From an uncultured Prevotellaceae bacterium (GTDB lineage: Bacteria; Bacteroidota; Bacteroidia; Bacteroidales; Muribaculaceae), in the NCBI GenBank assembly GCA_900318645.1, contig ONLH01000028.1, positions 62,001 through 126,000 on the forward strand: a stretch of 64,000 nucleotides of DNA, read 5' to 3'. Below, piece after piece: positions 1 to 64,000 of the stretch (its first letter is position 1; each line of letters opens with the position of its first letter). The notes under the pieces are model-generated. The model had not been told where the DNA came from. It ran no database searches and saw nothing but the letters and a program-made list of their open reading frames with translations. A program made the translations under genes and the position numbers.

Positions 1-2
1 TT

Positions 3-197
3 GACACCGAGGGCAACCGCATCGGATACATCAACACCGATGGAACGGTACGCGACGGTGAAAGCAATGTGCTGGGTTACATCAGCATCAACGACGGTAA
101 AGTGAGCAATGCCGAAAAACAGACCATCGGATTCGCACGCGGTGTCCGAGTGGACTGGATTGCCTGCTATTTTTTCTTCCACTTCTTTGATAAATAA
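3..197 (+). CDS. C-terminal fragment of a repeat-containing protein of unknown function
   Basis: The window opens inside a reading frame that runs 64 codons to a TAA at 195-197. The translation contains glycine-rich turns in a repeating pattern (GNRIGYINTDG, then NVLGYISINDG), which suggests short beta-repeats like those of envelope or adhesin-like proteins. It ends in an aromatic-rich tail (YFFFHFFDK). The start and any signal peptide lie outside the window. No function can be assigned; it is called coding because of the clean frame, the repeat periodicity and a following intergenic stretch. Confidence 0.6.
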   Translation, partial: DTEGNRIGYINTDGTVRDGESNVLGYISINDGKVSNAEKQTIGFARGVRVDWIACYFFFHFFDK

Positions 198-244
198 GGC
201 GTTAGGATTTAGGTGTTAGGCTTTAGGCTTGCTACTGACTATCA

Positions 245-1357
245 ATGAAAAGAATCATTTTGACACTGGCTATTGCGCTGCTGGCAGCGGGTAGCCTTTT
301 TGCTCAACTGCCACCTGATTCGGTGTTGCGCCGGTATGCAGCCGGCATGCTCATGGTGGGATTCAAGGGCGATAGCGTGACCGAGGATTGTGACGCAGCA
401 CGCTATGTGCGCGACCTCCATGTGGGGGCTATCGTGCTGTTTGACATCGACGTGACGGGCGATGCCACTCTAGGTTCCCGCAATATCACTAGCAAGGAGC
501 GGTTGACGTGCATGACCGCACAACTGCAGGCGTGGGCCGACTATCCCCTACTCATCGCCACCGATCAAGAAGGAGGCAAGGTCGCCCGCCTCAAGCCGCA
601 ATACGGTTTCTTACCAACGGTGACCGCCGAGTACCTGGGCACTGTCGATAACGAGGATACGACACGCTACTATGCGTCACGGCTAGCCCGCGAGATGAAC
701 GAGAGCGGCGTGAATGTCAACCTGGCGCCTGTAGTCGATGTACTGAACCATGATTGTGCTGCCGTGGGGCATTACCTGCGCTGTTTCTCGGTTGATCCAC
801 AAGTCATTGCCCGCCATGCAAGCTGGTTTATTGACGAGTGCCACAGTCAGGGTGTGTTGTGCACCTTAAAGCACTTCCCGGGCCATGGCAATGCCATTGA
901 CGACTCACACTATGGCTTTGTCGATGTGACCAATGGCTGGACACCGGTGGAACTGGAGCCCTTCAAGGCACTCATTGATGCTGGCAAGGCCGACCTCATC
1001 ATGACGGCCCATCTGTTCAACCGCAACATTGACGATGAGTATCCCGCGACTCTGTCCAAAAAGACGCTCACCGACCTGCTGCGCAACGAGATGGGCTATG
1101 ATGGCGTGATTGTGACCGATGACCTGTACATGCAGGCCATCCGCAACAACTACAGCATTCCCACGGCACTGGAACTGGCGATCAACGCCGGGGCCGACCT
1201 CATCTGCGTGGGCAACAACATCAGCACTGGCTTTGAAGCCGATCGCCCCTTTAAACTAGTGGATATGATTGTGACCTCGGTCAAGGAGGGCCGCATCCCT
1301 TGGTCAAAGCTCCAGGAATCCCATGAGAGAATCATGAAACTAAACGTAAAAAAATAA
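245..1357 (+). CDS. nagZ: Exported beta-N-acetylhexosaminidase, GH3 family (NagZ-like)
   Basis: This 370-residue protein has a hydrophobic signal peptide (residues 1-20, cleavage near LFA-Q) followed by a single GH3 catalytic barrel. The NagZ hallmark KHFPGHG...DSH occurs near residues 209-222; in this family the loop His acts as the general acid/base. The Asp of VTDDL (near residue 283) is the expected nucleophile. Length fits single-domain NagZ rather than the two-domain beta-glucosidase type. NagZ enzymes remove GlcNAc from muropeptides. The E. coli enzyme is cytoplasmic, so the leader suggests a periplasmic role here. It is followed after 6 bp by an LD-carboxypeptidase-like gene, which supports peptidoglycan turnover. 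The exact substrate is inferred. Confidence 0.87.
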   Translation: MKRIILTLAIALLAAGSLFAQLPPDSVLRRYAAGMLMVGFKGDSVTEDCDAARYVRDLHVGAIVLFDIDVTGDATLGSRNITSKERLTCMTAQLQAWADYPLLIATDQEGGKVARLKPQYGFLPTVTAEYLGTVDNEDTTRYYASRLAREMNESGVNVNLAPVVDVLNHDCAAVGHYLRCFSVDPQVIARHASWFIDECHSQGVLCTLKHFPGHGNAIDDSHYGFVDVTNGWTPVELEPFKALIDAGKADLIMTAHLFNRNIDDEYPATLSKKTLTDLLRNEMGYDGVIVTDDLYMQAIRNNYSIPTALELAINAGADLICVGNNISTGFEADRPFKLVDMIVTSVKEGRIPWSKLQESHERIMKLNVKK

Positions 1358-1363
1358 AACAAT

Positions 1364-2407
1364 ATGAAACATCTTATTATCATCACTGCCATTGCATTAC
1401 TGACATGTGTGACCGGTATCGCTGCCGACAAGTCACCGCAACGCCACAAGCCACATAGACAGTTCCGGGCTCCTGCTGCCCTCACGATGCCCGACGCCCT
1501 CAAAGCTGGGGACAAAATCGCCATCATCTCGCCGGCCAGCACACCAGGAGACCAGAATCCCGAAAAGGCTGCTGCTACGCTGCGAGCCTGGGGCTTTGAA
1601 CCCGTCATCGGCAGACAAGTGTTGACCAAGTATCACATGTACGCCGGTACCATCAGGGAACGCTGCTCCGATCTGCTCTGGGCGCTCAACGACCCTGATA
1701 TCAAGGCCATCGTGTGTACCCGTGGCGGCTACGGCTCAGCAATGCTGCTTGACCCGATGACACACGAGGACTTCAAGCGCAATCCCAAATGGATTGTGGG
1801 CTATAGCGACATTACCGCCTTACACAGCGCGATGGTGTGCAGTGGTGTGATGAGCATTCACGCCAACATGGGCGGTGCCTTGGGCGAACGTGGTGCCAAT
1901 GACAGCATCAATCTGATGTTGCGTGACGTACTGATGGGCAAAATGCCTAGCTACACGGTTCCCGCACATCCCCTTAACAAGATGGGCAAGGCACATGGTA
2001 TCGTCATCGGAGGTAACATGGCGGTGTTCACTAACATCGGAGGCAGCCGCGCATGGGACTTCCTGGACCGCGACAACATCCGCGGCAAGGACATCATCCT
2101 CTTCTTTGAAGACGTGAGCGAGAACATGCCGCGTGTCAACAGCATGTTGCAACAGTTACGGCTAAAGGGCGTGCTTGACCATGTCAAGGGCATCATCGTG
2201 GGTCGTTTCACCGAATATGAGCCCCGCGACGGCTATACCGACATGAACGAGATGCTGAGCGAGACCTTGAATAAGTACAACATCCCCGTGTGCTACGATT
2301 TCCCCGCCAGCCACGACGAGAGTTGGAACTATCCGTTGATAGAGGGCGCTCCAGCAACACTCGAAGTCACTCCTGGAGGTGTGACCTTGCAGTTTGATAA
2401 AAAATGA
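1364..2407 (+). CDS. Exported LD-carboxypeptidase, peptidase family S66 (LdcA/MccF)
   Basis: This protein has 347 residues with a signal peptide (residues 1-20) before the S66 fold. The nucleophile Ser is expected in GYSDIT (near residue 147), preceded by the family's CTRGGYGS block. The Glu of FFEDVSE and the His of PASHDES fit the Ser-Glu-His triad of LdcA. LdcA removes the terminal D-Ala from tetrapeptide stems; MccF relatives cleave microcin C. The close link to the NagZ-like gene favours muropeptide processing. The leader predicts a periplasmic location, unlike cytoplasmic E. coli LdcA. It probably shares a transcript with the gene before it and the one after it. Confidence 0.87.
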   Translation: MKHLIIITAIALLTCVTGIAADKSPQRHKPHRQFRAPAALTMPDALKAGDKIAIISPASTPGDQNPEKAAATLRAWGFEPVIGRQVLTKYHMYAGTIRERCSDLLWALNDPDIKAIVCTRGGYGSAMLLDPMTHEDFKRNPKWIVGYSDITALHSAMVCSGVMSIHANMGGALGERGANDSINLMLRDVLMGKMPSYTVPAHPLNKMGKAHGIVIGGNMAVFTNIGGSRAWDFLDRDNIRGKDIILFFEDVSENMPRVNSMLQQLRLKGVLDHVKGIIVGRFTEYEPRDGYTDMNEMLSETLNKYNIPVCYDFPASHDESWNYPLIEGAPATLEVTPGGVTLQFDKK

Positions 2408-2435
2408 CGTCCTTCATAACCCCATAGAGTCCGTT

Positions 2436-3002
2436 ATGTCTTTAAATCCTTTAAAGTCAATGACTAGAAAAGATAAATTCTTGTTGCTGGCCATCATTGT
2501 GGTGCTAGCGCTCGTCATAGCTCATGCCATCTTTTCGATGGACGTGGTGCGGCACGGACGCAAAATTATTTCGCGCGTTGAGCTCAAGAACCTTGACCCA
2601 GCCAACAATGGCATCAACATCGAGGTGACCGAACCGTGGTATAACCCAAAGAAGGAGATGGTATTCAATGTCATGGAACCTGATGAACGGGACTTTGACC
2701 GCATTGACGTCACTCGTTGCCTATTGCAATGCGCTCAAGAGTTGGGTGACCGTGATTTCTCACGCATCTACATCTGCAATAAGGGCAACCGACTGTACTA
2801 TATCAATGCTGTTGACTTCAAGAAATTGGGTGAGCAATACCAGAATGGAGAGGCGATAAATAACCTGAGCCTGTATGTGAAGTTGCCCCAGGTGACTTAT
2901 ACGCTCAACGACAGCCTGGCATTTCCTCAACACGAAGGTCTGTTAAGTAGCGTCTCTGACGCCCAGGACTGGAATACAATGATGTCCAACCTGCTTAGGT
3001 AA
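2436..3002 (+). CDS. Small membrane-anchored protein of unknown function
   Basis: The frame is open from a TTG at 2394, but that start lies inside the previous gene. ATG 2436 or ATG 2460 (MTRKDKFLLL) is more plausible. The product of about 180-190 residues has one N-terminal membrane helix (LLLAIIVVLALVIAHAIF) and a soluble domain that should face the periplasm. The soluble part is rich in charged residues and predicted beta strands; no motif was recognised. It lies 28 bp after the LD-carboxypeptidase on the same strand and may belong to that peptidoglycan cassette. The link is by position only. Confidence 0.7.
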   Translation: MSLNPLKSMTRKDKFLLLAIIVVLALVIAHAIFSMDVVRHGRKIISRVELKNLDPANNGINIEVTEPWYNPKKEMVFNVMEPDERDFDRIDVTRCLLQCAQELGDRDFSRIYICNKGNRLYYINAVDFKKLGEQYQNGEAINNLSLYVKLPQVTYTLNDSLAFPQHEGLLSSVSDAQDWNTMMSNLLR

Positions 3003-3007
3003 TTTAA

Positions 3008-3167
3008 CGTGAGTTCGACGAAAATAAGTTGCTGATACTCAACTCCTCCCCTAAGATAGGGGAGGTGCCCGTTAGGGCGGAGGAGTATGATTTACCCTCG
3101 AATCACTTCTTCTTGGGACATCAACGCCCCGCACTGATTGACAATCAATAATTTCATCGAACTCACG
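3008..3167. repeat. MITE-like repeat, family 1, copy A
   Basis: An element of about 160 bp is bounded by inverted ends: GTGAGTTCGA at 3009 and TCGAACTCAC ending at 3166. The same outer sequence AATTTAA occurs on both sides (3001-3007 and 3171-3177), as a target duplication would. The interior has a CTCCTCCCC...GGGGAGG hairpin. Related copies lie at 9749, 9891 and 18935. It has no coding capacity. Confidence 0.75.
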
Positions 3168-3195
3168 GGAATTTAATATCTTTGAAAACTAAACA

Positions 3196-3233
3196 ATACC
3201 GCCGCTCGACAGTACATTGTCGAGCGGCGGTAT
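3196..3233 (-). terminator. Terminator of the FadL-like gene
   Basis: A perfect 16-bp stem (ATACCGCCGCTCGACA and its complement, 6-nt loop) lies 27 bp beyond the stop of the minus-strand porin gene. On that strand it is followed by a moderately T-rich stretch (TTGTTTAGTTTTC). It also faces the end of the plus-strand gene at 3002 and could stop both transcripts. Confidence 0.8.
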
Positions 3234-3259
3234 CGTTCTAATGGTTTGTCTTTGCTGTG

Positions 3260-4723
3260 TTAGAACTTGAAGTCAATACCGGCACCGAATACCTTGTTGG
3301 TGCGGCTGTAGGTGTCCTTACCTGGCAGCGTAGTATTGAAGTAATTCTGCTCGTTACGATCATAGTCCTTGTAAGTGGTCCAGAAGTAGCCCACGTTGAC
3401 CTTTATCTTCTCGGTCACGTTGACAGCACCACCGAAACCGATGGAGTAGCTGTCGCAGGAGAAGGAGGTGTGGGTCTGGTAAGCGTCGCTCAAGCCGTAG
3501 TCGGTGTTCTGGAAACCGCCGCTCACGGTGAACATCTTGTTGATGTCCCACTCCACGCCGGCCAGTACCTCATGGGTACCGTGTTTGAGAGCCTTCTGCT
3601 TGTCGTGGGCCATCTCGGCATGCTTGTCGTCATAGTAGTGATACTCGACGGTGGCACGCAGCTTATTGGGGATGAACTCATAGCCCAGGGCAGTATAGAG
3701 CACTGCGGGCAGGTCGTTGGGCGTGTTCACGCCATGCTTGTAGTCGGCAAGGGCTGACTCAAATGCGGCGGGCTCGGCCGTAGCGGTCTTAGTGTCGTTC
3801 TCAATGCTGAGGTTGGTCTTGAACTCATACTTGGCAGCCAGGGTGAAGCCCTTCCACACGAAGTCCAGGCCGATGATGGGGGTCACGCCCCAACCGGTCT
3901 GAGAGCAGTTCAAGTCGATGTTGGCCATCTCGCCCTTATCATTGACCATCGTACCCAGCACGGGAGCCAGGGCGGGATAGGAAACGGCTATCTGCTGAAC
4001 GGCAGTTGCCATCTCGGGCTTGGGCATCACTTTTACAAAGCCGGTATAGTTACCGTCAAAGTAGTTCATACGAACTCCAGCATAGGCACTCAGCCAGTCA
4101 AGAGGCTTGTAGGTAGCACCCAGTTGCAGGCCGTAGATGTACTGGCGGCCCTTCATCGACGAGTTGATGTCATACTTGTCGGCGGTCAACGGCAGCAAGT
4201 CTGCAATGCGCGGGTCAGCCAGGATGGGGGCCGTAGCGGGATTGTCGGCAAGGGTCTTCTTCAGGCCAGCCGTCTGAGCGTAGATACCAGCCATGATGCT
4301 AGCATCAAACACGGGCAGACCATTGTCAAAAGAGCACTTGCCACCGCCACCGGTGAAGCCGAAGAAACCCGAGAACGTCCAGCGATCCTTCTTGTAGGCA
4401 CCGTAAAGTGACGGAATAACGGGAGCCGAAGCCTTGCCCTTGTACAGACGGGTGTGGTCAGCCTCAGGGAAGAGATCAAACGTTGTGAGGGCATTGCGAG
4501 ACTGGGTTGCGCTCTGGATGTTGAGCGACAAGGTCCATCCGTCATGGTCCATAAATGCCAAGCCGGCGGGGTTGGTATAAACAGCGTCAATCTCGTGGCT
4601 GGCACCACGGGCCATCATGCGCATGAAAGCGATGTGCTGGTTGGTGTTATGGAGCAGTCCACCGGCAAGGGCCGACATGCTGACTGCTGCGAGAGAGAGT
4701 ACTAATGTTGTAATTCTTTTCAT
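3260..4723 (-). CDS. OmpP1/FadL/TodX-family outer membrane protein
   Basis: This protein has about 487 residues. The start chosen is the ATG at 4723 (MKRITTLVL), three codons inside the longest frame, because it gives a compact signal peptide ending at ALAG. The early NPAGLA motif and alternating aromatic strands ending in a terminal Phe (GAGIDFKF) are typical of the FadL/OmpP1 barrel, whose N-terminal plug admits hydrophobic substrates across the outer membrane. In Bacteroidota these are often labelled hemin receptor or aromatic hydrocarbon transporters; the substrate here is unknown. The gene stands alone with its own terminator and a long upstream region. Confidence 0.85.
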   Translation of the reverse strand: MKRITTLVLSLAAVSMSALAGGLLHNTNQHIAFMRMMARGASHEIDAVYTNPAGLAFMDHDGWTLSLNIQSATQSRNALTTFDLFPEADHTRLYKGKASAPVIPSLYGAYKKDRWTFSGFFGFTGGGGKCSFDNGLPVFDASIMAGIYAQTAGLKKTLADNPATAPILADPRIADLLPLTADKYDINSSMKGRQYIYGLQLGATYKPLDWLSAYAGVRMNYFDGNYTGFVKVMPKPEMATAVQQIAVSYPALAPVLGTMVNDKGEMANIDLNCSQTGWGVTPIIGLDFVWKGFTLAAKYEFKTNLSIENDTKTATAEPAAFESALADYKHGVNTPNDLPAVLYTALGYEFIPNKLRATVEYHYYDDKHAEMAHDKQKALKHGTHEVLAGVEWDINKMFTVSGGFQNTDYGLSDAYQTHTSFSCDSYSIGFGGAVNVTEKIKVNVGYFWTTYKDYDRNEQNYFNTTLPGKDTYSRTNKVFGAGIDFKF

Positions 4724-5040
4724 TGCTATCACATTTATATATTATAGAATAAACCTGAAGTGGAGATTTTTTCTTTTAGGACAACAAAATTACTGCTATC
4801 ACGCATAATAGTGGGCAAAATGTCCAAAAAAATGGCCTTTTTACCCCATATCACCACATTATTACATTTTTTAACAGCCCCAAACTGTTAAAATCGCAGG
4901 AAAAAACAAAAAACAGGCTTCCCATATCCCTTCCTTATATCAATAGTTACATAACAACCACTCACAACGTCCTCATATCATTTTGTTTCTCCAAAACTAA
5001 CATTCTTAATGGCCTATTCTAGACAACACACAAGGGCAAA

Positions 5041-5094
5041 AGAAAAAAAGAAATACAAATCATTGATTAACAACCAATAGATCTGTATTTCTTG
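5041..5094 (-). terminator. Terminator of pyrH
   Basis: On the minus strand the arms AGAAATACAGATC and GATTTGTATTTCT form a long stem followed by TTTTTTTCTTTT, a typical intrinsic terminator. It lies about 90 bp past the pyrH stop, beyond the 5103-5184 repeat. Confidence 0.75.
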
Positions 5095-5102
5095 TTGTTT
5101 AA

Positions 5103-5184
5103 AACTCTTAGCGGCTTTGCGCCTTAGCGTGAGGCCAGTAAGGCGGATGCCTCTCTAAACGCTAAACTGCGAGCGCAGCGAGCA
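5103..5184. repeat. Dispersed 3'-end repeat, family 3
   Basis: This stretch contains CTTAGCGGCTTTGCGCC, CTTAGCGTGAGGC and the near-palindrome GCGAGCGCAGCGAGC immediately after the pyrH stop. Related segments follow the Ig-like lipoprotein (9611), precede tRNA-Leu (10143) and overlap the end of lgt (39357). It is non-coding. Confidence 0.6.
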
Positions 5185-5898
5185 TTACAGGGTGACGACG
5201 GTGCCGATGGGCTCGCCAGCCATGACCTTCTTGAGGTTGCCGTACACGTCCATGTTGAAGACGTGGATGGGCAGCTTATTGTCGCGGGCCATCACAGTGG
5301 CGGTCATGTCCATGACCTTGAGGCCGCGGTTGTAAATCTCATCGTAGGTGATGCGGTCAAACTTGGTAGCCGTGGAATCCTTCTCGGGATCGGCGGTGTA
5401 GATGCCGTCCACGCGGGTACCCTTGAGCATGACATCGGCCTCGACCTCGATGGCACGCAGCGTGCTGCCCGTGTCGGTGGTGAAGAAGGGACTGCCCGTG
5501 CCACAGGAGCAGATGGCGACCTTGCCGGCCTGCATGGCGTCGATGGCGCGCCACTTGCTGTAAGGCTCACCGATGGGGAACATGCCGATGGCGGTGAATA
5601 CCTGAGCGGGCTGGCCGATGCCCTCAAGGGCCGAAGAGAGTGCCAACGCGTTAATTACCGTGGCAAGCATACCCATCTGGTCGCCCTTGACGCGGTCAAA
5701 ACCCTGGGCGGCACCCTTGAGGCCGCGGAAGATGTTGCCGCCGCCCACGACGATGGCTACCTGCACGCCAGCGTCCACGATTTCCTTGATTTGGGTGGCA
5801 TAGTCTGCCACACGCTGCGGGTCAATGCCGCTACTCTGTTCTGCTGCCAGCGACTCGCCGCTGAGCTTGAGCAGTATGCGATGATAAATCGGTGTCAT
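5185..5898 (-). CDS. pyrH: UMP kinase
   Basis: PyrH phosphorylates UMP to UDP with ATP in the cytoplasm, the first committed kinase step to pyrimidine nucleotides. This 237-residue protein matches the bacterial amino-acid-kinase-fold hexameric enzyme: LLKLSGESL near the N-terminus binds phosphate, VVGGGNIFRG is the glycine-rich nucleotide loop, and GTGSPFFTTDT and the later DGIYTADP are characteristic. Length is normal. A terminator hairpin (5920-5953) separates it from the upstream TPR gene, so it may use its own weak promoter or readthrough. Confidence 0.96.
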   Translation of the reverse strand: MTPIYHRILLKLSGESLAAEQSSGIDPQRVADYATQIKEIVDAGVQVAIVVGGGNIFRGLKGAAQGFDRVKGDQMGMLATVINALALSSALEGIGQPAQVFTAIGMFPIGEPYSKWRAIDAMQAGKVAICSCGTGSPFFTTDTGSTLRAIEVEADVMLKGTRVDGIYTADPEKDSTATKFDRITYDEIYNRGLKVMDMTATVMARDNKLPIHVFNMDVYGNLKKVMAGEPIGTVVTL

Positions 5899-5919
5899 AG
5901 TTTTTTAGAAAATAAAAAA

Positions 5920-5953
5920 CAAGGTTGGAAAAACGACGTTTTTACCAACCTTG
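5920..5953 (-). terminator. Terminator between the TPR gene and pyrH
   Basis: CAAGGTTGG (920-928) pairs with CCAACCTTG (945-953). On the minus strand the stem is followed by TTTTTTATTTTC. It lies just after the TPR stop and only 22 bp ahead of the pyrH start, so it may act as a partial terminator controlling readthrough. Confidence 0.75.
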
Positions 5954-5977
5954 TCACTGATAACATTATGAATTAAG

Positions 5978-6658
5978 TTACTTTCCGGCAAGTGCATTAG
6001 CACGTTCCAGATACTTGTCAACGTCAAACCTGTACTGCTGAGCGTAGAGCATGTACTTGTCCTTGATCTCCTGATAGATGGCAGCCTCCTCGGCATACTT
6101 CTTCTGCTCATGGAGCACGGTAGCCTTCTTGATCATGAAGGCGGGAGCATAAAGCTCGTTGCCATTAGCCATGCTGATGGCTTGGTCATAGGCGCTCATA
6201 GCCTTGTCGAGCTTCTTGAGGTTCACGTAGCAGTCACCGAGCAGCGACTTGCTGGCGGGACCGATGAGGTTACCTTCGGCGCTGTAGTCCTCGAGGTGCT
6301 TAACAGCCTTCTCGTATTCACCTTTCTGATACAGCAGGATAGCTGCGTTGAGGTGGGCGCGCTCGCCGGTCTTGTTGCTGAACTCGGCAGCCACTTTCTC
6401 GTAGTCTTTCAAAGCATTTTCCTCGTCACCCTGCAGCAACTCAATGTCTGCGTTACCGATCTGCTCCTTGGCCTTCTCCTTATTCGGGTTGTGAATGCCG
6501 TAGATGTAACCGATAGCGAGTAACGCGAGCACTGCGATAGCGATGAGTGCCCAATTGATGTACTTCTTGTTGTCTTCAATGCGTTGTGCCGCACTAGTAA
6601 GAGATTCATTCACCTCTTCAAGAGTGGTGCGGGCACCTTGATTTTGATTCTTTGCCAT
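5978..6658 (-). CDS. TPR protein with an N-terminal membrane anchor (YfgM-like)
   Basis: This 226-residue protein has a cytoplasmic N-terminus (about 45 residues), one membrane helix (WALIAIAVLALLAIGYIYGI) and an outward domain of TPR-like helical pairs (GDEENALKDYEKVAAEF, KGEYEKAVKHLEDY, LKKLDKAMSAYDQAI). The architecture resembles YfgM and related Bacteroidota proteins that act near the Sec translocon or in envelope protein handling. That role is inferred only from architecture. A TACTTTTG element (6710-6703 on the minus strand) fits a -7 promoter. Confidence 0.85.
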   Translation of the reverse strand: MAKNQNQGARTTLEEVNESLTSAAQRIEDNKKYINWALIAIAVLALLAIGYIYGIHNPNKEKAKEQIGNADIELLQGDEENALKDYEKVAAEFSNKTGERAHLNAAILLYQKGEYEKAVKHLEDYSAEGNLIGPASKSLLGDCYVNLKKLDKAMSAYDQAISMANGNELYAPAFMIKKATVLHEQKKYAEEAAIYQEIKDKYMLYAQQYRFDVDKYLERANALAGK

Positions 6659-6823
6659 TATAATATTGCGTTAATTTAATGTATTCGACAGTTTTGCGGC
6701 TGCAAAAGTAATAGTTATTCTCAACATTGAAAAGCAAAAAGGCAACATTTTTTGTTTTTTGGTCATTTTTAGTCCTCAGAATGCCCTTGAACGGCAATTA
6801 TCTAGGCACAAAAAGTCATTTTA

Positions 6824-6855
6824 TTTGCATTTTTCCACACAAAGCATTACCTTTG
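6824..6855 (+). promoter_or_regulatory. Bacteroidota-type promoter of the zinc-ribbon gene
   Basis: TTTG (6824-6827), a 20-bp spacer and TACCTTTG (6848-6855) match the Bacteroidota vegetative consensus TTTG/TAnnTTTG. The predicted start of transcription is about 20 bp ahead of ATG 6879. Confidence 0.75.
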
Positions 6856-6878
6856 CGGCTACTTCAAGCAACAAGTGT

Positions 6879-7490
6879 ATGGAACTCAAGTGCCCACAGT
6901 GCGGAAAATGGATGGCCGTATCCCAAGAGGAGCTGCTGATTCACGACTGCCAGGTCGTGTGCCCGCAGTGTCTTGCCGTGTGCCAATATGAGAACGGCGG
7001 GCTCGTTGTCAGGGATGACTCGGATGCACCTTTCAGGCACAATGCCATCGTTGACCACAGCAAGTCCGAGACCACTGCCCGATTCTGCCACAGTTGTGGC
7101 AAGAAACTGCCTGAAGGCATCAGTTTCTGCCCGTACTGCGGTGCTGACCTCAGTGCTCCCTTTGAGGCCGAAGCGCCTGCAGCCACCACACCCGTTGCTC
7201 CCACACCCGAAAAACCGCGAGAGCCGGAACCTGCAGTCCACCAAGAACGTGCCGAAGCTACTTCGCCGAAGCCACAGCCTGTAGAGTCCCGCCAGATTCC
7301 TAAACCTCAGGTAGAGAACCAGCTGCGAAACATCCCGCGCCAATACAATAGCATGCACCCTCATCTTCGTCAGCATGGCACCATGCCGAGCCGGGCATTC
7401 AAGATTATTGCTTACACGGCCATTGTGCTATTGCTCGTATTGCTCGTGCTCATCATTGTTGCGGGTTCCAACATCGAGCCGGCCATGTGA
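6879..7490 (+). CDS. Zinc-ribbon membrane protein of unknown function
   Basis: ATG 6879 is preferred over the upstream in-frame start at 6759 because it follows a consensus promoter and begins directly with a zinc ribbon (MELKCPQCGKW). The protein of about 203 residues has two Cys4 ribbons, CPQCGKW...CPQCL and CHSCGKK...CPYCGA, then a Pro/Glu-rich linker and a C-terminal membrane helix (IIAYTAIVLLLVLLVLIIVA). Such tail-anchored zinc-ribbon proteins are common in Bacteroidales, where the ribbon should face the cytoplasm. No specific partner is known. It is followed by the Ig-like lipoprotein gene 17 bp downstream, possibly co-transcribed. Confidence 0.8.
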   Translation: MELKCPQCGKWMAVSQEELLIHDCQVVCPQCLAVCQYENGGLVVRDDSDAPFRHNAIVDHSKSETTARFCHSCGKKLPEGISFCPYCGADLSAPFEAEAPAATTPVAPTPEKPREPEPAVHQERAEATSPKPQPVESRQIPKPQVENQLRNIPRQYNSMHPHLRQHGTMPSRAFKIIAYTAIVLLLVLLVLIIVAGSNIEPAM

Positions 7491-7507
7491 CACATCTTCC
7501 TTAATTA

Positions 7508-9610
7508 ATGATCAAGAAAAGCTGGACATATTGGCTCATGGCTGCTGTGGCATGTGCAATGCTTGCCGCATGTGCCAGTATCGGCTCACCCGAAGGTGGA
7601 CCACGTGACTACACGCCACCTCAAGTGGTGAAGACGACTCCAGAAGCCGGTGCCCTCAACTTCAAGGGCGATAAAGTGGAAATCATCTTTGATGAAATCA
7701 TCAACCTGAAGGACCAGCAGAAGAAGGTCATCATCTCTCCCGCTCCCAAGTCGCAACCGATGATCCGCACCGTCGGCAAGAAAGTGACCATCGAGTTCCG
7801 CGACCCGCTTGAAGAAAACACGACCTATGTCATTGACTTCTCTAATGCCATTGAGGACAACAACGAGGGTAACCAGCTGGACGGATACACGTTTGCCTTC
7901 TCGACAGGTGACGTCATCGACACCCTGGCAGTATCAGGCATCGTGCTGCACGCCAATGACCTGGAGCCGATGCAGCACGTCATCGTGGGACTTCACAGCA
8001 ACCTCGACGACACCGCCTTCACCAATATTCCGCTGGAACGCGTGAGCCGCACCAATGACCGCGGCCAGTTCACCATCCGCAACCTCAAGCCCGGTAGTTA
8101 CCACGTGTTCGCCATCAACGACATGGACGGCGACTACCGCATGGCGCGCACCGAGGACATTGCCTTCCTCGACCAGGTCATCGAACCCACAACCAGCCAA
8201 TACACATCCCAGGACACCGTCTTCACCTTTGATAAACGCGTAGATACCGTGCTCACAGCTGAGCACACGCTGTATCTGCCCAACGACCTGCTGCTGTGCA
8301 TGTTCAACGAGGGCTACCGTTCTCACTACGTCAGGCAGACAAGCCGTCCTGCCGCCAACAAGCTGTATATGCTCTTCGGCGCACCTAACGACAGTTTGCC
8401 ACAGCTCGACATCATCAATCCTGCGGACCATGCTGCGGACTGGTATCGTGTAGAGCGCACATTGAACAACGACTCGCTCTTCTACTGGCTCACCGACTCG
8501 GCACTCATCAAGACAGACACTATCATCGTCGCGATGACCTACCTGCGCACCGACACTGCCGACCGCCTGGAACAGGTGACCGACACCATCCGCTTCGGCT
8601 ATCGCAAGCCCAACACACAAATCAAGGAAGAAGAGAAGAAAGCCAAGGAGCGCGAGGATCGTGCTAAACGACTGGCCCAACTGCTGGAAAAACAAGAGAA
8701 AGCTGCGGCACAGGGCAAGGAACTCAGCGAGGGAGACCTTGAGGAAATCAAGGAACTGCAACATGTGGATCCCAACGACACGCCCAAACTCACCATGGAA
8801 CTGGCCAAAAGCGGCACCATCGACGTGGGCGACTCCATCATCCTCAAGTTTGACACACCCATTGCAAGCATTAATCCCTGGGGCGTGCACCTGGATATGA
8901 AACGTGACACATTGTGGATACCCTACAGTGGTGGTCTGCCTGCATTTAAACCAGTCAATGACTGCGACCCGATGCGCTACTGGCTACCTGTCACTACCCT
9001 GCCCGACTCCACCTATAGACTGACTATCGACAGCGCTGCCGTCACCTCGGTCTATGGACTGCACAACGAACCCTTATCCAAGGAGCTGAAAGTCCGTGGA
9101 CTGGATCAGTACGCTAACGTCTATTTCAAGGTCAATGTCACGCGCGATGCCTTTGTTGAACTATTGGCATCGGGCGAAAAGGTTGTACGCACTGTCACAG
9201 TCAAGAACGGAAACTTTGAACTCCTGAATGTTCCCGCTGGAACCTATTACCTGAAACTCACCATCGACAGCAACGGCAACGGCAAGTGGGACACGGGCAA
9301 CTACAAGGAGCACCTGCAGCCCGAGGAAGTCTATTACTACCCCAAAAAACTACGCCTACGTGCCAACTGGGACCTTGACGAGAACTGGGACATCTACCAG
9401 ACAGCTATCGACATGCAAAAACCCGAGGATATCAAGCGCAACAAGCCCGAGCAGTCCAAGAACAAACTTGACAAGAAACAAGACAAGAACGGCAACAACG
9501 AGGACGAGGAGGAAGACGAATTCTCAACCGGCATCAACAACAATACCTACACCGGCGACAGGTACAATGATACCAAGAATAACCGTCCCAACCGCCGCCT
9601 GACCCGATAA
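7508..9610 (+). CDS. Large Ig-like domain lipoprotein
   Basis: This 700-residue protein has a lipobox signal peptide (LAAC, Cys near residue 22). Residues of about 35-140 form a bacterial Ig-like domain of the SbsA/Big_5 type (PPQVVKTTPEAGA...VEIIFDEIINL). A carboxypeptidase-regulatory-like domain follows (VSGIVLHANDL...FTIRNLKPGSYHVFAINDMDGD). Residues 370-420 are charged and helical, a second Ig-like unit comes next, and the tail is Asn/Asp/Glu/Lys-rich (KQDKNGNNEDEEEDE). It is probably attached to the outer membrane. Homologues are widespread in Bacteroidales without a proven function. No metal or catalytic motif was seen. Confidence 0.85.
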   Translation: MIKKSWTYWLMAAVACAMLAACASIGSPEGGPRDYTPPQVVKTTPEAGALNFKGDKVEIIFDEIINLKDQQKKVIISPAPKSQPMIRTVGKKVTIEFRDPLEENTTYVIDFSNAIEDNNEGNQLDGYTFAFSTGDVIDTLAVSGIVLHANDLEPMQHVIVGLHSNLDDTAFTNIPLERVSRTNDRGQFTIRNLKPGSYHVFAINDMDGDYRMARTEDIAFLDQVIEPTTSQYTSQDTVFTFDKRVDTVLTAEHTLYLPNDLLLCMFNEGYRSHYVRQTSRPAANKLYMLFGAPNDSLPQLDIINPADHAADWYRVERTLNNDSLFYWLTDSALIKTDTIIVAMTYLRTDTADRLEQVTDTIRFGYRKPNTQIKEEEKKAKEREDRAKRLAQLLEKQEKAAAQGKELSEGDLEEIKELQHVDPNDTPKLTMELAKSGTIDVGDSIILKFDTPIASINPWGVHLDMKRDTLWIPYSGGLPAFKPVNDCDPMRYWLPVTTLPDSTYRLTIDSAAVTSVYGLHNEPLSKELKVRGLDQYANVYFKVNVTRDAFVELLASGEKVVRTVTVKNGNFELLNVPAGTYYLKLTIDSNGNGKWDTGNYKEHLQPEEVYYYPKKLRLRANWDLDENWDIYQTAIDMQKPEDIKRNKPEQSKNKLDKKQDKNGNNEDEEEDEFSTGINNNTYTGDRYNDTKNNRPNRRLTR

Positions 9611-9725
9611 CGCCTCACGCTAGGGCGTTAAGGTTTCATGCTCGCTGCGCTCGCGGTTTAAAGTTTAAGGTTTAGAGTTTAGAGAAGCATCCTCATTCCA
9701 TGGGGCTCACGGTAAGGCGCTAAGT
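9611..9725. repeat. Dispersed 3'-end repeat, family 3, plus GTTTA-type low-complexity sequence
   Basis: Directly after the lipoprotein stop lie GCCTCACGCTAGGGCG, ATGCTCGCTGCGCTCGCG and a run of TTTAAAGTTTAAGG-like units, ending in CTCACGGTAAGGCGCTAAG. The first two match, in reverse orientation, the block after pyrH (5103-5184). It is non-coding. Confidence 0.6.
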
Positions 9726-9748
9726 TTTTTAAAAAAACAAGAAATAAT

Positions 9749-9878
9749 GTGAGCTTGACGAAATTCTATTTTTGATCTCAGTGACTTAGCCACCAGGTGC
9801 TGCCCTAGAGACGCAAAATTTTGAGTCTCTACATAGCGAACGAATTGAGAATCAACGCTTTATTTTCGTTGAACTCAT
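9749..9878. repeat. MITE-like repeat, family 1, copy B (divergent interior)
   Basis: The ends GTGAGCTTGACGAAA (9749) and TTTTCGTTGAACTCAT (to 9878) are inverted and match those of the other copies. The interior is different: it contains AGAGACGCAAAATTTTGAGTCTCT, a hairpin of its own. It abuts copy C in a head-to-tail arrangement. Confidence 0.6.
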
Positions 9879-9890
9879 GCTAAAATTAAC

Positions 9891-10130
9891 GTGAGTTCGA
9901 TGAAAATAAAGCGCTGATACTCAGTACCCCCTCTTGGTTAAGAGGGGAACTCCTCCCCCGCCTGGGGGGAGGTGGCACGAAGTGCCGGAGGAGGGGGAGA
10001 GGGCGGGGGCGTTCGTGATACAGCGATAAATAACCTTAATCGGTGGAATCAACGCCCCCCAGCCCCCTCTAATCTTAGAGGGGGAGTTGCTAACGCACTG
10101 ATTGACAGTCAATAATTTCATCGAACTCAT
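9891..10130. repeat. MITE-like repeat, family 1, copy C
   Basis: The ends are GTGAGTTCGATGAAAATAA (9891) and TTTCATCGAACTCAT (to 10130). The interior carries CCCCCTCTTGGTTAAGAGGGG, a CCTCCCCC...GGGGGAGG hairpin, GGCACGAAGTGCC and CCCCTCTAATCTTAGAGGGG. It closely matches copy D at 18935. Both ends are followed by GCTAAAATT, which may reflect the insertion site or extra conserved sequence. Confidence 0.75.
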
Positions 10131-10142
10131 GCTAAAATTTAT

Positions 10143-10172
10143 ATCTTAGCGACTTTGCGGCTTTGCGTGGGG
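10143..10172. repeat. Short family 3 repeat unit
   Basis: ATCTTAGCGACTTTGCGGC followed by TTTGCGTGGGG resembles the units at 5103 and 39357. It is non-coding. Confidence 0.45.
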
Positions 10173-10249
10173 TTCTAATGGCTGAGTGGTTACCGCAGCG
10201 GCAATAGAGACTAAAAAAACTTTTTTTCAACATTTTTTTCGGCAAAAGG

Positions 10250-10279
10250 CTTGCATATTAAAAAAATGTACTACCTTTG
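10250..10279 (+). promoter_or_regulatory. Promoter of tRNA-Leu
   Basis: CTTG (10250-10253) and TACCTTTG (10272-10279) with an 18-bp spacer fit the Bacteroidota promoter, about 38 bp before the mature tRNA. Confidence 0.65.
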
Positions 10280-10316
10280 CACCGCTAAACGCAAAACGAA
10301 TTGCGCAAAGCCACAC

Positions 10317-10401
10317 GCCCAGGTGGCGGAATTGGTAGACGCGCACGTTTCAGGTGCGTGTGCCGCGAGGTGTGCGGGTTCGAGTCCCGCCCTGGGCACC
10401 A
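10317..10401 (+). tRNA. tRNA-Leu (anticodon CAG)
   Basis: The 7-bp acceptor stem GCCCAGG/CCTGGGC, the D arm GGCGGAATTGGTAGACGC, the anticodon stem CACGT/GCGTG with loop TTCAGGT (anticodon CAG), a long variable arm (GTGCCGCGAGGTG region) and the T arm GCGGGTTCGAGTCCCGC are all present. CCA is encoded. The long variable arm marks a class II tRNA (Leu). Confidence 0.96.
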
Positions 10402-10403
10402 AA

Positions 10404-10447
10404 GGGAATCCCCGACAATCACAACGGTTGTTGGGGATTCTTCTTTT
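10404..10447 (+). terminator. Terminator of tRNA-Leu
   Basis: GAATCCCCGACAA pairs with TTGTTGGGGATTC, followed by TTCTTTTTCTG. It starts just past the CCA end. Confidence 0.85.
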
Positions 10448-10463
10448 TCTGCTTTTACCAACG

Positions 10464-10573
10464 TTTTTCAACAACTGAATAGTCTTAGAAGCAGAGGGTA
10501 TAATAACATGAATGGCCATGAATGAGTCATGAATATTATTATTTATGGTCTATTCGTGGCCATTCGTGCTTTT
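10464..10573. repeat. Dispersed repeat, family 2, copy 1
   Basis: The left part (TTTTTCAACAACTGAATAGT) is shared with the copy at 17735. The right part is an imperfect inverted repeat, CATGAATGGCCATGAAT against ATTCGTGGCCATTCGTG, also seen at 17771 and 42762. It is non-coding, about 110 bp. Confidence 0.65.
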
Positions 10574-10598
10574 TAAATGGGGGCGGTTGCCGTGTCAT

Positions 10599-10646
10599 AA
10601 AAAAGCGGTGCCGACGGGCATGATGGTTTCGGCCGACGGCACCGCT
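10599..10646 (-). terminator. Terminator of the MBOAT/AlgX-like operon
   Basis: AGCGGTGCCG (604-613) pairs with CGGCACCGCT (637-646). On the minus strand the stem is followed by TTTTT. It lies 40 bp past the stop of the SGNH-like gene. Confidence 0.8.
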
Positions 10647-10685
10647 GCTTGATCAGTGATGAATCCTAATCTATACTATTTTTCC

Positions 10686-11768
10686 CTATGGGGTATCGTT
10701 GCTGCTTGTTTGGGGCCATTCGTCAGGGTATTGAAGGGGCAGTTCCTGCTCCTGGTAGCTGCGGTCGATGAGCTCGGTGCAGCGGTGGATCAGGATGTGC
10801 ATTCCGTCGTAGTAGCTATGAAGGTCATGAACCAATACACTATCCTCGCTAAAGTCGTGCACGTACCGGCTCCCCATGATCTCATAAAGCAGGGCACGGT
10901 CCAGCGGGAGCAGACCCTGGGTGCGGAAGCGGGGAGGGACGATGATGCAGTAATCGACATGATGCTCGTTGAGCATCGCGGCAATCTCACGCAACAGCTC
11001 CTCAGCGTCTCCCGTGATGACCAGCGGCATGGGGTTGGGCAGCGCCTGCATCTCCACCAGCCACGGCATGGTACTGAAGTAACTGTCGGGGTCTGCCAGG
11101 ATGAGCGAATCTTTGGCGTCGTTGCGGTCCTCGTTGGTCTCCTCGTCATGGCCGCTGACGGGGACGGGCTGCATCTTGCCGTCGGGGATAAGTTTGTCGG
11201 CAACCAAGTCAGGGCACAGGCTGTAGAGGAACAGCTCGGGGTCGCGGTAGGCGTTGAAGTGTACCATGTGGAAGTCGAGCCAGCTGACCTCGGGAGAGAC
11301 CTCATAATGCGGCACATAGGGCAGCTCGCTGTAGCGTTTCGGGCGCCTGTACATCTCTTCCTCCATCACCAGCAGCACGTGCCTGACGTCCTGGCCACGG
11401 TCAAACAGGTAACGCAGCTCGTCACGGATGCCCTCCAGGGGTTCCGCACCCGCCGTGAAGTGGTAGATGTGGGCACTGTCGGGCAGGTGACGGCCCCACT
11501 GGCGCGCGGTGAAGTTGGTGGACAGCGAGGAGCCGAAGATGAACGAGTCATAGTGCTGCTCCAGGCCGTGGTACTTGAGGCCCTCGACGGCGACATAGCG
11601 CTTGTTGGGGATGCGTTCCAGCGAATCTCCGGCCTCTACCGACACGCCGTCATAACGGTGCACCACCCCGAAGGGATCGAGCACCACGTACAGCGCCAGG
11701 AACAGCACCAGCGGCGAGGCCGCCAGCAGCACGCGCAGGATGAATTGCTTGATTCCTTTACGTTTCAT
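10686..11768 (-). CDS. Membrane-anchored SGNH/AlgX-like protein, partner of MBOAT
   Basis: This 360-residue protein has an N-terminal membrane helix (LLAASPLVLFLALYVVL) and a large outward domain containing the block FIFGSSLS, which resembles the Ser-containing block I of SGNH/DltD-like proteins. The gene starts 13 bp after the MBOAT gene ends, an arrangement seen with alginate (AlgI with AlgJ/AlgX) and teichoic acid (DltB with DltD) systems. There the MBOAT passes acyl groups across the membrane and an SGNH partner transfers them to a polymer. The role as acyltransferase partner rests on context and the weak motif. The glycan acylated is unknown. Confidence 0.7.
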   Translation of the reverse strand: MKRKGIKQFILRVLLAASPLVLFLALYVVLDPFGVVHRYDGVSVEAGDSLERIPNKRYVAVEGLKYHGLEQHYDSFIFGSSLSTNFTARQWGRHLPDSAHIYHFTAGAEPLEGIRDELRYLFDRGQDVRHVLLVMEEEMYRRPKRYSELPYVPHYEVSPEVSWLDFHMVHFNAYRDPELFLYSLCPDLVADKLIPDGKMQPVPVSGHDEETNEDRNDAKDSLILADPDSYFSTMPWLVEMQALPNPMPLVITGDAEELLREIAAMLNEHHVDYCIIVPPRFRTQGLLPLDRALLYEIMGSRYVHDFSEDSVLVHDLHSYYDGMHILIHRCTELIDRSYQEQELPLQYPDEWPQTSSNDTP

Positions 11769-11781
11769 GCCTTATCGTTTT

Positions 11782-13179
11782 TCAGAACTGGAAATAGATG
11801 AACTGCATGTCCCTGTCAAGGCTGTAGACCGAGATGCCGACGGTGAGCAGCCAGTAGATGAGCCAACGGACGGCAGCGGGGAACGGCATGCGTTCCAGCG
11901 GGAACTCCTGGCGGCGGCCCAGCCACTCGATGATGAAGAACGGCACCATGTAGAAGATGGGCTGGCCGAAGGTGGGGCGGACAAGCCAGCTGGTGTTCAG
12001 CATCACGTCGAGGATCTCGCCCAGGTGGGCGATGTTGGCTGCGCGGAAGGCGATGGCACTCAGCGCGAACAGCAGGAACGTCACCACGATGCGCGGCAGG
12101 TCACGCAACCCGGCGTGTTCGCTCAGGCGGCGCTTCGGCAGGAAAACGAACGGCAGCACCAGCAGTCCGTTGACCACGCCCCAGATGACAAACGTCCAGT
12201 CGGCACCGTGCCACAGGCCCGACAGCAGGAACAGCACCATCACGTTCAGTGCTGTGCGCCACCTGCCGCGGCGCGAGCCGCCCATCGGGAAATACACGTA
12301 GTGGCGGAACCACGAGATCAGCGAGATGTGCCAACGCTGCCACAACTCACGCATGTTGCGCGAGAAGAAGGGGTAGCGGAAGTTGGGTCGCAGGCGGATG
12401 TTGAACAGCCGCGCCGAGCCGATAGCGATGTCGCTGTAACCCGAGAAGTCGGCATAGATCTGTACCACGAACAGCACGCCTGCCCACAGCATGCTAGCGG
12501 CCGTGAAGTGGTAGGGGTTATACAGCAGGTAGTCCACATAGTAGCCGATGCTGTCGGCGATGATCACCTTCTTGGCAAGGCCCCACAGGATCTGGCGCAT
12601 GCCGATGACGGCGGTGTCGTAGTCGAACACCTTGCGGCGCAGGAACTGCGGCAGCAGGTTGGAAGCCCGTTCGATGGGACCCGCTACCAGCTGCGGGAAG
12701 AACGCGATGAACACGCAGAAGGCGACAGCATCGCGCGTGGGCTTGACATCGCCGCGGTACACGTCCACCGTGTAGCTGATCGCCTGGAAGGTGTAGAACG
12801 AGATGCCCACGGGAAGCAGGATGTTCAGCGTGGGCCAGTCAGGGTGAAGGCCGAACAGTCCCAGGAAGTCCACCAGGCTGTCGCGCAGGAAGCCCAGGTA
12901 CTTGAACACAGCCAGCACACCCAGGTTGAGCACAACGTTGGCAGCCACCCAACAGCGGTCATGGCGAGAGCGGTCACCGCGCATCAGCAGTGCCGAACCG
13001 TAGGTTGTCAGCGAGGTCAGCACAATCAGGCACAGCATGCGCCAGTCCCACCAGCCGTAAAACACATAGCTCGCGGCAAGAAGAAACAGGTTCTGGAGCC
13101 TCAACCGCCCTTTCAACCCCCAATAAACCAGAAACACCAGAGGAAGGAACAACGCGTATGTATAACTGTCGAACTGCAT
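11782..13179 (-). CDS. MBOAT-family membrane-bound O-acyltransferase (AlgI/DltB type)
   Basis: This 465-residue polytopic protein has about ten membrane segments. The family signature LLSGLWHGADWTFVIWG (near residue 310) contains the conserved catalytic His. YFPMGGSRRG and AGPIERASNLLPQF, also typical of AlgI, are present. MBOAT proteins move acyl groups (usually acetyl) from cytoplasmic donors to extracytoplasmic carbohydrates. It is the first gene of a two-gene unit with the SGNH-like protein, closed by the terminator at 10599. Substrate unknown. Confidence 0.93.
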   Translation of the reverse strand: MQFDSYTYALFLPLVFLVYWGLKGRLRLQNLFLLAASYVFYGWWDWRMLCLIVLTSLTTYGSALLMRGDRSRHDRCWVAANVVLNLGVLAVFKYLGFLRDSLVDFLGLFGLHPDWPTLNILLPVGISFYTFQAISYTVDVYRGDVKPTRDAVAFCVFIAFFPQLVAGPIERASNLLPQFLRRKVFDYDTAVIGMRQILWGLAKKVIIADSIGYYVDYLLYNPYHFTAASMLWAGVLFVVQIYADFSGYSDIAIGSARLFNIRLRPNFRYPFFSRNMRELWQRWHISLISWFRHYVYFPMGGSRRGRWRTALNVMVLFLLSGLWHGADWTFVIWGVVNGLLVLPFVFLPKRRLSEHAGLRDLPRIVVTFLLFALSAIAFRAANIAHLGEILDVMLNTSWLVRPTFGQPIFYMVPFFIIEWLGRRQEFPLERMPFPAAVRWLIYWLLTVGISVYSLDRDMQFIYFQF

Positions 13180-13284
13180 GGTTAACGCAAAACAACCATA
13201 TCTTCAATCGGATGAAATTATCGTGATGGTAGATTTCATCTTTTTTATATAACAACTTGAAAATGATTGTTGCAGCTAGGATGT

Positions 13285-14895
13285 TCAGTGAGATAACAGA
13301 TAATCAATCAGTTGTGTCACGTCGCCGATATCAAGTTTACCGTTAGCGTTCATGTCAAGGCGGTAAAGCGAACCTTTCTCTCCGCCTTTTAGCAGCAGAT
13401 TAATCAAAGCAGTCACGTCACCGATGGTTACCTTGCCGTCACCATTGATATCTCCCTTCAAACCATACACCTTATCAGGGTTGAAGCGCATACCCTTGTA
13501 AATAATTTCTCCGTCCTTAATGACGTGGCTCAGGCCGCAATATTCTTGATAATCGGCATCGGCTCCAGGCTGGCGCGTAAACGGCGTCAACAAGTCACCC
13601 ATGTTACGACTATCAAAACCAATACCCTCAACCAGATAGCAGATCGGTTCACCTTGTGCATCAACATAGGCCCAACGCTGGCATTCGTGACCTTCCACGA
13701 GAATCGGATCAACCTGTTTGAAATTCTCACTATTAAGTGTTGATGGTTTCTCCTGGCACATATTTTGACGGATGATAACTCCTGCCACAAAACCTGGCAC
13801 CAGATTTCGGCCTATCATATACAACTGCGTGTTCAAATCTCCTTCATGAGAGTCAAATTGGAGCATGTTACGTCCTTCTGATACGACCTTTTGTAATGCC
13901 AGATTACTTCCACAGAAGACACTTACATCAAAGGGGTCTTCCATAAGGAAGCTAATGATGCTGTCATTGTCATGGTTAATCTTTTCACCAGTATAGTAGT
14001 GGCACTTTTTGGCATTAAAGCCATCAGTAGGTATCACACCTCTGATTTCATAGGTGTAATAGTATCTTGTTGTATCACCATTGTTGATGATGACTTTTTC
14101 GTTGACCCACTGGACGCCATCTCGAACGATAGGCATTCGGCCATCTGTAGGTGCCACTTCTCCATAATTAACGCTTTTATAGACGATTTCACCATTTTCC
14201 ACCACATGGCTAAGATAATAAGCTGGCTCGAGAATTGGGTTGACGTCCGTATGAAGATAGCTCAATGGGTAGCCGGCACGATAACCGTCAACACCTATGC
14301 CTTCTATCACATAATAATCAAAGGTATCACGGATGCGGAACTTGTGACGTTTGGCCTTCTGTTCACCCAAGTCAAGTTCATCTATACCAAGGGACTCAAA
14401 GCCGTAGTCATTGAAGTGGTTGCAAATATTCCTGTAAAAGGTTTCTGGGTCATTGAAGTTGAGCAGAATGAATTCCTCGCCTGCCTTTAGGAGTTCTTCA
14501 ACGTTGGAAGAATGTAAGGGACCATAACTGATCCAAAAATCTGGAAAGGTTTTCTCCTGACCACCGGGAACGATGCCGTACACAATCTTGTTCTCTTCAC
14601 GCAAATAGACTAGCACAGTATCATTAACACTGTTGATGGAGTCACCACAGTATTTGTGCATCGCCTTGTAAAGAAGCCCATTGATGACGCTGTCCCCTTT
14701 AATCTCAAGTGTGAAATAATTCTTCCCTGGCTGGAAAAATTGGTCCCTCCATTGAGGATAATATGTTCCCCTGTTCTCGTAAAAGCAGATCCATTGCACT
14801 CCTTCACGGACGAAGGGGACATATCCATTCTCCTGCGCTAATGACTGGATCACACCCAGCAGCGCCAAAATCACAATAATTAAATACTTCTTCAT
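13285..14895 (-). CDS. Secreted two-module protein with a C-terminal dockerin-like domain
   Basis: This 536-residue protein has a signal peptide (residues 1-20, ending SLA-Q). It contains two similar modules of about 220 residues. Each starts with a PFVREGVQW/PIVRDGVQW block and ends with LSHVVENGEIVYKSVN or LSHVIKDGEIIYKGMR. The last 60 residues are a type I dockerin-like domain with two Ca-binding repeats (DINGDGKVTIGDVTALINLL and DMNANGKLDIGDVTQLIDYL). Dockerins bind cohesins in cellulosomes, but many Bacteroidales proteins carry the domain as a general C-terminal Ca-binding module. No cohesin was seen in the window. Function of the repeated module is unknown. Confidence 0.85.
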   Translation of the reverse strand: MKKYLIIVILALLGVIQSLAQENGYVPFVREGVQWICFYENRGTYYPQWRDQFFQPGKNYFTLEIKGDSVINGLLYKAMHKYCGDSINSVNDTVLVYLREENKIVYGIVPGGQEKTFPDFWISYGPLHSSNVEELLKAGEEFILLNFNDPETFYRNICNHFNDYGFESLGIDELDLGEQKAKRHKFRIRDTFDYYVIEGIGVDGYRAGYPLSYLHTDVNPILEPAYYLSHVVENGEIVYKSVNYGEVAPTDGRMPIVRDGVQWVNEKVIINNGDTTRYYYTYEIRGVIPTDGFNAKKCHYYTGEKINHDNDSIISFLMEDPFDVSVFCGSNLALQKVVSEGRNMLQFDSHEGDLNTQLYMIGRNLVPGFVAGVIIRQNMCQEKPSTLNSENFKQVDPILVEGHECQRWAYVDAQGEPICYLVEGIGFDSRNMGDLLTPFTRQPGADADYQEYCGLSHVIKDGEIIYKGMRFNPDKVYGLKGDINGDGKVTIGDVTALINLLLKGGEKGSLYRLDMNANGKLDIGDVTQLIDYLLSH

Positions 14896-15316
14896 AATAC
14901 TTTTCTTTAAATATTATTATTTGATGAGAAATCTATCTGTATCCCCCTTTTTCATCGGAGAAAAACGGTCATGTTCTCTTTGCAAAATTACGATGAAAAC
15001 AAGATTGAACTACAAAAAACCAGTTAACATTATATATAGATAATTTGCTGAATAACAACGTGTTGCAAAACTAAAAAATCATCACAGATAAATATGTCGA
15101 AAAGAGGGCCGAATCTGGACGATTCGACCCTCTTTTCATGCACTGGGAACGACTTATAATCACTCCCCTACGGATATTTCTCAACTTCATTCAAGTTCCT
15201 GAAGTGCGAAACACTTCAGAACTTGAAGGTTCATGGTTAAAACTTAGTGATGAATTCTATAAGTGATTGCGAGTATTGTCAGCTTTATCTCAACTCTTAA
15301 CCCTAACATCTAATCC
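14896..15316. other. Intergenic region upstream of the dockerin gene
   Basis: About 420 AT-rich bases hold the bidirectional hairpin at 15100-15136. On the minus strand GTAATTTTGC near 14985 is a possible -7 element for the dockerin gene. No credible small gene was seen. Confidence 0.5.
15100..15136. terminator. Bidirectional terminator-like hairpin
   Basis: AAAAGAGGG-CGAATC pairs with GATTCG-CCCTCTTTT around a TGGAC loop with one mismatch. It has A-rich and T-rich flanks, so it could act on either strand. It lies between the DUF3244 gene and the dockerin gene. Confidence 0.7.
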
Positions 15317-15721
15317 TCAATCTCCAAATCCAAAATGAGGTGTCTTTTTATCGTAATAGATGTAGATGTTTTTCACATATGTGTTTCTCAATGGCGTGAA
15401 AATGAATATTGTATAGTAACCTTCTTGAAAAGAAGATACGTCTATCGTGGCAAATGAGCCATTGACGGTAATCGAATATGGATGTAGCATATCATTCTCA
15501 TAATATATCTTCACGCGGTAATAACCCACATCTCCTGTACCGGTGATGGTAATCGTTTGACTCACATTATCATACTCAATACAAGGCTCATCATTGATGA
15601 TGTGCAAATCGTGATTGTCACTTTGAGTAGTATGCTCAATATATATCTGTCCTTTGTTGTTGCTTTGTCCATTTACATTAAGCGACAACACTAAGAAAAA
15701 TAATAAAAGACACTTTTTCAT
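15317..15721 (-). CDS. Small exported DUF3244-like protein
   Basis: The longest frame starts at 15763, but ATG 15721 (MKKCLLLFFLVLSLNVNG) gives a clean signal peptide, so a product of 134 residues is preferred. The mature part is a single beta-sandwich with the features of DUF3244: a short N-terminal strand, TITGTGDVGYYRVKIYY, and SFQEGYYTIFIFT near the end. In Bacteroides such proteins sit beside TPR/HTH regulators, exactly as here (next gene at 15845). Function is unknown; a ligand or signal for that regulator is speculation. Confidence 0.8.
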   Translation of the reverse strand: MKKCLLLFFLVLSLNVNGQSNNKGQIYIEHTTQSDNHDLHIINDEPCIEYDNVSQTITITGTGDVGYYRVKIYYENDMLHPYSITVNGSFATIDVSSFQEGYYTIFIFTPLRNTYVKNIYIYYDKKTPHFGFGD

Positions 15722-15844
15722 ATGACGTATTTGTTCTTGTTTCGAGTTACAAAAATACTTCAAAATAGAATCACCAACAAAAAAATCAATTCACATTTTA
15801 ACACCTTAATTAACTGATTATCATGCTTTTAAAAAATCAATAAA

Positions 15845-17584
15845 TTAACATGGTATTTTATGAGATGATTTGATGGACTCTTGAAGCCTATTCTCCATAT
15901 ACATTTGGATGAATTCTTCAAATTTTGCATCAATACCGATTTTTTTCTTTATCAATCGGTTCTTGTAGTTGCTAACCGTCACAGCACTTGTGTAGTTCAT
16001 ACACAATTTAATGATTTGCGGTGAAATGTTAGCGCACAACAGATTAAAGAGTTTAAGATCACTGTCTGATAGTTGCGGATAGTTTTTCTCAACAAATGTG
16101 GCAATGCCATTGAATTCACCATCTACCGATAATTTGATTCTCTCCCAGAAGGAATCGCTCAGTTTGAGGTTTAAAATCTCGTGGCGCTCATTCATCGTCT
16201 TGAAGAGGCTTGACAATGGTACGATATGCTTAACTTTGCTCTCATCCCGGGTTTTCACCCTGATACTCTGGAAAAGCTCATTAAGGGCTGACATCCGGTA
16301 GCCAACAAGCTGAGAAATGTTGACGTCATTCTTCTCGTTGAGCTGCTGTTTCAGCATTTCGAGTTGTGATGTCAATTCCTGTTTTGTGGATGTGATTTCT
16401 TTGCGATAGTTAGCCAACGAGTGTTGTAGCCTATAGACAATCCACAACAGAAGAAGAAGCAGTAAGAAAACAAAAATCAGACTATTCATCAAGTTTTTGT
16501 TTTTCTTGTGAGTGATGACATTGTCTTTCGATTCCTGTATCAGGTTAAACTCTACTTCTGCTTTGCCAAGTTCTGTCTCCTTGGAGGATTTCAAGATCTG
16601 CGTGGCTATCTCGTATGACTGCTCAGTTGTGAATGTATCGTTTATGCCAGATTTCTCTGCTTGTGCTATTTCAGTCATCGCATCATATCGTCCCATTGAG
16701 TCAACAGGATCAACAGGAGGTGGCATCATCTGAAACACTTGTTTTGCCGAGTCAATGCGCCCCAACTTGGCATAAGCAAGAGCAGCGTATGTGTAAAATT
16801 GTGATTCCTTGCAGAACTCTTTGCCATTCCTCAAGACATACATGGCCAATTCCTTCGCACTGAGATAATCATTTTTGTGGAAATAGTAGAATCCGGCAAG
16901 TTTTGATATGTAAGTATATTGCTTAGACGGTTTGTATTGCTGGGCCAATTGAATCGCCCGCACAAGGTATTGCTCGGTCGAGTCAGGATAGGTTAAGCCA
17001 CAGATGGCACCTAAATCTCCATAGCAGGAAATAAGATAATTGGTGTCCTTGAGTGCCTCAAAATAGTAAATGGCTTCCTTGAGGCGAATGATGGCGGCAC
17101 TGTCCTGGGAATGCTCATTCTTATATAAAGAAGCTATACGCATTTTACTGTAGCCCAGATTGTAATAGTCATCAGGGTCGGCGGTTGTCTCAGCTGTTTT
17201 AAAATAGAGCAAAGCACTGTCCGGATGACCTAGTTCTTCCATGACAGCACCTTTGTAGATATTAGCGCGGGTAAGTTTTTCTTTTTCTTTGGGATGGGCG
17301 CGGTAATAGCCGAGGGCGTGGTTGATGTCGCTATCCGAGGTAGCGGGGATGTAGGCTTTGTAGCGCGCCTGGGTCAGCAGCAGGTCATGGTAGGCACGGT
17401 CGCCCTCGGTTGCCAAGTCGCTGGGCGACAGGGCTTCAAGGATGGCAAGAGCGCTGTCGGCATGGTCATGGATCAGGCTGTCCGCTGCCATAAGGCGGCT
17501 GTCATAGCGGTGCGTGTTACCACAACTCGGGACCACAGCCCCAAGAACAAGCATCGTCCAAATAAATACCATCAGCTTTCTCAT
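15845..17584 (-). CDS. Membrane-spanning TPR regulator with a C-terminal LuxR-like HTH
   Basis: This 579-residue protein has an N-terminal lipoprotein-type or cleaved leader (VVPSCGN) and a periplasmic domain of TPR-like pairs (residues about 30-330, for example HPDSALLYFKTAET). One membrane helix follows (LMNSLIFVFLLLLLLLWIVY, near 370), then a cytoplasmic coiled coil and a winged-helix region near 500-560 (LSDSDLKLFNLLCANIS...TVSNYKNRLIKKK). This layout is the recurrent Bacteroidota TPR-TM-HTH regulator. If the N-terminal segment is an uncleaved anchor the topology would differ. It probably senses envelope signals; targets are unknown. The neighbouring DUF3244 gene is a likely partner. Confidence 0.85.
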   Translation of the reverse strand: MRKLMVFIWTMLVLGAVVPSCGNTHRYDSRLMAADSLIHDHADSALAILEALSPSDLATEGDRAYHDLLLTQARYKAYIPATSDSDINHALGYYRAHPKEKEKLTRANIYKGAVMEELGHPDSALLYFKTAETTADPDDYYNLGYSKMRIASLYKNEHSQDSAAIIRLKEAIYYFEALKDTNYLISCYGDLGAICGLTYPDSTEQYLVRAIQLAQQYKPSKQYTYISKLAGFYYFHKNDYLSAKELAMYVLRNGKEFCKESQFYTYAALAYAKLGRIDSAKQVFQMMPPPVDPVDSMGRYDAMTEIAQAEKSGINDTFTTEQSYEIATQILKSSKETELGKAEVEFNLIQESKDNVITHKKNKNLMNSLIFVFLLLLLLLWIVYRLQHSLANYRKEITSTKQELTSQLEMLKQQLNEKNDVNISQLVGYRMSALNELFQSIRVKTRDESKVKHIVPLSSLFKTMNERHEILNLKLSDSFWERIKLSVDGEFNGIATFVEKNYPQLSDSDLKLFNLLCANISPQIIKLCMNYTSAVTVSNYKNRLIKKKIGIDAKFEEFIQMYMENRLQESIKSSHKIPC

Positions 17585-17734
17585 TGACCAGAGGTATATA
17601 TCAATAAACTAGGGTTATTAGCACTTCTTCACAATAATAAACGCACAAACCCGACAGTTTATTGTTTTGTATCAACCTTCAATATCCAGCAAAGTGCCAA
17701 ATAAAAACGACAACTCAAGCAACTTCAACAATTG

Positions 17735-17850
17735 ATTTTTCAACAACTGAATAGTCTGATTTTTCTGAGGGCAAAATAACATAAATGCCCATGAATGGAC
17801 CATAAATAATAATATTCATGAAATCATTCGTGGCTATTCGTGTTATTTTA
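17735..17850. repeat. Dispersed repeat, family 2, copy 2
   Basis: TTTTTCAACAACTGAATAGT, then ATGCCCATGAATGG and the inverted ATTCGTGGCTATTCGTG match copy 1 at 10464. The right end runs into the stop codon of menE (17848-17850). Confidence 0.65.
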
Positions 17851-18852
17851 TTCTGCTGATTTTTGTTGGGCGAGGGAGGCGGCGAGATTGCGGGCGGGTT
17901 TGCCGTTAGGGGTCATGGGTAATTCTGGCACCGCAAAGTAACGCTTGGGACGGGAGAACATGGGGAGAACTGCCTCGCTGGCAACCTTAGCGGCCGCAAT
18001 CTCGTCCTCATTGCCTTGCACGAGCATGACCACCACTTCGCCGAACTTGGGATCAGGACATTTTGTGATAAGGAAGGGGCAGGAGATGTGCGGAGCCAAT
18101 GCTTGCTCCACTTGCTCAATGTGGACCTTAATGCCGCCTGTGATGATGACATTGTCTATACGTCCCAATACCTTGAAGCGCTGTGTGCCCTGCTCCATCT
18201 CAACGACATCGCGCGTGACCAGTCGCTCAGGGCAAAGGTGGGGAGCGTCAATAACGAGGCATTGATCCTCATTGACTGATAAGGTGACACCCGGCAATGG
18301 AGTAAACCAAGACGACGCGTCACTGCCGCTCACGCGGCGCAGGGCGATGTGGGACAACGTCTCGGTCATGCCATAGCTGTGCCAGATGGCATTCTCAAAA
18401 CCTCGCAATTCACTCTCCAATGACGTATCCAACGGTCCGCCACCAATGATAATGTGACAAATTTTGCCCAAAATCTCACGTTCGCGCGGTACCTGCAAAC
18501 TGTTATACACCTGCATCGGCACCATAGCGGAAAAATCCAGTTTTTTGCCCATTTCATCGGTGAAATCGGGCATGGCAAGGGGATGGCTTGAGGGCTTTAC
18601 TGTCATCAAGCGCAAGCCTCGCTCCATGGCACGCACCACCATCATCTTGCCCGCGATAAAGTCCACACTCATGCACAGCAAGGCCGTATCTCCCGATTTG
18701 AGCCCAAGGAAATCGCAAGTCATGCGTGCACTGGCCAGCATACGGCGCTTCTCGACAAGCATCACCTTGGGGGTGCCTGTCGAGCCGCTGGTGTGCACCT
18801 CCACAGTGTCACTACCGTCGTGCCATTGTGCTATGAATTCTTCAACAGTCAT
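17848..18852 (-). CDS. menE: o-Succinylbenzoate-CoA ligase
   Basis: This 334-residue AMP-forming ligase activates o-succinylbenzoate as its CoA thioester in menaquinone synthesis. It carries the phosphate loop VHTSGSTGTPKVM near residue 20, the adenylate motif WHSYGMTET (near 172), GRIDNVIITGG and the late catalytic Lys in TPNGKPARN. It is shorter than many MenE proteins because the N-terminal extension is absent, which is common in Bacteroidota. It is the last gene of the men cluster, separated from menC by a MITE-like element (18935-19169), and its stop lies in a family 2 repeat. Confidence 0.93.
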   Translation of the reverse strand: MTVEEFIAQWHDGSDTVEVHTSGSTGTPKVMLVEKRRMLASARMTCDFLGLKSGDTALLCMSVDFIAGKMMVVRAMERGLRLMTVKPSSHPLAMPDFTDEMGKKLDFSAMVPMQVYNSLQVPREREILGKICHIIIGGGPLDTSLESELRGFENAIWHSYGMTETLSHIALRRVSGSDASSWFTPLPGVTLSVNEDQCLVIDAPHLCPERLVTRDVVEMEQGTQRFKVLGRIDNVIITGGIKVHIEQVEQALAPHISCPFLITKCPDPKFGEVVVMLVQGNEDEIAAAKVASEAVLPMFSRPKRYFAVPELPMTPNGKPARNLAASLAQQKSAE

Positions 18853-18934
18853 TTGTTTCAGTGAGGAGTTAGAAGTTAGAAGTTAGGAGTGATTATCACC
18901 GTTCTGACAACTTAAAATTAGACTCTATACCAAC

Positions 18935-19169
18935 GTGAGTTTGACGAAAATAAGTTGTTGATACTCAACTCCTCCCCTTGGTTAAGAGGGAACACCTCCC
19001 CCGTCTGGGGGGAGGTGGCACGAAGTGCCAGAGGAGGGGGAGAGGGCGGAGGAGTATGATTTATCCTCAAAGCTCTTTCTCTTGGGGTATCAATGCCCCC
19101 CAACCCCCCTCTAATCTTAGAGGGGGAGCTATCAACGAACTGATTTACAGTAGATATTTCCATCTAACT
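18935..19169. repeat. MITE-like repeat, family 1, copy D, inside the men operon
   Basis: It starts with GTGAGTTTGACGAAAATAAG and ends in a decayed TTTCCATCTAACTGAAG. The interior matches copy C: GGTGGCACGAAGTGCCAGAG, CCCCTCTAATCTTAGAGGGG and the C-rich hairpin. It fills nearly all of the menC-menE gap. GAGGAGTTAGAAGTTAG-type low-complexity sequence lies between it and menE. Confidence 0.75.
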
Positions 19170-19174
19170 GAAGA

Positions 19175-20212
19175 CTAAAATCTGTACCACAGCTTGTCGC
19201 CGTGGATGGCAATAGGCATCTCTATATTGTCGGTGAACAGTTGGCCCGTGCCCAGGCCCTGCGGCATGTTGATGGCGGGACCATAGACCTCAGCAGCAAG
19301 GTGGGCAATGGCATTGAGGCCCACGTTGCTCTCCAGGGCACTGGTAATCCAGGAGCCGATGCCGCGTTCACGCGCCAGCTCAATCCACTCGCGGCAACCT
19401 GCCATACCGCCGTGCAGCGACGGCTTGAGGATGATGTACTGGGGACGGATGGTGTCGAGCAACTGGCGTTTGCGCTCCAGGGTGTTCACGCCGATGAGTT
19501 CCTCGTCCAGGGCGATAGACAACGGCGAGACCTCGCACAGGCGTGCCATCTCCTGCCACTGGCCCGCCATAATGGGCTGCTCAATGGAATGGATGTCACA
19601 GGCAGCCAACTGCTGCAATTTGTCCATCGCCTCAACAGGCGAAAAAGCACCGTTGGCATCCACGCGCAACTCAATGCGGTCGCTGCCATAACGGTCGCGC
19701 AGACGACGGATTAGTGCCATTTCATCGGAGAAATCGATGGCTCCAATCTTGATTTTCACACAGGAGAAACCTTGGTCAAGTTTCTGTTCCAGGCGTGCTG
19801 CCATCGTCTCAAAGTCACCCATCCATACCAGTCCGTTGATGGGGATGCCTTCCTCGCCACGGGCAAAGGGGGTGTCGGACAATGCCGTGCTGCCGCTGCG
19901 ATGCAACTGTAGCCACGCCGTCTCCAGTCCAAATAGCATCGACGGCACATCACGCAGGGCATCCACATCAATACCGCCACGGGCACACACGTCATCACAA
20001 TGGCGCCGCAGCACAGCGTCATAGTCGGACAAGTCGTCGCAACTCAGCTTGGGCAATGGGGCACACTCGCCTACCCCGACGATGCCTGGCAGATCATCGC
20101 TGGTGAGGTGCACAAAGCGGCTCACGCGCGTGTGATAAACGCCACGCGAGGTGCCCGCCGGCTCCTTGAAGTGAAACGTGCGGGTGGCGATGTCAATGTG
20201 GTAACGGCTCAT
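19175..20212 (-). CDS. menC: o-Succinylbenzoate synthase (enolase superfamily)
   Basis: This protein has 345 residues. MenC dehydrates SHCHC to o-succinylbenzoate. The superfamily acid/base and metal residues are visible: the Lys pair of CVKIKIG (near 165), Asp of RVDANGAF, Glu of SIEQPI, Asp/Glu of ALDEELIG and Lys of ILKPSLHGG. The start ATG overlaps the menB stop (TGATG), implying translational coupling. Downstream the cluster is interrupted by a MITE-like repeat before menE. Confidence 0.95.
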   Translation of the reverse strand: MSRYHIDIATRTFHFKEPAGTSRGVYHTRVSRFVHLTSDDLPGIVGVGECAPLPKLSCDDLSDYDAVLRRHCDDVCARGGIDVDALRDVPSMLFGLETAWLQLHRSGSTALSDTPFARGEEGIPINGLVWMGDFETMAARLEQKLDQGFSCVKIKIGAIDFSDEMALIRRLRDRYGSDRIELRVDANGAFSPVEAMDKLQQLAACDIHSIEQPIMAGQWQEMARLCEVSPLSIALDEELIGVNTLERKRQLLDTIRPQYIILKPSLHGGMAGCREWIELARERGIGSWITSALESNVGLNAIAHLAAEVYGPAINMPQGLGTGQLFTDNIEMPIAIHGDKLWYRF

Positions 20213-21039
20213 CAGGGCAGATAAGGATACTGGTCAAAGTCGGGTTTGCGCTTCTCGAGGAAGGCCTTGCCACCCTCCTGGGCCTCATCCATGCAGTAAT
20301 ACAGCATGGTGCAGTCACCTGCCAGCTGCTGGATGCCAGCCTGGCCGTCGAGTTCGGCATTGAGACCCATCTTGATCATGCGCAGGGCGAGCGGTGAACG
20401 TTCCATCATCGTCTGTGCCCACTCGACGCACTCGTCCTCAAGTCGTTCCAGGGGTACCACCTTGTTGACCATGCCCATCTGCTCAGCTTCACGGGCGGTA
20501 TATTGGCGGCAGAGGAACCAGATTTCGCGCGCCTTTTTCTGACCCACGATGCGGGCGAGATAGGACGAGCCAAAGCCCGCGTCAAAAGAACCCACCTTGG
20601 GACCTGTCTGGCCGAAGATGGCGTTCTCGCTGGCAATCGTCAGGTCGCAGACCACGTGCAGCACATGACCACCACCGATGGCATAGCCGTTAACCATTGC
20701 TATGACGGGCTTGGGCAAGCGGCGTATCTGCATCTGCACGTCGAGCACACTCAGGCGGGGCACGCCCTCACTATCCACATAGCCGCCACGTCCCTTGACG
20801 TGCATGTCACCGCCAGCACAGAAGGCCTTATCTCCCGCGCCAGTCAACAGCACGACGCGAATGTCGGACGCCTCGCGGCAATGGTTGAATGCCTGAGACA
20901 TTTCCAGGGTTGTCAACGGTGTGAAGGCGTTGCGGTAGCGCTCGCGGTTGATGGTAATCTTGGCGATGCGGTCATATTGTTCAAACAGGATTTCCTTAAA
21001 GTCAAATCCCTCAATCTTTTTCCATTCTCTTGTTGCCAT
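20212..21039 (-). CDS. menB: 1,4-Dihydroxy-2-naphthoyl-CoA synthase
   Basis: This 275-residue crotonase-fold enzyme closes the naphthoquinone ring from o-succinylbenzoyl-CoA. Diagnostic blocks are the oxyanion-hole sequence [18 protein letters not shown] (near 88), the second oxyanion segment [15 protein letters not shown], and the C-terminal [13 protein letters not shown] tail typical of MenB. Length is normal. It lies 33 bp after menD. Confidence 0.97.
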
Positions 21040-21072
21040 TTTGTTTAATGTTTAAAGGTTAATGTTTAGAAG

Positions 21073-22728
21073 TCATATTTTGGCATTTAATGCTTCACTT
21101 GCTTGTTGCCAGACGTGGCGGTCGCGGGCAACGTCAGTGACAACTTCGAGCAGGCGCGGGCGGTCGCTGTCGTCCTGAATAAGCCAAGTGATACCGCTGT
21201 ACAGGTCTTCGCTTCCGTATGCAGCCCTATACTCCACGGCATGCTGGGCACAACAACCCTCGGCATGGGTCCGATGACCTGCGGCAATCATCGTATCACG
21301 GGCAGGTGAAGCTTCCAAGCCAGGCAGTTGTGCAAAGATGCCACCACCACCGTTGTTAAGTAACAGGATGCGCAGGTTGCCACGCAGGTTGCTGTTCCAC
21401 AACGCGTTCTGGTCATAGAAGAAACTCAGGTCGCCTGTCACACACAATATCCTGCCATCGGTCGCTGCGGCACAGCCTGCAGCAGCCGACGTCGAACCCT
21501 CAATGCCGTTCACGCCACGGTTGCAGCGGACATGCTGTTCTGCAAACAGATTGGCAAGACGCACGGGTTGGCTATTGGCGAAATGCAGCACAAACGGCTC
21601 ACCGTACTCCTGTACCGATTGTAAAGCCAGTTTAACCGCCAGCATCTGGGAGAAATCTGGCCGCAATGCGTCAAAATGCGCCTGAGTTTTGCCCAATGCC
21701 TCATTCCAGCGGTTTGCAAACGGATGAGAAGGCTCACCATCAAACAGTTTGTCTAAAGCCTTCAAAGCCTGACGCTCATCACACCTGATTACTTGAGTCA
21801 AGTGGCCGAAGGTGTCATGAATTTCACCATCCTCACTCACCTGGACCATGGGTACATTCTCCAAACGGCGCAGATAAGCCTTGATACGCTTGCTCACCAG
21901 AGTGCCACCCACATAAATCACGTAATCAGGTTCAAATTCAGTATCATGCTCCACATTGGGCAACAGTTCGTCGAATGGCACACCGCCATCGTCGGCACCC
22001 AACGATTCAGCCAGTACAGCGATATGCTGTTTCATAGCCTCCAAACATTCACGGGTAGCAACACCCTGTGGCAGCTGACCAATGATTAGCATGGGTTTTT
22101 CGGCCGATTTTACGGGTTTCAGTGACTCAAAAACGGCCATTTCATCGGGAGAAATCGCCCCTGTTTGGATAATACGCTCTTGCGGCAATGAATCTACTGT
22201 GAAGTTGAACAACGGTTCGTCGTAGGGTACATTGATGTGTACAGGACCACCCTGCTTAGCGGCTATCATGGCTTCATTGGCAAGACGGTTACAATGCCAA
22301 TGGGTAAGATCATCATGCGGCTCAATAAGGTTCACATCCTTGAGCGTGAATCGCGACAGGGCTCCTGGTTGGTCTATGGTCTGTCCCATCTGCTGTCCGA
22401 TGTGCGCCATGGGGCGGTCGGCACTGATAACTATCAGCGGCAGGTGACGATGAAGCGCCTCGGCCACCGCAGGAGCCAAGTCAAGCAAGGCCGTACCCGA
22501 GGTGACACACACCACCACGGGCTCTCTCAGCTGCTCGGCCATACCAAGGGCAAAGAAGCCAGCACTGCGCTCATCTGTCACAGGATAGCAAGTAATCTGC
22601 GGGCACTCGTTGAGGTTATGCACGATGGGCGCATTGCGTGACCCGGGACACACCACAGCACGGGTAATGCCGTGACCCAGCATCACTGCACACAAGATAT
22701 TGATATTTTCTTTATCACTATAATTCAT
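21073..22728 (-). CDS. menD: SEPHCHC synthase (thiamine-diphosphate enzyme)
   Basis: This 551-residue protein has the three-domain ThDP fold. MenD condenses isochorismate with the succinic semialdehyde-ThDP adduct of 2-oxoglutarate. Visible features are VCPGSRNAPI (residues 26-35) with the conserved Arg, TSGTALLDLAPAVAEA, SADRP in the first domain, and the ThDP/Mg block CVTGDLSFFYDQNALWN...LLLNNGGGGIF (near 430-465). It starts 3 bp after the menF stop, so the pair is tightly coupled. Confidence 0.96.
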   Translation of the reverse strand: MNYSDKENINILCAVMLGHGITRAVVCPGSRNAPIVHNLNECPQITCYPVTDERSAGFFALGMAEQLREPVVVCVTSGTALLDLAPAVAEALHRHLPLIVISADRPMAHIGQQMGQTIDQPGALSRFTLKDVNLIEPHDDLTHWHCNRLANEAMIAAKQGGPVHINVPYDEPLFNFTVDSLPQERIIQTGAISPDEMAVFESLKPVKSAEKPMLIIGQLPQGVATRECLEAMKQHIAVLAESLGADDGGVPFDELLPNVEHDTEFEPDYVIYVGGTLVSKRIKAYLRRLENVPMVQVSEDGEIHDTFGHLTQVIRCDERQALKALDKLFDGEPSHPFANRWNEALGKTQAHFDALRPDFSQMLAVKLALQSVQEYGEPFVLHFANSQPVRLANLFAEQHVRCNRGVNGIEGSTSAAAGCAAATDGRILCVTGDLSFFYDQNALWNSNLRGNLRILLLNNGGGGIFAQLPGLEASPARDTMIAAGHRTHAEGCCAQHAVEYRAAYGSEDLYSGITWLIQDDSDRPRLLEVVTDVARDRHVWQQASEALNAKI

Positions 22729-22731
22729 GAT

Positions 22732-23760
22732 TCATTCAATTAGTGATAGCATGGACTGCATCTTGGCGGCTGTTTCGTTCCATTCCATCTCCTCCTCGCT
22801 CTGCGGGAGGATACCTCCACCAGCATAAAGACGATAACGGTCATCAAAAATACGCATACAACGCAACGACACAAATAGTGCCGTGTCATCATCCAAATTC
22901 AACGGTCCTGAGAAGCCACTGTAATAACTGCGGTCAAGAGACTCATTTTCAATGATGAAACGATGTGCATCCTGTTTAGGCAGTCCACACACTGCAGGCG
23001 TGGGATGCAAATTATCCAGCACTTCACCCACATTGACATTTTTCCTCAATGTAAAAGTGAAATCGGTGCGCAGGTGCACCAACTTGCCAGCACGAGTGGT
23101 ATAAGGATCACTTGATACCACATCATCGCTGTAATGATTAAGGCAGTCCTGGATGTAATGTGCAACGTAGGCCTGCTCCTGTATATTTTTATCGCTCCAA
23201 GACGGCAGATTATCGCTATAAGGCATAGTGCCAGCCAGTGCCATCGTGTGCCATTTGTCACCGTCACAATCAAGCAAAACCTCAGGAGTAGCAATTAACC
23301 ATGTGCCGCATTGCGGAGCCGAGAACAATGTCACAAAAGCTTCGGGATACCGTTCACAAGCCATTGAAAACAGATTCCCCTTAACTATGCCTTCGTGACT
23401 GATATCGGCACATCGCGCAAGTACCAATTTTTGGATGCCAGTTGCCGAAAAAGCCCGATGAAATCGGGAAAATATGTCATGATATTGCTCACGTGATGCG
23501 GGTTTGAAAGGCAATTTATTCACTTCTGAATAATAAGGAAGAAAACGAATCTGTTCCACCTCATCATGGGAGTATTGTCTCACCACATCAGGCCGCAACA
23601 GGATGATGGGCAATGCATCACCGGGAGTGAACGGAGCAATCACAAAACCGCGTTTGCCGTCCAGCATCTTCAATTCAGAGAAAGCTTCAGGCACACCACG
23701 CTGCCCCACCAGTGTACATTCACTGGCGTGCGGCAGGCGGTATATTGCAAAAGCATCCAC
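22732..23760 (-). CDS. menF: Isochorismate synthase
   Basis: This 342-residue chorismate-binding enzyme converts chorismate to isochorismate, the entry to menaquinone. The C-terminal catalytic core is recognisable: LHPTPAVCGLPKQDA, YYSGFSGPLN and the Mg-binding YAGGGILPQSEEEMEWNE. It is shorter than E. coli MenF because the N-terminal part is reduced, as is usual in Bacteroidota. EntC-like use for a siderophore is unlikely because it directly precedes menD. It follows rdgB by 18 bp. Confidence 0.93.
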   Translation of the reverse strand: MDAFAIYRLPHASECTLVGQRGVPEAFSELKMLDGKRGFVIAPFTPGDALPIILLRPDVVRQYSHDEVEQIRFLPYYSEVNKLPFKPASREQYHDIFSRFHRAFSATGIQKLVLARCADISHEGIVKGNLFSMACERYPEAFVTLFSAPQCGTWLIATPEVLLDCDGDKWHTMALAGTMPYSDNLPSWSDKNIQEQAYVAHYIQDCLNHYSDDVVSSDPYTTRAGKLVHLRTDFTFTLRKNVNVGEVLDNLHPTPAVCGLPKQDAHRFIIENESLDRSYYSGFSGPLNLDDDTALFVSLRCMRIFDDRYRLYAGGGILPQSEEEMEWNETAAKMQSMLSLIE

Positions 23761-23778
23761 TACTGTTCAAAGAATTTT

Positions 23779-24366
23779 TTACTGCCGGTCATTAAGGAAT
23801 TCCACCAAGCGGGCGACAGCGCGGCCACGGTGACTGATACTATTCTTCTGCTCAGGCGACATCTGAGCGAAAGTACTGCCATCACCCTCAACGGGCTGGA
23901 AAATACTGTCGTAGCCGAAACCTCCCGTGCCATGACGCTCAGTGAGAATAATTCCCTCGACTTGGCCCTCAAACAGGTGCTCTTCGCCCTGTAACAGGAC
24001 AATGGCAGTGCGGAAACGGGCTGTACGTTTCTCCATGGGCACATCCTGCAACTTGGTTAATACTTTATCAATATTAGCCTCACTGTCGTGCCCTGGACCA
24101 GCATAACGTGCCGAATATACACCAGGTTCACCCCCAAGTGCGTCAATTTCCAAGCCTGTATCGTCGCTGAAACAGTCATATCCGTAGTGTTCCTTGACAT
24201 ACTCAGCCTTCATGCGTGCATTGCCTTCAATCGTATCAGCCGTCTCGGGGATGTCCTCATGACAACCTATATCGACAAGTGCCAACACCTCATAACGGTC
24301 ACCCAGCATCTGGCGCAGTTCCTGCAACTTGTGGGCATTATTGGTAGCAAAAACTATCTTCTTCAT
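23779..24366 (-). CDS. rdgB: XTP/dITP diphosphohydrolase (RdgB/HAM1)
   Basis: The start chosen is ATG 24366 (MKKIVFATNNAHKL), three codons inside the longest frame, because the family begins with exactly this phosphate-binding strand. The product of 195 residues cleaves non-canonical purine triphosphates. Family blocks are FATNNAHKLQEL, CFSDDTGLEIDALGGEPGVYSARYAG and GTGGFGYDSIFQP, and the tail SHRGRAVARL. It is the gene before menF and probably shares its transcript, with no known functional connection. Confidence 0.96.
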   Translation of the reverse strand: MKKIVFATNNAHKLQELRQMLGDRYEVLALVDIGCHEDIPETADTIEGNARMKAEYVKEHYGYDCFSDDTGLEIDALGGEPGVYSARYAGPGHDSEANIDKVLTKLQDVPMEKRTARFRTAIVLLQGEEHLFEGQVEGIILTERHGTGGFGYDSIFQPVEGDGSTFAQMSPEQKNSISHRGRAVARLVEFLNDRQ

Positions 24367-24394
24367 AAAAAACAACTACTATAATAAAAAGGAA

Positions 24395-24463
24395 AACAAT
24401 AAATACAACAAATACAAATAATTAATTGTCAGATAATTAATTGTAATTATTGTATTTATTGTT
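24395..24463 (-). terminator. Terminator of leuS
   Basis: AACAATAAATACA (395-407) pairs with TGTATTTATTGTT (451-463), and an inner ATTAATTGT/ACAATTAAT stem extends it. On the minus strand TTTTCCTTTTTA follows. It separates leuS from rdgB. Confidence 0.75.
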
Positions 24464-24473
24464 GTTTTTGTTC

Positions 24474-27245
24474 TCAGACGACGACGTTGACAATCTTGTT
24501 GGGAACGACAATCACCTTCTTGGGTTGCTTGCCATCGAGCCAACGCTCGGCGCCGGCATCACTCAAGGCGATGCGCTCAACCTCATCCTTATCGGTTCCA
24601 GCGGGCACTTCAATATTGAAGCGTGGCTTACCATTGAACGAAACAACATATTTCACTGTTGATTCCTTCAAGTAATCCTCATTCCACGTTGGCCACTGGG
24701 CATCACACACTGTGGTGTCATGGCCTAACACATGCCACAATTCCTCGGCAATGTGGGGTGCAAACGGTGCCAGCAGCACAATCAGCGGCTCATAAACCTC
24801 GCGGGCACGGCATTTCATGCTGGTCAACTCGTTGACGCAAATCATGAATGCTGCTACCGAAGTATTGTAACTGAACGTCTCAATGTCGCCAGACACTTTC
24901 TTGATGAGTTTATGCACCGACTTCAAGGCCTCAGCACTGGGCTTCTCATCGGTCAACTGCATCGTGTCTCCCTTGAAGAAGAGAGCCCACAGGCGCTTGA
25001 GGAAACGATTTACACCGTCAATGCCGTTAGTATCCCATGGCTTGCTTTGCTCAACAGGACCCAGGAACATCTCATACAAGCGCAAGGTATCGGCACCGTA
25101 ATGTTCTACTATATCATCGGGATTGACAACGTTGAACATTGATTTGGACATCTTCTCGATAGCCCAGCCACAGATGTACTTGCCATTCTCAAGGATGAAC
25201 TCGGCATCCTTGAATTCGGGGCGCCACTCGCGGAATTTCTCAATATCCAGTGCATCGGCAGAGACGATATTCACATCCACATGGATGGGCGTCACGTCAT
25301 ACTGGTTCTTGAGATTAAACGAGACAAACTTGTTGGTATCCTTGATGCGATAAACAAAGTTGCTGCGTCCTTGAATCATACCCTGATTGACCAACTTGCG
25401 GAACGGTTCAGCCTCACATACAAAGCCATAGTCATAGAGGAATTTATTCCAGAAACGGCTGTAAATTAAGTGACCTGTAGCATGCTCGGTACCTCCCACA
25501 TAGAGATCCACCTGACGCCAATAATCATTGGCTTCATGAGATACAAGTTCCTTGTCGTTATGCGGATCCATGTAGCGCAGGTAGTAGGCCGACGAACCGG
25601 CAAAACCAGGCATGGTATTCAACTCCAAGGGATAACCATCGGTAGTCACCCAACCTTTGGCACGTCCCAGGGGCGGCTCACCAGTCTCGGTCGGCAGGAA
25701 TTTATCTACCTCGGGCAACTGCAACGGCAATTTGCTCTCATCGAGCGGCTGAGGCTGATTGTTCTTATCATAATAGATGGGGAACGGTTCACCCCAATAG
25801 CGCTGACGGCTGAAGATGGCGTCCCTCAAGCGATAATTCACCTTCACATGGCCGATGCCAGCCTCTTCGATATATTCCTTGGTGCGGGCAATAGCCTCCT
25901 TGACCTGCAAGCCGTTAAGCTGCAGACGCTCGTTTGAAGAATTAGCCATGATACCTTCTTTGGCATCAAAACTTTCCTCACTCACGTCGGCACCCTCAAT
26001 CAACGGAATGATAGGCAAGTCAAAATGCTTGGCAAAAGCGTAGTCGCGACTGTCGTGGGCAGGAACAGCCATGATGGCACCTGTACCGTAGCCAGCCAAA
26101 ACATAGTCACTTATATATATAGGTATATTTTTACCTGTAATAGGATTGACAGCATAGCTACCGGTGAATACACCGCTCACCTTCTTCTCAATCATGCGCT
26201 CGCGTTCTGTCTTGTGCTTTACCTCGTCAAGATAGGCATCAACAGCAGCACGCTGATCAGGAGTAACCACTTCATCCACATAGATGCTCTCAGGAGCCAA
26301 CACCATAAACGTAACACCGAAGATGGTATCGGCACGTGTGGTGAAAATCAACAGGCTCTTGTCGCTATCGGCGATGGGGAAAGTCATCTCGGCACCCTCG
26401 CTGTAACCAATCCAATTGCGCTGGGTTTCCTTGATGGACTCGGTCCACTCGATGGTGTCCAGATCACGCAAGAGTCGACCGGCATAAGCCGATACACGCA
26501 GACACCACTGGCTCATCATCTTCTGCTCCACAGGATAACCACCACGGATGGAAACACCCTCGCTCACCTCATCGTTGGCAAGCACTGTACCCAACTTGGG
26601 ACACCAGTTCACCATCGTGTTGCCCAAATAGGCGATACGATAGTTCATGAGCACATTATTTTTCTCAATCTGGGTCATGGCGTTCCACTCATCGGCAGTG
26701 AACTCGTCGGTGCAGTTGGTATGGGCATTGCAACCGTCGGTACCATGTTTTTCAAAGTGTGCTATCAGCTCATCAATGGGGCGTGCCTTGTCAAGCTCGG
26801 TATTGTAATAACTCTTGAACATCTGCAAGAAAGCCCACTGTGTCCACTTGTAATATTTGGGGTCACAAGTCTTCACTTCACGGTCCCAATCATAGCAGAA
26901 ACCTATTTTGTCAAGCTGCTGACGGTAACGGGCAATGTTCTCGTTGGTAGTGATTTCGGGATGTTGACCTGTCTGGATAGCATACTGTTCGGCGGGAAGA
27001 CCGTAGGCATCATAACCCATGGGATGCAACACGTTAAATCCACGCAGACGCTTGTAACGTGCATAGATATCGCTGGCAATATAACCCAGCGGATGACCCA
27101 CATGCAGACCTGCTCCCGAAGGATAGGGGAACATGTCAAGTACATAAAATTTAGGGCGGTCCTTGTCAATATCACACTTGTAAGTGTGGTTGTCACGCCA
27201 ATACTGTTGCCACTTTTTCTCTATTTCCTTATAATTATAGTCCAT
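24474..27245 (-). CDS. leuS: Leucyl-tRNA synthetase
   Basis: This 923-residue class I synthetase charges tRNA-Leu. The HIGH motif variant [10 protein letters not shown] lies near residue 45. The CP1 editing domain carries the threonine-rich [12 protein letters not shown] and later [10 protein letters not shown] (near 400). KMSKS appears as [10 protein letters not shown] (near 690). The anticodon-binding helical domain and C-terminal domain are complete. Length is normal for Bacteroidota LeuS. It follows nadA by 55 bp on the same strand and ends at a clear terminator. A tRNA-Leu gene lies about 14 kb away and appears unrelated in regulation. Confidence 0.98.
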
Positions 27246-27300
27246 TTCAGCTTCTAGTTCCTATAATAATAGATGTTTACTTTAATTTAATAATAACTGG

Positions 27301-28287
27301 TTACTTGATGATGCCCAAGTCACGTGAGATGTCAAGCATGCGCTGGATGGGCTTCACGGCACGTTCGGCAATCTCGGCGTCCACCTCAATTTCGGGTGCC
27401 ATGAACTTGAGCGAATTATATAATTTCTCAAGCGTGATCAACTTCATGTACTCACACTCGTTGCATGCACAGGTGCCATCCTCGGGCGGAGCGGGAATGA
27501 AGGTTTTCTCGGGGCAACGGCGCTGCATCTCAAAGAGGATGCCGCTCTCGGTGCACACGATGAACTCCTGGCTCTCGTCATCAACAGCAAAGTTGAGCAA
27601 TGCCTGGGTAGAACCCACCTTGTCGGCCATGATGCGAACAGGCTTTGGACATTCAGGATGAACCAGCACCTTGGCATCAGGGTGCTCACGCTTGAGATCG
27701 GCTAGCTTGGCAGCACTGAATTTCTCATGCACATGGCAAGCACCATCCCAGAGCAACATCTCGCGACCCGTAATGCTGTTGATATAGTTGCCCAGGTTGC
27801 GGTCAGGACCGAAGATGATTTTTTCATCCTTGGGCAGGCTTCCCACAATTTCCTTGGCATTGGACGAGGTCACCACCACATCGGTTACAGCCTTGACGGC
27901 AGCGCTGGTGTTGACATAGCTGATGACCGTATGATCGGGATGTTCGCCCACAAACTTGGCAAACTCATCGGCGGGGCAACTGTCGGCCAGCGAGCAACCG
28001 GCACTCAAGTCAGGCACGATGACGGTCTTGTCGGGGCATAGTATCTTGGCGGTCTCACCCATGAAGTGTACACCACACAGGACAATCACTGGCGCATCGG
28101 TCTTGGCAGCCAGCTGAGCCAATGCCAAGCTGTCGCCGATGTAGTCGGCCAGCTGCTGGATTTCCTCACGCTGGTAGTAATGCGCCATGATGACCGCATT
28201 GCGCTCCTTCTTCAAGCGCAGGATTTCTTCTCTCAAGTCGATGCCTTCCTCGATGGGTTCATCGACATAGCCTTTTTCAACATTCAT
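27301..28287 (-). CDS. nadA: Quinolinate synthase
   Basis: NadA condenses iminoaspartate with dihydroxyacetone phosphate to quinolinate in NAD synthesis, using a 4Fe-4S cluster. This 328-residue protein has the three expected Cys positions: VLCGVHFMGE (near residue 91), the HPECP region (near 204) and CACNECEYM (near 270), although the last has three Cys. AHYYQREEIQ and DLSAGCSLADSCPA are also typical. No nadB or nadC gene is next to it. It probably leads a transcript with leuS. Confidence 0.96.
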   Translation of the reverse strand: MNVEKGYVDEPIEEGIDLREEILRLKKERNAVIMAHYYQREEIQQLADYIGDSLALAQLAAKTDAPVIVLCGVHFMGETAKILCPDKTVIVPDLSAGCSLADSCPADEFAKFVGEHPDHTVISYVNTSAAVKAVTDVVVTSSNAKEIVGSLPKDEKIIFGPDRNLGNYINSITGREMLLWDGACHVHEKFSAAKLADLKREHPDAKVLVHPECPKPVRIMADKVGSTQALLNFAVDDESQEFIVCTESGILFEMQRRCPEKTFIPAPPEDGTCACNECEYMKLITLEKLYNSLKFMAPEIEVDAEIAERAVKPIQRMLDISRDLGIIK

Positions 28288-28758
28288 ATTATATATTGTT
28301 TAGTTTTTAATTTTTTAAAAATTTAAATTTAACTACAACAACAATGCCTGTTAATTGTGTTGATAACTTTCTACTCTTTTATGGCTCATGATGCTTATTA
28401 ACACCATTCTTGATTTATTAAATAGATTATCAACATGTCTAATCGCTGTCTTATAGCTGATAAGCCACTTTATTAACAGGGTGTAAACAACCTGCAAAGT
28501 TAATAATTTCTTATGAATTTCTCTGTTAATTGATGATGAAAACCGTGTTTATATGAGAATAAAAAATTTAGGTAAACTTATTTTGCATTTTTGAAAAAGA
28601 AAGATAAGCCGAGTTAATTTGAATTTGTCAAGTCTTTTTTATTGTTTTTTTTCAAACAGTTTTCAACAGGTATTTACAAGGTTGTTTACATCATAATTGT
28701 TAGTAATGGAATAAAATAGTTTTGTACCTTTGTAGCGCTCTATATTATTAATGAGGTT
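28288..28758. other. AT-rich divergent promoter region between nadA and the TrmH-type gene
   Basis: These 470 AT-rich bases carry no credible gene. TACCTTTG at 28725-28732 is a good -7 element for the plus-strand methyltransferase gene; a matching -33 element at the usual spacing was not seen. TTATTAACAGGG and TTTTCAACAGG near the middle are plain AT-rich sequence; no repeated DnaA-box-like array was found. Confidence 0.55.
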
Positions 28759-29301
28759 ATGTCACTGAAAAAATCCATGGTGGAACTGCACCGGGTGGGT
28801 GTAGAGGAATATAAACAGGTAGCGAAGCTACCTGTTACAATCGTGTTGGATAATGTTCGCAGCGAGATGAATGTGGGATCGGTATTCCGCACGGCCGACG
28901 CGTTTCGGATTGAGCAGATTTATCTGTGTGGGATTACTCCCCAACCCCCCAAGGCAGAAATTCACAAGACTGCCCTCGGTGCTGAGGAATCTGTTGATTG
29001 GCAATATTTTTCTACAACACTAGCAGCGGTAGAACAATTGAAACAGGACGGTTACACGATCTGCAGCATTGAGCAGGTACATGACAGTGTGAGACTGGAT
29101 CGTTTTTCTGTTAATGAGATGCAGAAGATTGCCATTGTATTTGGTAACGAGGTGAAAGGTGTTGCTCAAGAGGTTGTTGACATCAGTGACATGTGTATCG
29201 AGATTCCCCAGGAAGGCACAAAGCATTCACTTAACATCTCGTGCTGTGCCGCCATCGTGATGTGGCACTGTTTTGAAAAGATGGCGATGAATGGTCAATA
29301 A
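28759..29301 (+). CDS. TrmH/SpoU-family RNA methyltransferase
   Basis: This 180-residue SPOUT methyltransferase shows the three family motifs: LDNVRSEMNVGSVFRTADAF (motif 1, near 31), IVFGNEVKGV (motif 2, near 122) and EIPQEGTKHSLNIS (motif 3, near 149). Those regions form the trefoil knot that binds AdoMet. The small size without a substrate-binding N-terminal domain suggests a tRNA 2'-O-ribose methyltransferase of the TrmH/TrmL type. The exact nucleotide modified cannot be told from sequence. Confidence 0.93.
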   Translation: MSLKKSMVELHRVGVEEYKQVAKLPVTIVLDNVRSEMNVGSVFRTADAFRIEQIYLCGITPQPPKAEIHKTALGAEESVDWQYFSTTLAAVEQLKQDGYTICSIEQVHDSVRLDRFSVNEMQKIAIVFGNEVKGVAQEVVDISDMCIEIPQEGTKHSLNISCCAAIVMWHCFEKMAMNGQ

Positions 29302-29777
29302 TACTCTTAATCGTTTTTTTTCTGAGCAAAGAAGTTATTAACAGTTATGGAATTGTCTCAAAATGGCAAGTTTTGAGGCTTGTTTTGTCTTTTTTAGTAT
29401 AGAATTTAGTTAAAAATTGAATGTTAAAATGTGTTGTATTTAACATTTAAATTTTGGTTTGGTTTTTAATAGGTTTTATATACATATTATATATTTAATA
29501 ATATGGTTATCAATTATTTATTTTAAATTTTGTATTGGTTTTCCATTTTTATAATAAATTATTTTCATTAAGGCTGAAAAGATAGAAAACACAGGCTATT
29601 AGTTAAAAGTTTACTTTTATTTTGCCCATTTCACAATCTTTTACTATTTTTGCATACTTGTAATTTATCGATAGCAGCTACCATACGAGTACCATCGAGA
29701 CCTTACAGAATATTTAGTTAATTAGAGAAACAAACACATTTTTAACTAATTATATTAATTTATAAACATCACATTTT
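29302..29777. other. AT-rich leader region of the first susC
   Basis: This region is very AT-rich and has no credible gene. It holds a consensus promoter (29621-29652) and a leader of about 115 nt. The leader contains ATCGATAGCAGCTACC and ACCATCGAG, whose TCGAT/ATCGA ends could pair. Confidence 0.55.
29621..29652 (+). promoter_or_regulatory. Promoter of the first susC/susD operon
   Basis: TTTG (29621-29624), exactly 20 bp, then TATTTTTG (29645-29652) match the Bacteroidota consensus. A leader of roughly 115 nt follows before ATG 29778. Confidence 0.75.
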
Positions 29778-32700
29778 ATGAAGAAGCTATTTCTATTATT
29801 GTTTGCGATGTGCTTCATGGCACTCTCGGCGTATGCCGACCGCACAATCAGCGGGCAAGTACTGGATGCAGCTACTGGTGATCCTCTGATTGGTGCTACA
29901 ATCCAAGGTGAGGGTGTCAACCATGGCACTGCAACTGATGTTAATGGTCATTTCACGCTGGTATTACCCGACCATGTGAAGTTTGTCAACGTATCTTACA
30001 TTGGCTACGCTACCCGTCAGGTAGAGGTTACTCCCAACATGGTTGTAAAGCTGACCGACTCTGGCCAAAGCCTTGATGAGGTTGTGGTTGTTGCTTACGG
30101 TAGTGCAAAGCGCCAGTCAATTACCGGTTCAATCTCGGTTGTTGACGAGAAGAAAATCAAAGACCGCATCGGTTCTTCGGTTACCGCAGCGCTCGAGGGT
30201 AGCACCCCCGGTATCCAGGTGAACAACACCTATGGTGAGCCTGGTGCTGCTCCCAACATCCGCATCCGTGGTATCGGTAGTATCACCGGTTCAAGCGCTC
30301 CTCTGTATGTAGTTGACGGTGTTGCATTTGACGGTAACATTGCCGAGATCAACCCCGTGGATATCGAGAGCATGAGCGTGTTGAAGGACGCTGCATCGGC
30401 TGCCCTGTATGGTAACCGTGCTGCTAACGGTGTTGTGCTGATTACCACCAAGAAGGGTAACTATGCATCTAAGCCCAATGTAACCCTGCGCATCAATCAG
30501 GGTCTGTACAAGCGCGGTATCGCTGAGTACGACCGCATGGGTGCCGACCAGTGGATGGAGGCTTCTTGGCTTGCCATGAGGAACTACGCCATGAACGGTA
30601 GCATGGGTCTGGATCAGGCTACTGCAAGCCAGTATGCTACCCAGCACCTGATTGGTGACTATGCACGCAAGAACATCTACAATGCTCCCGATGATAAGCT
30701 GTTTGATGCCAACGGTAAGCTGATTGCCCAGATTCTTCCCGGTTACACCGACCTGGATTGGGAAAAGGACGTTGAGCGCACTGGCTATCGTCAGGACTAC
30801 AGCCTTTCGGGCACCGCTGGTAGCGAGAAGTATAACATGTATGCTTCGGCTGGTTACACCAACGAGAAAGGTTATATCTACGCTAGCGCCTATGAGCGTT
30901 TCACTGGCCGTATCAACACCAACTTCACTCCCAGTGACTGGTTCAAGGCTGGTATCAACCTGAGTGGTACCTATGCTACCCGCAACTTCAATGACAATGC
31001 AACTGGTAGCTACTATGCTAACCCCTTCTATGTAGCTCGCTACATGGCTCCTGTTTATCCTCTGTTCCTGCACAACCCCGATGGCAGCTTCCTGCTGGAC
31101 GAGAATGGTGAGAAGCAGTATGATACCAAGTCCTCTTATCTGGACAACCGCAACATCGCCTTTGAGTTGCGCAAGGACTTCGACCGTCGTCGTCGCGCCG
31201 TAGTTGAGGGTATGGCCTATGGTACCTTCACTCTGCCCTTCGGTTTCTCGGTAACGTTGAAGGCTGACTTCATGCACTCCAACACCAATCGCCGTCGTTA
31301 CAACAACCCGTTCATTGGTGATGGTTCTACCAACAATGGTCGTCTGACCAGCTATGCTTATGAGTACAACACCCGCACTGCTCAGGAAATCCTGAACTGG
31401 GCCCGTGACTTTGATCGTCACCATGTTGACGTGATGCTTGCTCATGAGAACTATGAGTACAACAGCCGTTCGGCTTACGGTATGAACACTGGCTCGGCTG
31501 CCGATGGTATCTACACCCCCGGTAACTTCCAGACCAACTCCTATTTCCAGGGTTCGGATGACGAGGACAAGACCGAGTCCTACCTGGGTCGTGCACGCTA
31601 CAACTACTATGAGAAGTACTTCGCTGACTTCTCGTTCCGCCGCGACGGTTCTTCGCGTTTCGCCAAGGATAACCGTTGGGGTAACTTCTTCTCGTTCGGT
31701 TTGAACTGGAACATCAAGAAGGAGAACTTCCTGCAGGATGTGAACTGGCTCGACCAGCTGCGCGTTCGCGCTTCTTATGGTGAGACCGGTAACAACATGG
31801 GTGTTAGCCTCTATGCTTACCAGGCACTGTATTACATCGAGAAGAACGCCGGTAGCGCTGCCTTCATGAAGCAGAGCCTTGCCGCCAACGACATCAAGTG
31901 GGAGACCTGTCAGAATATCGACTTCGGTATTGAGGGTCGCGTATTTGATCGTCTGAACTTCAACTTCGTTCTGTTTGACAAGCGCAACAAGGACCTGTTG
32001 TTCGCTGTTCCTCTGCCCCTGTCGGCTGGTTCGTTTGTTTGGGGTGATGACTACAACATGAGCATTTACAAGAACATCGGTACCATTTCTAACCGCGGTA
32101 TCGAGATCTCGTTGAGCGCTGACGTTATTCGCGGCCGTGACTTCAACTGGACGCTGTCAACCGAGGGTACCTTCATGAAGAGCAAAATCAAGAAGCTCCC
32201 CGACGGAAAGGACATCCTGCATGGTCAGCAGAACTACTCTGAGGGTCATGACCCCTACGAGTTCTACACCTATCACTTTGTCGGCGTTGACCAGATGACC
32301 GGTCGCTCGCTGTACACCCTGGATCCTGATATGGCTGAGCGCGCTGAGGCTGCTGGCCAGACCGTTACCATCGGTGACGAGACCTACACCACCATGCCTG
32401 GCTCCTATGGCAAGCGTGACTGGGCAGGTACTGCTCACCCCTGGTTCTTCGGTTCGTTGAACTCGATTCTGAATTTCAAGGGCTTTGCTCTGAACGCTCT
32501 GTTCACCTATAGCCTGGGTGGCAAGGTTTATGACTCGGCTTATCAGACCCTGATGTCGACCAACTCGGCATCTTCGGCAAGTGCTAACCACGTTGACCTG
32601 GCCAAGAGCTGGAATGGTGTTCCCGCCGGCATGACCGAGAACTCTCCCAACCGCATTGATCCTAAGGGTATTCCTCAGCTCGACTTCGAGAACAGCACTT

Positions 32701-32960
32701 ACAACAACGCTACCAGTGACCGCTGGTTGACCAGTGCTTCCTACTTCGTAGTAAAGAACATCACCTTGAGCTACTCAGTGCCCAGACTGTTGATGAACAA
32801 GATTGGTATGCAGGGTCTCACCCTCACTGCTGGTGTTGAGAACCTGGCTACGTTCACTTCCCGCAAGGGTGTGAATCCCCAGTACAGTTTCAGCGGTGGT
32901 TCTGATAACACCTATGTTACCGCTCGCGTGTTTAACTTCGGTCTTCAGTTCCAGTTCTGA
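29778..32960 (+). CDS. SusC/RagA-family TonB-dependent outer membrane transporter (conventional)
   Basis: This 1060-residue protein has a signal peptide (residues 1-20) and a carboxypeptidase-regulatory-like N-terminal domain (ISGQVLDAATGDPLIGATIQ). Next come the TonB-box region SLDEVVVVAYG, the plug domain (LYVVDGVAFDGNI, SVLKDAASAALYGNRAANG) and a 22-strand barrel. It ends normally in the aromatic strand VFNFGLQFQF, with nothing after it, unlike the three SusC copies near 48-61 kb. SusC imports ligands captured by its SusD lid, usually glycans and sometimes peptides. susD follows within 50 bp. No glycoside hydrolase is nearby, so the substrate is unknown. Confidence 0.96.
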   Translation: MKKLFLLLFAMCFMALSAYADRTISGQVLDAATGDPLIGATIQGEGVNHGTATDVNGHFTLVLPDHVKFVNVSYIGYATRQVEVTPNMVVKLTDSGQSLDEVVVVAYGSAKRQSITGSISVVDEKKIKDRIGSSVTAALEGSTPGIQVNNTYGEPGAAPNIRIRGIGSITGSSAPLYVVDGVAFDGNIAEINPVDIESMSVLKDAASAALYGNRAANGVVLITTKKGNYASKPNVTLRINQGLYKRGIAEYDRMGADQWMEASWLAMRNYAMNGSMGLDQATASQYATQHLIGDYARKNIYNAPDDKLFDANGKLIAQILPGYTDLDWEKDVERTGYRQDYSLSGTAGSEKYNMYASAGYTNEKGYIYASAYERFTGRINTNFTPSDWFKAGINLSGTYATRNFNDNATGSYYANPFYVARYMAPVYPLFLHNPDGSFLLDENGEKQYDTKSSYLDNRNIAFELRKDFDRRRRAVVEGMAYGTFTLPFGFSVTLKADFMHSNTNRRRYNNPFIGDGSTNNGRLTSYAYEYNTRTAQEILNWARDFDRHHVDVMLAHENYEYNSRSAYGMNTGSAADGIYTPGNFQTNSYFQGSDDEDKTESYLGRARYNYYEKYFADFSFRRDGSSRFAKDNRWGNFFSFGLNWNIKKENFLQDVNWLDQLRVRASYGETGNNMGVSLYAYQALYYIEKNAGSAAFMKQSLAANDIKWETCQNIDFGIEGRVFDRLNFNFVLFDKRNKDLLFAVPLPLSAGSFVWGDDYNMSIYKNIGTISNRGIEISLSADVIRGRDFNWTLSTEGTFMKSKIKKLPDGKDILHGQQNYSEGHDPYEFYTYHFVGVDQMTGRSLYTLDPDMAERAEAAGQTVTIGDETYTTMPGSYGKRDWAGTAHPWFFGSLNSILNFKGFALNALFTYSLGGKVYDSAYQTLMSTNSASSASANHVDLAKSWNGVPAGMTENSPNRIDPKGIPQLDFENSTYNNATSDRWLTSASYFVVKNITLSYSVPRLLMNKIGMQGLTLTAGVENLATFTSRKGVNPQYSFSGGSDNTYVTARVFNFGLQFQF

Positions 32961-33007
32961 TGAATCAGATGATCAATTAACAAAGTATTTTCTAAATGAC
33001 AATCATT

Positions 33008-34663
33008 ATGAAAAAGTATATAAATAGATTTTTATTGAGCGGTCTGCTGATCGGTGCTGCATTGGCTACCACCTCTTGTGGTGAGGATTATCTCGAGACA
33101 AAACCCACCGAATCGATTAGCGATGTTTCGGCCATCGCAACCGTTGACAATGCCTACAAGGCACTGAACGGTGTGGCCAAGACGATGACCATCCAGCATG
33201 GTAACTATTCACAGGGTTTCTGTGGTGAGAATGCCATCATGCGTCTGTATGAGAACTATCCCTGCCAGGACTACAACTACAACCAGTATGCTTCGGGTTG
33301 GGCTCCTATCCACAACCAGACCTATCACACCAATAAGACCAGCATTTACAACCACTATGCTTGGTACTACTACTATCAGATGATTACCCAGGCTAATGTG
33401 ATTATCAATCGCATTGACGATGCCGAGGGTAGTGATGCCGACAAGAAGTTCATCAAGGGTTCGGCCCTGACCTTCCGTGCCTATGGCTATGAGAAGTTGA
33501 TCCACTACTACTGCCAGCGCTGGAAAGACTCCAACAATGGTTCTGCCCAGGGTCTGCCCCTGCGTCTTGATGAGTCGACCGGTGACCTTGCTCCGTCGAG
33601 CATGGCCGAGGTTTATGCCCAGATTTACAAGGATCTGGACGAGGCCATCACGCTGTTCAACGAGAGCGGTATTGACCGTCCTGCTAATGATTGCTGGACT
33701 CCTAATGTGAATGCTGCACACGCTGTTTATGCCCGTGCTGCCCTCTACAAGGAGGACTATCAGACTGCCCTCAACCATGCTAAGCTGGCCGAGGATGGTT
33801 ATCCCTTGATGAGCAATGATGCTTATGCTGCTGGTTTCTGCCGTCCCACCAGTGAGTGGATTCTCGGTAGCTATGGCAGTGCCGATGAGAACAACTGGTA
33901 CTGGAGCTACGGTACCCAGTACAGCTGCAACGGCTACTATGCTTCCAACACCCAGAACGGTGCTGGTACCATCGGTCGTGAGCTCATCAACCGCATTCCC
34001 GACGAGGACTTCCGCAAGTCGCTGTTCCTCACCGAGAGCGGTCTGGGCATCGATGGCAGTGATCCCGCTCAGGTTGACCAGACCTACGGTTACATTGGTT
34101 TGACCGCCGGCTTGTCATACTCCGACGTGGAAGCTTACATGAAGGCTTACAACTACGTTCAGGAGCATGCAGCTCCCGGCCTGAGTGAGCCCTACGCTGC
34201 TGGTGTATATCACCTGGGTGCACACTTGAAGTTCTACGTCTTCGACACCCCGGGTGTTGGTTATCTGCCCTACATCCGCACCAGTGAGATGCTTCTTATC
34301 GAGGCTGAGTGCTACTACTTCTTGAACCAGCCTGCCAATGCTCAGGAAGCTCTCGTTCGCTTGAACGCCGGTTCGGGCCGCAACCCCGGTTACACCTGCG
34401 ACAAGACCGGTCAAGACCTGTTCAACGAGATCGCCGACTACCGTGCACTTGAGCTCTGGGGCGAAGGCTTCCAGTGGAGTGACCTTAAGCGTTGGAAACT
34501 GCCCGTTGTACGTCACGGCTTTGGTCAGGGTGGCAATGCACACGCTGCTGTTGCTATCACGATTATGCCCAATGAGGTGAACAACTGGGTATGGGAGGTT
34601 CCCTTGAAGGAGACCGACTATAACGGTGCCTACAAGAGCATCAATGATCCTACTGCTGAATAA
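33008..34663 (+). CDS. SusD/RagB-family outer membrane lipoprotein
   Basis: The start chosen is ATG 33008 (MKKYINRFLLSGLL), four codons inside the longest frame, giving a compact lipoprotein leader with lipobox TTSC. The mature protein of about 530 residues shows the SusD pattern: early DYLETKPTESISD, TPR-like helices, YTCDKTGQDLFNEIADYRALELWGEG near the end (the conserved ELWGEG/F.W.DLKRW block), and a C-terminal PLKETDYN. It is the lid of the upstream SusC at the cell surface. A hairpin at 34696 follows. Confidence 0.96.
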   Translation: MKKYINRFLLSGLLIGAALATTSCGEDYLETKPTESISDVSAIATVDNAYKALNGVAKTMTIQHGNYSQGFCGENAIMRLYENYPCQDYNYNQYASGWAPIHNQTYHTNKTSIYNHYAWYYYYQMITQANVIINRIDDAEGSDADKKFIKGSALTFRAYGYEKLIHYYCQRWKDSNNGSAQGLPLRLDESTGDLAPSSMAEVYAQIYKDLDEAITLFNESGIDRPANDCWTPNVNAAHAVYARAALYKEDYQTALNHAKLAEDGYPLMSNDAYAAGFCRPTSEWILGSYGSADENNWYWSYGTQYSCNGYYASNTQNGAGTIGRELINRIPDEDFRKSLFLTESGLGIDGSDPAQVDQTYGYIGLTAGLSYSDVEAYMKAYNYVQEHAAPGLSEPYAAGVYHLGAHLKFYVFDTPGVGYLPYIRTSEMLLIEAECYYFLNQPANAQEALVRLNAGSGRNPGYTCDKTGQDLFNEIADYRALELWGEGFQWSDLKRWKLPVVRHGFGQGGNAHAAVAITIMPNEVNNWVWEVPLKETDYNGAYKSINDPTAE

Positions 34664-34695
34664 TCTTTGACATAGATTATAACGCTTAACCCTTA

Positions 34696-34725
34696 CTGGG
34701 GATGTGCCTAACGGTGCATCCCCAG
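34696..34725 (+). terminator. Terminator-like hairpin after the first susD
   Basis: CTGGGGATG pairs with CATCCCCAG around a 12-nt loop, followed by a weak TTGTTGT tract. It ends the susC/susD unit before the mscS-type gene, which has its own -7 element TATCTTTG at 34814-34821. Confidence 0.65.
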
Positions 34726-34839
34726 TTGTTGTAAACAGGCCTGAAATCGGGTGATGATGCTTGAATAACAATTGTTGTGGTAGCGATTATGGACAATTTG
34801 CTTAAAAAATGAGTATCTTTGCGGCCACATTTTGAAATC

Positions 34840-37311
34840 ATGATATCGATGAAGAAGAGTATATTGATTGTGCTGGCGATGCTGGCAGTTGTGCTACAGG
34901 CAGGAGCCGTGCTCAAGGAGAGCAATATGGAGCAGACGTTGGGTGTGCTGTGTGAGGAACTGAGCGAGACGCACCAGGAGCATAAGGAGCGTGCTCAGCG
35001 TTTTGAGCAGCGCAACAAGCAGTTCCAGCGTAGCATTGGGCGCGACCTGGAATTGTGTAATAACATTGAGTTGATGCTCTATAGCCAGAAGGAGCAAAAC
35101 GTATTTGACTTGGCCTATGCCTGCGGTCAAGCCACGTCGCTATACAATAGAGTGTCAAGGACCCGCTCGTTCAAGCAGTTTGAGCAACAGCAGGACGAGC
35201 AGATAGCCCAATACGAGCATCTGGTAACTACCCTTAACAACATCCCTGACTATCAGCTCAAGACGCCCCAGATGCGTGCCACGCGTGACAGTTGCGTGTA
35301 TCTGGCCCAGACTATCGAGAACGATATCCGCCACACGCGCGAGATGATGAAGGACAATCACGAGAAGCGCCAACTGGTCGCTGACAAGGCTAAGAAACTC
35401 AACGACCATGCCTTGTCGATGTATGAACGCATCCGCCAAAACGTGTTTGTCAACGGTGGACAGAATTATTACCAGATTCTGAAACGTTTCAGCTACAACT
35501 GGAAAAGCAGTAAGGACGACCTCGCCGAGAAGTATTCCCGTTCCCGTAAAGCGAAGAGCGAGTGGCGCGGTCCACTCATCGGTTTCCTTTTCGTCTTCAT
35601 GGCGGTGTATATCTTGGGCGCATTATTTCTCAGTTGGCTCATCATCAAGCTGATACCACGCAGGTTCCTGTCTAACAGTACTTACCAGAAATTCCTCCCC
35701 AAGCGTTCTTGCATCATCATCTGTGGGGCGGCAGCGGTATTTGGCATTGCCACGTTCATTATTTCCAAAATTACCGACCAGAACTTTATGGTCATGGCCA
35801 CACGGCTGTTGAGCGAGTATGCCTGGCTCATTGTGGTCATCATGTTGTCAATTATCATCCGCATAAACGGTGACACTGTCAAGAGTGGCATCAAGCTCTA
35901 TGTGCCGGTGCTGCTGCTGGGCTTTGTGGTTTTCTTCTTCCGCATTGTGTTCCTGCCCAGTACCGTGGTCAATATGATCTTCCCTGTCCTGCTGCTGGTA
36001 TTTACCATCTGGCAACTGATTGTCAACCGTCGTCACAACGCTGCTGTGCCGCGTAGCGACGTCTTTTACTCGTGGATCTCGTTCATTGTCATGGCGGTGT
36101 CCACTGTCATGGCGTGGATGGGCTACACCTTGATGAGTGTACAGGTGCTCATCTGGTGGATCATGCAGTTGACCCTCATCCAGACCATTACTGTCATCTA
36201 TGACTTGTTGCACAGTTACGAGAACAAGTACATCCCCAAGGATGCCGACGTGAGGAGGACGTGGTTCTATGACGCAGTCTATAAGATGGTTGTCCCAATT
36301 GCCGCCACCATCAGCGTCGCCCTCTCAATCTACTGGGCTGCCAAGGTATTTGACCTCACGCAATGGTGTGAGTACATCTTCCGCTATAAGTTTGTCAATC
36401 AGCCTGGAATCATTGTGCTCTCGTTGGACAGGATACTGGCCTGTGTGGCATTTGCCTTTATTTTCAATTACATTATCTACCTGTTTATCCAGGGCTATCA
36501 GTTGTGGAAGCAAAACCGTGCCGAGTCGCTTGCCATTTCACAGTATGAACAGGAGAATGATGTAGCGGTTGACGAAGAGATTGATATCGAAACCGTCATT
36601 CAGGACGATCCCAATGCCAAGGATCAGGTCAAGGCGGCAGCCAAGGCTGTCACGCTGTCGATGAATATTATCAAGTATATCGGCTGGGGTATCTACGTCT
36701 ACATTGTGCTGGTGACCCTGCATGTCAACCGCACGGGTATCACGTTTATCCTCACTGGCCTCTCGACTGGTATCGGTTTCGCTATGAAGGATACCCTCGA
36801 GAACCTCTTCTATGGCCTGTCGCTGATGAATGGTCGTGTCAAGATTGGTGACGTTATCGAGTGTGACGGTGTGCGTGGCAAGGTCAAGAACATCAACTAC
36901 CAGAGTACACTGGTTGAGACCAATGACGGCTCGGTCATCGCCTTCCTGAACAGTCAGCTCTTCACCAAGAATTTCAAGAACATGACCCGCAATCATGGCT
37001 ACGAGATGGCAAAGATTACCGTTGGCGTGGCCTATGGCAGTGAGATTGATAAGGTGCGTAAGATGATCATTGAACGCATCAGCAAGTTGAATTGCTATGA
37101 TCCCAATAAGGGAGTCCAGGTGCTGTTCCAGAACTTCGGTGAGAGCAGTGTGGACTTGCTGGTTGTTGTGTGGGTGCGTGTATTCTCACAAGTGGCTGAC
37201 ATCGCCCTCGTCAAGGAAAACATCTATGCTGTCCTGAACGAGAACGGCATTGAGATTCCTTTCCCGCAGACCGACCTGCACATCCGCACTTCCGTCGTCC
37301 CCACCCCTTAA
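34840..37311 (+). CDS. Large MscS-family mechanosensitive channel
   Basis: ATG 34840 or 34849 is preferred over the TTG at 34819, which overlaps the -7 promoter element TATCTTTG. The protein of about 823 residues has a signal peptide and a coiled-coil periplasmic domain (residues about 25-230). It then has about ten membrane helices and the C-terminal MscS core: pore helix FILTGLSTGIGFAMKDTLEN (near 645), beta domain GRVKIGDVIECDGVRGKVK and the alpha/beta vestibule. The size and long N-terminus resemble MscK/MscM-like proteins rather than small MscS. It should relieve turgor on hypo-osmotic shock. A terminator follows at 37346. Confidence 0.93.
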   Translation: MISMKKSILIVLAMLAVVLQAGAVLKESNMEQTLGVLCEELSETHQEHKERAQRFEQRNKQFQRSIGRDLELCNNIELMLYSQKEQNVFDLAYACGQATSLYNRVSRTRSFKQFEQQQDEQIAQYEHLVTTLNNIPDYQLKTPQMRATRDSCVYLAQTIENDIRHTREMMKDNHEKRQLVADKAKKLNDHALSMYERIRQNVFVNGGQNYYQILKRFSYNWKSSKDDLAEKYSRSRKAKSEWRGPLIGFLFVFMAVYILGALFLSWLIIKLIPRRFLSNSTYQKFLPKRSCIIICGAAAVFGIATFIISKITDQNFMVMATRLLSEYAWLIVVIMLSIIIRINGDTVKSGIKLYVPVLLLGFVVFFFRIVFLPSTVVNMIFPVLLLVFTIWQLIVNRRHNAAVPRSDVFYSWISFIVMAVSTVMAWMGYTLMSVQVLIWWIMQLTLIQTITVIYDLLHSYENKYIPKDADVRRTWFYDAVYKMVVPIAATISVALSIYWAAKVFDLTQWCEYIFRYKFVNQPGIIVLSLDRILACVAFAFIFNYIIYLFIQGYQLWKQNRAESLAISQYEQENDVAVDEEIDIETVIQDDPNAKDQVKAAAKAVTLSMNIIKYIGWGIYVYIVLVTLHVNRTGITFILTGLSTGIGFAMKDTLENLFYGLSLMNGRVKIGDVIECDGVRGKVKNINYQSTLVETNDGSVIAFLNSQLFTKNFKNMTRNHGYEMAKITVGVAYGSEIDKVRKMIIERISKLNCYDPNKGVQVLFQNFGESSVDLLVVVWVRVFSQVADIALVKENIYAVLNENGIEIPFPQTDLHIRTSVVPTP

Positions 37312-37345
37312 GACAACCCACTAAAAAAGGGAAAACAATAAGTAC

Positions 37346-37385
37346 AAAAATACAATGCTACGCTCTGGATGGCATTGTATTTTTT
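37346..37385 (+). terminator. Terminator of the mscS-type gene
   Basis: AAAAATACAATGC pairs with GCATTGTATTTTT around a 13-nt loop, ending in a T run. It lies 35 bp past the stop. Confidence 0.8.
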
Positions 37386-37475
37386 GTCGAAAAACTCTTG
37401 CATACATCAAAAAATTGACGAAATTTGCATATAAGTTATTCATGTGTTGATTTGAATTTAATATTTATTAGATAG

Positions 37476-38486
37476 ATGAAGAAGATTATTATTTTTGCTC
37501 TGGTTGCTTTATTGGCTTCCATGACGATGAATGCACAGAACCTGGACATGAATCAAAAGAAGGCTGATGATGCGATTACAGTGGTGGGCAGATTTAGCAA
37601 GAACGACACGATGACCTACAGGCTGATGCACTACAAAAACATAATTCATGGGAACGACACGACAGTCAGCGAAGACTACAGGGAGGAGTTCATGATAGTG
37701 GTGACCGACTCCACTAGCGAGGGATACAAGATGAAGTACATTCCGCTGAGTTTCACCCTCCGTGATACCACCCTCCGTGATACTGGCACGCCTACCAGCC
37801 AGATGGCAATAAATGCCATTGCTCTGCGTCAGTTGATGCAGTCGACCGTGTGCGAGTTCACAACCGATGAGAAGGGATTACTCAAAAGCATCACCAACTG
37901 GCGCGAGATAAGCGACCAACTGATGAAAGGTGTAAAGGCCACATGCGATAACCTGTACGCGACCATTCAAGACCTGGATACCGCCAATCTTCGACAGCAG
38001 TTGGGAGTCATCCTGGCGTTCCGTTTCGGAAGCGAGCAGGGCGTCCGTGACAGATATATGGAATTGAAGGATCTTTTCGGTCTGCACGGATCCACGTATG
38101 CCATCGGCAACAAGGATATTGAAACCGAGTACTACGGTTATCCTCAACTCATATCCAGCAGGGTATGCTACACCACCATCGAGGACGAGGGGGACGACTT
38201 CGACGAAGGCGATTACAACATCGCATCGCAATATACATTGGCTATACCTTTCGATGACGTGATGGAAATTGGTTTCGATTCGTTGTCAGTAAAAGTGAGC
38301 GAAATGGTCAATGGCAGCCTCGAAGCGGAGCCCAACAGTGACGAAGTCTTTGTTTCCGATTTTTACGGGTTTTTGTTTTTCAAGAACGGATGGCCTAAAA
38401 AATACTATTTCGAGGAATCAATCGGCGGTGTGGGATCCTGCGAGAGCATCGAGACCCGCTATATCGAGTGTACTTCCCGCAATTGA
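37476..38486 (+). CDS. Exported protein of unknown function
   Basis: This 336-residue protein has a signal peptide (residues 1-20, ending MNA-Q) and no lipobox. The mature part is acidic, with strand-like blocks (MTYRLMHYKNII, EEFMIVVTDSTSEGYKMKYIP) and a helical centre. A small in-frame duplication gives TLRDTTLRDTG near residue 92. No catalytic motif or known domain was recognised. It stands alone between a terminator and a convergent minus-strand gene. It is called coding from its leader, length and clean frame. Confidence 0.75.
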   Translation: MKKIIIFALVALLASMTMNAQNLDMNQKKADDAITVVGRFSKNDTMTYRLMHYKNIIHGNDTTVSEDYREEFMIVVTDSTSEGYKMKYIPLSFTLRDTTLRDTGTPTSQMAINAIALRQLMQSTVCEFTTDEKGLLKSITNWREISDQLMKGVKATCDNLYATIQDLDTANLRQQLGVILAFRFGSEQGVRDRYMELKDLFGLHGSTYAIGNKDIETEYYGYPQLISSRVCYTTIEDEGDDFDEGDYNIASQYTLAIPFDDVMEIGFDSLSVKVSEMVNGSLEAEPNSDEVFVSDFYGFLFFKNGWPKKYYFEESIGGVGSCESIETRYIECTSRN

Positions 38487-38562
38487 GACATCGTCCTCGA
38501 CGATAAATCAACCGAGAACAAAGGCAAATAAAATTGTTTTCCTTTGATTACCTGTTGTCGTT

Positions 38563-39309
38563 TTACTTGTAGAAGGTAATCCAGTTGGTGCAGTAACGAG
38601 ATTTCTCGGCCACGGGGTGGATCTCGTGGACCTTGCCGACGGAATCGCGCCACCAGGAGTGGTTCCACCCTGCCCCCATGTCCATGTAGAGGGCATGACG
38701 TGGGTCAAATTTTTCAAGCATTGCGACAAATTGCTCGTAGCTCACCTCGTCACGGCTGTCCACGATGCACAGGCGTCCGTCCTTCTCACATAGGGCACGG
38801 TACTGGTTAACACCATCGCGCCACAACGGGCGGATACTCTCCCCCTCATGGATGATGAGAGCTTGGCCGAAGCCCATGCCGCCGGCAGCAGCTACGCTGT
38901 CAAGCAATTCGCCATACTCACCGTTAACAAACTCCCACGTCGTATCGTCAAACCAGGCAAACGCACCGCTATTGTCTTTGCACTTGGCACCCTTGTAGCG
39001 CTTGCCACCGCTGACGTGGTCTCCATCGATGTTGCTGTGGGCAAATTCGTCCAGCAGTTCGTGGGTAAAGGCAGCCTCGGCACAGAAGACAATACTGTCG
39101 TTCTGCTTGCTGGGCATCTTTTCACACACGAGGTCGATGCGGCTGAACTGCGGGTAATACACGATGAGTCCGTTGACGGTAGAGTCGTCAACCATCACCC
39201 CTTGTACAGCATTGTTTTTTTCCATAATCTCGGTGGGTTTGGATTTGTTGCAGCAGCACAAGAGCAATGCCGCCAGAACGGGTAACAGATAGTGGAGAGC
39301 TATTCTCAT
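38563..39309 (-). CDS. Lipoprotein resembling phosphodiester glycosidase (NAGPA/DUF2233) proteins
   Basis: This 248-residue protein has a lipoprotein leader (LLLCCCNKS). Blocks in the mature part recall the NAGPA/DUF2233 fold: FCAEAAFTHELLDEF (compare nAgyF), GFGQALIIHEGE and HALYMDMGAGWNHSWWRD (compare the family's ALNLDGGGSS). The usual DGGGSS is altered to DMGAGW, so activity is uncertain. NAGPA-like proteins cleave phosphodiesters on sugars; some relatives such as YngK act on cell-wall material. It lies 70 bp after lgt on the same strand. Assignment is tentative. Confidence 0.6.
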   Translation of the reverse strand: MRIALHYLLPVLAALLLCCCNKSKPTEIMEKNNAVQGVMVDDSTVNGLIVYYPQFSRIDLVCEKMPSKQNDSIVFCAEAAFTHELLDEFAHSNIDGDHVSGGKRYKGAKCKDNSGAFAWFDDTTWEFVNGEYGELLDSVAAAGGMGFGQALIIHEGESIRPLWRDGVNQYRALCEKDGRLCIVDSRDEVSYEQFVAMLEKFDPRHALYMDMGAGWNHSWWRDSVGKVHEIHPVAEKSRYCTNWITFYK

Positions 39310-39356
39310 GATTCAATTGTATTGGATGATAAAAAATGAATGCGGATGCTTACTTT

Positions 39357-39390
39357 AAAAACTTAGTGTCTTTGCAACTTAGCGTGAGGC
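39357..39390. repeat. Family 3 repeat overlapping the end of lgt
   Basis: AAAAACTTAGTGTCTTTGC and ACTTAGCGTGAGGC match the units at 5103 and 10143. The lgt stop codon (39379-39381) and its last residues (ASR) fall inside the repeat, which suggests that the repeat replaced the original 3' end. Confidence 0.5.
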
Positions 39391-40260
39391 TTTCTCGTCG
39401 GCAAAGCGGTCAGGATATTCCAGCGGCACACGCGGGCGACGCATGGCCCTGACGATGAGCCAGATGCCTAACAAGATGAACGGGATACTCAACAGCTGGC
39501 CCTGGTCCAGACCGATGTTGGCACGCATGGCAACCTCCCACGGTTCTTGCACGTTCTTGATAAACTCGATGAAGAACCTCGGCACAAAGATGCCCAGCAT
39601 GAATACGCCGAAGATGAGTCCTTCCCGTTCCTGGCAGCGCCATCGCCAGTACATCAGCATACAGATGACGAATACTAACAGATAACAGGCTGCCTCATAG
39701 ATCTGTGTAGGGTGGCTCGGGGCCGAGAAGATAGGCTCAGCACCCTGCATCCATTGTCCCACATTCTCAATGAAATGGAAACCCCAGGGCAGCGATGTTT
39801 CACTGCCGTAGATCTCGTGGTTCATCAGGTTGCCGATGCGTATGAGGGCAGCAACAAAGCCCACGGGAACGACCAGGCGGTCAAACGTCCATAACATCGG
39901 CTTGTGTGTCACAAAACGACTGTAGAGCCAGATGGCAATCATGATGCCCAAGGTGCCGCCATGGCTTGCCAGACCGCCCTCCCATATCTTGGGGATGTCG
40001 CCCAAGTGTTGGCTGTAATAACCCCAGTCATAGAAGAATACATGGCCCAATCTGGCGCCTAGGATAGTCGCCACCACGACATAGATGAATAGGCTGCCTA
40101 CCCAACTCTCTTTTGCGCCCTCGTGACGGAAGATGCGGTTGACAATCTCATAGCCCACCAGAAAGCCGATGGCAAACATCAGCCCGTACCACCGCACGGC
40201 AATCTTGCCGGCGCTAAACAGTTCAGGACTCGCGGTCCAAGTGATAGAATCCAGTATCAT
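39379..40260 (-). CDS. lgt: Prolipoprotein diacylglyceryl transferase
   Basis: Lgt transfers diacylglycerol from phosphatidylglycerol to the lipobox Cys of prolipoproteins at the inner membrane, the first lipoprotein step. This 293-residue polytopic protein has seven predicted membrane segments. It shows GLASHGGTLGIMIA (the conserved HGG block, near residue 98) and the Lgt signature region GFVAALIRIGNLMNHEIYG (near 133), with its Arg and Asn. Its last residues lie inside a dispersed repeat. All the SusD and other lipoproteins here depend on this step. It is 35 bp downstream of the DUF1016 gene. Confidence 0.95.
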   Translation of the reverse strand: MILDSITWTASPELFSAGKIAVRWYGLMFAIGFLVGYEIVNRIFRHEGAKESWVGSLFIYVVVATILGARLGHVFFYDWGYYSQHLGDIPKIWEGGLASHGGTLGIMIAIWLYSRFVTHKPMLWTFDRLVVPVGFVAALIRIGNLMNHEIYGSETSLPWGFHFIENVGQWMQGAEPIFSAPSHPTQIYEAACYLLVFVICMLMYWRWRCQEREGLIFGVFMLGIFVPRFFIEFIKNVQEPWEVAMRANIGLDQGQLLSIPFILLGIWLIVRAMRRPRVPLEYPDRFADEKASR

Positions 40261-40295
40261 AGTTTCAGTTTTTTCAAAAAATCAATAAAATATTA

Positions 40296-41414
40296 TCATT
40301 GGATTTGTTCGTTAAACTCATTAATCCATTGTTGTAGTTTGGCTTGAAGCAGTTTTTTATCAGGCAGATAAAGCTGGTACTGTGATGCATAAATGTTGGC
40401 ATTTGCGGGTAACGTCAATTCTACTAATGCATCACTTTTCTCCTGGCATAGCAAGATTCCAACAGTGGGTCTCTCAAATTCTTGTTTGACATACTTATCA
40501 TAGTAATTGACATACATTTGCATTTGTCCCAAATCCTGATGCGTTAAGTCACCTGTTTTTAAATCGATGAGCACATAACATTGTAATAGACGGTTGTAAA
40601 AGACTAAATCCACATAGAAATGCCGTTCATCAAAGGTAAAACGCCTTTGTCGTGCTTCAAAAAGAAACCCTTTGCCCAACTCAAGAAGAAATTGTTGCAT
40701 CTTGCTGATGATAGCATTCTCTAGCCTTGATTCACTAAAAGATACATCAGGCTTCAACCCCAGGAATTCAAGAGTAATAGGGTCTTTAATGATATCGGTA
40801 GGCTTTTCTACAGTTTGTCCTTCTAGAGCTAAACGCATGACCTCATCTTTATCACGACTTAATGCTAATCGTTCATAAAGGCTGCTTCCAACCTGACGTT
40901 TCAATTGCCTTACACTCCAGTCCTGCCGATCGCACTCAATCTCATAAAAACTGCGAGCATCGGGATTATCCACTCTCATCAGCACCAAGTAGTGTGACCA
41001 GGATAGTTTGAATTGAGGATAATGAACAGATTCATAATCAAGAAGATCCTTATTCTTTATAGGGTGATTTAAGGTATCGTCCTGATTATTATTCTTAATA
41101 TCGTGAACAGTGTTTACGATTTTGGAATAGACAATGAAAAATTTGCGGCAGGCAGTAAGTGTTTCAACAGACCATCCATCTCCATAATTTTGAGTGAGTA
41201 ACTGAGACAGTTCTTTCAATGTCGCCTTACCATAGGCAGCACGTTCTACACCTCCTTGTTCGTCCTCAACAATATATTTGCCAATCTCATATTTGGCATA
41301 CACCTCTGTTGTCTTGACAGTTCTCGCGATTGCAAATCGTGATTGCTCAATCAGTGTTGAAATTTTCTCAAACAGTTGCTCTATCCTGGCTGATGGTATT
41401 TTGTTGTCTGCCAT
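40296..41414 (-). CDS. DUF1016/YhcG-type PDDEXK nuclease-domain protein
   Basis: ATG 41414 ([13 protein letters not shown]) is chosen; the longer frame has no support and overlaps the divergent promoter. The 372-residue protein has the DUF1016 N-terminal domain ([18 protein letters not shown]...TLTACRKFF) and a C-terminal PDDEXK nuclease-like fold. The core reads [20 protein letters not shown], where D and the DLK stand for the PD...(D/E)xK residues. The family is common in bacteria with poorly known function; links to mobile elements and DNA repair have been suggested. A TACCTTTG element (41448-41441) lies upstream, back to back with the obgE promoter. Confidence 0.88.
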
Positions 41415-41479
41415 AATCCACCATATATCTAAAGATAATGCAAAGGTAGCAAGAATTTTCCAATCACATGAAAAAATAC

Positions 41480-41487
41480 TACCTTTG
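41480..41487 (+). promoter_or_regulatory. -7 promoter element of obgE
   Basis: TACCTTTG lies 21 bp ahead of ATG 41509, with TTTT (41456-41459) at the -33 position and a 20-bp spacer. A second TACCTTTG in the opposite direction (41448-41441) serves the DUF1016 gene, making a compact divergent promoter. Confidence 0.65.
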
Positions 41488-41508
41488 CATATCAAAAAAG
41501 ATACAGTT

Positions 41509-42732
41509 ATGGCTGAGAGTAATTTTATCGACTATGTGAAGATATTGTGCCGCAGTGGTAAGGGCGGTGCAGGTTCGGCACACTTGCATCGTGCCAAGTA
41601 TGTCCCCAAGGGCGGTCCTGACGGCGGCGACGGCGGTCGTGGTGGCCATATCTTCCTCAAGGGGAACCGCAACCTGTGGACACTCATCCACTTGAAGTAC
41701 CAACGTCATGTGTTCGCTACCGACGGCCAGTCGGGTGGTGAGAACCAGATGACGGGCAAGGATGGCGAGGACCGCACCATTGAGGTGCCCTGCGGAACAG
41801 CGGTCTATGATGCCGAGACAGGACAGTTCCTGTGTGACGTGACCGAGGACGGGCAGGTGGTGAGCCTACTGCGCGGTGGCCGCGGTGGCCGTGGCAACCA
41901 GCACTTCAAGACGGCAACGCGCCAGACGCCGCGTTTTGCACAACCGGGTGAGCCTGGTGTGGAAAAGGCGGTCATCCTGGAACTTAAACTGCTCGCCGAC
42001 GTCGGTCTTGTAGGTTTCCCCAATGCGGGCAAATCCACTCTGCTGAGCGTCATCAGTGCTGCCAAGCCCAAGATTGCCAACTATCCTTTCACCACGCTGG
42101 AACCCAACTTGGGCATCGTGTCTTATCGCGGGCAGCAGTCGTTTGTCATGGCCGATATCCCCGGTATCATCGAGGGAGCCAGCGAAGGCCGTGGCTTGGG
42201 TCTGCGCTTCCTCCGTCACATCGAGCGCAATGCCGTGCTGCTGTTCATGGTGCCAGCCGACAGTGATGACATCCGCAAGGAGTATGGTATCCTGTGCCGT
42301 GAATTGGAGACTTTTAACCCCGATTTGGTAGAGAAACCCCGTGTGTTGGCTATCACCAAGTGTGACATGCTGGACGAGGAATTGATTGAGCAGATGCGAC
42401 CTGAGTTGCCTGACGATGTGCCCAGTGTCTTCATCTCGAGTGTTGCTCAGATGGGACTGACCGAGTTGAAGGACCTGCTGTGGCGCACCATCAACGATGA
42501 GCGCAACCGCATCCCCGAGACGTTGACTCACCGCGACCTGGACGAGCGGCATCGCGAGCTAGCTGAGGACAGCTTCATCTTTGGTGCTGAGGACTTTGAG
42601 GAAGAGGCTCCCGATGCTGGCGGCAAGATGGTGGACTCTGGAGCCAAGCAGTGGAGTGACGAGTACTGGGAGAGCGACTACGAGGACGAGAACAAGGACT
42701 TCCAAGTAGTCAGCGACCCCGACGACGAATAA
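41509..42732 (+). CDS. obgE: Obg-family GTPase involved in ribosome assembly
   Basis: ATG 41509 ([13 protein letters not shown]) is chosen over the longer frame, because the Obg fold begins here and a promoter lies just upstream. The 407-residue protein has the glycine-rich Obg domain ([20 protein letters not shown]...GGDGGRGG, residues 17-45). The G domain has GFPNAGKST (G1), [11 protein letters not shown] (G3), TKCD (G4) and SSVA (G5), and the tail is acidic ([12 protein letters not shown]). Obg acts in 50S maturation and the stringent response. It is probably monocistronic, with a family 2 repeat after it. Confidence 0.96.
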
Positions 42733-42761
42733 CAAGAATACAGCAGCATCCGCCATCATGG

Positions 42762-42841
42762 TATAACATGAATGTCCATAAATAATCCATGAATGGTCAC
42801 AAATAATTCATTAATGATTATTCGTGGCCATTCGTGTTTTT
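42762..42841. repeat. Dispersed repeat, family 2, copy 3
   Basis: ATAACATGAATGTCCATAAA, CCATGAATGGTCAC and ATTCGTGGCCATTCGTG form the inverted-repeat half of the family 2 element between obgE and a convergent kinase gene. The left TTCAACAACTGAATAG part of copies 1 and 2 is missing. Confidence 0.6.
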
Positions 42842-42890
42842 ATTGATAGATATGTGGTAACTATCAGAGTTTCAGAATATTCAATACTCT

Positions 42891-43955
42891 TTATTTTCCC
42901 TCGTTGCTGAGGAGGAAGCGCCGCTTGGGAGCAATGGCGGCGAAATCTTCTTGGGACAACGGGGCGATGCGGTCAAGGATGCGCGATAAGCGTTGGGCAA
43001 TCTTGTATTCTACAGGCTCGCTCTCAGGGACTTCCTGCAGGAGCTGTGAAACGCGTGACTTGATCGCTGACAGTTCAAATACCATTGATGTGTTGAACCA
43101 TCCGTCGGCATGACTGGCGAACGGCAGGATCCACAGGTTCTCGCCACGCAGTACGCCAGGCCACCACTGTAGTGTCTGTAACGCACTGGCTCCACGGCTG
43201 TTAAAGTCACGGTAGATGCGGCGCAGCAGACGGTTGTCATGCTCCTCTAGACCAGCTTTCTCGCCGTAGTAGATGGTGGCTTGGGCTGTGACGAACAGGC
43301 GGTATTTCTTATCATCATCGATGTTGGGAATCAACAGGGGATTGAGCGCGTGCAAACCCTCGAGGAATAGCAGGCTGTTGCTGTCGAGCTGCAAGGTGTT
43401 GCCGTGGTAGGTACGTTTTCCTTCGACGTAGTCGTAGGTGGGCATCGGTACGCGGTTACCCTCAAGCAGGCTGTTCACGTCGCGTTCAAGCTGCTTCAGG
43501 TCCAGCCCATAGAATGACTCATAATCAATGTTGCCGTTAGGATCCAGCGGGCGCTGGTCCAGATTGAGGAAGTAATTGTCAAGCGAGACGACACAGGGCT
43601 GGATACCGTTGTCGCGCAACATGTGTGTCAGGAAACGTGATGTGGTCGTTTTTCCAGAGCATGAGGGACCGGCGACAAGTACCATGCGCAATCCTTCCTG
43701 GCGGAAACGTCGTGTGATTTCGCTGGTGATGCGCTCCAAGCGGCGGCTATGCTGCACCTCGTCCTCGGCGATGAAGTCGGGAGCCAGTCCCTGAGATATC
43801 ACGTTGTTGAAGAGCGAGATGCCGTCAAGCCCTTGGGACTCCATGCGACGGATGTTTCCGCAGAATTCCTCTAACGACATCTGGGTGTACTGCCGTATAA
43901 AGTTTTGCTCTCGGTGTGTCTGCTGCTGCTCGGCGCTAGCTGTTAATTCAATCAT
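42891..43955 (-). CDS. Uridine-kinase-like P-loop protein (short paralogue)
   Basis: This 354-residue protein has a P-loop VLVAGPSCSGKTTTS (near residue 92), VVSLDNYF (the kinase's substrate-binding Asp region) and LFLEGLHALNP, all as in uridine/cytidine kinases. Its first 80 residues are helical and lack the TGS domain of the neighbour. It aligns along its length with the C-terminal two thirds of the protein encoded at 44045-45730 (for example NRLLRRIYRDFNSRGASAL against NRLLRRIIRDHQYRGASAL). The two appear to be an old tandem duplication with different N-termini. Substrate unproven. Confidence 0.88.
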   Translation of the reverse strand: MIELTASAEQQQTHREQNFIRQYTQMSLEEFCGNIRRMESQGLDGISLFNNVISQGLAPDFIAEDEVQHSRRLERITSEITRRFRQEGLRMVLVAGPSCSGKTTTSRFLTHMLRDNGIQPCVVSLDNYFLNLDQRPLDPNGNIDYESFYGLDLKQLERDVNSLLEGNRVPMPTYDYVEGKRTYHGNTLQLDSNSLLFLEGLHALNPLLIPNIDDDKKYRLFVTAQATIYYGEKAGLEEHDNRLLRRIYRDFNSRGASALQTLQWWPGVLRGENLWILPFASHADGWFNTSMVFELSAIKSRVSQLLQEVPESEPVEYKIAQRLSRILDRIAPLSQEDFAAIAPKRRFLLSNEGK

Positions 43956-44044
43956 TGGGTTTATCGTGTTTATGTTATAATCGGCTCATTTATAAAAGAT
44001 TGTGGGCCCTATCGCACATCGCAATAGGGCCCACAGTTAGTCCG

Positions 44045-45730
44045 TTAGTAGTGGAAGCTGCTGCCTCCCAGAAATTCGCGCAGCAAGCTCGTGCTGGGAA
44101 TATCTTTCTCGTCCAGAGGCTCAAAGTAGCTCAGGAATTTTATCAGTCGCGAAGCCTCGGCATACTCGGGCGTGCTGCTGGGCACTTGCTGCAGGATGGG
44201 AAGCGCGTAGTTTTTCATCACTGACAGTTCAAACAGCAAAGATGAGTTGAACATGGCGTCGGCATTCTCGTGGAATGGCATAATCCATTTTTCCTCACCA
44301 CGGCGTACGCTGGCCCATCGCTTGATGGTGTCCAGGGCGCTGGCTCCGCGATATTGGTGGTCGCGGATGATGCGGCGCAGCAGGCGGTTATCGTAGGTGC
44401 CAATCCAGTTGTGGTCATCGATGTTCAGCGTGGTGAGGGCTGATACGAAGATGCGGAATTTCTGCTCCTCGGGGATGAGGCGCGTCAACTCGGGATTCAG
44501 GCCATGGATACCTTCCATGAGCAAGATGTCGCCTTGTTCCAGCTTGAGCGTTTTGCCTAAGTATTCACGCTCGCCCTTCACGAAGTTATAGGTGGGCATT
44601 GCCACTTCCTCTCCGGCGAGCAAGGCGGTCACGTCCTTGTTGAACTGTTCCAGGTCAAGGGCATAGAGCGACTCGTAGTCATAGTCGCCATCCTTGTCAC
44701 GTGGCGTGCGGTCGCGGTTGACGAAGTAGTTGTCCAACTCGATGACCTTGGGCACGATACAGTTGGTAAGCAGTTGGATGGCCAGTCGCTTGGAGGACGT
44801 GGTCTTGCCGCTTGATGACGGACCGGCTATCAGTACCACGCGTGCTCCACCCTCCTTGTAACGGCGGGTGATTTCATCGGCAATCTGGATGAAGTGTTTG
44901 TTGTGGAGCGCTTCTACGACATTGATAAGCAGGGGAGCATATCCAGCGGTGATGGCGTGGTTGAGCTCGCCTACATCGCCCAGATGGATAATCTCGTTGA
45001 AGTTGATATAGTCGGTAAAGGCTTGGAACAACTTGGGTTGAGGCTCCCATTTGACCACTTGGCTGATGTCCTTGCGGTCAGGTCCCAGTAGCAGCATGCC
45101 CTGCTCGTAGGGTATCAGGTCAAACACCTTCAACATTCCAGTCGAGGGTACCAGCGGTCCGAAGAAGCTATCGATAATGTCATCGAGCTTGTAGTAAACG
45201 GTATAGAGCTGGTTGATACCTTCTAACAGGCGCACTTTATCCTTCAGGCCTTGTTTGCGGAACATTTCGACGACGTCGGTCGTGAGGCGCTCGCGGCGCA
45301 CGAATTTGATATCGGCGTCGATAATCTCGGTCATGCGCTGCTTGAGGCGTGTGATGGCTTCGGGGGTCAGAAAATGTTCCTCATGCTTGATTTGGCAATA
45401 GTGGCCATTGCTGATACTGTGCTGAATGCACAACCGCTTGCCAGGATAGAGGTCGTTTACGGCCTTATAGAGCACCATGCACAGTGAACGCGTCATCACG
45501 CGGTAACCTGTGTTGGAAGTCATGTCGATGAACTCGACGTGTTTAGGAGAATAGACGGGATAATGCAGGTCTTCGACTTTGTTGTTGACAAGCACGCACA
45601 CAGCATCGCCCTGCAGGTCCAAGCGGCCCTTGATGGTTTCATAGAGGTCTAATAGCGTGTCACCGCCATCAATGTCTATGTACTCACCCGTGTTCTTGCA
45701 GAACACCTTGAGTTCATCATTCCTTTTCAT
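44045..45730 (-). CDS. Nucleoside kinase with TGS/ThrRS-like N-terminal domains
   Basis: This 561-residue protein, a standard Bacteroidota architecture, has a TGS-like domain (residues 1-70) and a threonyl-tRNA-synthetase second-additional-domain-like region (NGHYCQIKHEEHFLTPEAI, near 110-170). A linker precedes a uridine-kinase-like P-loop domain (VVLIAGPSSSGKTTSSKRL, near 300; KVIELDNYFVNRD; LLMEGIHGLNP). The kinase part suggests nucleoside phosphorylation; the ThrRS-like part is of unknown use. The shorter paralogue lies 89 bp downstream. Confidence 0.92.
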   Translation of the reverse strand: MKRNDELKVFCKNTGEYIDIDGGDTLLDLYETIKGRLDLQGDAVCVLVNNKVEDLHYPVYSPKHVEFIDMTSNTGYRVMTRSLCMVLYKAVNDLYPGKRLCIQHSISNGHYCQIKHEEHFLTPEAITRLKQRMTEIIDADIKFVRRERLTTDVVEMFRKQGLKDKVRLLEGINQLYTVYYKLDDIIDSFFGPLVPSTGMLKVFDLIPYEQGMLLLGPDRKDISQVVKWEPQPKLFQAFTDYINFNEIIHLGDVGELNHAITAGYAPLLINVVEALHNKHFIQIADEITRRYKEGGARVVLIAGPSSSGKTTSSKRLAIQLLTNCIVPKVIELDNYFVNRDRTPRDKDGDYDYESLYALDLEQFNKDVTALLAGEEVAMPTYNFVKGEREYLGKTLKLEQGDILLMEGIHGLNPELTRLIPEEQKFRIFVSALTTLNIDDHNWIGTYDNRLLRRIIRDHQYRGASALDTIKRWASVRRGEEKWIMPFHENADAMFNSSLLFELSVMKNYALPILQQVPSSTPEYAEASRLIKFLSYFEPLDEKDIPSTSLLREFLGGSSFHY

Positions 45731-45931
45731 AGCTGCTCTGTAGTTTTTGATGAAAAATTGGTCGTGTCATGGCAAATCAACTGCTGTGTTTTGCGCTTGT
45801 CGCGCCCAATTTTGGGCGCAAAGGTACAAATTTTTCCCGAAAAAGGTGAACTTTAAGTAACAAATGGTTCATAAATGGCAGAAAATTGTCTTTTTTTTTG
45901 TGTTCATACATAAAAAATGAATTGGATTCTT

Positions 45932-45939
45932 TACCTTTG
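45932..45939 (+). promoter_or_regulatory. -7 promoter element of the MBL-fold gene
   Basis: TACCTTTG lies about 36 bp ahead of ATG 45976. No good -33 match at the usual spacing was seen. Confidence 0.55.
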
Positions 45940-45975
45940 ACGTGCAAGAAATAATTGTAACACCAATAAAATCCA

Positions 45976-46737
45976 ATGATGAAAATAAAGTTTTTTGTTA
46001 TGGCTATGATGATTGTTGGCGCCATGGGCAGTTGCACGGCGCAGAGTGGAGAGAATGTGGAGCCCGGTTGTGACGTTTTCAAGACTGAGCAGGGCACGAC
46101 AGTGAAAATGTACTGCATCAAACACGGCAGCGTCAGGATGCAGCTGGGAGAGAAATGGGTTTATGTGGACCCGGTGACGACGGCCGTAAAGCCTGTGACC
46201 GACTACTCTACCCTACCCCAGGCCGACTATATCCTGGTGACACACGAGCACTTTGACCACCTGGACTCGGTGGCTATCAACCAGTTGAGCAAGCCGGGTA
46301 CCGTGCTCATCACCAATGCCCGCTGCCATGAAATCCTGGGCGGCAAGGGTGACGTGATGGCCAATGGCGACAGCCGCACATTGCCAGAAGGCTGGACCGT
46401 GGATGCTGTTCCCGCCTACAACAACTCGCCCGAAAAGCTCCAGTTCCACCCCAAGGGCCGTGACAACGGCTTCGTGCTGACCATTGAGGGTATGCGTATC
46501 TACATCGCCGGCGACACCGAGGACATCCCCGAGATGGCCGACATCAAGGGCATCGACGTGGCTTTCCTGCCCTGCAACCTGCCCTACACGATGACGCCCG
46601 AGCAATGCGCCCACGCGGCCCAGATGATCAAGCCCACCGTGCTATTCCCCTACCACTACGGCCAGACTGACATCCAACAGGTAGTCAAGCTCCTTGACGG
46701 CAGTGGCATTGACGTGAGAATCAGGGATTACCAGTAA
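45976..46737 (+). CDS. Exported MBL-fold metallo-hydrolase (UlaG-like)
   Basis: This 253-residue protein has a hydrophobic leader with a possible lipobox (AMGSC). The metal-binding THEHFDHLD motif lies near residue 91, IAGDTEDIPEM (metal-binding Asp) near 176, and the last His is in PYHYGQTD. This layout fits the UlaG/YcjT-like beta-lactamase-fold subgroup that includes lactonases and phosphodiesterases. Substrate cannot be told. An export signal is unusual for UlaG itself but common in Bacteroidota homologues. A terminator follows. Confidence 0.88.
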   Translation: MMKIKFFVMAMMIVGAMGSCTAQSGENVEPGCDVFKTEQGTTVKMYCIKHGSVRMQLGEKWVYVDPVTTAVKPVTDYSTLPQADYILVTHEHFDHLDSVAINQLSKPGTVLITNARCHEILGGKGDVMANGDSRTLPEGWTVDAVPAYNNSPEKLQFHPKGRDNGFVLTIEGMRIYIAGDTEDIPEMADIKGIDVAFLPCNLPYTMTPEQCAHAAQMIKPTVLFPYHYGQTDIQQVVKLLDGSGIDVRIRDYQ

Positions 46738-46787
46738 AGGACGTCACGTCCCTATAGTGACTAGTTGCTATAGCCCATTAATAAACG

Positions 46788-46830
46788 GCTGCCGCCGCGA
46801 CCTTCATCAGGTGCGACGGCAGCTTTTCTT
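46788..46830 (+). terminator. Terminator of the MBL-fold gene
   Basis: GCTGCCGCCGC pairs with GCGACGGCAGC (one mismatch), followed by TTTTCTT. It lies between convergent genes and may also serve the susD on the minus strand. Confidence 0.75.
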
Positions 46831-46865
46831 ATGGTGACCCGCAACGGGGTCAAGCGTTCATCCAA

Positions 46866-48581
46866 TTACCAACCGGGGTTCTGGCCAATCTCGGGATTCA
46901 GGTTGCGCTGATCGTCGGGAATGGGGAACAGGTTGTACTTGGGATCCCACTTGCGGGGAGCACCGTTGTTCGAGCAGTTGATGTAGCCATCGGGGTCAAC
47001 ATTGATTTCATCAAGGCTGATGGGGCTAAATCCGAGAACGTATGCACCACGGCACAGGTTGGGATTGTTGTCGGTGTCGAGCAACGAGAGCTGGTTCCAA
47101 CGCAGCAGCGAGAAGTAGCGGTCGTTCATGCAGTACATCATCTCGACGCGGCGCTCACGGCGAACCTCCCAAATGATGGGGCTCACGCCCATGTTGTTAG
47201 CGGGATCGGCCTCAACGCTGGTATAGAGGTGAGGCATGCTCACGCGGTCACGCAGCAGGTTGATGGACTTGTCGAGGTCGTTCTGGGTGATGGTACCCAG
47301 CTCGGCGCAAGCCTCGGCATAGTTCAACAGGATCTCGGCATACCAGAAGATGGGAGCGTCGGTCCAGTTACCATAGGTGCTCTGACGGTTGGTGTTGTCG
47401 ATCAGGTTGGTATCGAACAGGAATACACCATAACCCGTCGATGCGGTGGACTGAGCACCGCCGAAGCGGGCGTAACCACTACCGGGGAATTGGAGGATCT
47501 TGTCCACCTGAGCGCTCAGGCGCGGGTCGCGGTTAGCGAGCACGTTGCTGATGTCGATGTGGGGAGCCTCACCCAGACCCGAGTTGTCGTCGAGGACAAC
47601 TACGGTACCGTGGTCGGTCTTGTTCAGAGCGGTGGTAGCCAAGGGCTTGCCATCCTTGAACAGGTAGCTGTCGAAGGCATCCTTGGTCATACCCTTAACC
47701 TGTGTTGAACCGCAGGTGTAGTCGATGGTACCGTGTGCAAGTGTACCCAAAATGTAGTGCTTGTACAGGATCATCTCCTTGTTACCAGCCAGATCAAGCG
47801 AGTTGAAGTTAGCCTGGTAGTTGCTGTTCAGGCTGAAGTTGCCCGAGTTCATGATTTGCTCACAAGCGTTCTTGGCCTCGGTGAGGAACTTGTTGGCACG
47901 GTCATTGTTCTTGGTCACATACTTGCTGTAGTCGCCCTCATAGAGGCAAACCTCGGCCTTCATGGCCAGAGCAACCCACTTGTTGAAAGCGGTGCGTGAG
48001 CCAGCATTGTCGGTGATGTTGGTGCAAGCGAAGTTCAGGTCCTCAAGCACCTTGTCCATCACGTTGTTGCGGGGCTGACGGGGACCGTACAGGATATCCT
48101 CGTCATCGGGGTCAAGCACCTCGTCCACCCAATAGCAGTCACCATAGGCGCGAACGAGTTTATAGTGTTGCCATGCGCGGTACAAGCGACCGATACCCAG
48201 CCAATTGGCCTTCCTGGCATCGCTCATCGACTCAACGCCGGGAATAGCGTCAATGAGAATATTGGCACGACGGATCTCAGTATAGGGCGTGCTCCAAGCA
48301 GCAGCGCTACCGGGAACACTCAGATAGGACCAGTTGGTGATACCAGTAGAGGCCTGGTCGTCGTTCAGCGTGTTGAAATAGTAGTCACCACTGCCGCTTC
48401 CATAACCCGTAAAGGTGTTATAGAAATAGTTGGCGAACAGCTGGACGTTGTTCTCACTGGTAAAATAGTTGTCCTTGGTAAACTGATCATAGGGATCAGT
48501 GTCGAGCACATCTGAGCAAGATACCAGCGACAGCAAGGCAACACCCAGTCCACACAGAATAATTGATTTCAATGATTTCAT
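46866..48581 (-). CDS. SusD/RagB-family outer membrane lipoprotein (minus-strand unit)
   Basis: ATG 48581 (MKSLKSIILCGLGVAL) is chosen over a start nine codons upstream, because this leader is almost the same in two other SusD genes here (56666 and 60893). The lipobox is LVSC. The mature protein of about 550 residues has SusD features: DTDPYDQFTKDNYF early, WYAEILLNYAEACAELG, and the late VRRERRVEMMYCMNDRYFSLLRW block. It lies downstream of the SusC-OmpA fusion, 33 bp after it. Its mature sequence differs clearly from the other SusDs although the leader is conserved. Confidence 0.95.
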   Translation of the reverse strand: MKSLKSIILCGLGVALLSLVSCSDVLDTDPYDQFTKDNYFTSENNVQLFANYFYNTFTGYGSGSGDYYFNTLNDDQASTGITNWSYLSVPGSAAAWSTPYTEIRRANILIDAIPGVESMSDARKANWLGIGRLYRAWQHYKLVRAYGDCYWVDEVLDPDDEDILYGPRQPRNNVMDKVLEDLNFACTNITDNAGSRTAFNKWVALAMKAEVCLYEGDYSKYVTKNNDRANKFLTEAKNACEQIMNSGNFSLNSNYQANFNSLDLAGNKEMILYKHYILGTLAHGTIDYTCGSTQVKGMTKDAFDSYLFKDGKPLATTALNKTDHGTVVVLDDNSGLGEAPHIDISNVLANRDPRLSAQVDKILQFPGSGYARFGGAQSTASTGYGVFLFDTNLIDNTNRQSTYGNWTDAPIFWYAEILLNYAEACAELGTITQNDLDKSINLLRDRVSMPHLYTSVEADPANNMGVSPIIWEVRRERRVEMMYCMNDRYFSLLRWNQLSLLDTDNNPNLCRGAYVLGFSPISLDEINVDPDGYINCSNNGAPRKWDPKYNLFPIPDDQRNLNPEIGQNPGW

Positions 48582-48614
48582 AATTATATCTGTTTTAATT
48601 GAGTTCATTACTAA

Positions 48615-51600
48615 TTACTTCACGATAATTTCGCAGATGGAAACACGGTTCCAGCTCAGTTCATCAAACATGTTGCTGATGCCCTGACCCTGGGCGTTGA
48701 TGCGCTTGGCATCAATACCATACTTCTTGACGAGCATATCCTTCACGCTGGCGGCACGGCCGTTGGCGAGGGTAATGTTACGCTCGAGGGGACCGTCCTT
48801 GGAGGCATAACCGTTGATGGTGCAGGTAGCCTCGGGGTGGCTCTTCATGTAAGCGGCGATGCGCTCAACATTGGGCTGCTGGTCGGCATATACTGCCATC
48901 GAGTTGATGGGGAAGTGAACCAGGATGGTCATGTACTGCAGCGACCTGTCAATCATGCCGCTCTTGCTCTTCTGGCAAGCATCGAGATCCCTCTGGAGCT
49001 GGGTGTTGCGGCTGTTGGCAGCGTTGAGCTGGTTCTGCAGGTCAGCGAGGCGAGCATTGTAGCTGTTCTCGGCATCGGCGAGCTGTGCGCGCAGGTCATT
49101 GATCTGAGCGTTCAGGGCGCTGTTGTCGCCAGGAACGACGACGCCAGAGCGGCTGTTGCTGCCGAAGGTCAGTTGCAGACCACAAGAGTAGGTACGCATG
49201 ATAGGATCGGTACGACCCCAAACTGCGTTACCATAGGAACCCACACCGGTGTTGATCTCGGGATCGAGACCGGTACCGTTGCTGTGGTTGATGATGTCGA
49301 ACAGGTTGTCGGTCGAAGCATAGATGCGCAGCTTCTCGATGAGGACTTTGCGGGTCAAGTGCTGCGGCAGGGTGTAACCCACGGTGATGTTCTTCATGCG
49401 CAGGTAAGCCATGTTCACCAGATACTTGGTCTGGGGATAGAAGTTGAACTTACCCAGATCGAGGATGTCGCTTGAAGCGTTACCACGGCCAGCGCCACCA
49501 GCCCACATGCGGGGGAATTTGGCATTCTGGTCAATCCTCTGTGCGGCATAGTCAGCCTCGGTCACATAGCTGGTCTGGTTGGTATAGATAGCATCGGCAC
49601 CACGCATGAACGGCATCACGAATGCAGACTGGGTCCACATGTCGCGCTTGCCCACGCCCTGCAGGTAGAAGTCAACGTCGAAGCCCTTCCAGGCAGCACC
49701 CAGACGCAGCGAGTACTGATAGCGCGGGGTGAAGTTACCGATGCGCTTCAAGTCACCGTGATCCTCGGGAGTACCCTTACCCCAATCGATGACGCCGTCA
49801 CCATTCAGGTCCTTGAACTTGATATCACCAGGGCCGTAAACAAAGCCATTGGACTCCAGCTTGGTCTGGCTGGCAACGCCAGCGGCATAAGTACCATCAG
49901 CGTTGAAGTCGCTGAAGTTGAAGTAGCGGTCGGTCTCAAAGCCCCAGATTTCGCCATACTCCTTACCAGAGTATTTGGTGTTGATCATGTTGTTGCTGTC
50001 CCACTTGGTGATCTTGGTCTTATAGTCACTTACGATGGCGGTAGCATAGAAATCAACATTGCCGATGCGGTTGCGGTAGTCAACACTGACTTCCCAACCA
50101 CGGGTGCGCATATCACCAGCATTCTCCCATGCGGCACTTGCACCGATGACAGCGGGCAAAGCCTTACCGGGAGCGAGCATGTTCTTGTTTTCACGCTGGA
50201 ACCAGTCGGCGACTACATTCAGGTGGCCGTTAAAGAAGGCGAGGTCAACACCCACGTTGGTGGTTGCGATCTTCTCCCAAGTCAGGGATTCAGAAACCAT
50301 CTTGGGAACACCAAAGAAATCTGTGAGCAAATTATTTGTGCCTAACCAATTAACCTTAGTGCTGCTCTTACCATAGTCCCTGTTCTTCTCCATGGTCTCG
50401 AGGAACATGTAATCACCCACCTCCTGGTTACCGATCATACCATAAGATGCACGGATCTTGGCATTGCTGATGGTATTCTTGATGGGAGCCCAGAAGGCTT
50501 CCTCGCTGATGCGATAACCGATAGATGCCGAGGGGAAGAACGCCCACTGATCCTTCTTGGGGAACTTGCTCGAACCATCATAGCGGCCGTTCAACTCGAG
50601 CAGGTAGATGCCCTTGTAGTCATAGTTGATGCGGCCGAAGAAGCCTGCCGAACCCCAGTGGTTGTGGTGGTGCTCATAGCTGTAGAAGTCATTGGTAAGC
50701 GCCAGTTCAGGCATGTTGAGGTCTTGAAGACCGTGCTGCTCGAAGTAGAGGTACTCCCAATCAGTCTTGTCAACATTGGCACCCACCTTCAGGTTGAAGT
50801 TGTGAGCGTCCTTGATTGAACGGCGCCAGTCGAAGTAACCGTTGGCCACATGGTTCTCAGTGAAGGCGCGTGAGGTCTCGATGAAGGTCGAGCTCGTGAT
50901 GTCCACGGGACCTTGAGGATTCAGACCCCAAGTGTTATAGACTACCGAGGGAAGACCTACGCCTTTATACCTATTGGTCCTCTTGATGAAGGTGTAGTCG
51001 GCATTGAAGCTCAGACCGTAGCCGAAGTCAATCTTGCCAAATACGCCCAGACTCATGTTGTTCATCTTGTAGTAGCAGTCACCACCGGTGTTGCGGCCAC
51101 CAATCATCGTGCGGGCGTCATACTGCTTGCCGTCGTTAGGATCTACAAAGTAGCCGTAGGGGCCGAAGAACGAACCCCAGCGCCACAGGTACTGATAGGT
51201 ACCGGCACCACGCTTGTAGGGGGTGTTATAGGTCCTGTCCACATAGCTGACGCGGGTACCCAGCTCCAACCAGTCGGTAGCGCGTACCGAAACGTTGGCG
51301 GTAGCGTTGTACTTGCGGAACTTGTCGGGGTTGAAGTTCATCAACGACTGCTTCTGGTTGTAACCTACCGAGGTGTAGAAGTTGATGCGGCCCGAGTTAC
51401 CGGTTACACTCAGGTTGTGGCTCTGTGAGGGAGCGGCGTTGTTGAACATGATGCCGGGCACATCCCAGTTGGCATAGTAGCCATATTCATCATAGTCGTC
51501 ACCATAGACCATCTGACGATATTTATCCTTGATGTCGCCATGCTTACTTATCCAGTTGTTCATACCACGAGTGAATTCCTCGCTGTCCAGATACATACCG

Positions 51601-52469
51601 AAGAGCTCGGATGCAACACCCATGCGTTTGTTCACATCATTGAGGGCGCCCACCTGGGTGGGAACGTTGGGATAGTCGGGCAAGGTGGTAGCTTGGCTCC
51701 AAGCGAAGTTGTTGTTGTAGCTCACCCTGACGTTGTCCTTGACGTGAGCGGTCCTGGTAGTGATCAAAACAACACCGAAGGCTGCACGTGTACCGTAGAT
51801 CGAGGTCGAAGCAGCATCCTTCAGGACACTGATGTTCTCGATATCGGCGGGGTTCAGGTCACCCAGACTTTCTACGGGAACACCGTCAACGATGTACAAC
51901 GGGTTAGAAATACCGTCGTTGGACAGCGTACCGATACCACGGATAACAATCGAAGGATCGGCACTGATGTCACCGTTGGCATTCAAGATCGTCAAGCCGG
52001 GAACGGTACCCTGCAGGGACTTACGGACGTCGGTCTCGGACTTGGAACCGAGCACCTTGTCAACGTCCACGGTGCTCACAGCACCGGTCAGGTTGGCCTT
52101 GCGCTGTGTACCGTAACCAACGACTACGATCTCATCGAGATGGGCGTTGTCCTCGGCGAGAACGACGCGCATGCCACTGGTGCCACGCAGGGTCTGCGTC
52201 TTGTAGCCGATAAACGAAACTTGAAGCTTAGCATTAGGGCTAGCTTTGAGCGAGAAGTTACCGTCCACATCGGTCGATGTGCCACGGGTCGTTCCAACCT
52301 CGACAATGCTGGCGCCGATGACGGGTTCTCCCTGCTCATCGACAACACGGCCTGTCACAATGCTGGTGGCGGAACTAGCCGTCACCTGGGGCGCGGGTGC
52401 TGCCTGTGCCTGGTAGCCAGTACCGCACAGCATCAACAATGCGCCCAAAAGAGCTAAATGTCTTTTCAT
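48615..52469 (-). CDS. SusC-family transporter fused to a coiled coil and an OmpA-like domain
   Basis: The start is ATG 52469 (MKRHLALLGALLML). The protein of 1284 residues has a signal peptide, a carboxypeptidase-regulatory-like domain (VTGRVVDEQGEPVIGASIVE), the TonB-box region LDEIVVVGYG, a plug (LYIVDGVPVESL) and a full barrel ending near residue 1100 (CGLQLTFGS). It then continues with a heptad-rich coiled coil (residues about 1110-1165, LNAQINDLRAQLADAE) and an OmpA_C-like domain (about 1175-1284: ILVHFPINS, INGYASKDG, LANGRAASVKDML). After the last barrel strand the chain emerges in the periplasm, so the tail could hold peptidoglycan. The conserved Arg of OmpA_C is present (NGRAASV), but the usual Asp (TD) is replaced by AS. 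Such fusion is not the normal SusC form. Confidence 0.93.
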   Translation of the reverse strand: MKRHLALLGALLMLCGTGYQAQAAPAPQVTASSATSIVTGRVVDEQGEPVIGASIVEVGTTRGTSTDVDGNFSLKASPNAKLQVSFIGYKTQTLRGTSGMRVVLAEDNAHLDEIVVVGYGTQRKANLTGAVSTVDVDKVLGSKSETDVRKSLQGTVPGLTILNANGDISADPSIVIRGIGTLSNDGISNPLYIVDGVPVESLGDLNPADIENISVLKDAASTSIYGTRAAFGVVLITTRTAHVKDNVRVSYNNNFAWSQATTLPDYPNVPTQVGALNDVNKRMGVASELFGMYLDSEEFTRGMNNWISKHGDIKDKYRQMVYGDDYDEYGYYANWDVPGIMFNNAAPSQSHNLSVTGNSGRINFYTSVGYNQKQSLMNFNPDKFRKYNATANVSVRATDWLELGTRVSYVDRTYNTPYKRGAGTYQYLWRWGSFFGPYGYFVDPNDGKQYDARTMIGGRNTGGDCYYKMNNMSLGVFGKIDFGYGLSFNADYTFIKRTNRYKGVGLPSVVYNTWGLNPQGPVDITSSTFIETSRAFTENHVANGYFDWRRSIKDAHNFNLKVGANVDKTDWEYLYFEQHGLQDLNMPELALTNDFYSYEHHHNHWGSAGFFGRINYDYKGIYLLELNGRYDGSSKFPKKDQWAFFPSASIGYRISEEAFWAPIKNTISNAKIRASYGMIGNQEVGDYMFLETMEKNRDYGKSSTKVNWLGTNNLLTDFFGVPKMVSESLTWEKIATTNVGVDLAFFNGHLNVVADWFQRENKNMLAPGKALPAVIGASAAWENAGDMRTRGWEVSVDYRNRIGNVDFYATAIVSDYKTKITKWDSNNMINTKYSGKEYGEIWGFETDRYFNFSDFNADGTYAAGVASQTKLESNGFVYGPGDIKFKDLNGDGVIDWGKGTPEDHGDLKRIGNFTPRYQYSLRLGAAWKGFDVDFYLQGVGKRDMWTQSAFVMPFMRGADAIYTNQTSYVTEADYAAQRIDQNAKFPRMWAGGAGRGNASSDILDLGKFNFYPQTKYLVNMAYLRMKNITVGYTLPQHLTRKVLIEKLRIYASTDNLFDIINHSNGTGLDPEINTGVGSYGNAVWGRTDPIMRTYSCGLQLTFGSNSRSGVVVPGDNSALNAQINDLRAQLADAENSYNARLADLQNQLNAANSRNTQLQRDLDACQKSKSGMIDRSLQYMTILVHFPINSMAVYADQQPNVERIAAYMKSHPEATCTINGYASKDGPLERNITLANGRAASVKDMLVKKYGIDAKRINAQGQGISNMFDELSWNRVSICEIIVK

Positions 52470-52586
52470 AAGCACGTTTTAATTTGTTAATATTTAGTGA
52501 GTTAATTCAATAAGTTTGCTATCGTAAACTGCCGCTTCACGCACGTGAGCGCATTTGAGTTCAGTTAATCGCTTTTTAGTAAGGTG

Positions 52587-52618
52587 CAAAATTCATTAAT
52601 TTTTTTGAAATAGCCAAA
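52587..52618 (-). promoter_or_regulatory. Candidate promoter of the minus-strand susC
   Basis: On the minus strand TTTG (52618-52615), 20 bp, then GAATTTTG (52594-52587) match TTTG/TAnnTTTG with one mismatch. The leader would be about 110 nt. Confidence 0.55.
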
Positions 52619-52740
52619 AAAAGGGGGCTGATTTTACAAATACAAACGTTAAATATCATAAAAAAATGTACAAGACACATAAATTAACACCCAAAAACTA
52701 CCATTTTTAATAGGAGTTGTTTTATTTTTTCGCTCAAAGA

Positions 52741-52772
52741 TTTGGTCATGTTAATTTTTGTTTGCAAATTTG
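52741..52772 (+). promoter_or_regulatory. Candidate promoter of the plus-strand susC
   Basis: TTTG (52741-52744), 20 bp, then CAAATTTG (52765-52772) match the consensus with one mismatch. It leaves a leader of about 135 nt before ATG 52915. Confidence 0.55.
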
Positions 52773-52914
52773 CCTACTTAAAACCCGCTATAGCCATTAG
52801 GCAATAGCTAAAAGCTATTAGTTGGCCTCCGCTAAAATTGAGTATTGCGACAAAAGATAAGAGATAATAAAGTCAGTAAATTTCAATTTTTTATAAATTT
52901 TAAACTAAGTGCGT

Positions 52915-54096
52915 ATGAAAAAACAATTAGCACTGTTGGCCGCCCTGGCAATCGCCTGCGGAGCACCGGCTGGGATGACATCGCTTCCCAGTACGGGTTT
53001 CACAGCCGAGGCCCAGGCCAACAAAGTCTCTGGCGTCATACGTGACGCCCAAGGTGAGCCTCTCATCGGCGCGACCGTCAAGGTCAAGGGTACCAACCGC
53101 GGTACCGCCACCGATGTGGACGGCAAGTATTCAATCAACGCCAATCGAGGTGACGTGCTCGTCATTTCCTACGTGGGCAGTAAGCCCATGGAGGTTACCG
53201 TGGGCAGCGGTGTCATGGACATTGACATGGCAGCCAATGACCAGGTCCTCGACGAGGTTGTTGTAACCGCACTCGGTATCCGCAAGGACAAGAAGTCGCT
53301 GGGTTATGCAGTTGACGACTTGAAGGCCGAGGAACTGATGCGCAACAAGAGCGCAAACGCCATCAACTCCCTGTCGGGTAAGATTGCTGGTGTTAACATC
53401 ACCCAGTCGTCTGGTGCTGCCGGTTCGGGTGCACACATCGTGCTACGTGGCGGTACTTCGGTCAGCGAGAATTACGACAATCAGCCGCTGTTCGTTGTCG
53501 ATGGTGTCATCTACGACAACTCGGCAGGTGTTGTAGGTAACTCAGCATTCGATGGTATGATGAACAGTGCCACCACCTCTTCTAACCGTGTGATGGATAT
53601 CAACCCCGAGGATATCGACAATATGTCGGTACTGAAAGGCCCGGCCGCATCGGCCCTCTATGGCTCGCGTGCTGCCAATGGTGTTGTAATCATTACCACC
53701 AAGAAAGGTAAGGAAGGCCACTCTGAGGTGAACTTCTCAGGTAAGATGATCCTTTCGACCGTGGCTAGTCTGCCCAAGTACCAGAATGAGTACGTTCGCG
53801 GTTATATGACCGATATGTACGAGAAAGGTGCTGACGGCAAGAGTGTTTGGACTGGTATGGACATCAAGGACGACAGCTACAATTCATGGGGTCCCAAGAA
53901 TACTTCTGTTCCCTTCTATGACAACCTGAAGAACTTCTTTGAGACCGGTGTCATTTGGGATACCAACCTGAGCGTTAGCGGTGGTACCAAGAACAACAAC
54001 TTCTTCCTGAGCGGTTCATTCTACGATCAGGACGGTATCGTTCCCACCACGGGCTACACCAAGACGACCTTCCGCTTCAACGGCTCCCAGCGATGA
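52915..54096 (+). pseudogene. SusC-OmpA gene, 5' part (frame broken at 54096)
   Basis: ATG 52915 (MKKQLALLAALAIACG) is preferred over GTG 52909. The signal peptide is followed by the regulatory-like domain (VSGVIRDAQGEPLIGATVKV), VLDEVVVTALG, the plug (FVVDGVIYDNS, SVLKGPAASALYGSRAANG) and the first barrel strands. The frame ends at TGA 54094-54096 after FRFNGSQR. The next part of the barrel is continued in the +2 frame (54098). Family comparison suggests that some tens of residues are missing between FRFNGSQR and DDMRHYLNEDG, so an out-of-frame deletion is more likely than a single base error. As written the product would be a 393-residue plug without a barrel. Confidence 0.85.
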
Positions 54097-54097
54097 C

Positions 54098-56566
54098 ATG
54101 CGTCACTACCTGAACGAGGACGGAACGCGCTATCGCATGTTCGGTGACCAGTTCCAGCCCTGGGACGAGCGTGACAACCCCTACTGGATTGTTAACAAGA
54201 ACAAGATGACCGATGATACCGAGCGTTTCACCGGCAACTTCAACGTGAAGTGGGATCTGTTCGACTGGTGGTGGCTGAGCTACCGCATGGGTGTCGATAG
54301 CTATACGACCCAGAGCCACAATACAATCGCTCCCGGTGGCGCAATCAAGCAGATCTGGCAGAAGGGTATGTTGAGTGACAACATGTACAAGTATCGCTAC
54401 CTGAGCAACAACCTGATGTCGAACTGGGGCAAACAGTTCGGTGACTTCAACGTCAACTTGATGTTGGGTGGTGCTACCGAGTACACCAAGACCCGCCGTG
54501 ACTATGAGTCGGCTTGGAACTTCGCCGTGCCTGAATTCTATAGCTACAACAATGCCAGCGATGCTGACAAGAAGTTTAGCCACAGTACGAGTCGCAAGCG
54601 TCTGGCTTCACTCTTCGGTGAGTTCCGCATCGACTGGCGCAACGCCATCTTCCTGACCGTTACTGGCCGTAACGATTGGGATTCGACCCTTCCCAAGGAG
54701 CACTGGAGCTACTTCTATCCCAGTGTGAGTGGCGCTATCGCCTTTACCGAACTCTTCCGTGAGAGCCTGCCCGACTGGTTCTCCTTCGGTAAGATCCGTG
54801 CCAGCTGGGCTGAGGTAGGTAAGGGTACCAGTCCCTATGAGACAGGTACAACCTTGTGGCCAGTAAGCACTTTCCTGGATGGTCTGATGGGTCTGGGTAA
54901 CAGCTGGACTCGCGGTAACCCCTATTTGAAGCCTGAGACCACCCGTTCAACCGAGGTTGGTCTTGAGTTGCGCTTCATCCAGAACCGCTTGAAATTTGAC
55001 ATTGCTTACTATACCAACAACTCATACGACCTGATTCTGTCACCGCGTGGCCCGCAGTCAACCGGTTACATCTTTACCTCCTACAATGCAGGTAACGTTT
55101 ACAACAAGGGTCTTGAGATCAGCCTGAGTGGTACCCCCATCCAGCATGAGAACTTCATCTGGGAAACCGGTATCAACGTCTATGGCAACCGTGGCACAAT
55201 CGACAATCTGTATGCTGGTATGGACATTATGTACGTGACCGATGTACAGTATGCTGGTGCTAAGGCTGCAACCTTCAACGGTAGCAACTTCATGGGTATC
55301 TCTGGCACCAAGTGGAACCGTAATGCCGATGGCAAGTTGATTCTTGACGCTAACGGCTTCCCCACCGAGGATAAGAAGCAAGATGCATTTGAAGTCGGTG
55401 ACCGTGAGCCCAAGTTCCAGGGTGGTTGGAACAACACCTTCACCTTCTTCAAGAACTGGACCTTCAACATGTTGTGGGAGTTCCGTTATGGCGGTGACGT
55501 CTTCAACGGTACCAAGTATGCCATGTCGATGAGCGGTGTAAGCGCACTCTCTGGCGACTGGCGCAACGATCCCCTCACCATCGAGGGTGTATTCCAGACG
55601 GGTACAGATGATAGTGGCAAGCCCATCTATGAGGCTGTATCCAACACTTGGAAAGCTGATCAGAACTACATCTTTAATGGTGTCGAGACTAGTGGTTCTA
55701 CCATTATCCAGAACTACTACACTGGTGCTTATAATTATGAGACCCGCAACTGGATCACTAACGTGAAGAGCCTGCGTCTGCGCACCATCTCTTTGACCTA
55801 TGATGTTCCCCGTAGCTTCCTGGCCCGCACCAAGTACATCAAGCGCGCTTCAATCACCGCATCTGCCAACAACCTGTTGCTGTTCACCAACTATGACGGT
55901 GATCCCGAGGTGGCTGCTGCAGGTGCTGGTGTCGGTGGTTCGTCATCGGTAGGCTTCGACTACTGCGGCGTTCCCGCTACCCGCTCTTATGCTGTGGGTA
56001 TCAACCTGGTATTCGGTACCGATGATGTTGCTCCCGCTCGTGTGAACAACGTTGAACTCGACCTCTTGAATGGTCAGATCAACGATCTGCGCACCCAGCT
56101 GGCTAACTCTCAGAACGCAAGCAATGCACGCATCGCACAGCTCGAGAACGACTTGGCTGCTGCTAACCGCGCTCTGACCAACTGCAAGAACGACCTGAAT
56201 GCTGCCAAGAATGTTGCTCCCAAGGTGGTTGACAACAGCAAGCAGTACATGAACATCCTGGTTCACTATCCCAAGTCAGGTACCAGCATTACCGCTGACC
56301 AGCGTGCCAACGTTGAGCGTATTGCCACGTACATGAAGAGCCATCCCGAGGCCACCTGCGTTATCAAGGGTTATGCTTCGCCCGAGGGCAAGGAGGATGT
56401 TAACGTCAAGCTCGCTAACGGCCGTGCCGCCAGCGTGAAGGATATGCTCGTCAAGAAGTATGGTATCGCTGCCAACCGCATCAAAGCCGAGGGTCAGGGT
56501 ATCAGCAACATGTTTGACGAATTGAGCTGGAACCGTGTTTCCATCTGTGAGATCATCGTGAAGTAA
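54098..56566 (+). pseudogene. SusC-OmpA gene, 3' part: barrel, coiled coil and OmpA-like domain
   Basis: This is the second part of the broken susC. In the same frame upstream of ATG 54098 the codons read A-P-S-D-D, joining the typical DDMRHYLNEDGTRYRMF segment, so the ATG is an internal Met, not a true start. The barrel runs to AVGINLVFGTDD (near 56020), then comes a coiled coil (LLNGQINDLRTQLANSQ) and the OmpA-like domain (MNILVHYPKSG, IKGYASPEG, LANGRAASV). If translated by itself it would lack a signal peptide and plug. susD follows 99 bp later. Tail sequence nearly matches that of the 59664 remnant. Confidence 0.85.
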
Positions 56567-56665
56567 GTATAAATTGAGTCGTCAGTTGTCAGTCGTCAGT
56601 TGTCAGCGGCATCCGCAATCAACTGAAAACTGAAAACTGAAAACTGAAAACTAAAAGAAAATAAT
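56567..56665. repeat. Low-complexity spacer between susC and susD
   Basis: The spacer holds GTCAGTTGTCAG-type and AACTGAAAACTGAAAACTG-type short tandem units. Similar TTAGGAGTTAGAAG-type or TTTAAAGTTTAGGG-type spacers occur at 200, 9660, 18860, 58621 and 60802. They are non-coding. Confidence 0.6.
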
Positions 56666-58342
56666 ATGAAATCATTGAAATCAATTATACTGTGCGGTCT
56701 GGGTGTTGCGATGTTATCACTCACCTCTTGCAACGACTGGTTGGATGTGAACGTGGATCCCAATAACCCCACGGACAAAATCACAAGTTATGACCAGCGT
56801 CTGGCGCACATTGAGTTCTATACCAATAGCGGTTTGCAGTTCGGTGCTTGGCGTACCACCATGGCCATGGGTGACTGGACCCGTAACAACGGTGGCGGTA
56901 ACTACTGGCACGTTTCCTATTGGTATCCCGTTGAGGGCCAGGTAACCACTGTTTATCAGTGGTGGTTCGTTGGTGCATACGCCAACGTGCCTGACATGAT
57001 TACTAAGGCCGAGGCCGCCGAGAACTGGCAGTTTGCCGGTGCCGGCTACCTGATCAAGGCTTACGGCTTTATGGCCATGACCGACCTCTATGGCGAAATG
57101 CCATATGAAGAGGCTGCCGCTGACAGCCCTGCTCCCCACTACAATACGGGTAAGGAAATTTATTTAGGTTGCTTGGAGACCATCGACAAGGCCATCGAGT
57201 ACCTTGAGAAGGGTCAGAGCCAGGATCCCAGCCTGCCCACTCTCGCTGCTGGTGACTTCTGGAACCATGGCGATCTGAACAAGTGGATCAAGCTCGCCTA
57301 CATGCTGAAGGCCCGCTGGATCAACAAGTTGAACAAGAAAGGTGCCGGTAGCTACAAGGATGGTAAGTATGACGCTGATGAGATCCTGCGCTGTCTTGAC
57401 AAGGCCATGCAGAGCAATGCCGACAACACCATCGTGAACCACACCGACGACAACGGCCCCACGCACGACGTGCTGGGTTGGGATGAGCCCGTTGACTACT
57501 CGCCCCTGTTCTCGGTTAGCGGTATGAACTCCGGTTACATGGCTACCAAGATGCTCTATGACAACCTGACCAACTTCGCTGGTAAGGGTGTCGAGGATCC
57601 CCGTGCCGACCACATCCTGCCTTGGGCTTACAGTCCCAATAGGAGCGAAGTTGGTGTTGATGCTGCCGGCATCAAGTGGAATGGTCACTGGCGCCGTACG
57701 CTGGGCGTTGACATGGCCAGCGAAATCAATAGCCAAGGTGGTCCCCTGCGCGCCATGTTCAACACGACGACCAACAGCTGGTACATCAACAGTTCCAACG
57801 AGGCCCGCAAGGGTGATACTGTCTATATCGAGGGTACCAGTGACTGCAAGGGTTACTTCGCTAATCCTAGCATCCTGTACTGCCGCGCCGGTAGTGGCAA
57901 GTTTGAGTCGGCTGAGTCTGGTACGTTCTATACCCGCGTAAGCTCGCCCACCTACATCGGTACCTATGCTGAGTGCTGCTTCATCAAGGCTGAGACCCTC
58001 TTCAAGAAGGGTGACAAGGCTGGCGCTTACGAGGCCTACAAGAAGGGTGTCAAGGCTAGCTGCGAGCTGATGAATGAAAAACTTGAAGCATGGATTGCCG
58101 AGGATGCAAGCCTCGCTGACTGCCCGTCGTTTACCCCGATGACCGATGAGGCTATCGACAACTTCGTGAACAACGGTATCGGTACACAGGCTGAGTTGAC
58201 CATTGGTCACATCCTGATGCAGAAGCGCATCGCCCTCATGTTCTCCTATGAGATCTGGAACGATATGCGCCGCTATGACTTCGATCCCAACATCTTCTTC
58301 GGTTGGTCGATTCCCGCTGTCGATTCCCGCTTACCACTATAA
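56666..58342 (+). CDS. SusD-family lipoprotein, frameshifted near its C-terminus
   Basis: The leader MKSLKSIILCGLGVAM ends in lipobox LTSC, as in the SusD at 46866-48581. The mature protein has SusD features: DWLDVNVDPNNPT early, helical repeats, and EIWNDMRRYDFDPN near the end. After GWSIPA the frame reads VDSRLPL and stops at 58342. A perfect 13-bp tandem duplication (58306-58318 and 58319-58331) causes this: removing one copy gives GWSIPAYHYK and joins the frame ending at 58559. The native form would have 627 residues or so. Loss of the last 70 residues probably impairs the SusD fold, which includes conserved C-terminal strands. Confidence 0.9.
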   Translation: MKSLKSIILCGLGVAMLSLTSCNDWLDVNVDPNNPTDKITSYDQRLAHIEFYTNSGLQFGAWRTTMAMGDWTRNNGGGNYWHVSYWYPVEGQVTTVYQWWFVGAYANVPDMITKAEAAENWQFAGAGYLIKAYGFMAMTDLYGEMPYEEAAADSPAPHYNTGKEIYLGCLETIDKAIEYLEKGQSQDPSLPTLAAGDFWNHGDLNKWIKLAYMLKARWINKLNKKGAGSYKDGKYDADEILRCLDKAMQSNADNTIVNHTDDNGPTHDVLGWDEPVDYSPLFSVSGMNSGYMATKMLYDNLTNFAGKGVEDPRADHILPWAYSPNRSEVGVDAAGIKWNGHWRRTLGVDMASEINSQGGPLRAMFNTTTNSWYINSSNEARKGDTVYIEGTSDCKGYFANPSILYCRAGSGKFESAESGTFYTRVSSPTYIGTYAECCFIKAETLFKKGDKAGAYEAYKKGVKASCELMNEKLEAWIAEDASLADCPSFTPMTDEAIDNFVNNGIGTQAELTIGHILMQKRIALMFSYEIWNDMRRYDFDPNIFFGWSIPAVDSRLPL

Positions 58343-58559
58343 GGTGGTTGCCGCAACCAATGCTATCCCCGAGGGCAAGCAGTATCGCCGCTGGCGCCAG
58401 TGCTCACATGAGTACAAGTACAACAGTGTGAACTTGCAGGCCATTGGCGAAAAGGTTCCCGGCGCCCGCATGACTGACAGCGAGGGCAACAAAGTGATTT
58501 GGAACACTCAGGATGATGCTTGGACCATCCCCGTATGGTGGGACAGCAACCAAGAGTAA
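58332..58559 (+). pseudogene. Displaced C-terminal part of the frameshifted SusD
   Basis: These 75 codons (YHYKVVAATNAIPEGKQYRR ... PVWWDSNQE) continue the SusD gene in the +1 frame after the 13-bp duplication. RWRQCSHEYKYNSVNLQ and the closing aromatic WTIPVWW resemble normal SusD ends. No independent start with a leader was seen. A terminator follows 23 bp later. Confidence 0.85.
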
Positions 58560-58582
58560 TCCCCCACTCCATCTGAAAACAA

Positions 58583-58620
58583 CGTCCGCCGAGGCAAAAA
58601 CGCCCCGGCGGCGTTTTTTT
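58583..58620 (+). terminator. Terminator after the frameshifted susD
   Basis: CCGCCGAGGC pairs with GCCCCGGCGG (one mismatch), followed by GCGTTTTTTTT. It is nearly the same as the terminator at 63727, again pointing to duplication of the whole unit. Confidence 0.88.
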
Positions 58621-58686
58621 TCAGTTAGGAGTGAGGAGTTAGAAGTGAGGAGTTTTGGCGTAAGGAACGGTGAGCTTGAGGTTGGC

Positions 58687-58831
58687 GATGCAGACGCCCG
58701 GAAGGCAGCCCTCTGCGTATCCCGCGTGGAGTCAGGTATGAGTGATGTAGACGCCCGAAGGGCGGCCCTCTGCGTATCCCGCGTGGAGTCAGGTTTGGGC
58801 GATGTAGACGCCTGAAAGGCGGCCCTCTGAG
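58687..58831. repeat. 57-bp tandem repeat of REP-like units
   Basis: Two full and one partial copies with a period of 57 bp start at 58687, 58744 and 58801 (GATGYAGACGCC, then GGCNGCCCTCTGMGTA). Each holds a short palindrome around GACGCCCGAAGGGCGGCC. The third copy is the outer edge of the left REP of the transposase unit. Confidence 0.75.
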
Positions 58832-58942
58832 TAACCCGTGGTACCTGCCACCGTAACGAGCGTAGCGAGTGCAGGGGCAGGCACCACGGGAGAAGCGATA
58901 CAAAATAAATGTCGCTGGAGGCGACCCCACTGCCAGGCATGT

Positions 58943-58974
58943 CTTGTGTAGTTGCAGCATTCTGTGTACCTTTG
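58943..58974 (+). promoter_or_regulatory. Promoter of the Y1 transposase gene
   Basis: CTTG (58943-58946), 20 bp, then TACCTTTG (58967-58974) match the Bacteroidota consensus. ATG 58982 follows after 7 bp, so the transcript would be nearly leaderless. Confidence 0.65.
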
Positions 58975-58981
58975 CTCCATC

Positions 58982-59431
58982 ATGAGTTATACCCATCTTG
59001 TCTATCATATCGTCTTTCGTACTCATCGCAGCATCCCTGCTATTGATGAGCAGCATGAGCGGGATTTGTATGCCTATATTCACGGCTACATTATGAAACA
59101 TAAGGCGAAACTATATCGCATTGGCGGTATGCCTGATCATATCCACATGCTTGTATCAATACCCCCTGATATAGCGGTTTCAGAGTTCATACGAGGACTG
59201 AAATATGCTACAAGCAATTGGTTAAAACATAACCCTTTATTTCCTTTGTTTTCAGGCTGGGGTGAAGGATATGCCGCTTTCACCTACTCCAAGGAGCAGA
59301 TTCCAGTGGTAAAACAATACATCATCAATCAGAAAGAACATCACCACAAGACCACTTTTGCCGAGGAGTATAGGCAGTTTATCCTAGAAAATGGCGGTGA
59401 GATTAATGAGGCTTATTTCCTGAAGGACTGA
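58982..59431 (+). CDS. IS200/IS605-type Y1 transposase, REP-associated (RAYT-like)
   Basis: ATG 58982 (MSYTHLVYHIVFRTH) is preferred over the start 30 bp upstream, which overlaps the promoter. The 149-residue protein has the single-strand HUH nuclease core: H53 and H55 in MPDHIHML, and the expected catalytic Tyr at 113 in VVKQYIINQKEHH. GWGEGYAAFTYS is also typical of this family. It has no TnpB partner. Inverted REP-like repeats on both sides suggest a RAYT. It may cut and join single-stranded REP sequences. The gene appears intact. Confidence 0.93.
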   Translation: MSYTHLVYHIVFRTHRSIPAIDEQHERDLYAYIHGYIMKHKAKLYRIGGMPDHIHMLVSIPPDIAVSEFIRGLKYATSNWLKHNPLFPLFSGWGEGYAAFTYSKEQIPVVKQYIINQKEHHHKTTFAEEYRQFILENGGEINEAYFLKD

Positions 59432-59663
59432 CACTGATGGGGTCGCCAGTTATATTAGGCATGTAACCGGTGGTGCCTGCCACTCACTCGCTTCGCTCGT
59501 TGCGCTGGCAGGTACCACCGGTTACTCAGAGTGCCGCCCTTCGGGCGTCTTTTCCGCATGGCATGATGTCTCGGTGCAGTCGTAGCGTATTACGCTCATC
59601 CATCGGTTGTTACTCACGCATAATTCCTGTCATTGTTCTCGCCCAGCGGGCGAGCCTCTGAGT

Positions 59664-60794
59664 AACCGTGAGCCTAAGCTGCGCTTCGGTTTCACCACCG
59701 CCCTGAGCGTGAAGAACTGGCGCCTGAGCGCTATGTTCCAGGGCCGCTACCATGCCGACGTTGTCAACGCTACTATGCGTGACATGTTGGGCACCGGTCT
59801 TAACTGGCTGTCGGTTGACATGCGTGAGAAGGGTTTCGTAGTGTTTGACGGCGTGCTCTACGACGGCAAGCAGGAGAGCGACAATCCCACCAAGAACACC
59901 ATCGCCGTTAACCTGGGTGAGTATGGTTCATATACCTACACCGGTGGTGATGAGGACTGGATCCAGCACAAGATCAACTACATCCGTTGCCAGGAGCTGC
60001 GTTTAGCCTATGTGTTCCCGCACAACTGGCTGAACCGCGTGACCAAGGGTACGGTACAGAACGCCAGCATCTATGCTTCGGCCAACGACTTGTTCACCAT
60101 CACCAACTACACGGGTACCGACGTTGCCGGTAACACCCTGTCGGCTGCTGCCGGTGGTACCGGTGGTGAGGGCTACGACTGCTGGTCGCTGCCCACCCCG
60201 CGTAGCTACTCTGTCGGTCTGAGTGTGACCTTCGGTTCCAACGACGAGGCTTCCAAGCCCGTTTACACCAACACCAACGTCCTCAATGACCAGATCAACG
60301 ACCTGCGTGCACAGCTCGCCAACGCCGAGAACAACTTCAACGGCCGTCTGGCTCAGCTGCAGAACGACCTCGACGCCGCTAACCGCGCGTTGAACAACTG
60401 CAAGAGTGACCTGATCGCTGCTAAGAACGCACCTAAGGATATTGCCACCAAGGTGGTTGACAACAGCAAGCAGTACATGAACATCCTGGTTCACTATCCC
60501 AAGGCTGGTACCAGCATCACCGCCGACCAGCGTGCCAACGTTGAGCGTATCGCTGCCTACCTGAAGAGCCATCCCAATGCTACCTGCGAAATCAAGGGTT
60601 ACGCTTCACCCGAGGGCAACCAGGAGAATAACATCAAGCTCGCTAACGGCCGTGCCGCCAGCGTGAAGGACATGCTCGTCAAGAAGTATGGTATCGCTGC
60701 CAACCGCATCAAAGCCGAGGGCCAGGGTATCAGCAACATGTTTGACGAATTGAGCTGGAACCGTGTTTCCATCTGTGAAATCATCGTGAAGTAA
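59664..60794 (+). pseudogene. Truncated SusC: last barrel strands, coiled coil and OmpA-like domain
   Basis: Homology to SusC begins at REPKLRFGFTTALSVKNW (59667 onward; compare DREPKFQGGWNNTF in the neighbouring susC). Only about the last 190 barrel residues remain (to GLSVTFGSND near 60240). The coiled coil (VLNDQINDLRAQLANAE) and complete OmpA-like domain follow (MNILVHYPKAG, IKGYASPEG). The signal peptide, plug and most of the barrel are missing. The open frame extends upstream to TTG 59607 through REP sequence, but that start has no leader. The REP end CTCTGAGTAACC directly precedes the homology, so loss of the 5' part may be linked to the RAYT unit. Confidence 0.85.
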
Positions 60795-60892
60795 GTATAA
60801 ATAAAGTTTAAAGTTTAGGGTTTAGAGTTTAAAGTGATTTAAGCCACTGTAAACTAATGACTAAGGACTGAAAACTAAAAACTTAAAAATAT

Positions 60893-62779
60893 ATGAAATC
60901 ATTCAAATCAATTATACTGTGTGCGCTGGCTTGCATGACGTTGGGCTTGGCATCCTGTGACGATTATCTGGATGTGAACAAAAATACCGACGCTCCCGAC
61001 TATGTGGAGGGCTACCTCTACCTGGCCGGCATTCAGCAGGCCTATCAGGGCATCTACTGGGACCTGCGTGCCATCGCCCCGCTCACCCAGATGATGGGTA
61101 CTTCGAGCTACACCAATTTTGCCAACCACTACTACACCAAGGCCAGCGATGCCGGTGGTGAGGCTTGGCGTATGGTTTACTGGAACCAGGGTATGAACCT
61201 GGAGAACATGATCAACCAGAGTGTCGAGGCCGAGAACTGGACATTGGCAGGTATCGGCCTGGCCATGAAGGCTTTCTCTTGGGACCTGTTGACCAAGGTC
61301 AATGGCGAGGCTCCCATGAAGCAGGCCTATGAGGCTGGACGTCTCTCCCACGAGTATGACTATCAGTACGATATCTATCCCCAGGTGCGCGAGTGGGCTT
61401 ATCAGGCCATCGAGTATTTGCAGATGGAGGACAATTCGGCCTATGGTAACCGTATCAAGAACAACGACTACATCTATGGTGGCGACAAGGAAAAGTGGAT
61501 TAAATTCGCCTACGCCGTTATTGTCCGCAACCTGGCCTCGTTGAGCAACAAGAAGGACTTCTCTGAGAAATATCTTAGTGAGTTCATGGACGCTTTCCAC
61601 AAGTCTTTTGCCAGCAACGATGACAATGCTACCTTGAAGATTGCCGGTGGTGGCGCCGATGCTGCCGAGAGCGGCTATAACAACTTCTGGGGTACTTACC
61701 GTGGCAACCTGGTTTACAGCTACTTCCAGCACGACTATGCCGTGCAGTTGTTCACGGGTACCATCCGCAAGTATGACGAGCAGGGCAACTACATCCAGAC
61801 CGAGGATACCCTGCCCCTGAACAAGCAGCACTATCCCTATCAGCTGCTCGACAAACAGATTACTAGCGACACGCTGCCCGATGCCGGTCACTTCGATCCG
61901 CGTCGCCTCGTGAAGCTGGCTACGACCGACAGCAGCAATTATGCCACTATCGCCGACCGCGAGGTGCTCCGCAGCCTCTACTACGTGGGTTCGGGCTTCA
62001 CTGGCGCTACTGGCCCCATCGGCACTGCTCCCTCGTTCTGGGGCCGCAATGCTACCAGCAACACCACCTATGACGGTGCTGGCCACTGGCTCTACTACGA
62101 CAATGCTCCCTACATCATGACCACCTATGCCGAGCTGTTGTTTGACGTTGCCGAGGTGCTGTTCAAGTATGGCAGCAAGGCCGATGCCTTTGAGGTTTGG
62201 AAGCAGGCTTTGCAGGCCGATATGGACTTCACTGCCAGCTATATCGTTCCCGGTACCTTGAACGGCAACTACCGTCAGGGCGACCGTGTGACCAAGGCTA
62301 CCTTCAACACCCTGGCTCAGGAATACCTGAATGGTCCCTACGTGGCAGGTCTGCCGCAGAGCGAATTCTCACTTTCGCACATTATGATGCAGAAGTATCT
62401 GGCCATGTATCCTTGGGGCGCTATCGAGACTTGGGTTGACCTGCGCAAGTACTTCTATGATATCAAGTACACTGGCGATTATCCCAAGTATGGTAACGGT
62501 TGGGACAGGACGACCCTCGACCAGAAGTTGGATACCGATCCCACCAAGGTTTACAAGGGATTCTGGCTGCAGCCTGCACAGGTACAGGGCCGCAAGAGCG
62601 CCTTCAATACCGACAACAACGGTTCGCCTTGCTTCCGCCTGCGCCCGCGCTACAACTCAGAGTACATGTGGAACAAGACCAACCTGGATGCTCTCAAGCC
62701 CATCGGAGGTCAAGAGCTTGATTACCAGTGCTCTATCATGTGGTTCTGCTATCCTGGTGATATGCCTACTACAAGATGA
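60893..62779 (+). CDS. SusD-family outer membrane lipoprotein (partner of the truncated SusC)
   Basis: The leader MKSFKSIILCALACMTLGLASC carries a lipobox (LASC). The 628-residue protein fits the SusD-like/SusD_2 subgroup: DDYLDVNKNTDAPD early, YNQ/MNLENMINQSVEAENW, helical repeats, and AIETWVDLRKYFYD...RLRPRYNSEYMWN near the end. It appears intact although its susC is truncated, so its normal partner is lost unless it pairs with another SusC. A DUF4397-like lipoprotein follows 33 bp later, completing a three-gene unit. Confidence 0.94.
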   Translation: MKSFKSIILCALACMTLGLASCDDYLDVNKNTDAPDYVEGYLYLAGIQQAYQGIYWDLRAIAPLTQMMGTSSYTNFANHYYTKASDAGGEAWRMVYWNQGMNLENMINQSVEAENWTLAGIGLAMKAFSWDLLTKVNGEAPMKQAYEAGRLSHEYDYQYDIYPQVREWAYQAIEYLQMEDNSAYGNRIKNNDYIYGGDKEKWIKFAYAVIVRNLASLSNKKDFSEKYLSEFMDAFHKSFASNDDNATLKIAGGGADAAESGYNNFWGTYRGNLVYSYFQHDYAVQLFTGTIRKYDEQGNYIQTEDTLPLNKQHYPYQLLDKQITSDTLPDAGHFDPRRLVKLATTDSSNYATIADREVLRSLYYVGSGFTGATGPIGTAPSFWGRNATSNTTYDGAGHWLYYDNAPYIMTTYAELLFDVAEVLFKYGSKADAFEVWKQALQADMDFTASYIVPGTLNGNYRQGDRVTKATFNTLAQEYLNGPYVAGLPQSEFSLSHIMMQKYLAMYPWGAIETWVDLRKYFYDIKYTGDYPKYGNGWDRTTLDQKLDTDPTKVYKGFWLQPAQVQGRKSAFNTDNNGSPCFRLRPRYNSEYMWNKTNLDALKPIGGQELDYQCSIMWFCYPGDMPTTR

Positions 62780-62812
62780 TGTTTTATTAATTGATCTAAA
62801 AATTCAATGACT

Positions 62813-63685
62813 ATGAAATTTTTCAAATATATAGCATTATTGCTGCTGGTAGCAGTGACGATGGGCTCCTGTGAAAAGAAGGATGTCTCCTATATGGCAG
62901 AGCCCGTTGACGAGTCGGCAAAGGCATACATCCAGGTCGGCTACTATGAGCCTGTGACCGCCGGTGCAGCCAATTATATGTACTATATCGACATCAATGG
63001 TGTCGAGTATGGCAATGATGGTGCCACCTTCCTGGCTACCTTCAATACGGTTCCTTCGGGCGGTACCAATCGCTACTATGCTGTCGATGCCGGCAATGTC
63101 AACCTCAAGTTGCACAAGCGCGTGAGCGATGGCAATGGCGGTTATACTTATCCTGTGGTTTATGATCAGAACGTGTCCGTCGAGGCGGGCAAGCGCTATT
63201 GCTTGTATGTACATGACTTGAACAAGGCGCCTATCCCCATTGAGATGACTCCTGCTCCCGAATTTAGCAAGGCCCTCGATACCGACTCGCTGTGCCGCGT
63301 TCACTTCGTTAACCTGCTCTATGAGGCTGACGGAACGCCCTACACCGGCAAGGTACAGTATGGTGTCCAGAATCTGGATACCAAGGAGTATGAGCCTGTG
63401 GGCGAGCCTATTGGCTTCGGAGAGAGCACCGATTGGTTCACGGTTAAGATCCGCAAGACCGTTTACAACAGCTCTGGTTCACAGCGTCGTGAGGTTTGTC
63501 TCTTTGCCGTGGATAACGCTGGTAAGGTAACTGGCAAGCTCCCCTACACCTTGTCTAACGGCAATCAGGGTGAGTTTACCGACTACTGGACCTGGTACAT
63601 CGGTCGTGCCTATCGCCAGATTGCCGCCGGTAACTGCGGCAGCAAGACCATCCGTTGCACCCTCTACCAGTTCGTGATCGAGTAA
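62813..63685 (+). CDS. Lipoprotein with DUF4397-like domains, putative surface binding protein
   Basis: ATG 62813 (MKFFKYIALLLLVAV) is chosen over 62807 as the better leader start; lipobox MGSC. The mature protein of about 270 residues has two beta-sandwich halves. The first resembles DUF4397 (YMYYIDINGVEYG, YYAVDAGNVNLKL, VSVEAGKRYCLYVHDL). The second has VHFVNLLYEADGTPYTG and CLFAVDNAGKV. Position after susD fits surface glycan- or ligand-binding lipoproteins of SusCD operons. A terminator follows. Ligand unknown. Confidence 0.8.
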   Translation: MKFFKYIALLLLVAVTMGSCEKKDVSYMAEPVDESAKAYIQVGYYEPVTAGAANYMYYIDINGVEYGNDGATFLATFNTVPSGGTNRYYAVDAGNVNLKLHKRVSDGNGGYTYPVVYDQNVSVEAGKRYCLYVHDLNKAPIPIEMTPAPEFSKALDTDSLCRVHFVNLLYEADGTPYTGKVQYGVQNLDTKEYEPVGEPIGFGESTDWFTVKIRKTVYNSSGSQRREVCLFAVDNAGKVTGKLPYTLSNGNQGEFTDYWTWYIGRAYRQIAAGNCGSKTIRCTLYQFVIE

Positions 63686-63726
63686 TGACAGAGTAGGGCA
63701 CTACCCTACCCTATTATCCATTAAAA

Positions 63727-63764
63727 ACGTCCGCCGAGGCATTCAGCCCCGGCGGCGTTTTTTT
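63727..63764 (+). terminator. Terminator of the last SusCD unit
   Basis: CCGCCGAGGC pairs with GCCCCGGCGG around ATTCA, followed by GCGTTTTTTT. It is nearly the same as that at 58583. Confidence 0.88.
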
Positions 63765-63858
63765 CAGCCATAAACAAGGTCAAAACCTCAACGGATTATG
63801 ATTTTCTCACAGTTTCGCTAAAAAATTGTATCTTTGCTTTCAAGAAATAGACCTTTTT

Positions 63859-64000
63859 ATGAAAGACTTGGACTTTAATACAATTAAGAGCCTGATTTCC
63901 AATAAGGAAGGTAATCAATTGGAATTCAAGAAAACCACAGGCCAAATTGACCGTGGCATGGAAACTATATGTGCATTTTTGAATTATAGTGGCGGCTTGG
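63859..64000 (+). CDS. AlbA_2/Schlafen-type (divergent AAA-4) protein, N-terminal fragment
   Basis: Starting at ATG 63859, the 47 visible codons read MKDLDFNTIKSLISNKEG, then QLEFKKTTGQIDRGMETICAFLN. The E-x-LEFK...G.i.k...AF.N pattern is the start of the AlbA_2/Schlafen AAA-4 domain found in Bacteroidales RNA-binding or helicase-like regulators. TATCTTTG at 63829-63836 is a likely -7 element. The gene runs off the window; its remaining domains and family cannot be judged. Confidence 0.75.
   Translation, partial: MKDLDFNTIKSLISNKEGNQLEFKKTTGQIDRGMETICAFLNYSGGL

Follow-up and report, generated by a model that had tools for sequence, protein, structure and literature searches.

Three SusC genes with an OmpA-like C-terminus were found in the window, the whole 64,000-nucleotide stretch of contig ONLH01000028.1 (GCA_900318645.1) analyzed here, in agreement with the original prediction. 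At the C-terminus of all three the PF00691 gathering cut-off of 27.2 bits is exceeded (44.4, 45.5, and 50.8 bits in copies 1, 2, and 3, respectively), and a SusD gene lies directly downstream of each. Copy 1 (48615..52469, minus strand; type T5) is a single unbroken frame encoding a SusC, then a helix of ~52 residues, and then the OmpA domain. It starts with an ATG at 52469, with an in-frame GTG at 52475, and Pfam detects the N-terminal domain and the plug (PF13715, PF07715, PF00593, and PF00691 are all matched); LDEIVVVGYGTQ is presumably a TonB-box-like stretch. Copy 1 scores 804.7 bits against TIGR04056 (cut-off 368.25), with model positions 3-981 on residues 40-1104, and 58.9 bits against the signature TIGR04057 (cut-off 46.2), which places it in the SusC/RagA family; ending at the last barrel strand is no part of NCBI's definition of the TIGR04056 model. 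Unlike its tail-less relatives, which end at about residues 1092-1105 (numbered from the GTG), the position of the last barrel strand in the AlphaFold2 model (49161..49202, minus strand), copy 1 runs ~190 residues further. This extension contains a helical heptad linker (48966..49121, minus strand; residues 1119-1170, a 52-residue helix in the model) and the OmpA-like domain (48618..48938, minus strand; residues 1180-1286, with PF00691 at 1188-1268, 2.3e-11). The AlphaFold2 model of fragment 102-1286 has a strand at 991-1004, the 52-residue helix, and an OmpA-like fold, matching the heptad-rich tail proposed to follow the barrel, with a low mean pLDDT of 55.6 and linker blocks at 32-60. Alpha/beta elements are seen in the model of the OmpA domain, with pLDDT of 64-83 in 8 of 12 blocks and 40-51 in the other 4. 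The SusD partner (SusD_RagB/SusD-like_3 by Pfam; 46866..48608, minus strand) has a signal peptide of T2-like style, as compared on SusD homologues. An orthologue of copy 1 of equal length, in a 1287-residue open frame, is found at another locus (L042).

The extents originally given for the copies hold for copy 1, which is intact, and had to be corrected for the other two. Copy 2 has the same build as copy 1, but a frame change near 54,096 splits the gene, and its N-terminal third, with the carboxypeptidase-like domain and the plug (52909..54096, plus strand; Pfam), lies in a different frame from the remaining barrel, linker, and OmpA domain (54098..56566, plus strand; type T2; PF00593, PF00691 1e-11), whose barrel end, linker, and OmpA part occupy ~55988-56563. 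Copy 3 comprises no more than the 3' third of a SusC-OmpA fusion (59607..60794, plus strand; TIGR04056 positions 816-981; PF00691 2.3e-13), in an open frame of 59586-60791 with the first listed start at 59607 and the barrel end, linker, and OmpA domain at ~60207-60791. No 5' part was found adjoining copy 3 in its own genome; an IS200-like Y1 transposase gene (Y1_Tnp; 58952..59431, plus strand; PF01797 1.6e-24) adjoins the truncated copy. The SusD partners of copies 2 (56666..58342, plus strand; PF12771 1.6e-29) and 3 (60893..62779, plus strand; PF12771 7.5e-25) are both SusD-like_2, and the last of these is followed by an accessory lipoprotein gene (62807..63685, plus strand) with a weak DUF4397 match below the cut-off of 30.6 bits (PF14344, 0.00044, 21.2 bits). 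In the close relative RUG362 (contig ONJS01000008.1), three copies are unbroken; their open frames measure 1287, 1285, and 1252 aa. Copies 1 and 2 are divergent, and an invertible promoter between them was considered, but the longest inverted repeat (52441-52475 and 52909-52943; 35 nt, 83%) coincides with both start regions and looks like similar signal-peptide coding sequence.

An ordinary SusC is also present in the window (29778..32960, plus strand; TIGR04056); its final residue matches the last position of the model and no OmpA match was obtained, confirming that it ends normally. Across the same genome, 13 loci score above the SusC cut-off (copy 1 and 12 more), and all 12 others stop at the barrel. 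Ten loci have an OmpA-domain match, and a SusC match coincides with it only at the three on contig C58.

How widespread the fusion is had been raised along with the original prediction. Within the window's genus, 38 of 101 genomes carry it and are set apart by a clear score gap; the bacteria concerned belong to one gut group, mostly recovered from ruminants. No fusion was found outside the genus among the matches listed from the order and class samples, with at most 4 candidates scored per genome and one search thresholded at 1e-40, which foreign fusions, especially those with a different tail, could escape. Of 77 fetched loci, mostly in metagenome assemblies, 67 have a tail-bearing open frame no shorter than 1,150 aa (36 of 37 assemblies), and 8 of the 10 shorter ones reach the edge of the fetched stretch. 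No SusC-OmpA fusion appears in open-PMC titles or abstracts among the matches listed. Tail-less homologues in closed genomes had been named as evidence that would speak against the fusion, and this is borne out in part: in the single-contig genome G173, which belongs to the window's genus, the top match reaches just 6.9e-76, a value in the tail-less range, and sister SusCs in the genus end at the barrel. These cases therefore point to a gain of the tail in a single clade, while the fusion itself stands.

The 67 fused tails form one clade (100/94) in a midpoint-rooted tree, joined at 100/98, under the same rooting, to the stand-alone OmpA of three fusion-bearing genomes. The linker and periplasmic domain of stand-alone OmpA are homologous to the tail, the match beginning at residue 23-24 of the 191-residue query. 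The misplaced rows in the tail tree represent older exchanges. Fused tails are found on five SusC types (T1-T5), whose barrels mostly share 23-32% identity (52% between T4 and T5), and the OmpA domains share 77-88% between types. Tail-less relatives group with each type in a 52-row barrel tree, which took in 25 fused barrels out of 67, was built by a quick method, and drew a program warning that long branches meet; its 7 label changes could be gains or losses. Given the divergent barrels, the similar OmpA domains, and the tail-less relatives beside each type, we rejected a single fused ancestor followed by simple duplication as the sole history. In T1, T4, and T5, the SusD signal peptide tracks the tail, while the mature part of the protein follows the SusC type, in a comparison where the peptides are short enough for unrelated-SusD pairs to reach 0.33-0.56 identity and where T1 and T3 could each be set against a single tail-less comparator. 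In one genome, DNA identity is high in the OmpA part and the SusD signal and low on both flanks. Since the tails are one clade on five divergent types with tail-less relatives, and the SusD signal has moved with them in three of these types, the probable history is a single capture of a 3' cassette that was later copied onto further SusC genes. T2, the BT_2264-like type, is our guess for the first carrier. Strong ongoing gene conversion within genomes is not supported, because synonymous differences between types in the OmpA part amount to 0.36 both within a genome (39 pairs) and between genomes (1748 pairs).

Values of dN/dS are well under 1 for the barrel, linker, and OmpA parts alike (medians of 0.18-0.22 for the linker and 0.12-0.19 for the OmpA part), and by this measure the tails are under purifying selection. 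The linker has a 3.5-residue periodicity with z>2 in 62 of 67 homologues, and proline is absent from its 48-residue core in all 67. In the classical diaminopimelate pocket, Ser replaces the Asp in every one of the 97 fused and stand-alone rows (94 distinct), all of which have Asp or Glu two positions beyond and keep the Arg; we take these pocket residues to be D271 and R286 of Acinetobacter baumannii OmpA. The reading of GYAS for GYTD with a conserved Arg was thus correct, but the change is not specific to the fusion, being invariant in 26 aligned stand-alone OmpA (picked as good matches to the tail). We therefore rejected Asp-to-Ser as an adaptation to the fusion and regard it as inherited. 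With Ser in place of Asp, binding by the predicted domain could be weaker or aimed elsewhere. The internal position of the barrel-end strand, pointed out with the original prediction, is not unusual, since OmpA has the same order, with the barrel first and the periplasmic domain last, and our stand-alone OmpA model agrees: it has 8 strands and a helix of 44 residues, and its OmpA domain matches 3td3, 3td4, and 3td5.

In Bacteroidota, SusCD importers serve as the principal gates for nutrients and are viewed as barrels ending in the membrane. We consider it probable that in these bacteria the OmpA half was grafted once onto a SusC importer, copied to further types, and holds the SusCD complex to the wall. 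The periplasmic half of OmpA (a ~60-residue linker, mostly heptad helix, plus the OmpA domain) would have been placed past the last SusC barrel strand in a single capture, in one clade of the window's genus, and recombination would have copied it onto further SusC types, five in total, three of them receiving the signal peptide of the following SusD along with the graft. The linker helix would span roughly 8 nm of periplasm, so that the OmpA domain could attach to peptidoglycan and fasten the importer to the wall, as OmpA does with its own barrel. The most economical interpretation is that the SusCD complex is tethered to the wall, and peptidoglycan-tethered import would be the most likely function. 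The likely benefits, which are not separated here, would be more contacts between outer membrane and wall, importers kept from shed vesicles, and a brace against the TonB pull; we infer that fused SusCD complexes may be fixed in position or stabilised against TonB pulling. On fixed position, the title of a 2013 study by Verhoeven deals with the lack of long-range diffusion reported for OmpA in E. coli. We view with some reserve the fuller version, in which five SusC types were turned into wall-anchored, TonB-braced importer staples by a transferable 3' cassette made up of the OmpA linker and domain, the intergenic region, and the SusD signal peptide.

The tail could instead serve the envelope and not transport, with an abundant SusC adding OmpA-type membrane-wall staples and import unaffected, which we find rather doubtful. 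The derivation of the tail from OmpA fits this idea, and several SusC types with differing nearest solved relatives (BT_2264 for a T2 copy, the dextran-utilisome SusC for copy 1) are what one would expect were the identity of the barrel irrelevant. Passages of PMC12611786 describe the OmpA Fjoh_0697 as an anchor between outer membrane and cell wall, and, according to PMC12204202, pal genes were not detected in Bacteroidetes in one genome database and PorE is proposed as a tether; our results bear on this linkage in Bacteroidota. However, the three fusion-bearing genomes inspected (G187, G164, and G180) retain stand-alone OmpA and the genome of the window has six further OmpA-domain loci, so there is no shortage of possible tethers, and only a minority of SusC genes are tailed (in this genome, the 3 copies on C58 versus 12 tail-less). 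It seems unlikely that the tail serves to retain importers in the outer membrane, away from vesicles, by tethering them to the wall: links to peptidoglycan or inner-membrane parts are proposed to lower vesicle entry in E. coli (PMC8284480), but B. thetaiotaomicron retains most of its SusC already, so a tail seems unneeded for that. We give even less credit to a domain that lost peptidoglycan binding and docks a periplasmic partner (TonB/ExbBD or PorE), or to a coil pairing two SusCs. The Ser at the classical Asp position in all 97 rows would agree with it, as would a match of one stand-alone OmpA linker to the trimerising coil TolA_bind_tri (17.9 bits, below the cut-off of 30.1), whereas the conserved Arg, the acidic residue two places on, the predicted OmpA-type fold, and the Ser form in the family's own stand-alone OmpAs argue against it. 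An assembly artefact or chance fusion of neighboring genes, for which one could invoke the broken copies 2 and 3 and the similar tails that may mislead assemblers, can practically be discarded, as originally argued, given that 36 assemblies contain between them 67 such frames open over 1,150 aa or more and that dN/dS is well below 1.

For the wall-tethered importer that we prefer, the repeated grafting onto quite different SusCs, together with selection, suggests that wall attachment benefits an importer. Tailed and tail-less sister pairs occur naturally and provide a means of testing wall attachment, and the swapping of 3' modules across the SusC-SusD boundary is a case of recombination building new importers.

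Compared with known systems, the fusion shares the N-terminal domain, plug, barrel, and adjacent SusD with SusC/RagA proteins (TIGR04056; BT_2264, the levan and dextran SusCs, and RagA), the nearest solved SusC homologue of copy 1 being 8aa4, from the dextran utilisome. Copy 2 has an intact relative, L099, which BT_2264 matches as far as residue 1092; after the matched stretch, 4 residues remain to the chain end in BT_2264 and 10 in RagA, against ~190 in the fusion. The nearest relative of the tail in our tree is the bacteria's own 8-stranded porin of the OmpA/OprF type, and in the fusion a SusC barrel replaces the N-terminal 8-stranded one that defines such porins, so the fusion falls outside that class. 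Among solved structures, the A. baumannii OmpA domain (3td3-3td5) is closest to the tail in sequence (2.2e-10) and gives the best match in fold to the stand-alone OmpA model, and it shares the Arg; its pocket has Asp where the fused tail has Ser with an acidic residue two positions later. As described in PMC12204202, PorE and Pal likewise combine an outer-membrane anchor with an OmpA-like wall-binding domain, but their anchor is a lipid, whereas that of the fusion is an integral importer barrel.

Copy 1 of the window, on the minus strand at 48615-52469, is unbroken: the carboxypeptidase-like N-terminal domain, plug and barrel of a SusC are followed by an OmpA domain. Both profiles exceed their cut-offs in one frame, TIGR04056 with 804.7 bits over residues 40-1104 (cut-off 368.25) and PF00691 with 44.4 bits over residues 1188-1268 (cut-off 27.2), confirming the original prediction of a SusC that continues past its barrel. 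Copy 2 has the same architecture and its predicted tail was found, but the gene is not 54098-56566 alone: a frame change splits it into two ORFs, and 52909-54096 belongs to it too. In copy 3 the tail was also recovered (OmpA, 50.8 bits), but only the 3' third of the gene is present (SusC model positions 816-981), adjoining an IS200-like Y1_Tnp gene. A SusD gene lies downstream of each copy. The SusC at 29778 ends normally, as expected, with no OmpA match in the profile search. In the whole genome, the SusC cut-off is exceeded at 13 loci, copy 1 and 12 others all ending at the barrel, and OmpA-domain matches occur at 10 loci (9 over cut-off), coinciding with SusC matches at only three, all on contig C58, which bears the three copies.

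Some neighboring features were also recorded. Three tandem 57-nt units (58687-58857; identity to the first 100, 88 and 61%) lie upstream of the IS200-like transposase gene (58952-59431), and a G+C-rich stretch with a T run at its end occurs in two copies (71%; 58578-58619 and 63723-63764), perhaps transcription terminators. A long MscS-type mechanosensitive channel gene (830 aa, 34819-37311) is directly 3' of an ordinary SusCD pair. Downstream, beyond the window, three consecutive genes (L134:9781-17691) encode large similar secreted proteins of 935, 956 and 592 aa, M6-type metalloprotease-like as judged by eye from sequence.

The SusC-OmpA fusion is not an artefact. Scanning the named genomes with the copy 1 tail gave 143 pattern matches, 95 encoding a relative, and the best 80 of these 95 were kept, corresponding to 77 loci (L-numbers) in 37 assemblies by contig prefix. 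At 67 of the 77 loci, from 36 of the 37 assemblies, the tail belongs to an open frame of 1,150 aa or more. The fetched stretch cuts two of these frames (L044 and L118) short at the 5' end, and the identification of all 67 as SusCs is by alignment with copy 1. Eight of the remaining 10 loci run off the edge of the fetched stretch, and two (L105 and L109) do not. The nearest relative, RUG362, has three unbroken copies (L042, L099 and L093), which together with the long frames argues against an assembly fusion, in line with the earlier reasoning. Copy 2 is not alone in having such a break: in the stand-alone OmpA gene of the same genome (L130:2949-4140, contig C25), the linker region is likewise interrupted by a frame change, from mutation or sequencing error. 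In L069, a second SusC-sized open frame (7773-11141) runs off the locus edge; its match covers just the barrel end and linker (query 1-74), and it may be one more fusion cut off by a contig end.

By title, 7 of the 37 assemblies come from the digestive tract of goat, roe deer, water buffalo or sheep, another 22 have RUG codes, which stand for rumen genomes, and 8 are titled by read archive number only; the organisms named are Muribaculaceae, Prevotellaceae, Porphyromonadaceae or Bacteroidales. A profile built on the C-terminal 490 residues of the fusion (19 rows) matched from barrel into tail at E 2.9e-188 or better in 38 of 101 genomes of the window's genus, possibly GTDB Sodaliphilus, family Muribaculaceae. 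In the other 63 the best match was 8.6e-90 or weaker, those listed being stand-alone OmpAs or SusCs that end with the barrel. Among the matches listed for the family (198 genomes, 16 of the genus), tailed frames of at least 1,000 aa were found in 5 genomes, each belonging to the genus. Among those listed for the order (393 genomes, to 1e-40) and the class (395 genomes), no SusC-sized barrel-into-tail frame was found outside the own genome, with at most 4 candidates scored per genome, so that rare or unlike fusions there could be missed. Several order matches begin within the last barrel part or immediately behind it (G003 from position 278); their frames, 379-424 aa long, have the size of a stand-alone OmpA.

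The predicted heptad-rich linker of about 60 residues has a median length of 61 in the fusions. Its 3.5-residue periodicity exceeds z=2 in 62 of the 67 (lowest 1.7), and its 48-residue core is free of proline in all 67. Within types, dN/dS had medians of 0.12-0.19 in the OmpA part, 0.18-0.22 in the linker and 0.08-0.28 in the barrel. The tail aligns with A. baumannii OmpA (3td3), in which the Asp and the Arg belong to the diaminopimelate pocket. All 97 tail rows have GYAS-x-[D/E]-G or similar, each with this Ser and, as predicted, with the later Arg retained, but the Ser form is not special to the fusion, being also present in the stand-alone rows. Six other OmpA-domain loci of the own genome (L001, L002, L003, L008, L009 and L010) all keep the Asp.

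Tails of one clade are carried, in a conserved architecture, by several SusC types. By barrel identity the 67 fusions form five (T1, 15; T2, 13; T3, 11; T4, 12; T5, 16), with between-type mean identities of 23-32% for barrels (T4/T5 52%), 46-79% for linkers and 77-88% for OmpA domains; copy 1 is of type T5 and copy 2 of type T2. We built a barrel tree from 25 fused SusCs (the first five per type) and 27 tail-less ones by a quick method, with long branches flagged by the program. Tail-less SusCs adjoin T4 (L158-L160, L162), T5 (L166-L169), T1 (L172, from another family) and T3 (L177 and the 29778 SusC), and are interspersed in T2 (L161, L163-L165). The absence of the tail requires 7 changes on this tree, gains or losses, and gains seem likelier since the tail divergence is shallow. 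In the tail tree, some rows have the tail of another type's group, such as L073 (T5) and L069 and L072 (T2), a sign of exchange between types.

The SusD signal peptide follows the tail in three SusC types. In a comparison entered with 81 SusD rows, of which L083 was dropped as lacking a lipobox, proteins after tailed T1, T4 and T5 have a T2-like signal peptide, whereas the mature part tracks its own SusC type. Mean signal and mature identities are 0.40 and 0.52 for tailed versus tail-less T4, against 0.74 and 0.20 for tailed T4 versus tailed T2; the same pairs are 0.44 and 0.70 against 0.73 and 0.26 for T5, and 0.37 and 0.74 (a single tail-less comparator) against 0.67 and 0.30 for T1. For pairs of unrelated SusDs the signal identity is 0.33-0.56. 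The T3 SusD has no T2-like signal (0.43 with tailed T2), its sole tail-less comparator being distant (mature 0.27). In RUG362, DNA identity was taken over the late barrel, the final 300 nt of SusC, the SusD signal and the part that follows it: between T5 and T2 the values are, in this order, 0.41, 0.81, 0.77 and 0.49, and between T5 and T1 they are 0.48, 0.77, 0.68 and 0.47. T2 is the likely donor of this cassette, since two tail-less T2 relatives (L161 and L165) also have the T2-style signal. We infer a single capture of the tail followed by copying through recombination.

The midpoint-rooted tail tree (97 rows, 67 fused and 30 stand-alone, 94 distinct) unites all fused tails in a single clade (100/94). 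At 100/98 this clade joins the stand-alone OmpA from three genomes that also bear fusions (L127, L128 and L129), all inside the OmpAs of the genus. The stand-alone OmpA model (mean pLDDT 71.4) has eight strands, a 44-residue helix and the OmpA domain, its best fold matches including 3td3, 3td4, 3td5 and OprF 5u1h. For the fusion, a model of residues 102-1286 (24 rows) has a mean pLDDT of only 55.6. As proposed, it predicts a helix of 52 residues (block pLDDT 32-60) after the last strand, and then an OmpA-type domain (64-83 in 8 of 12 blocks, 40-51 in the rest); in Foldseek, the 22 best matches of the whole model are all SusC/RagA-type transporters. In effect, a SusC barrel has thus taken the place of the eight-stranded one. 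The closest solved structures are BT_2264 for L099, an intact T2 relative of copy 2 (8.9e-110), and the SusC homologue 8aa4 of the dextran utilisome for copy 1 (1.5e-97). No sugar-cleaving enzyme was found among the seven window proteins scanned with profiles.

The OmpA-type domain of the fusion would bind peptidoglycan, and the helix, with 52 residues of 1.5 A each and so about 8 nm long, could bridge membrane and wall. In passages of three papers, OmpA of Flavobacterium johnsoniae is described as an anchor between outer membrane and cell wall (PMC12611786), the membrane of B. thetaiotaomicron retains SusC and BT_0418, with other SusC-like proteins in both vesicles and membrane (PMC6222051), and envelope contacts are linked to vesicle packaging (PMC8284480); SusC-OmpA fusions are not described in those passages. 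Compared with the stand-alone OmpA, the fusion has the same kind of helix and domain, carried by a SusC barrel instead of an eight-stranded one.
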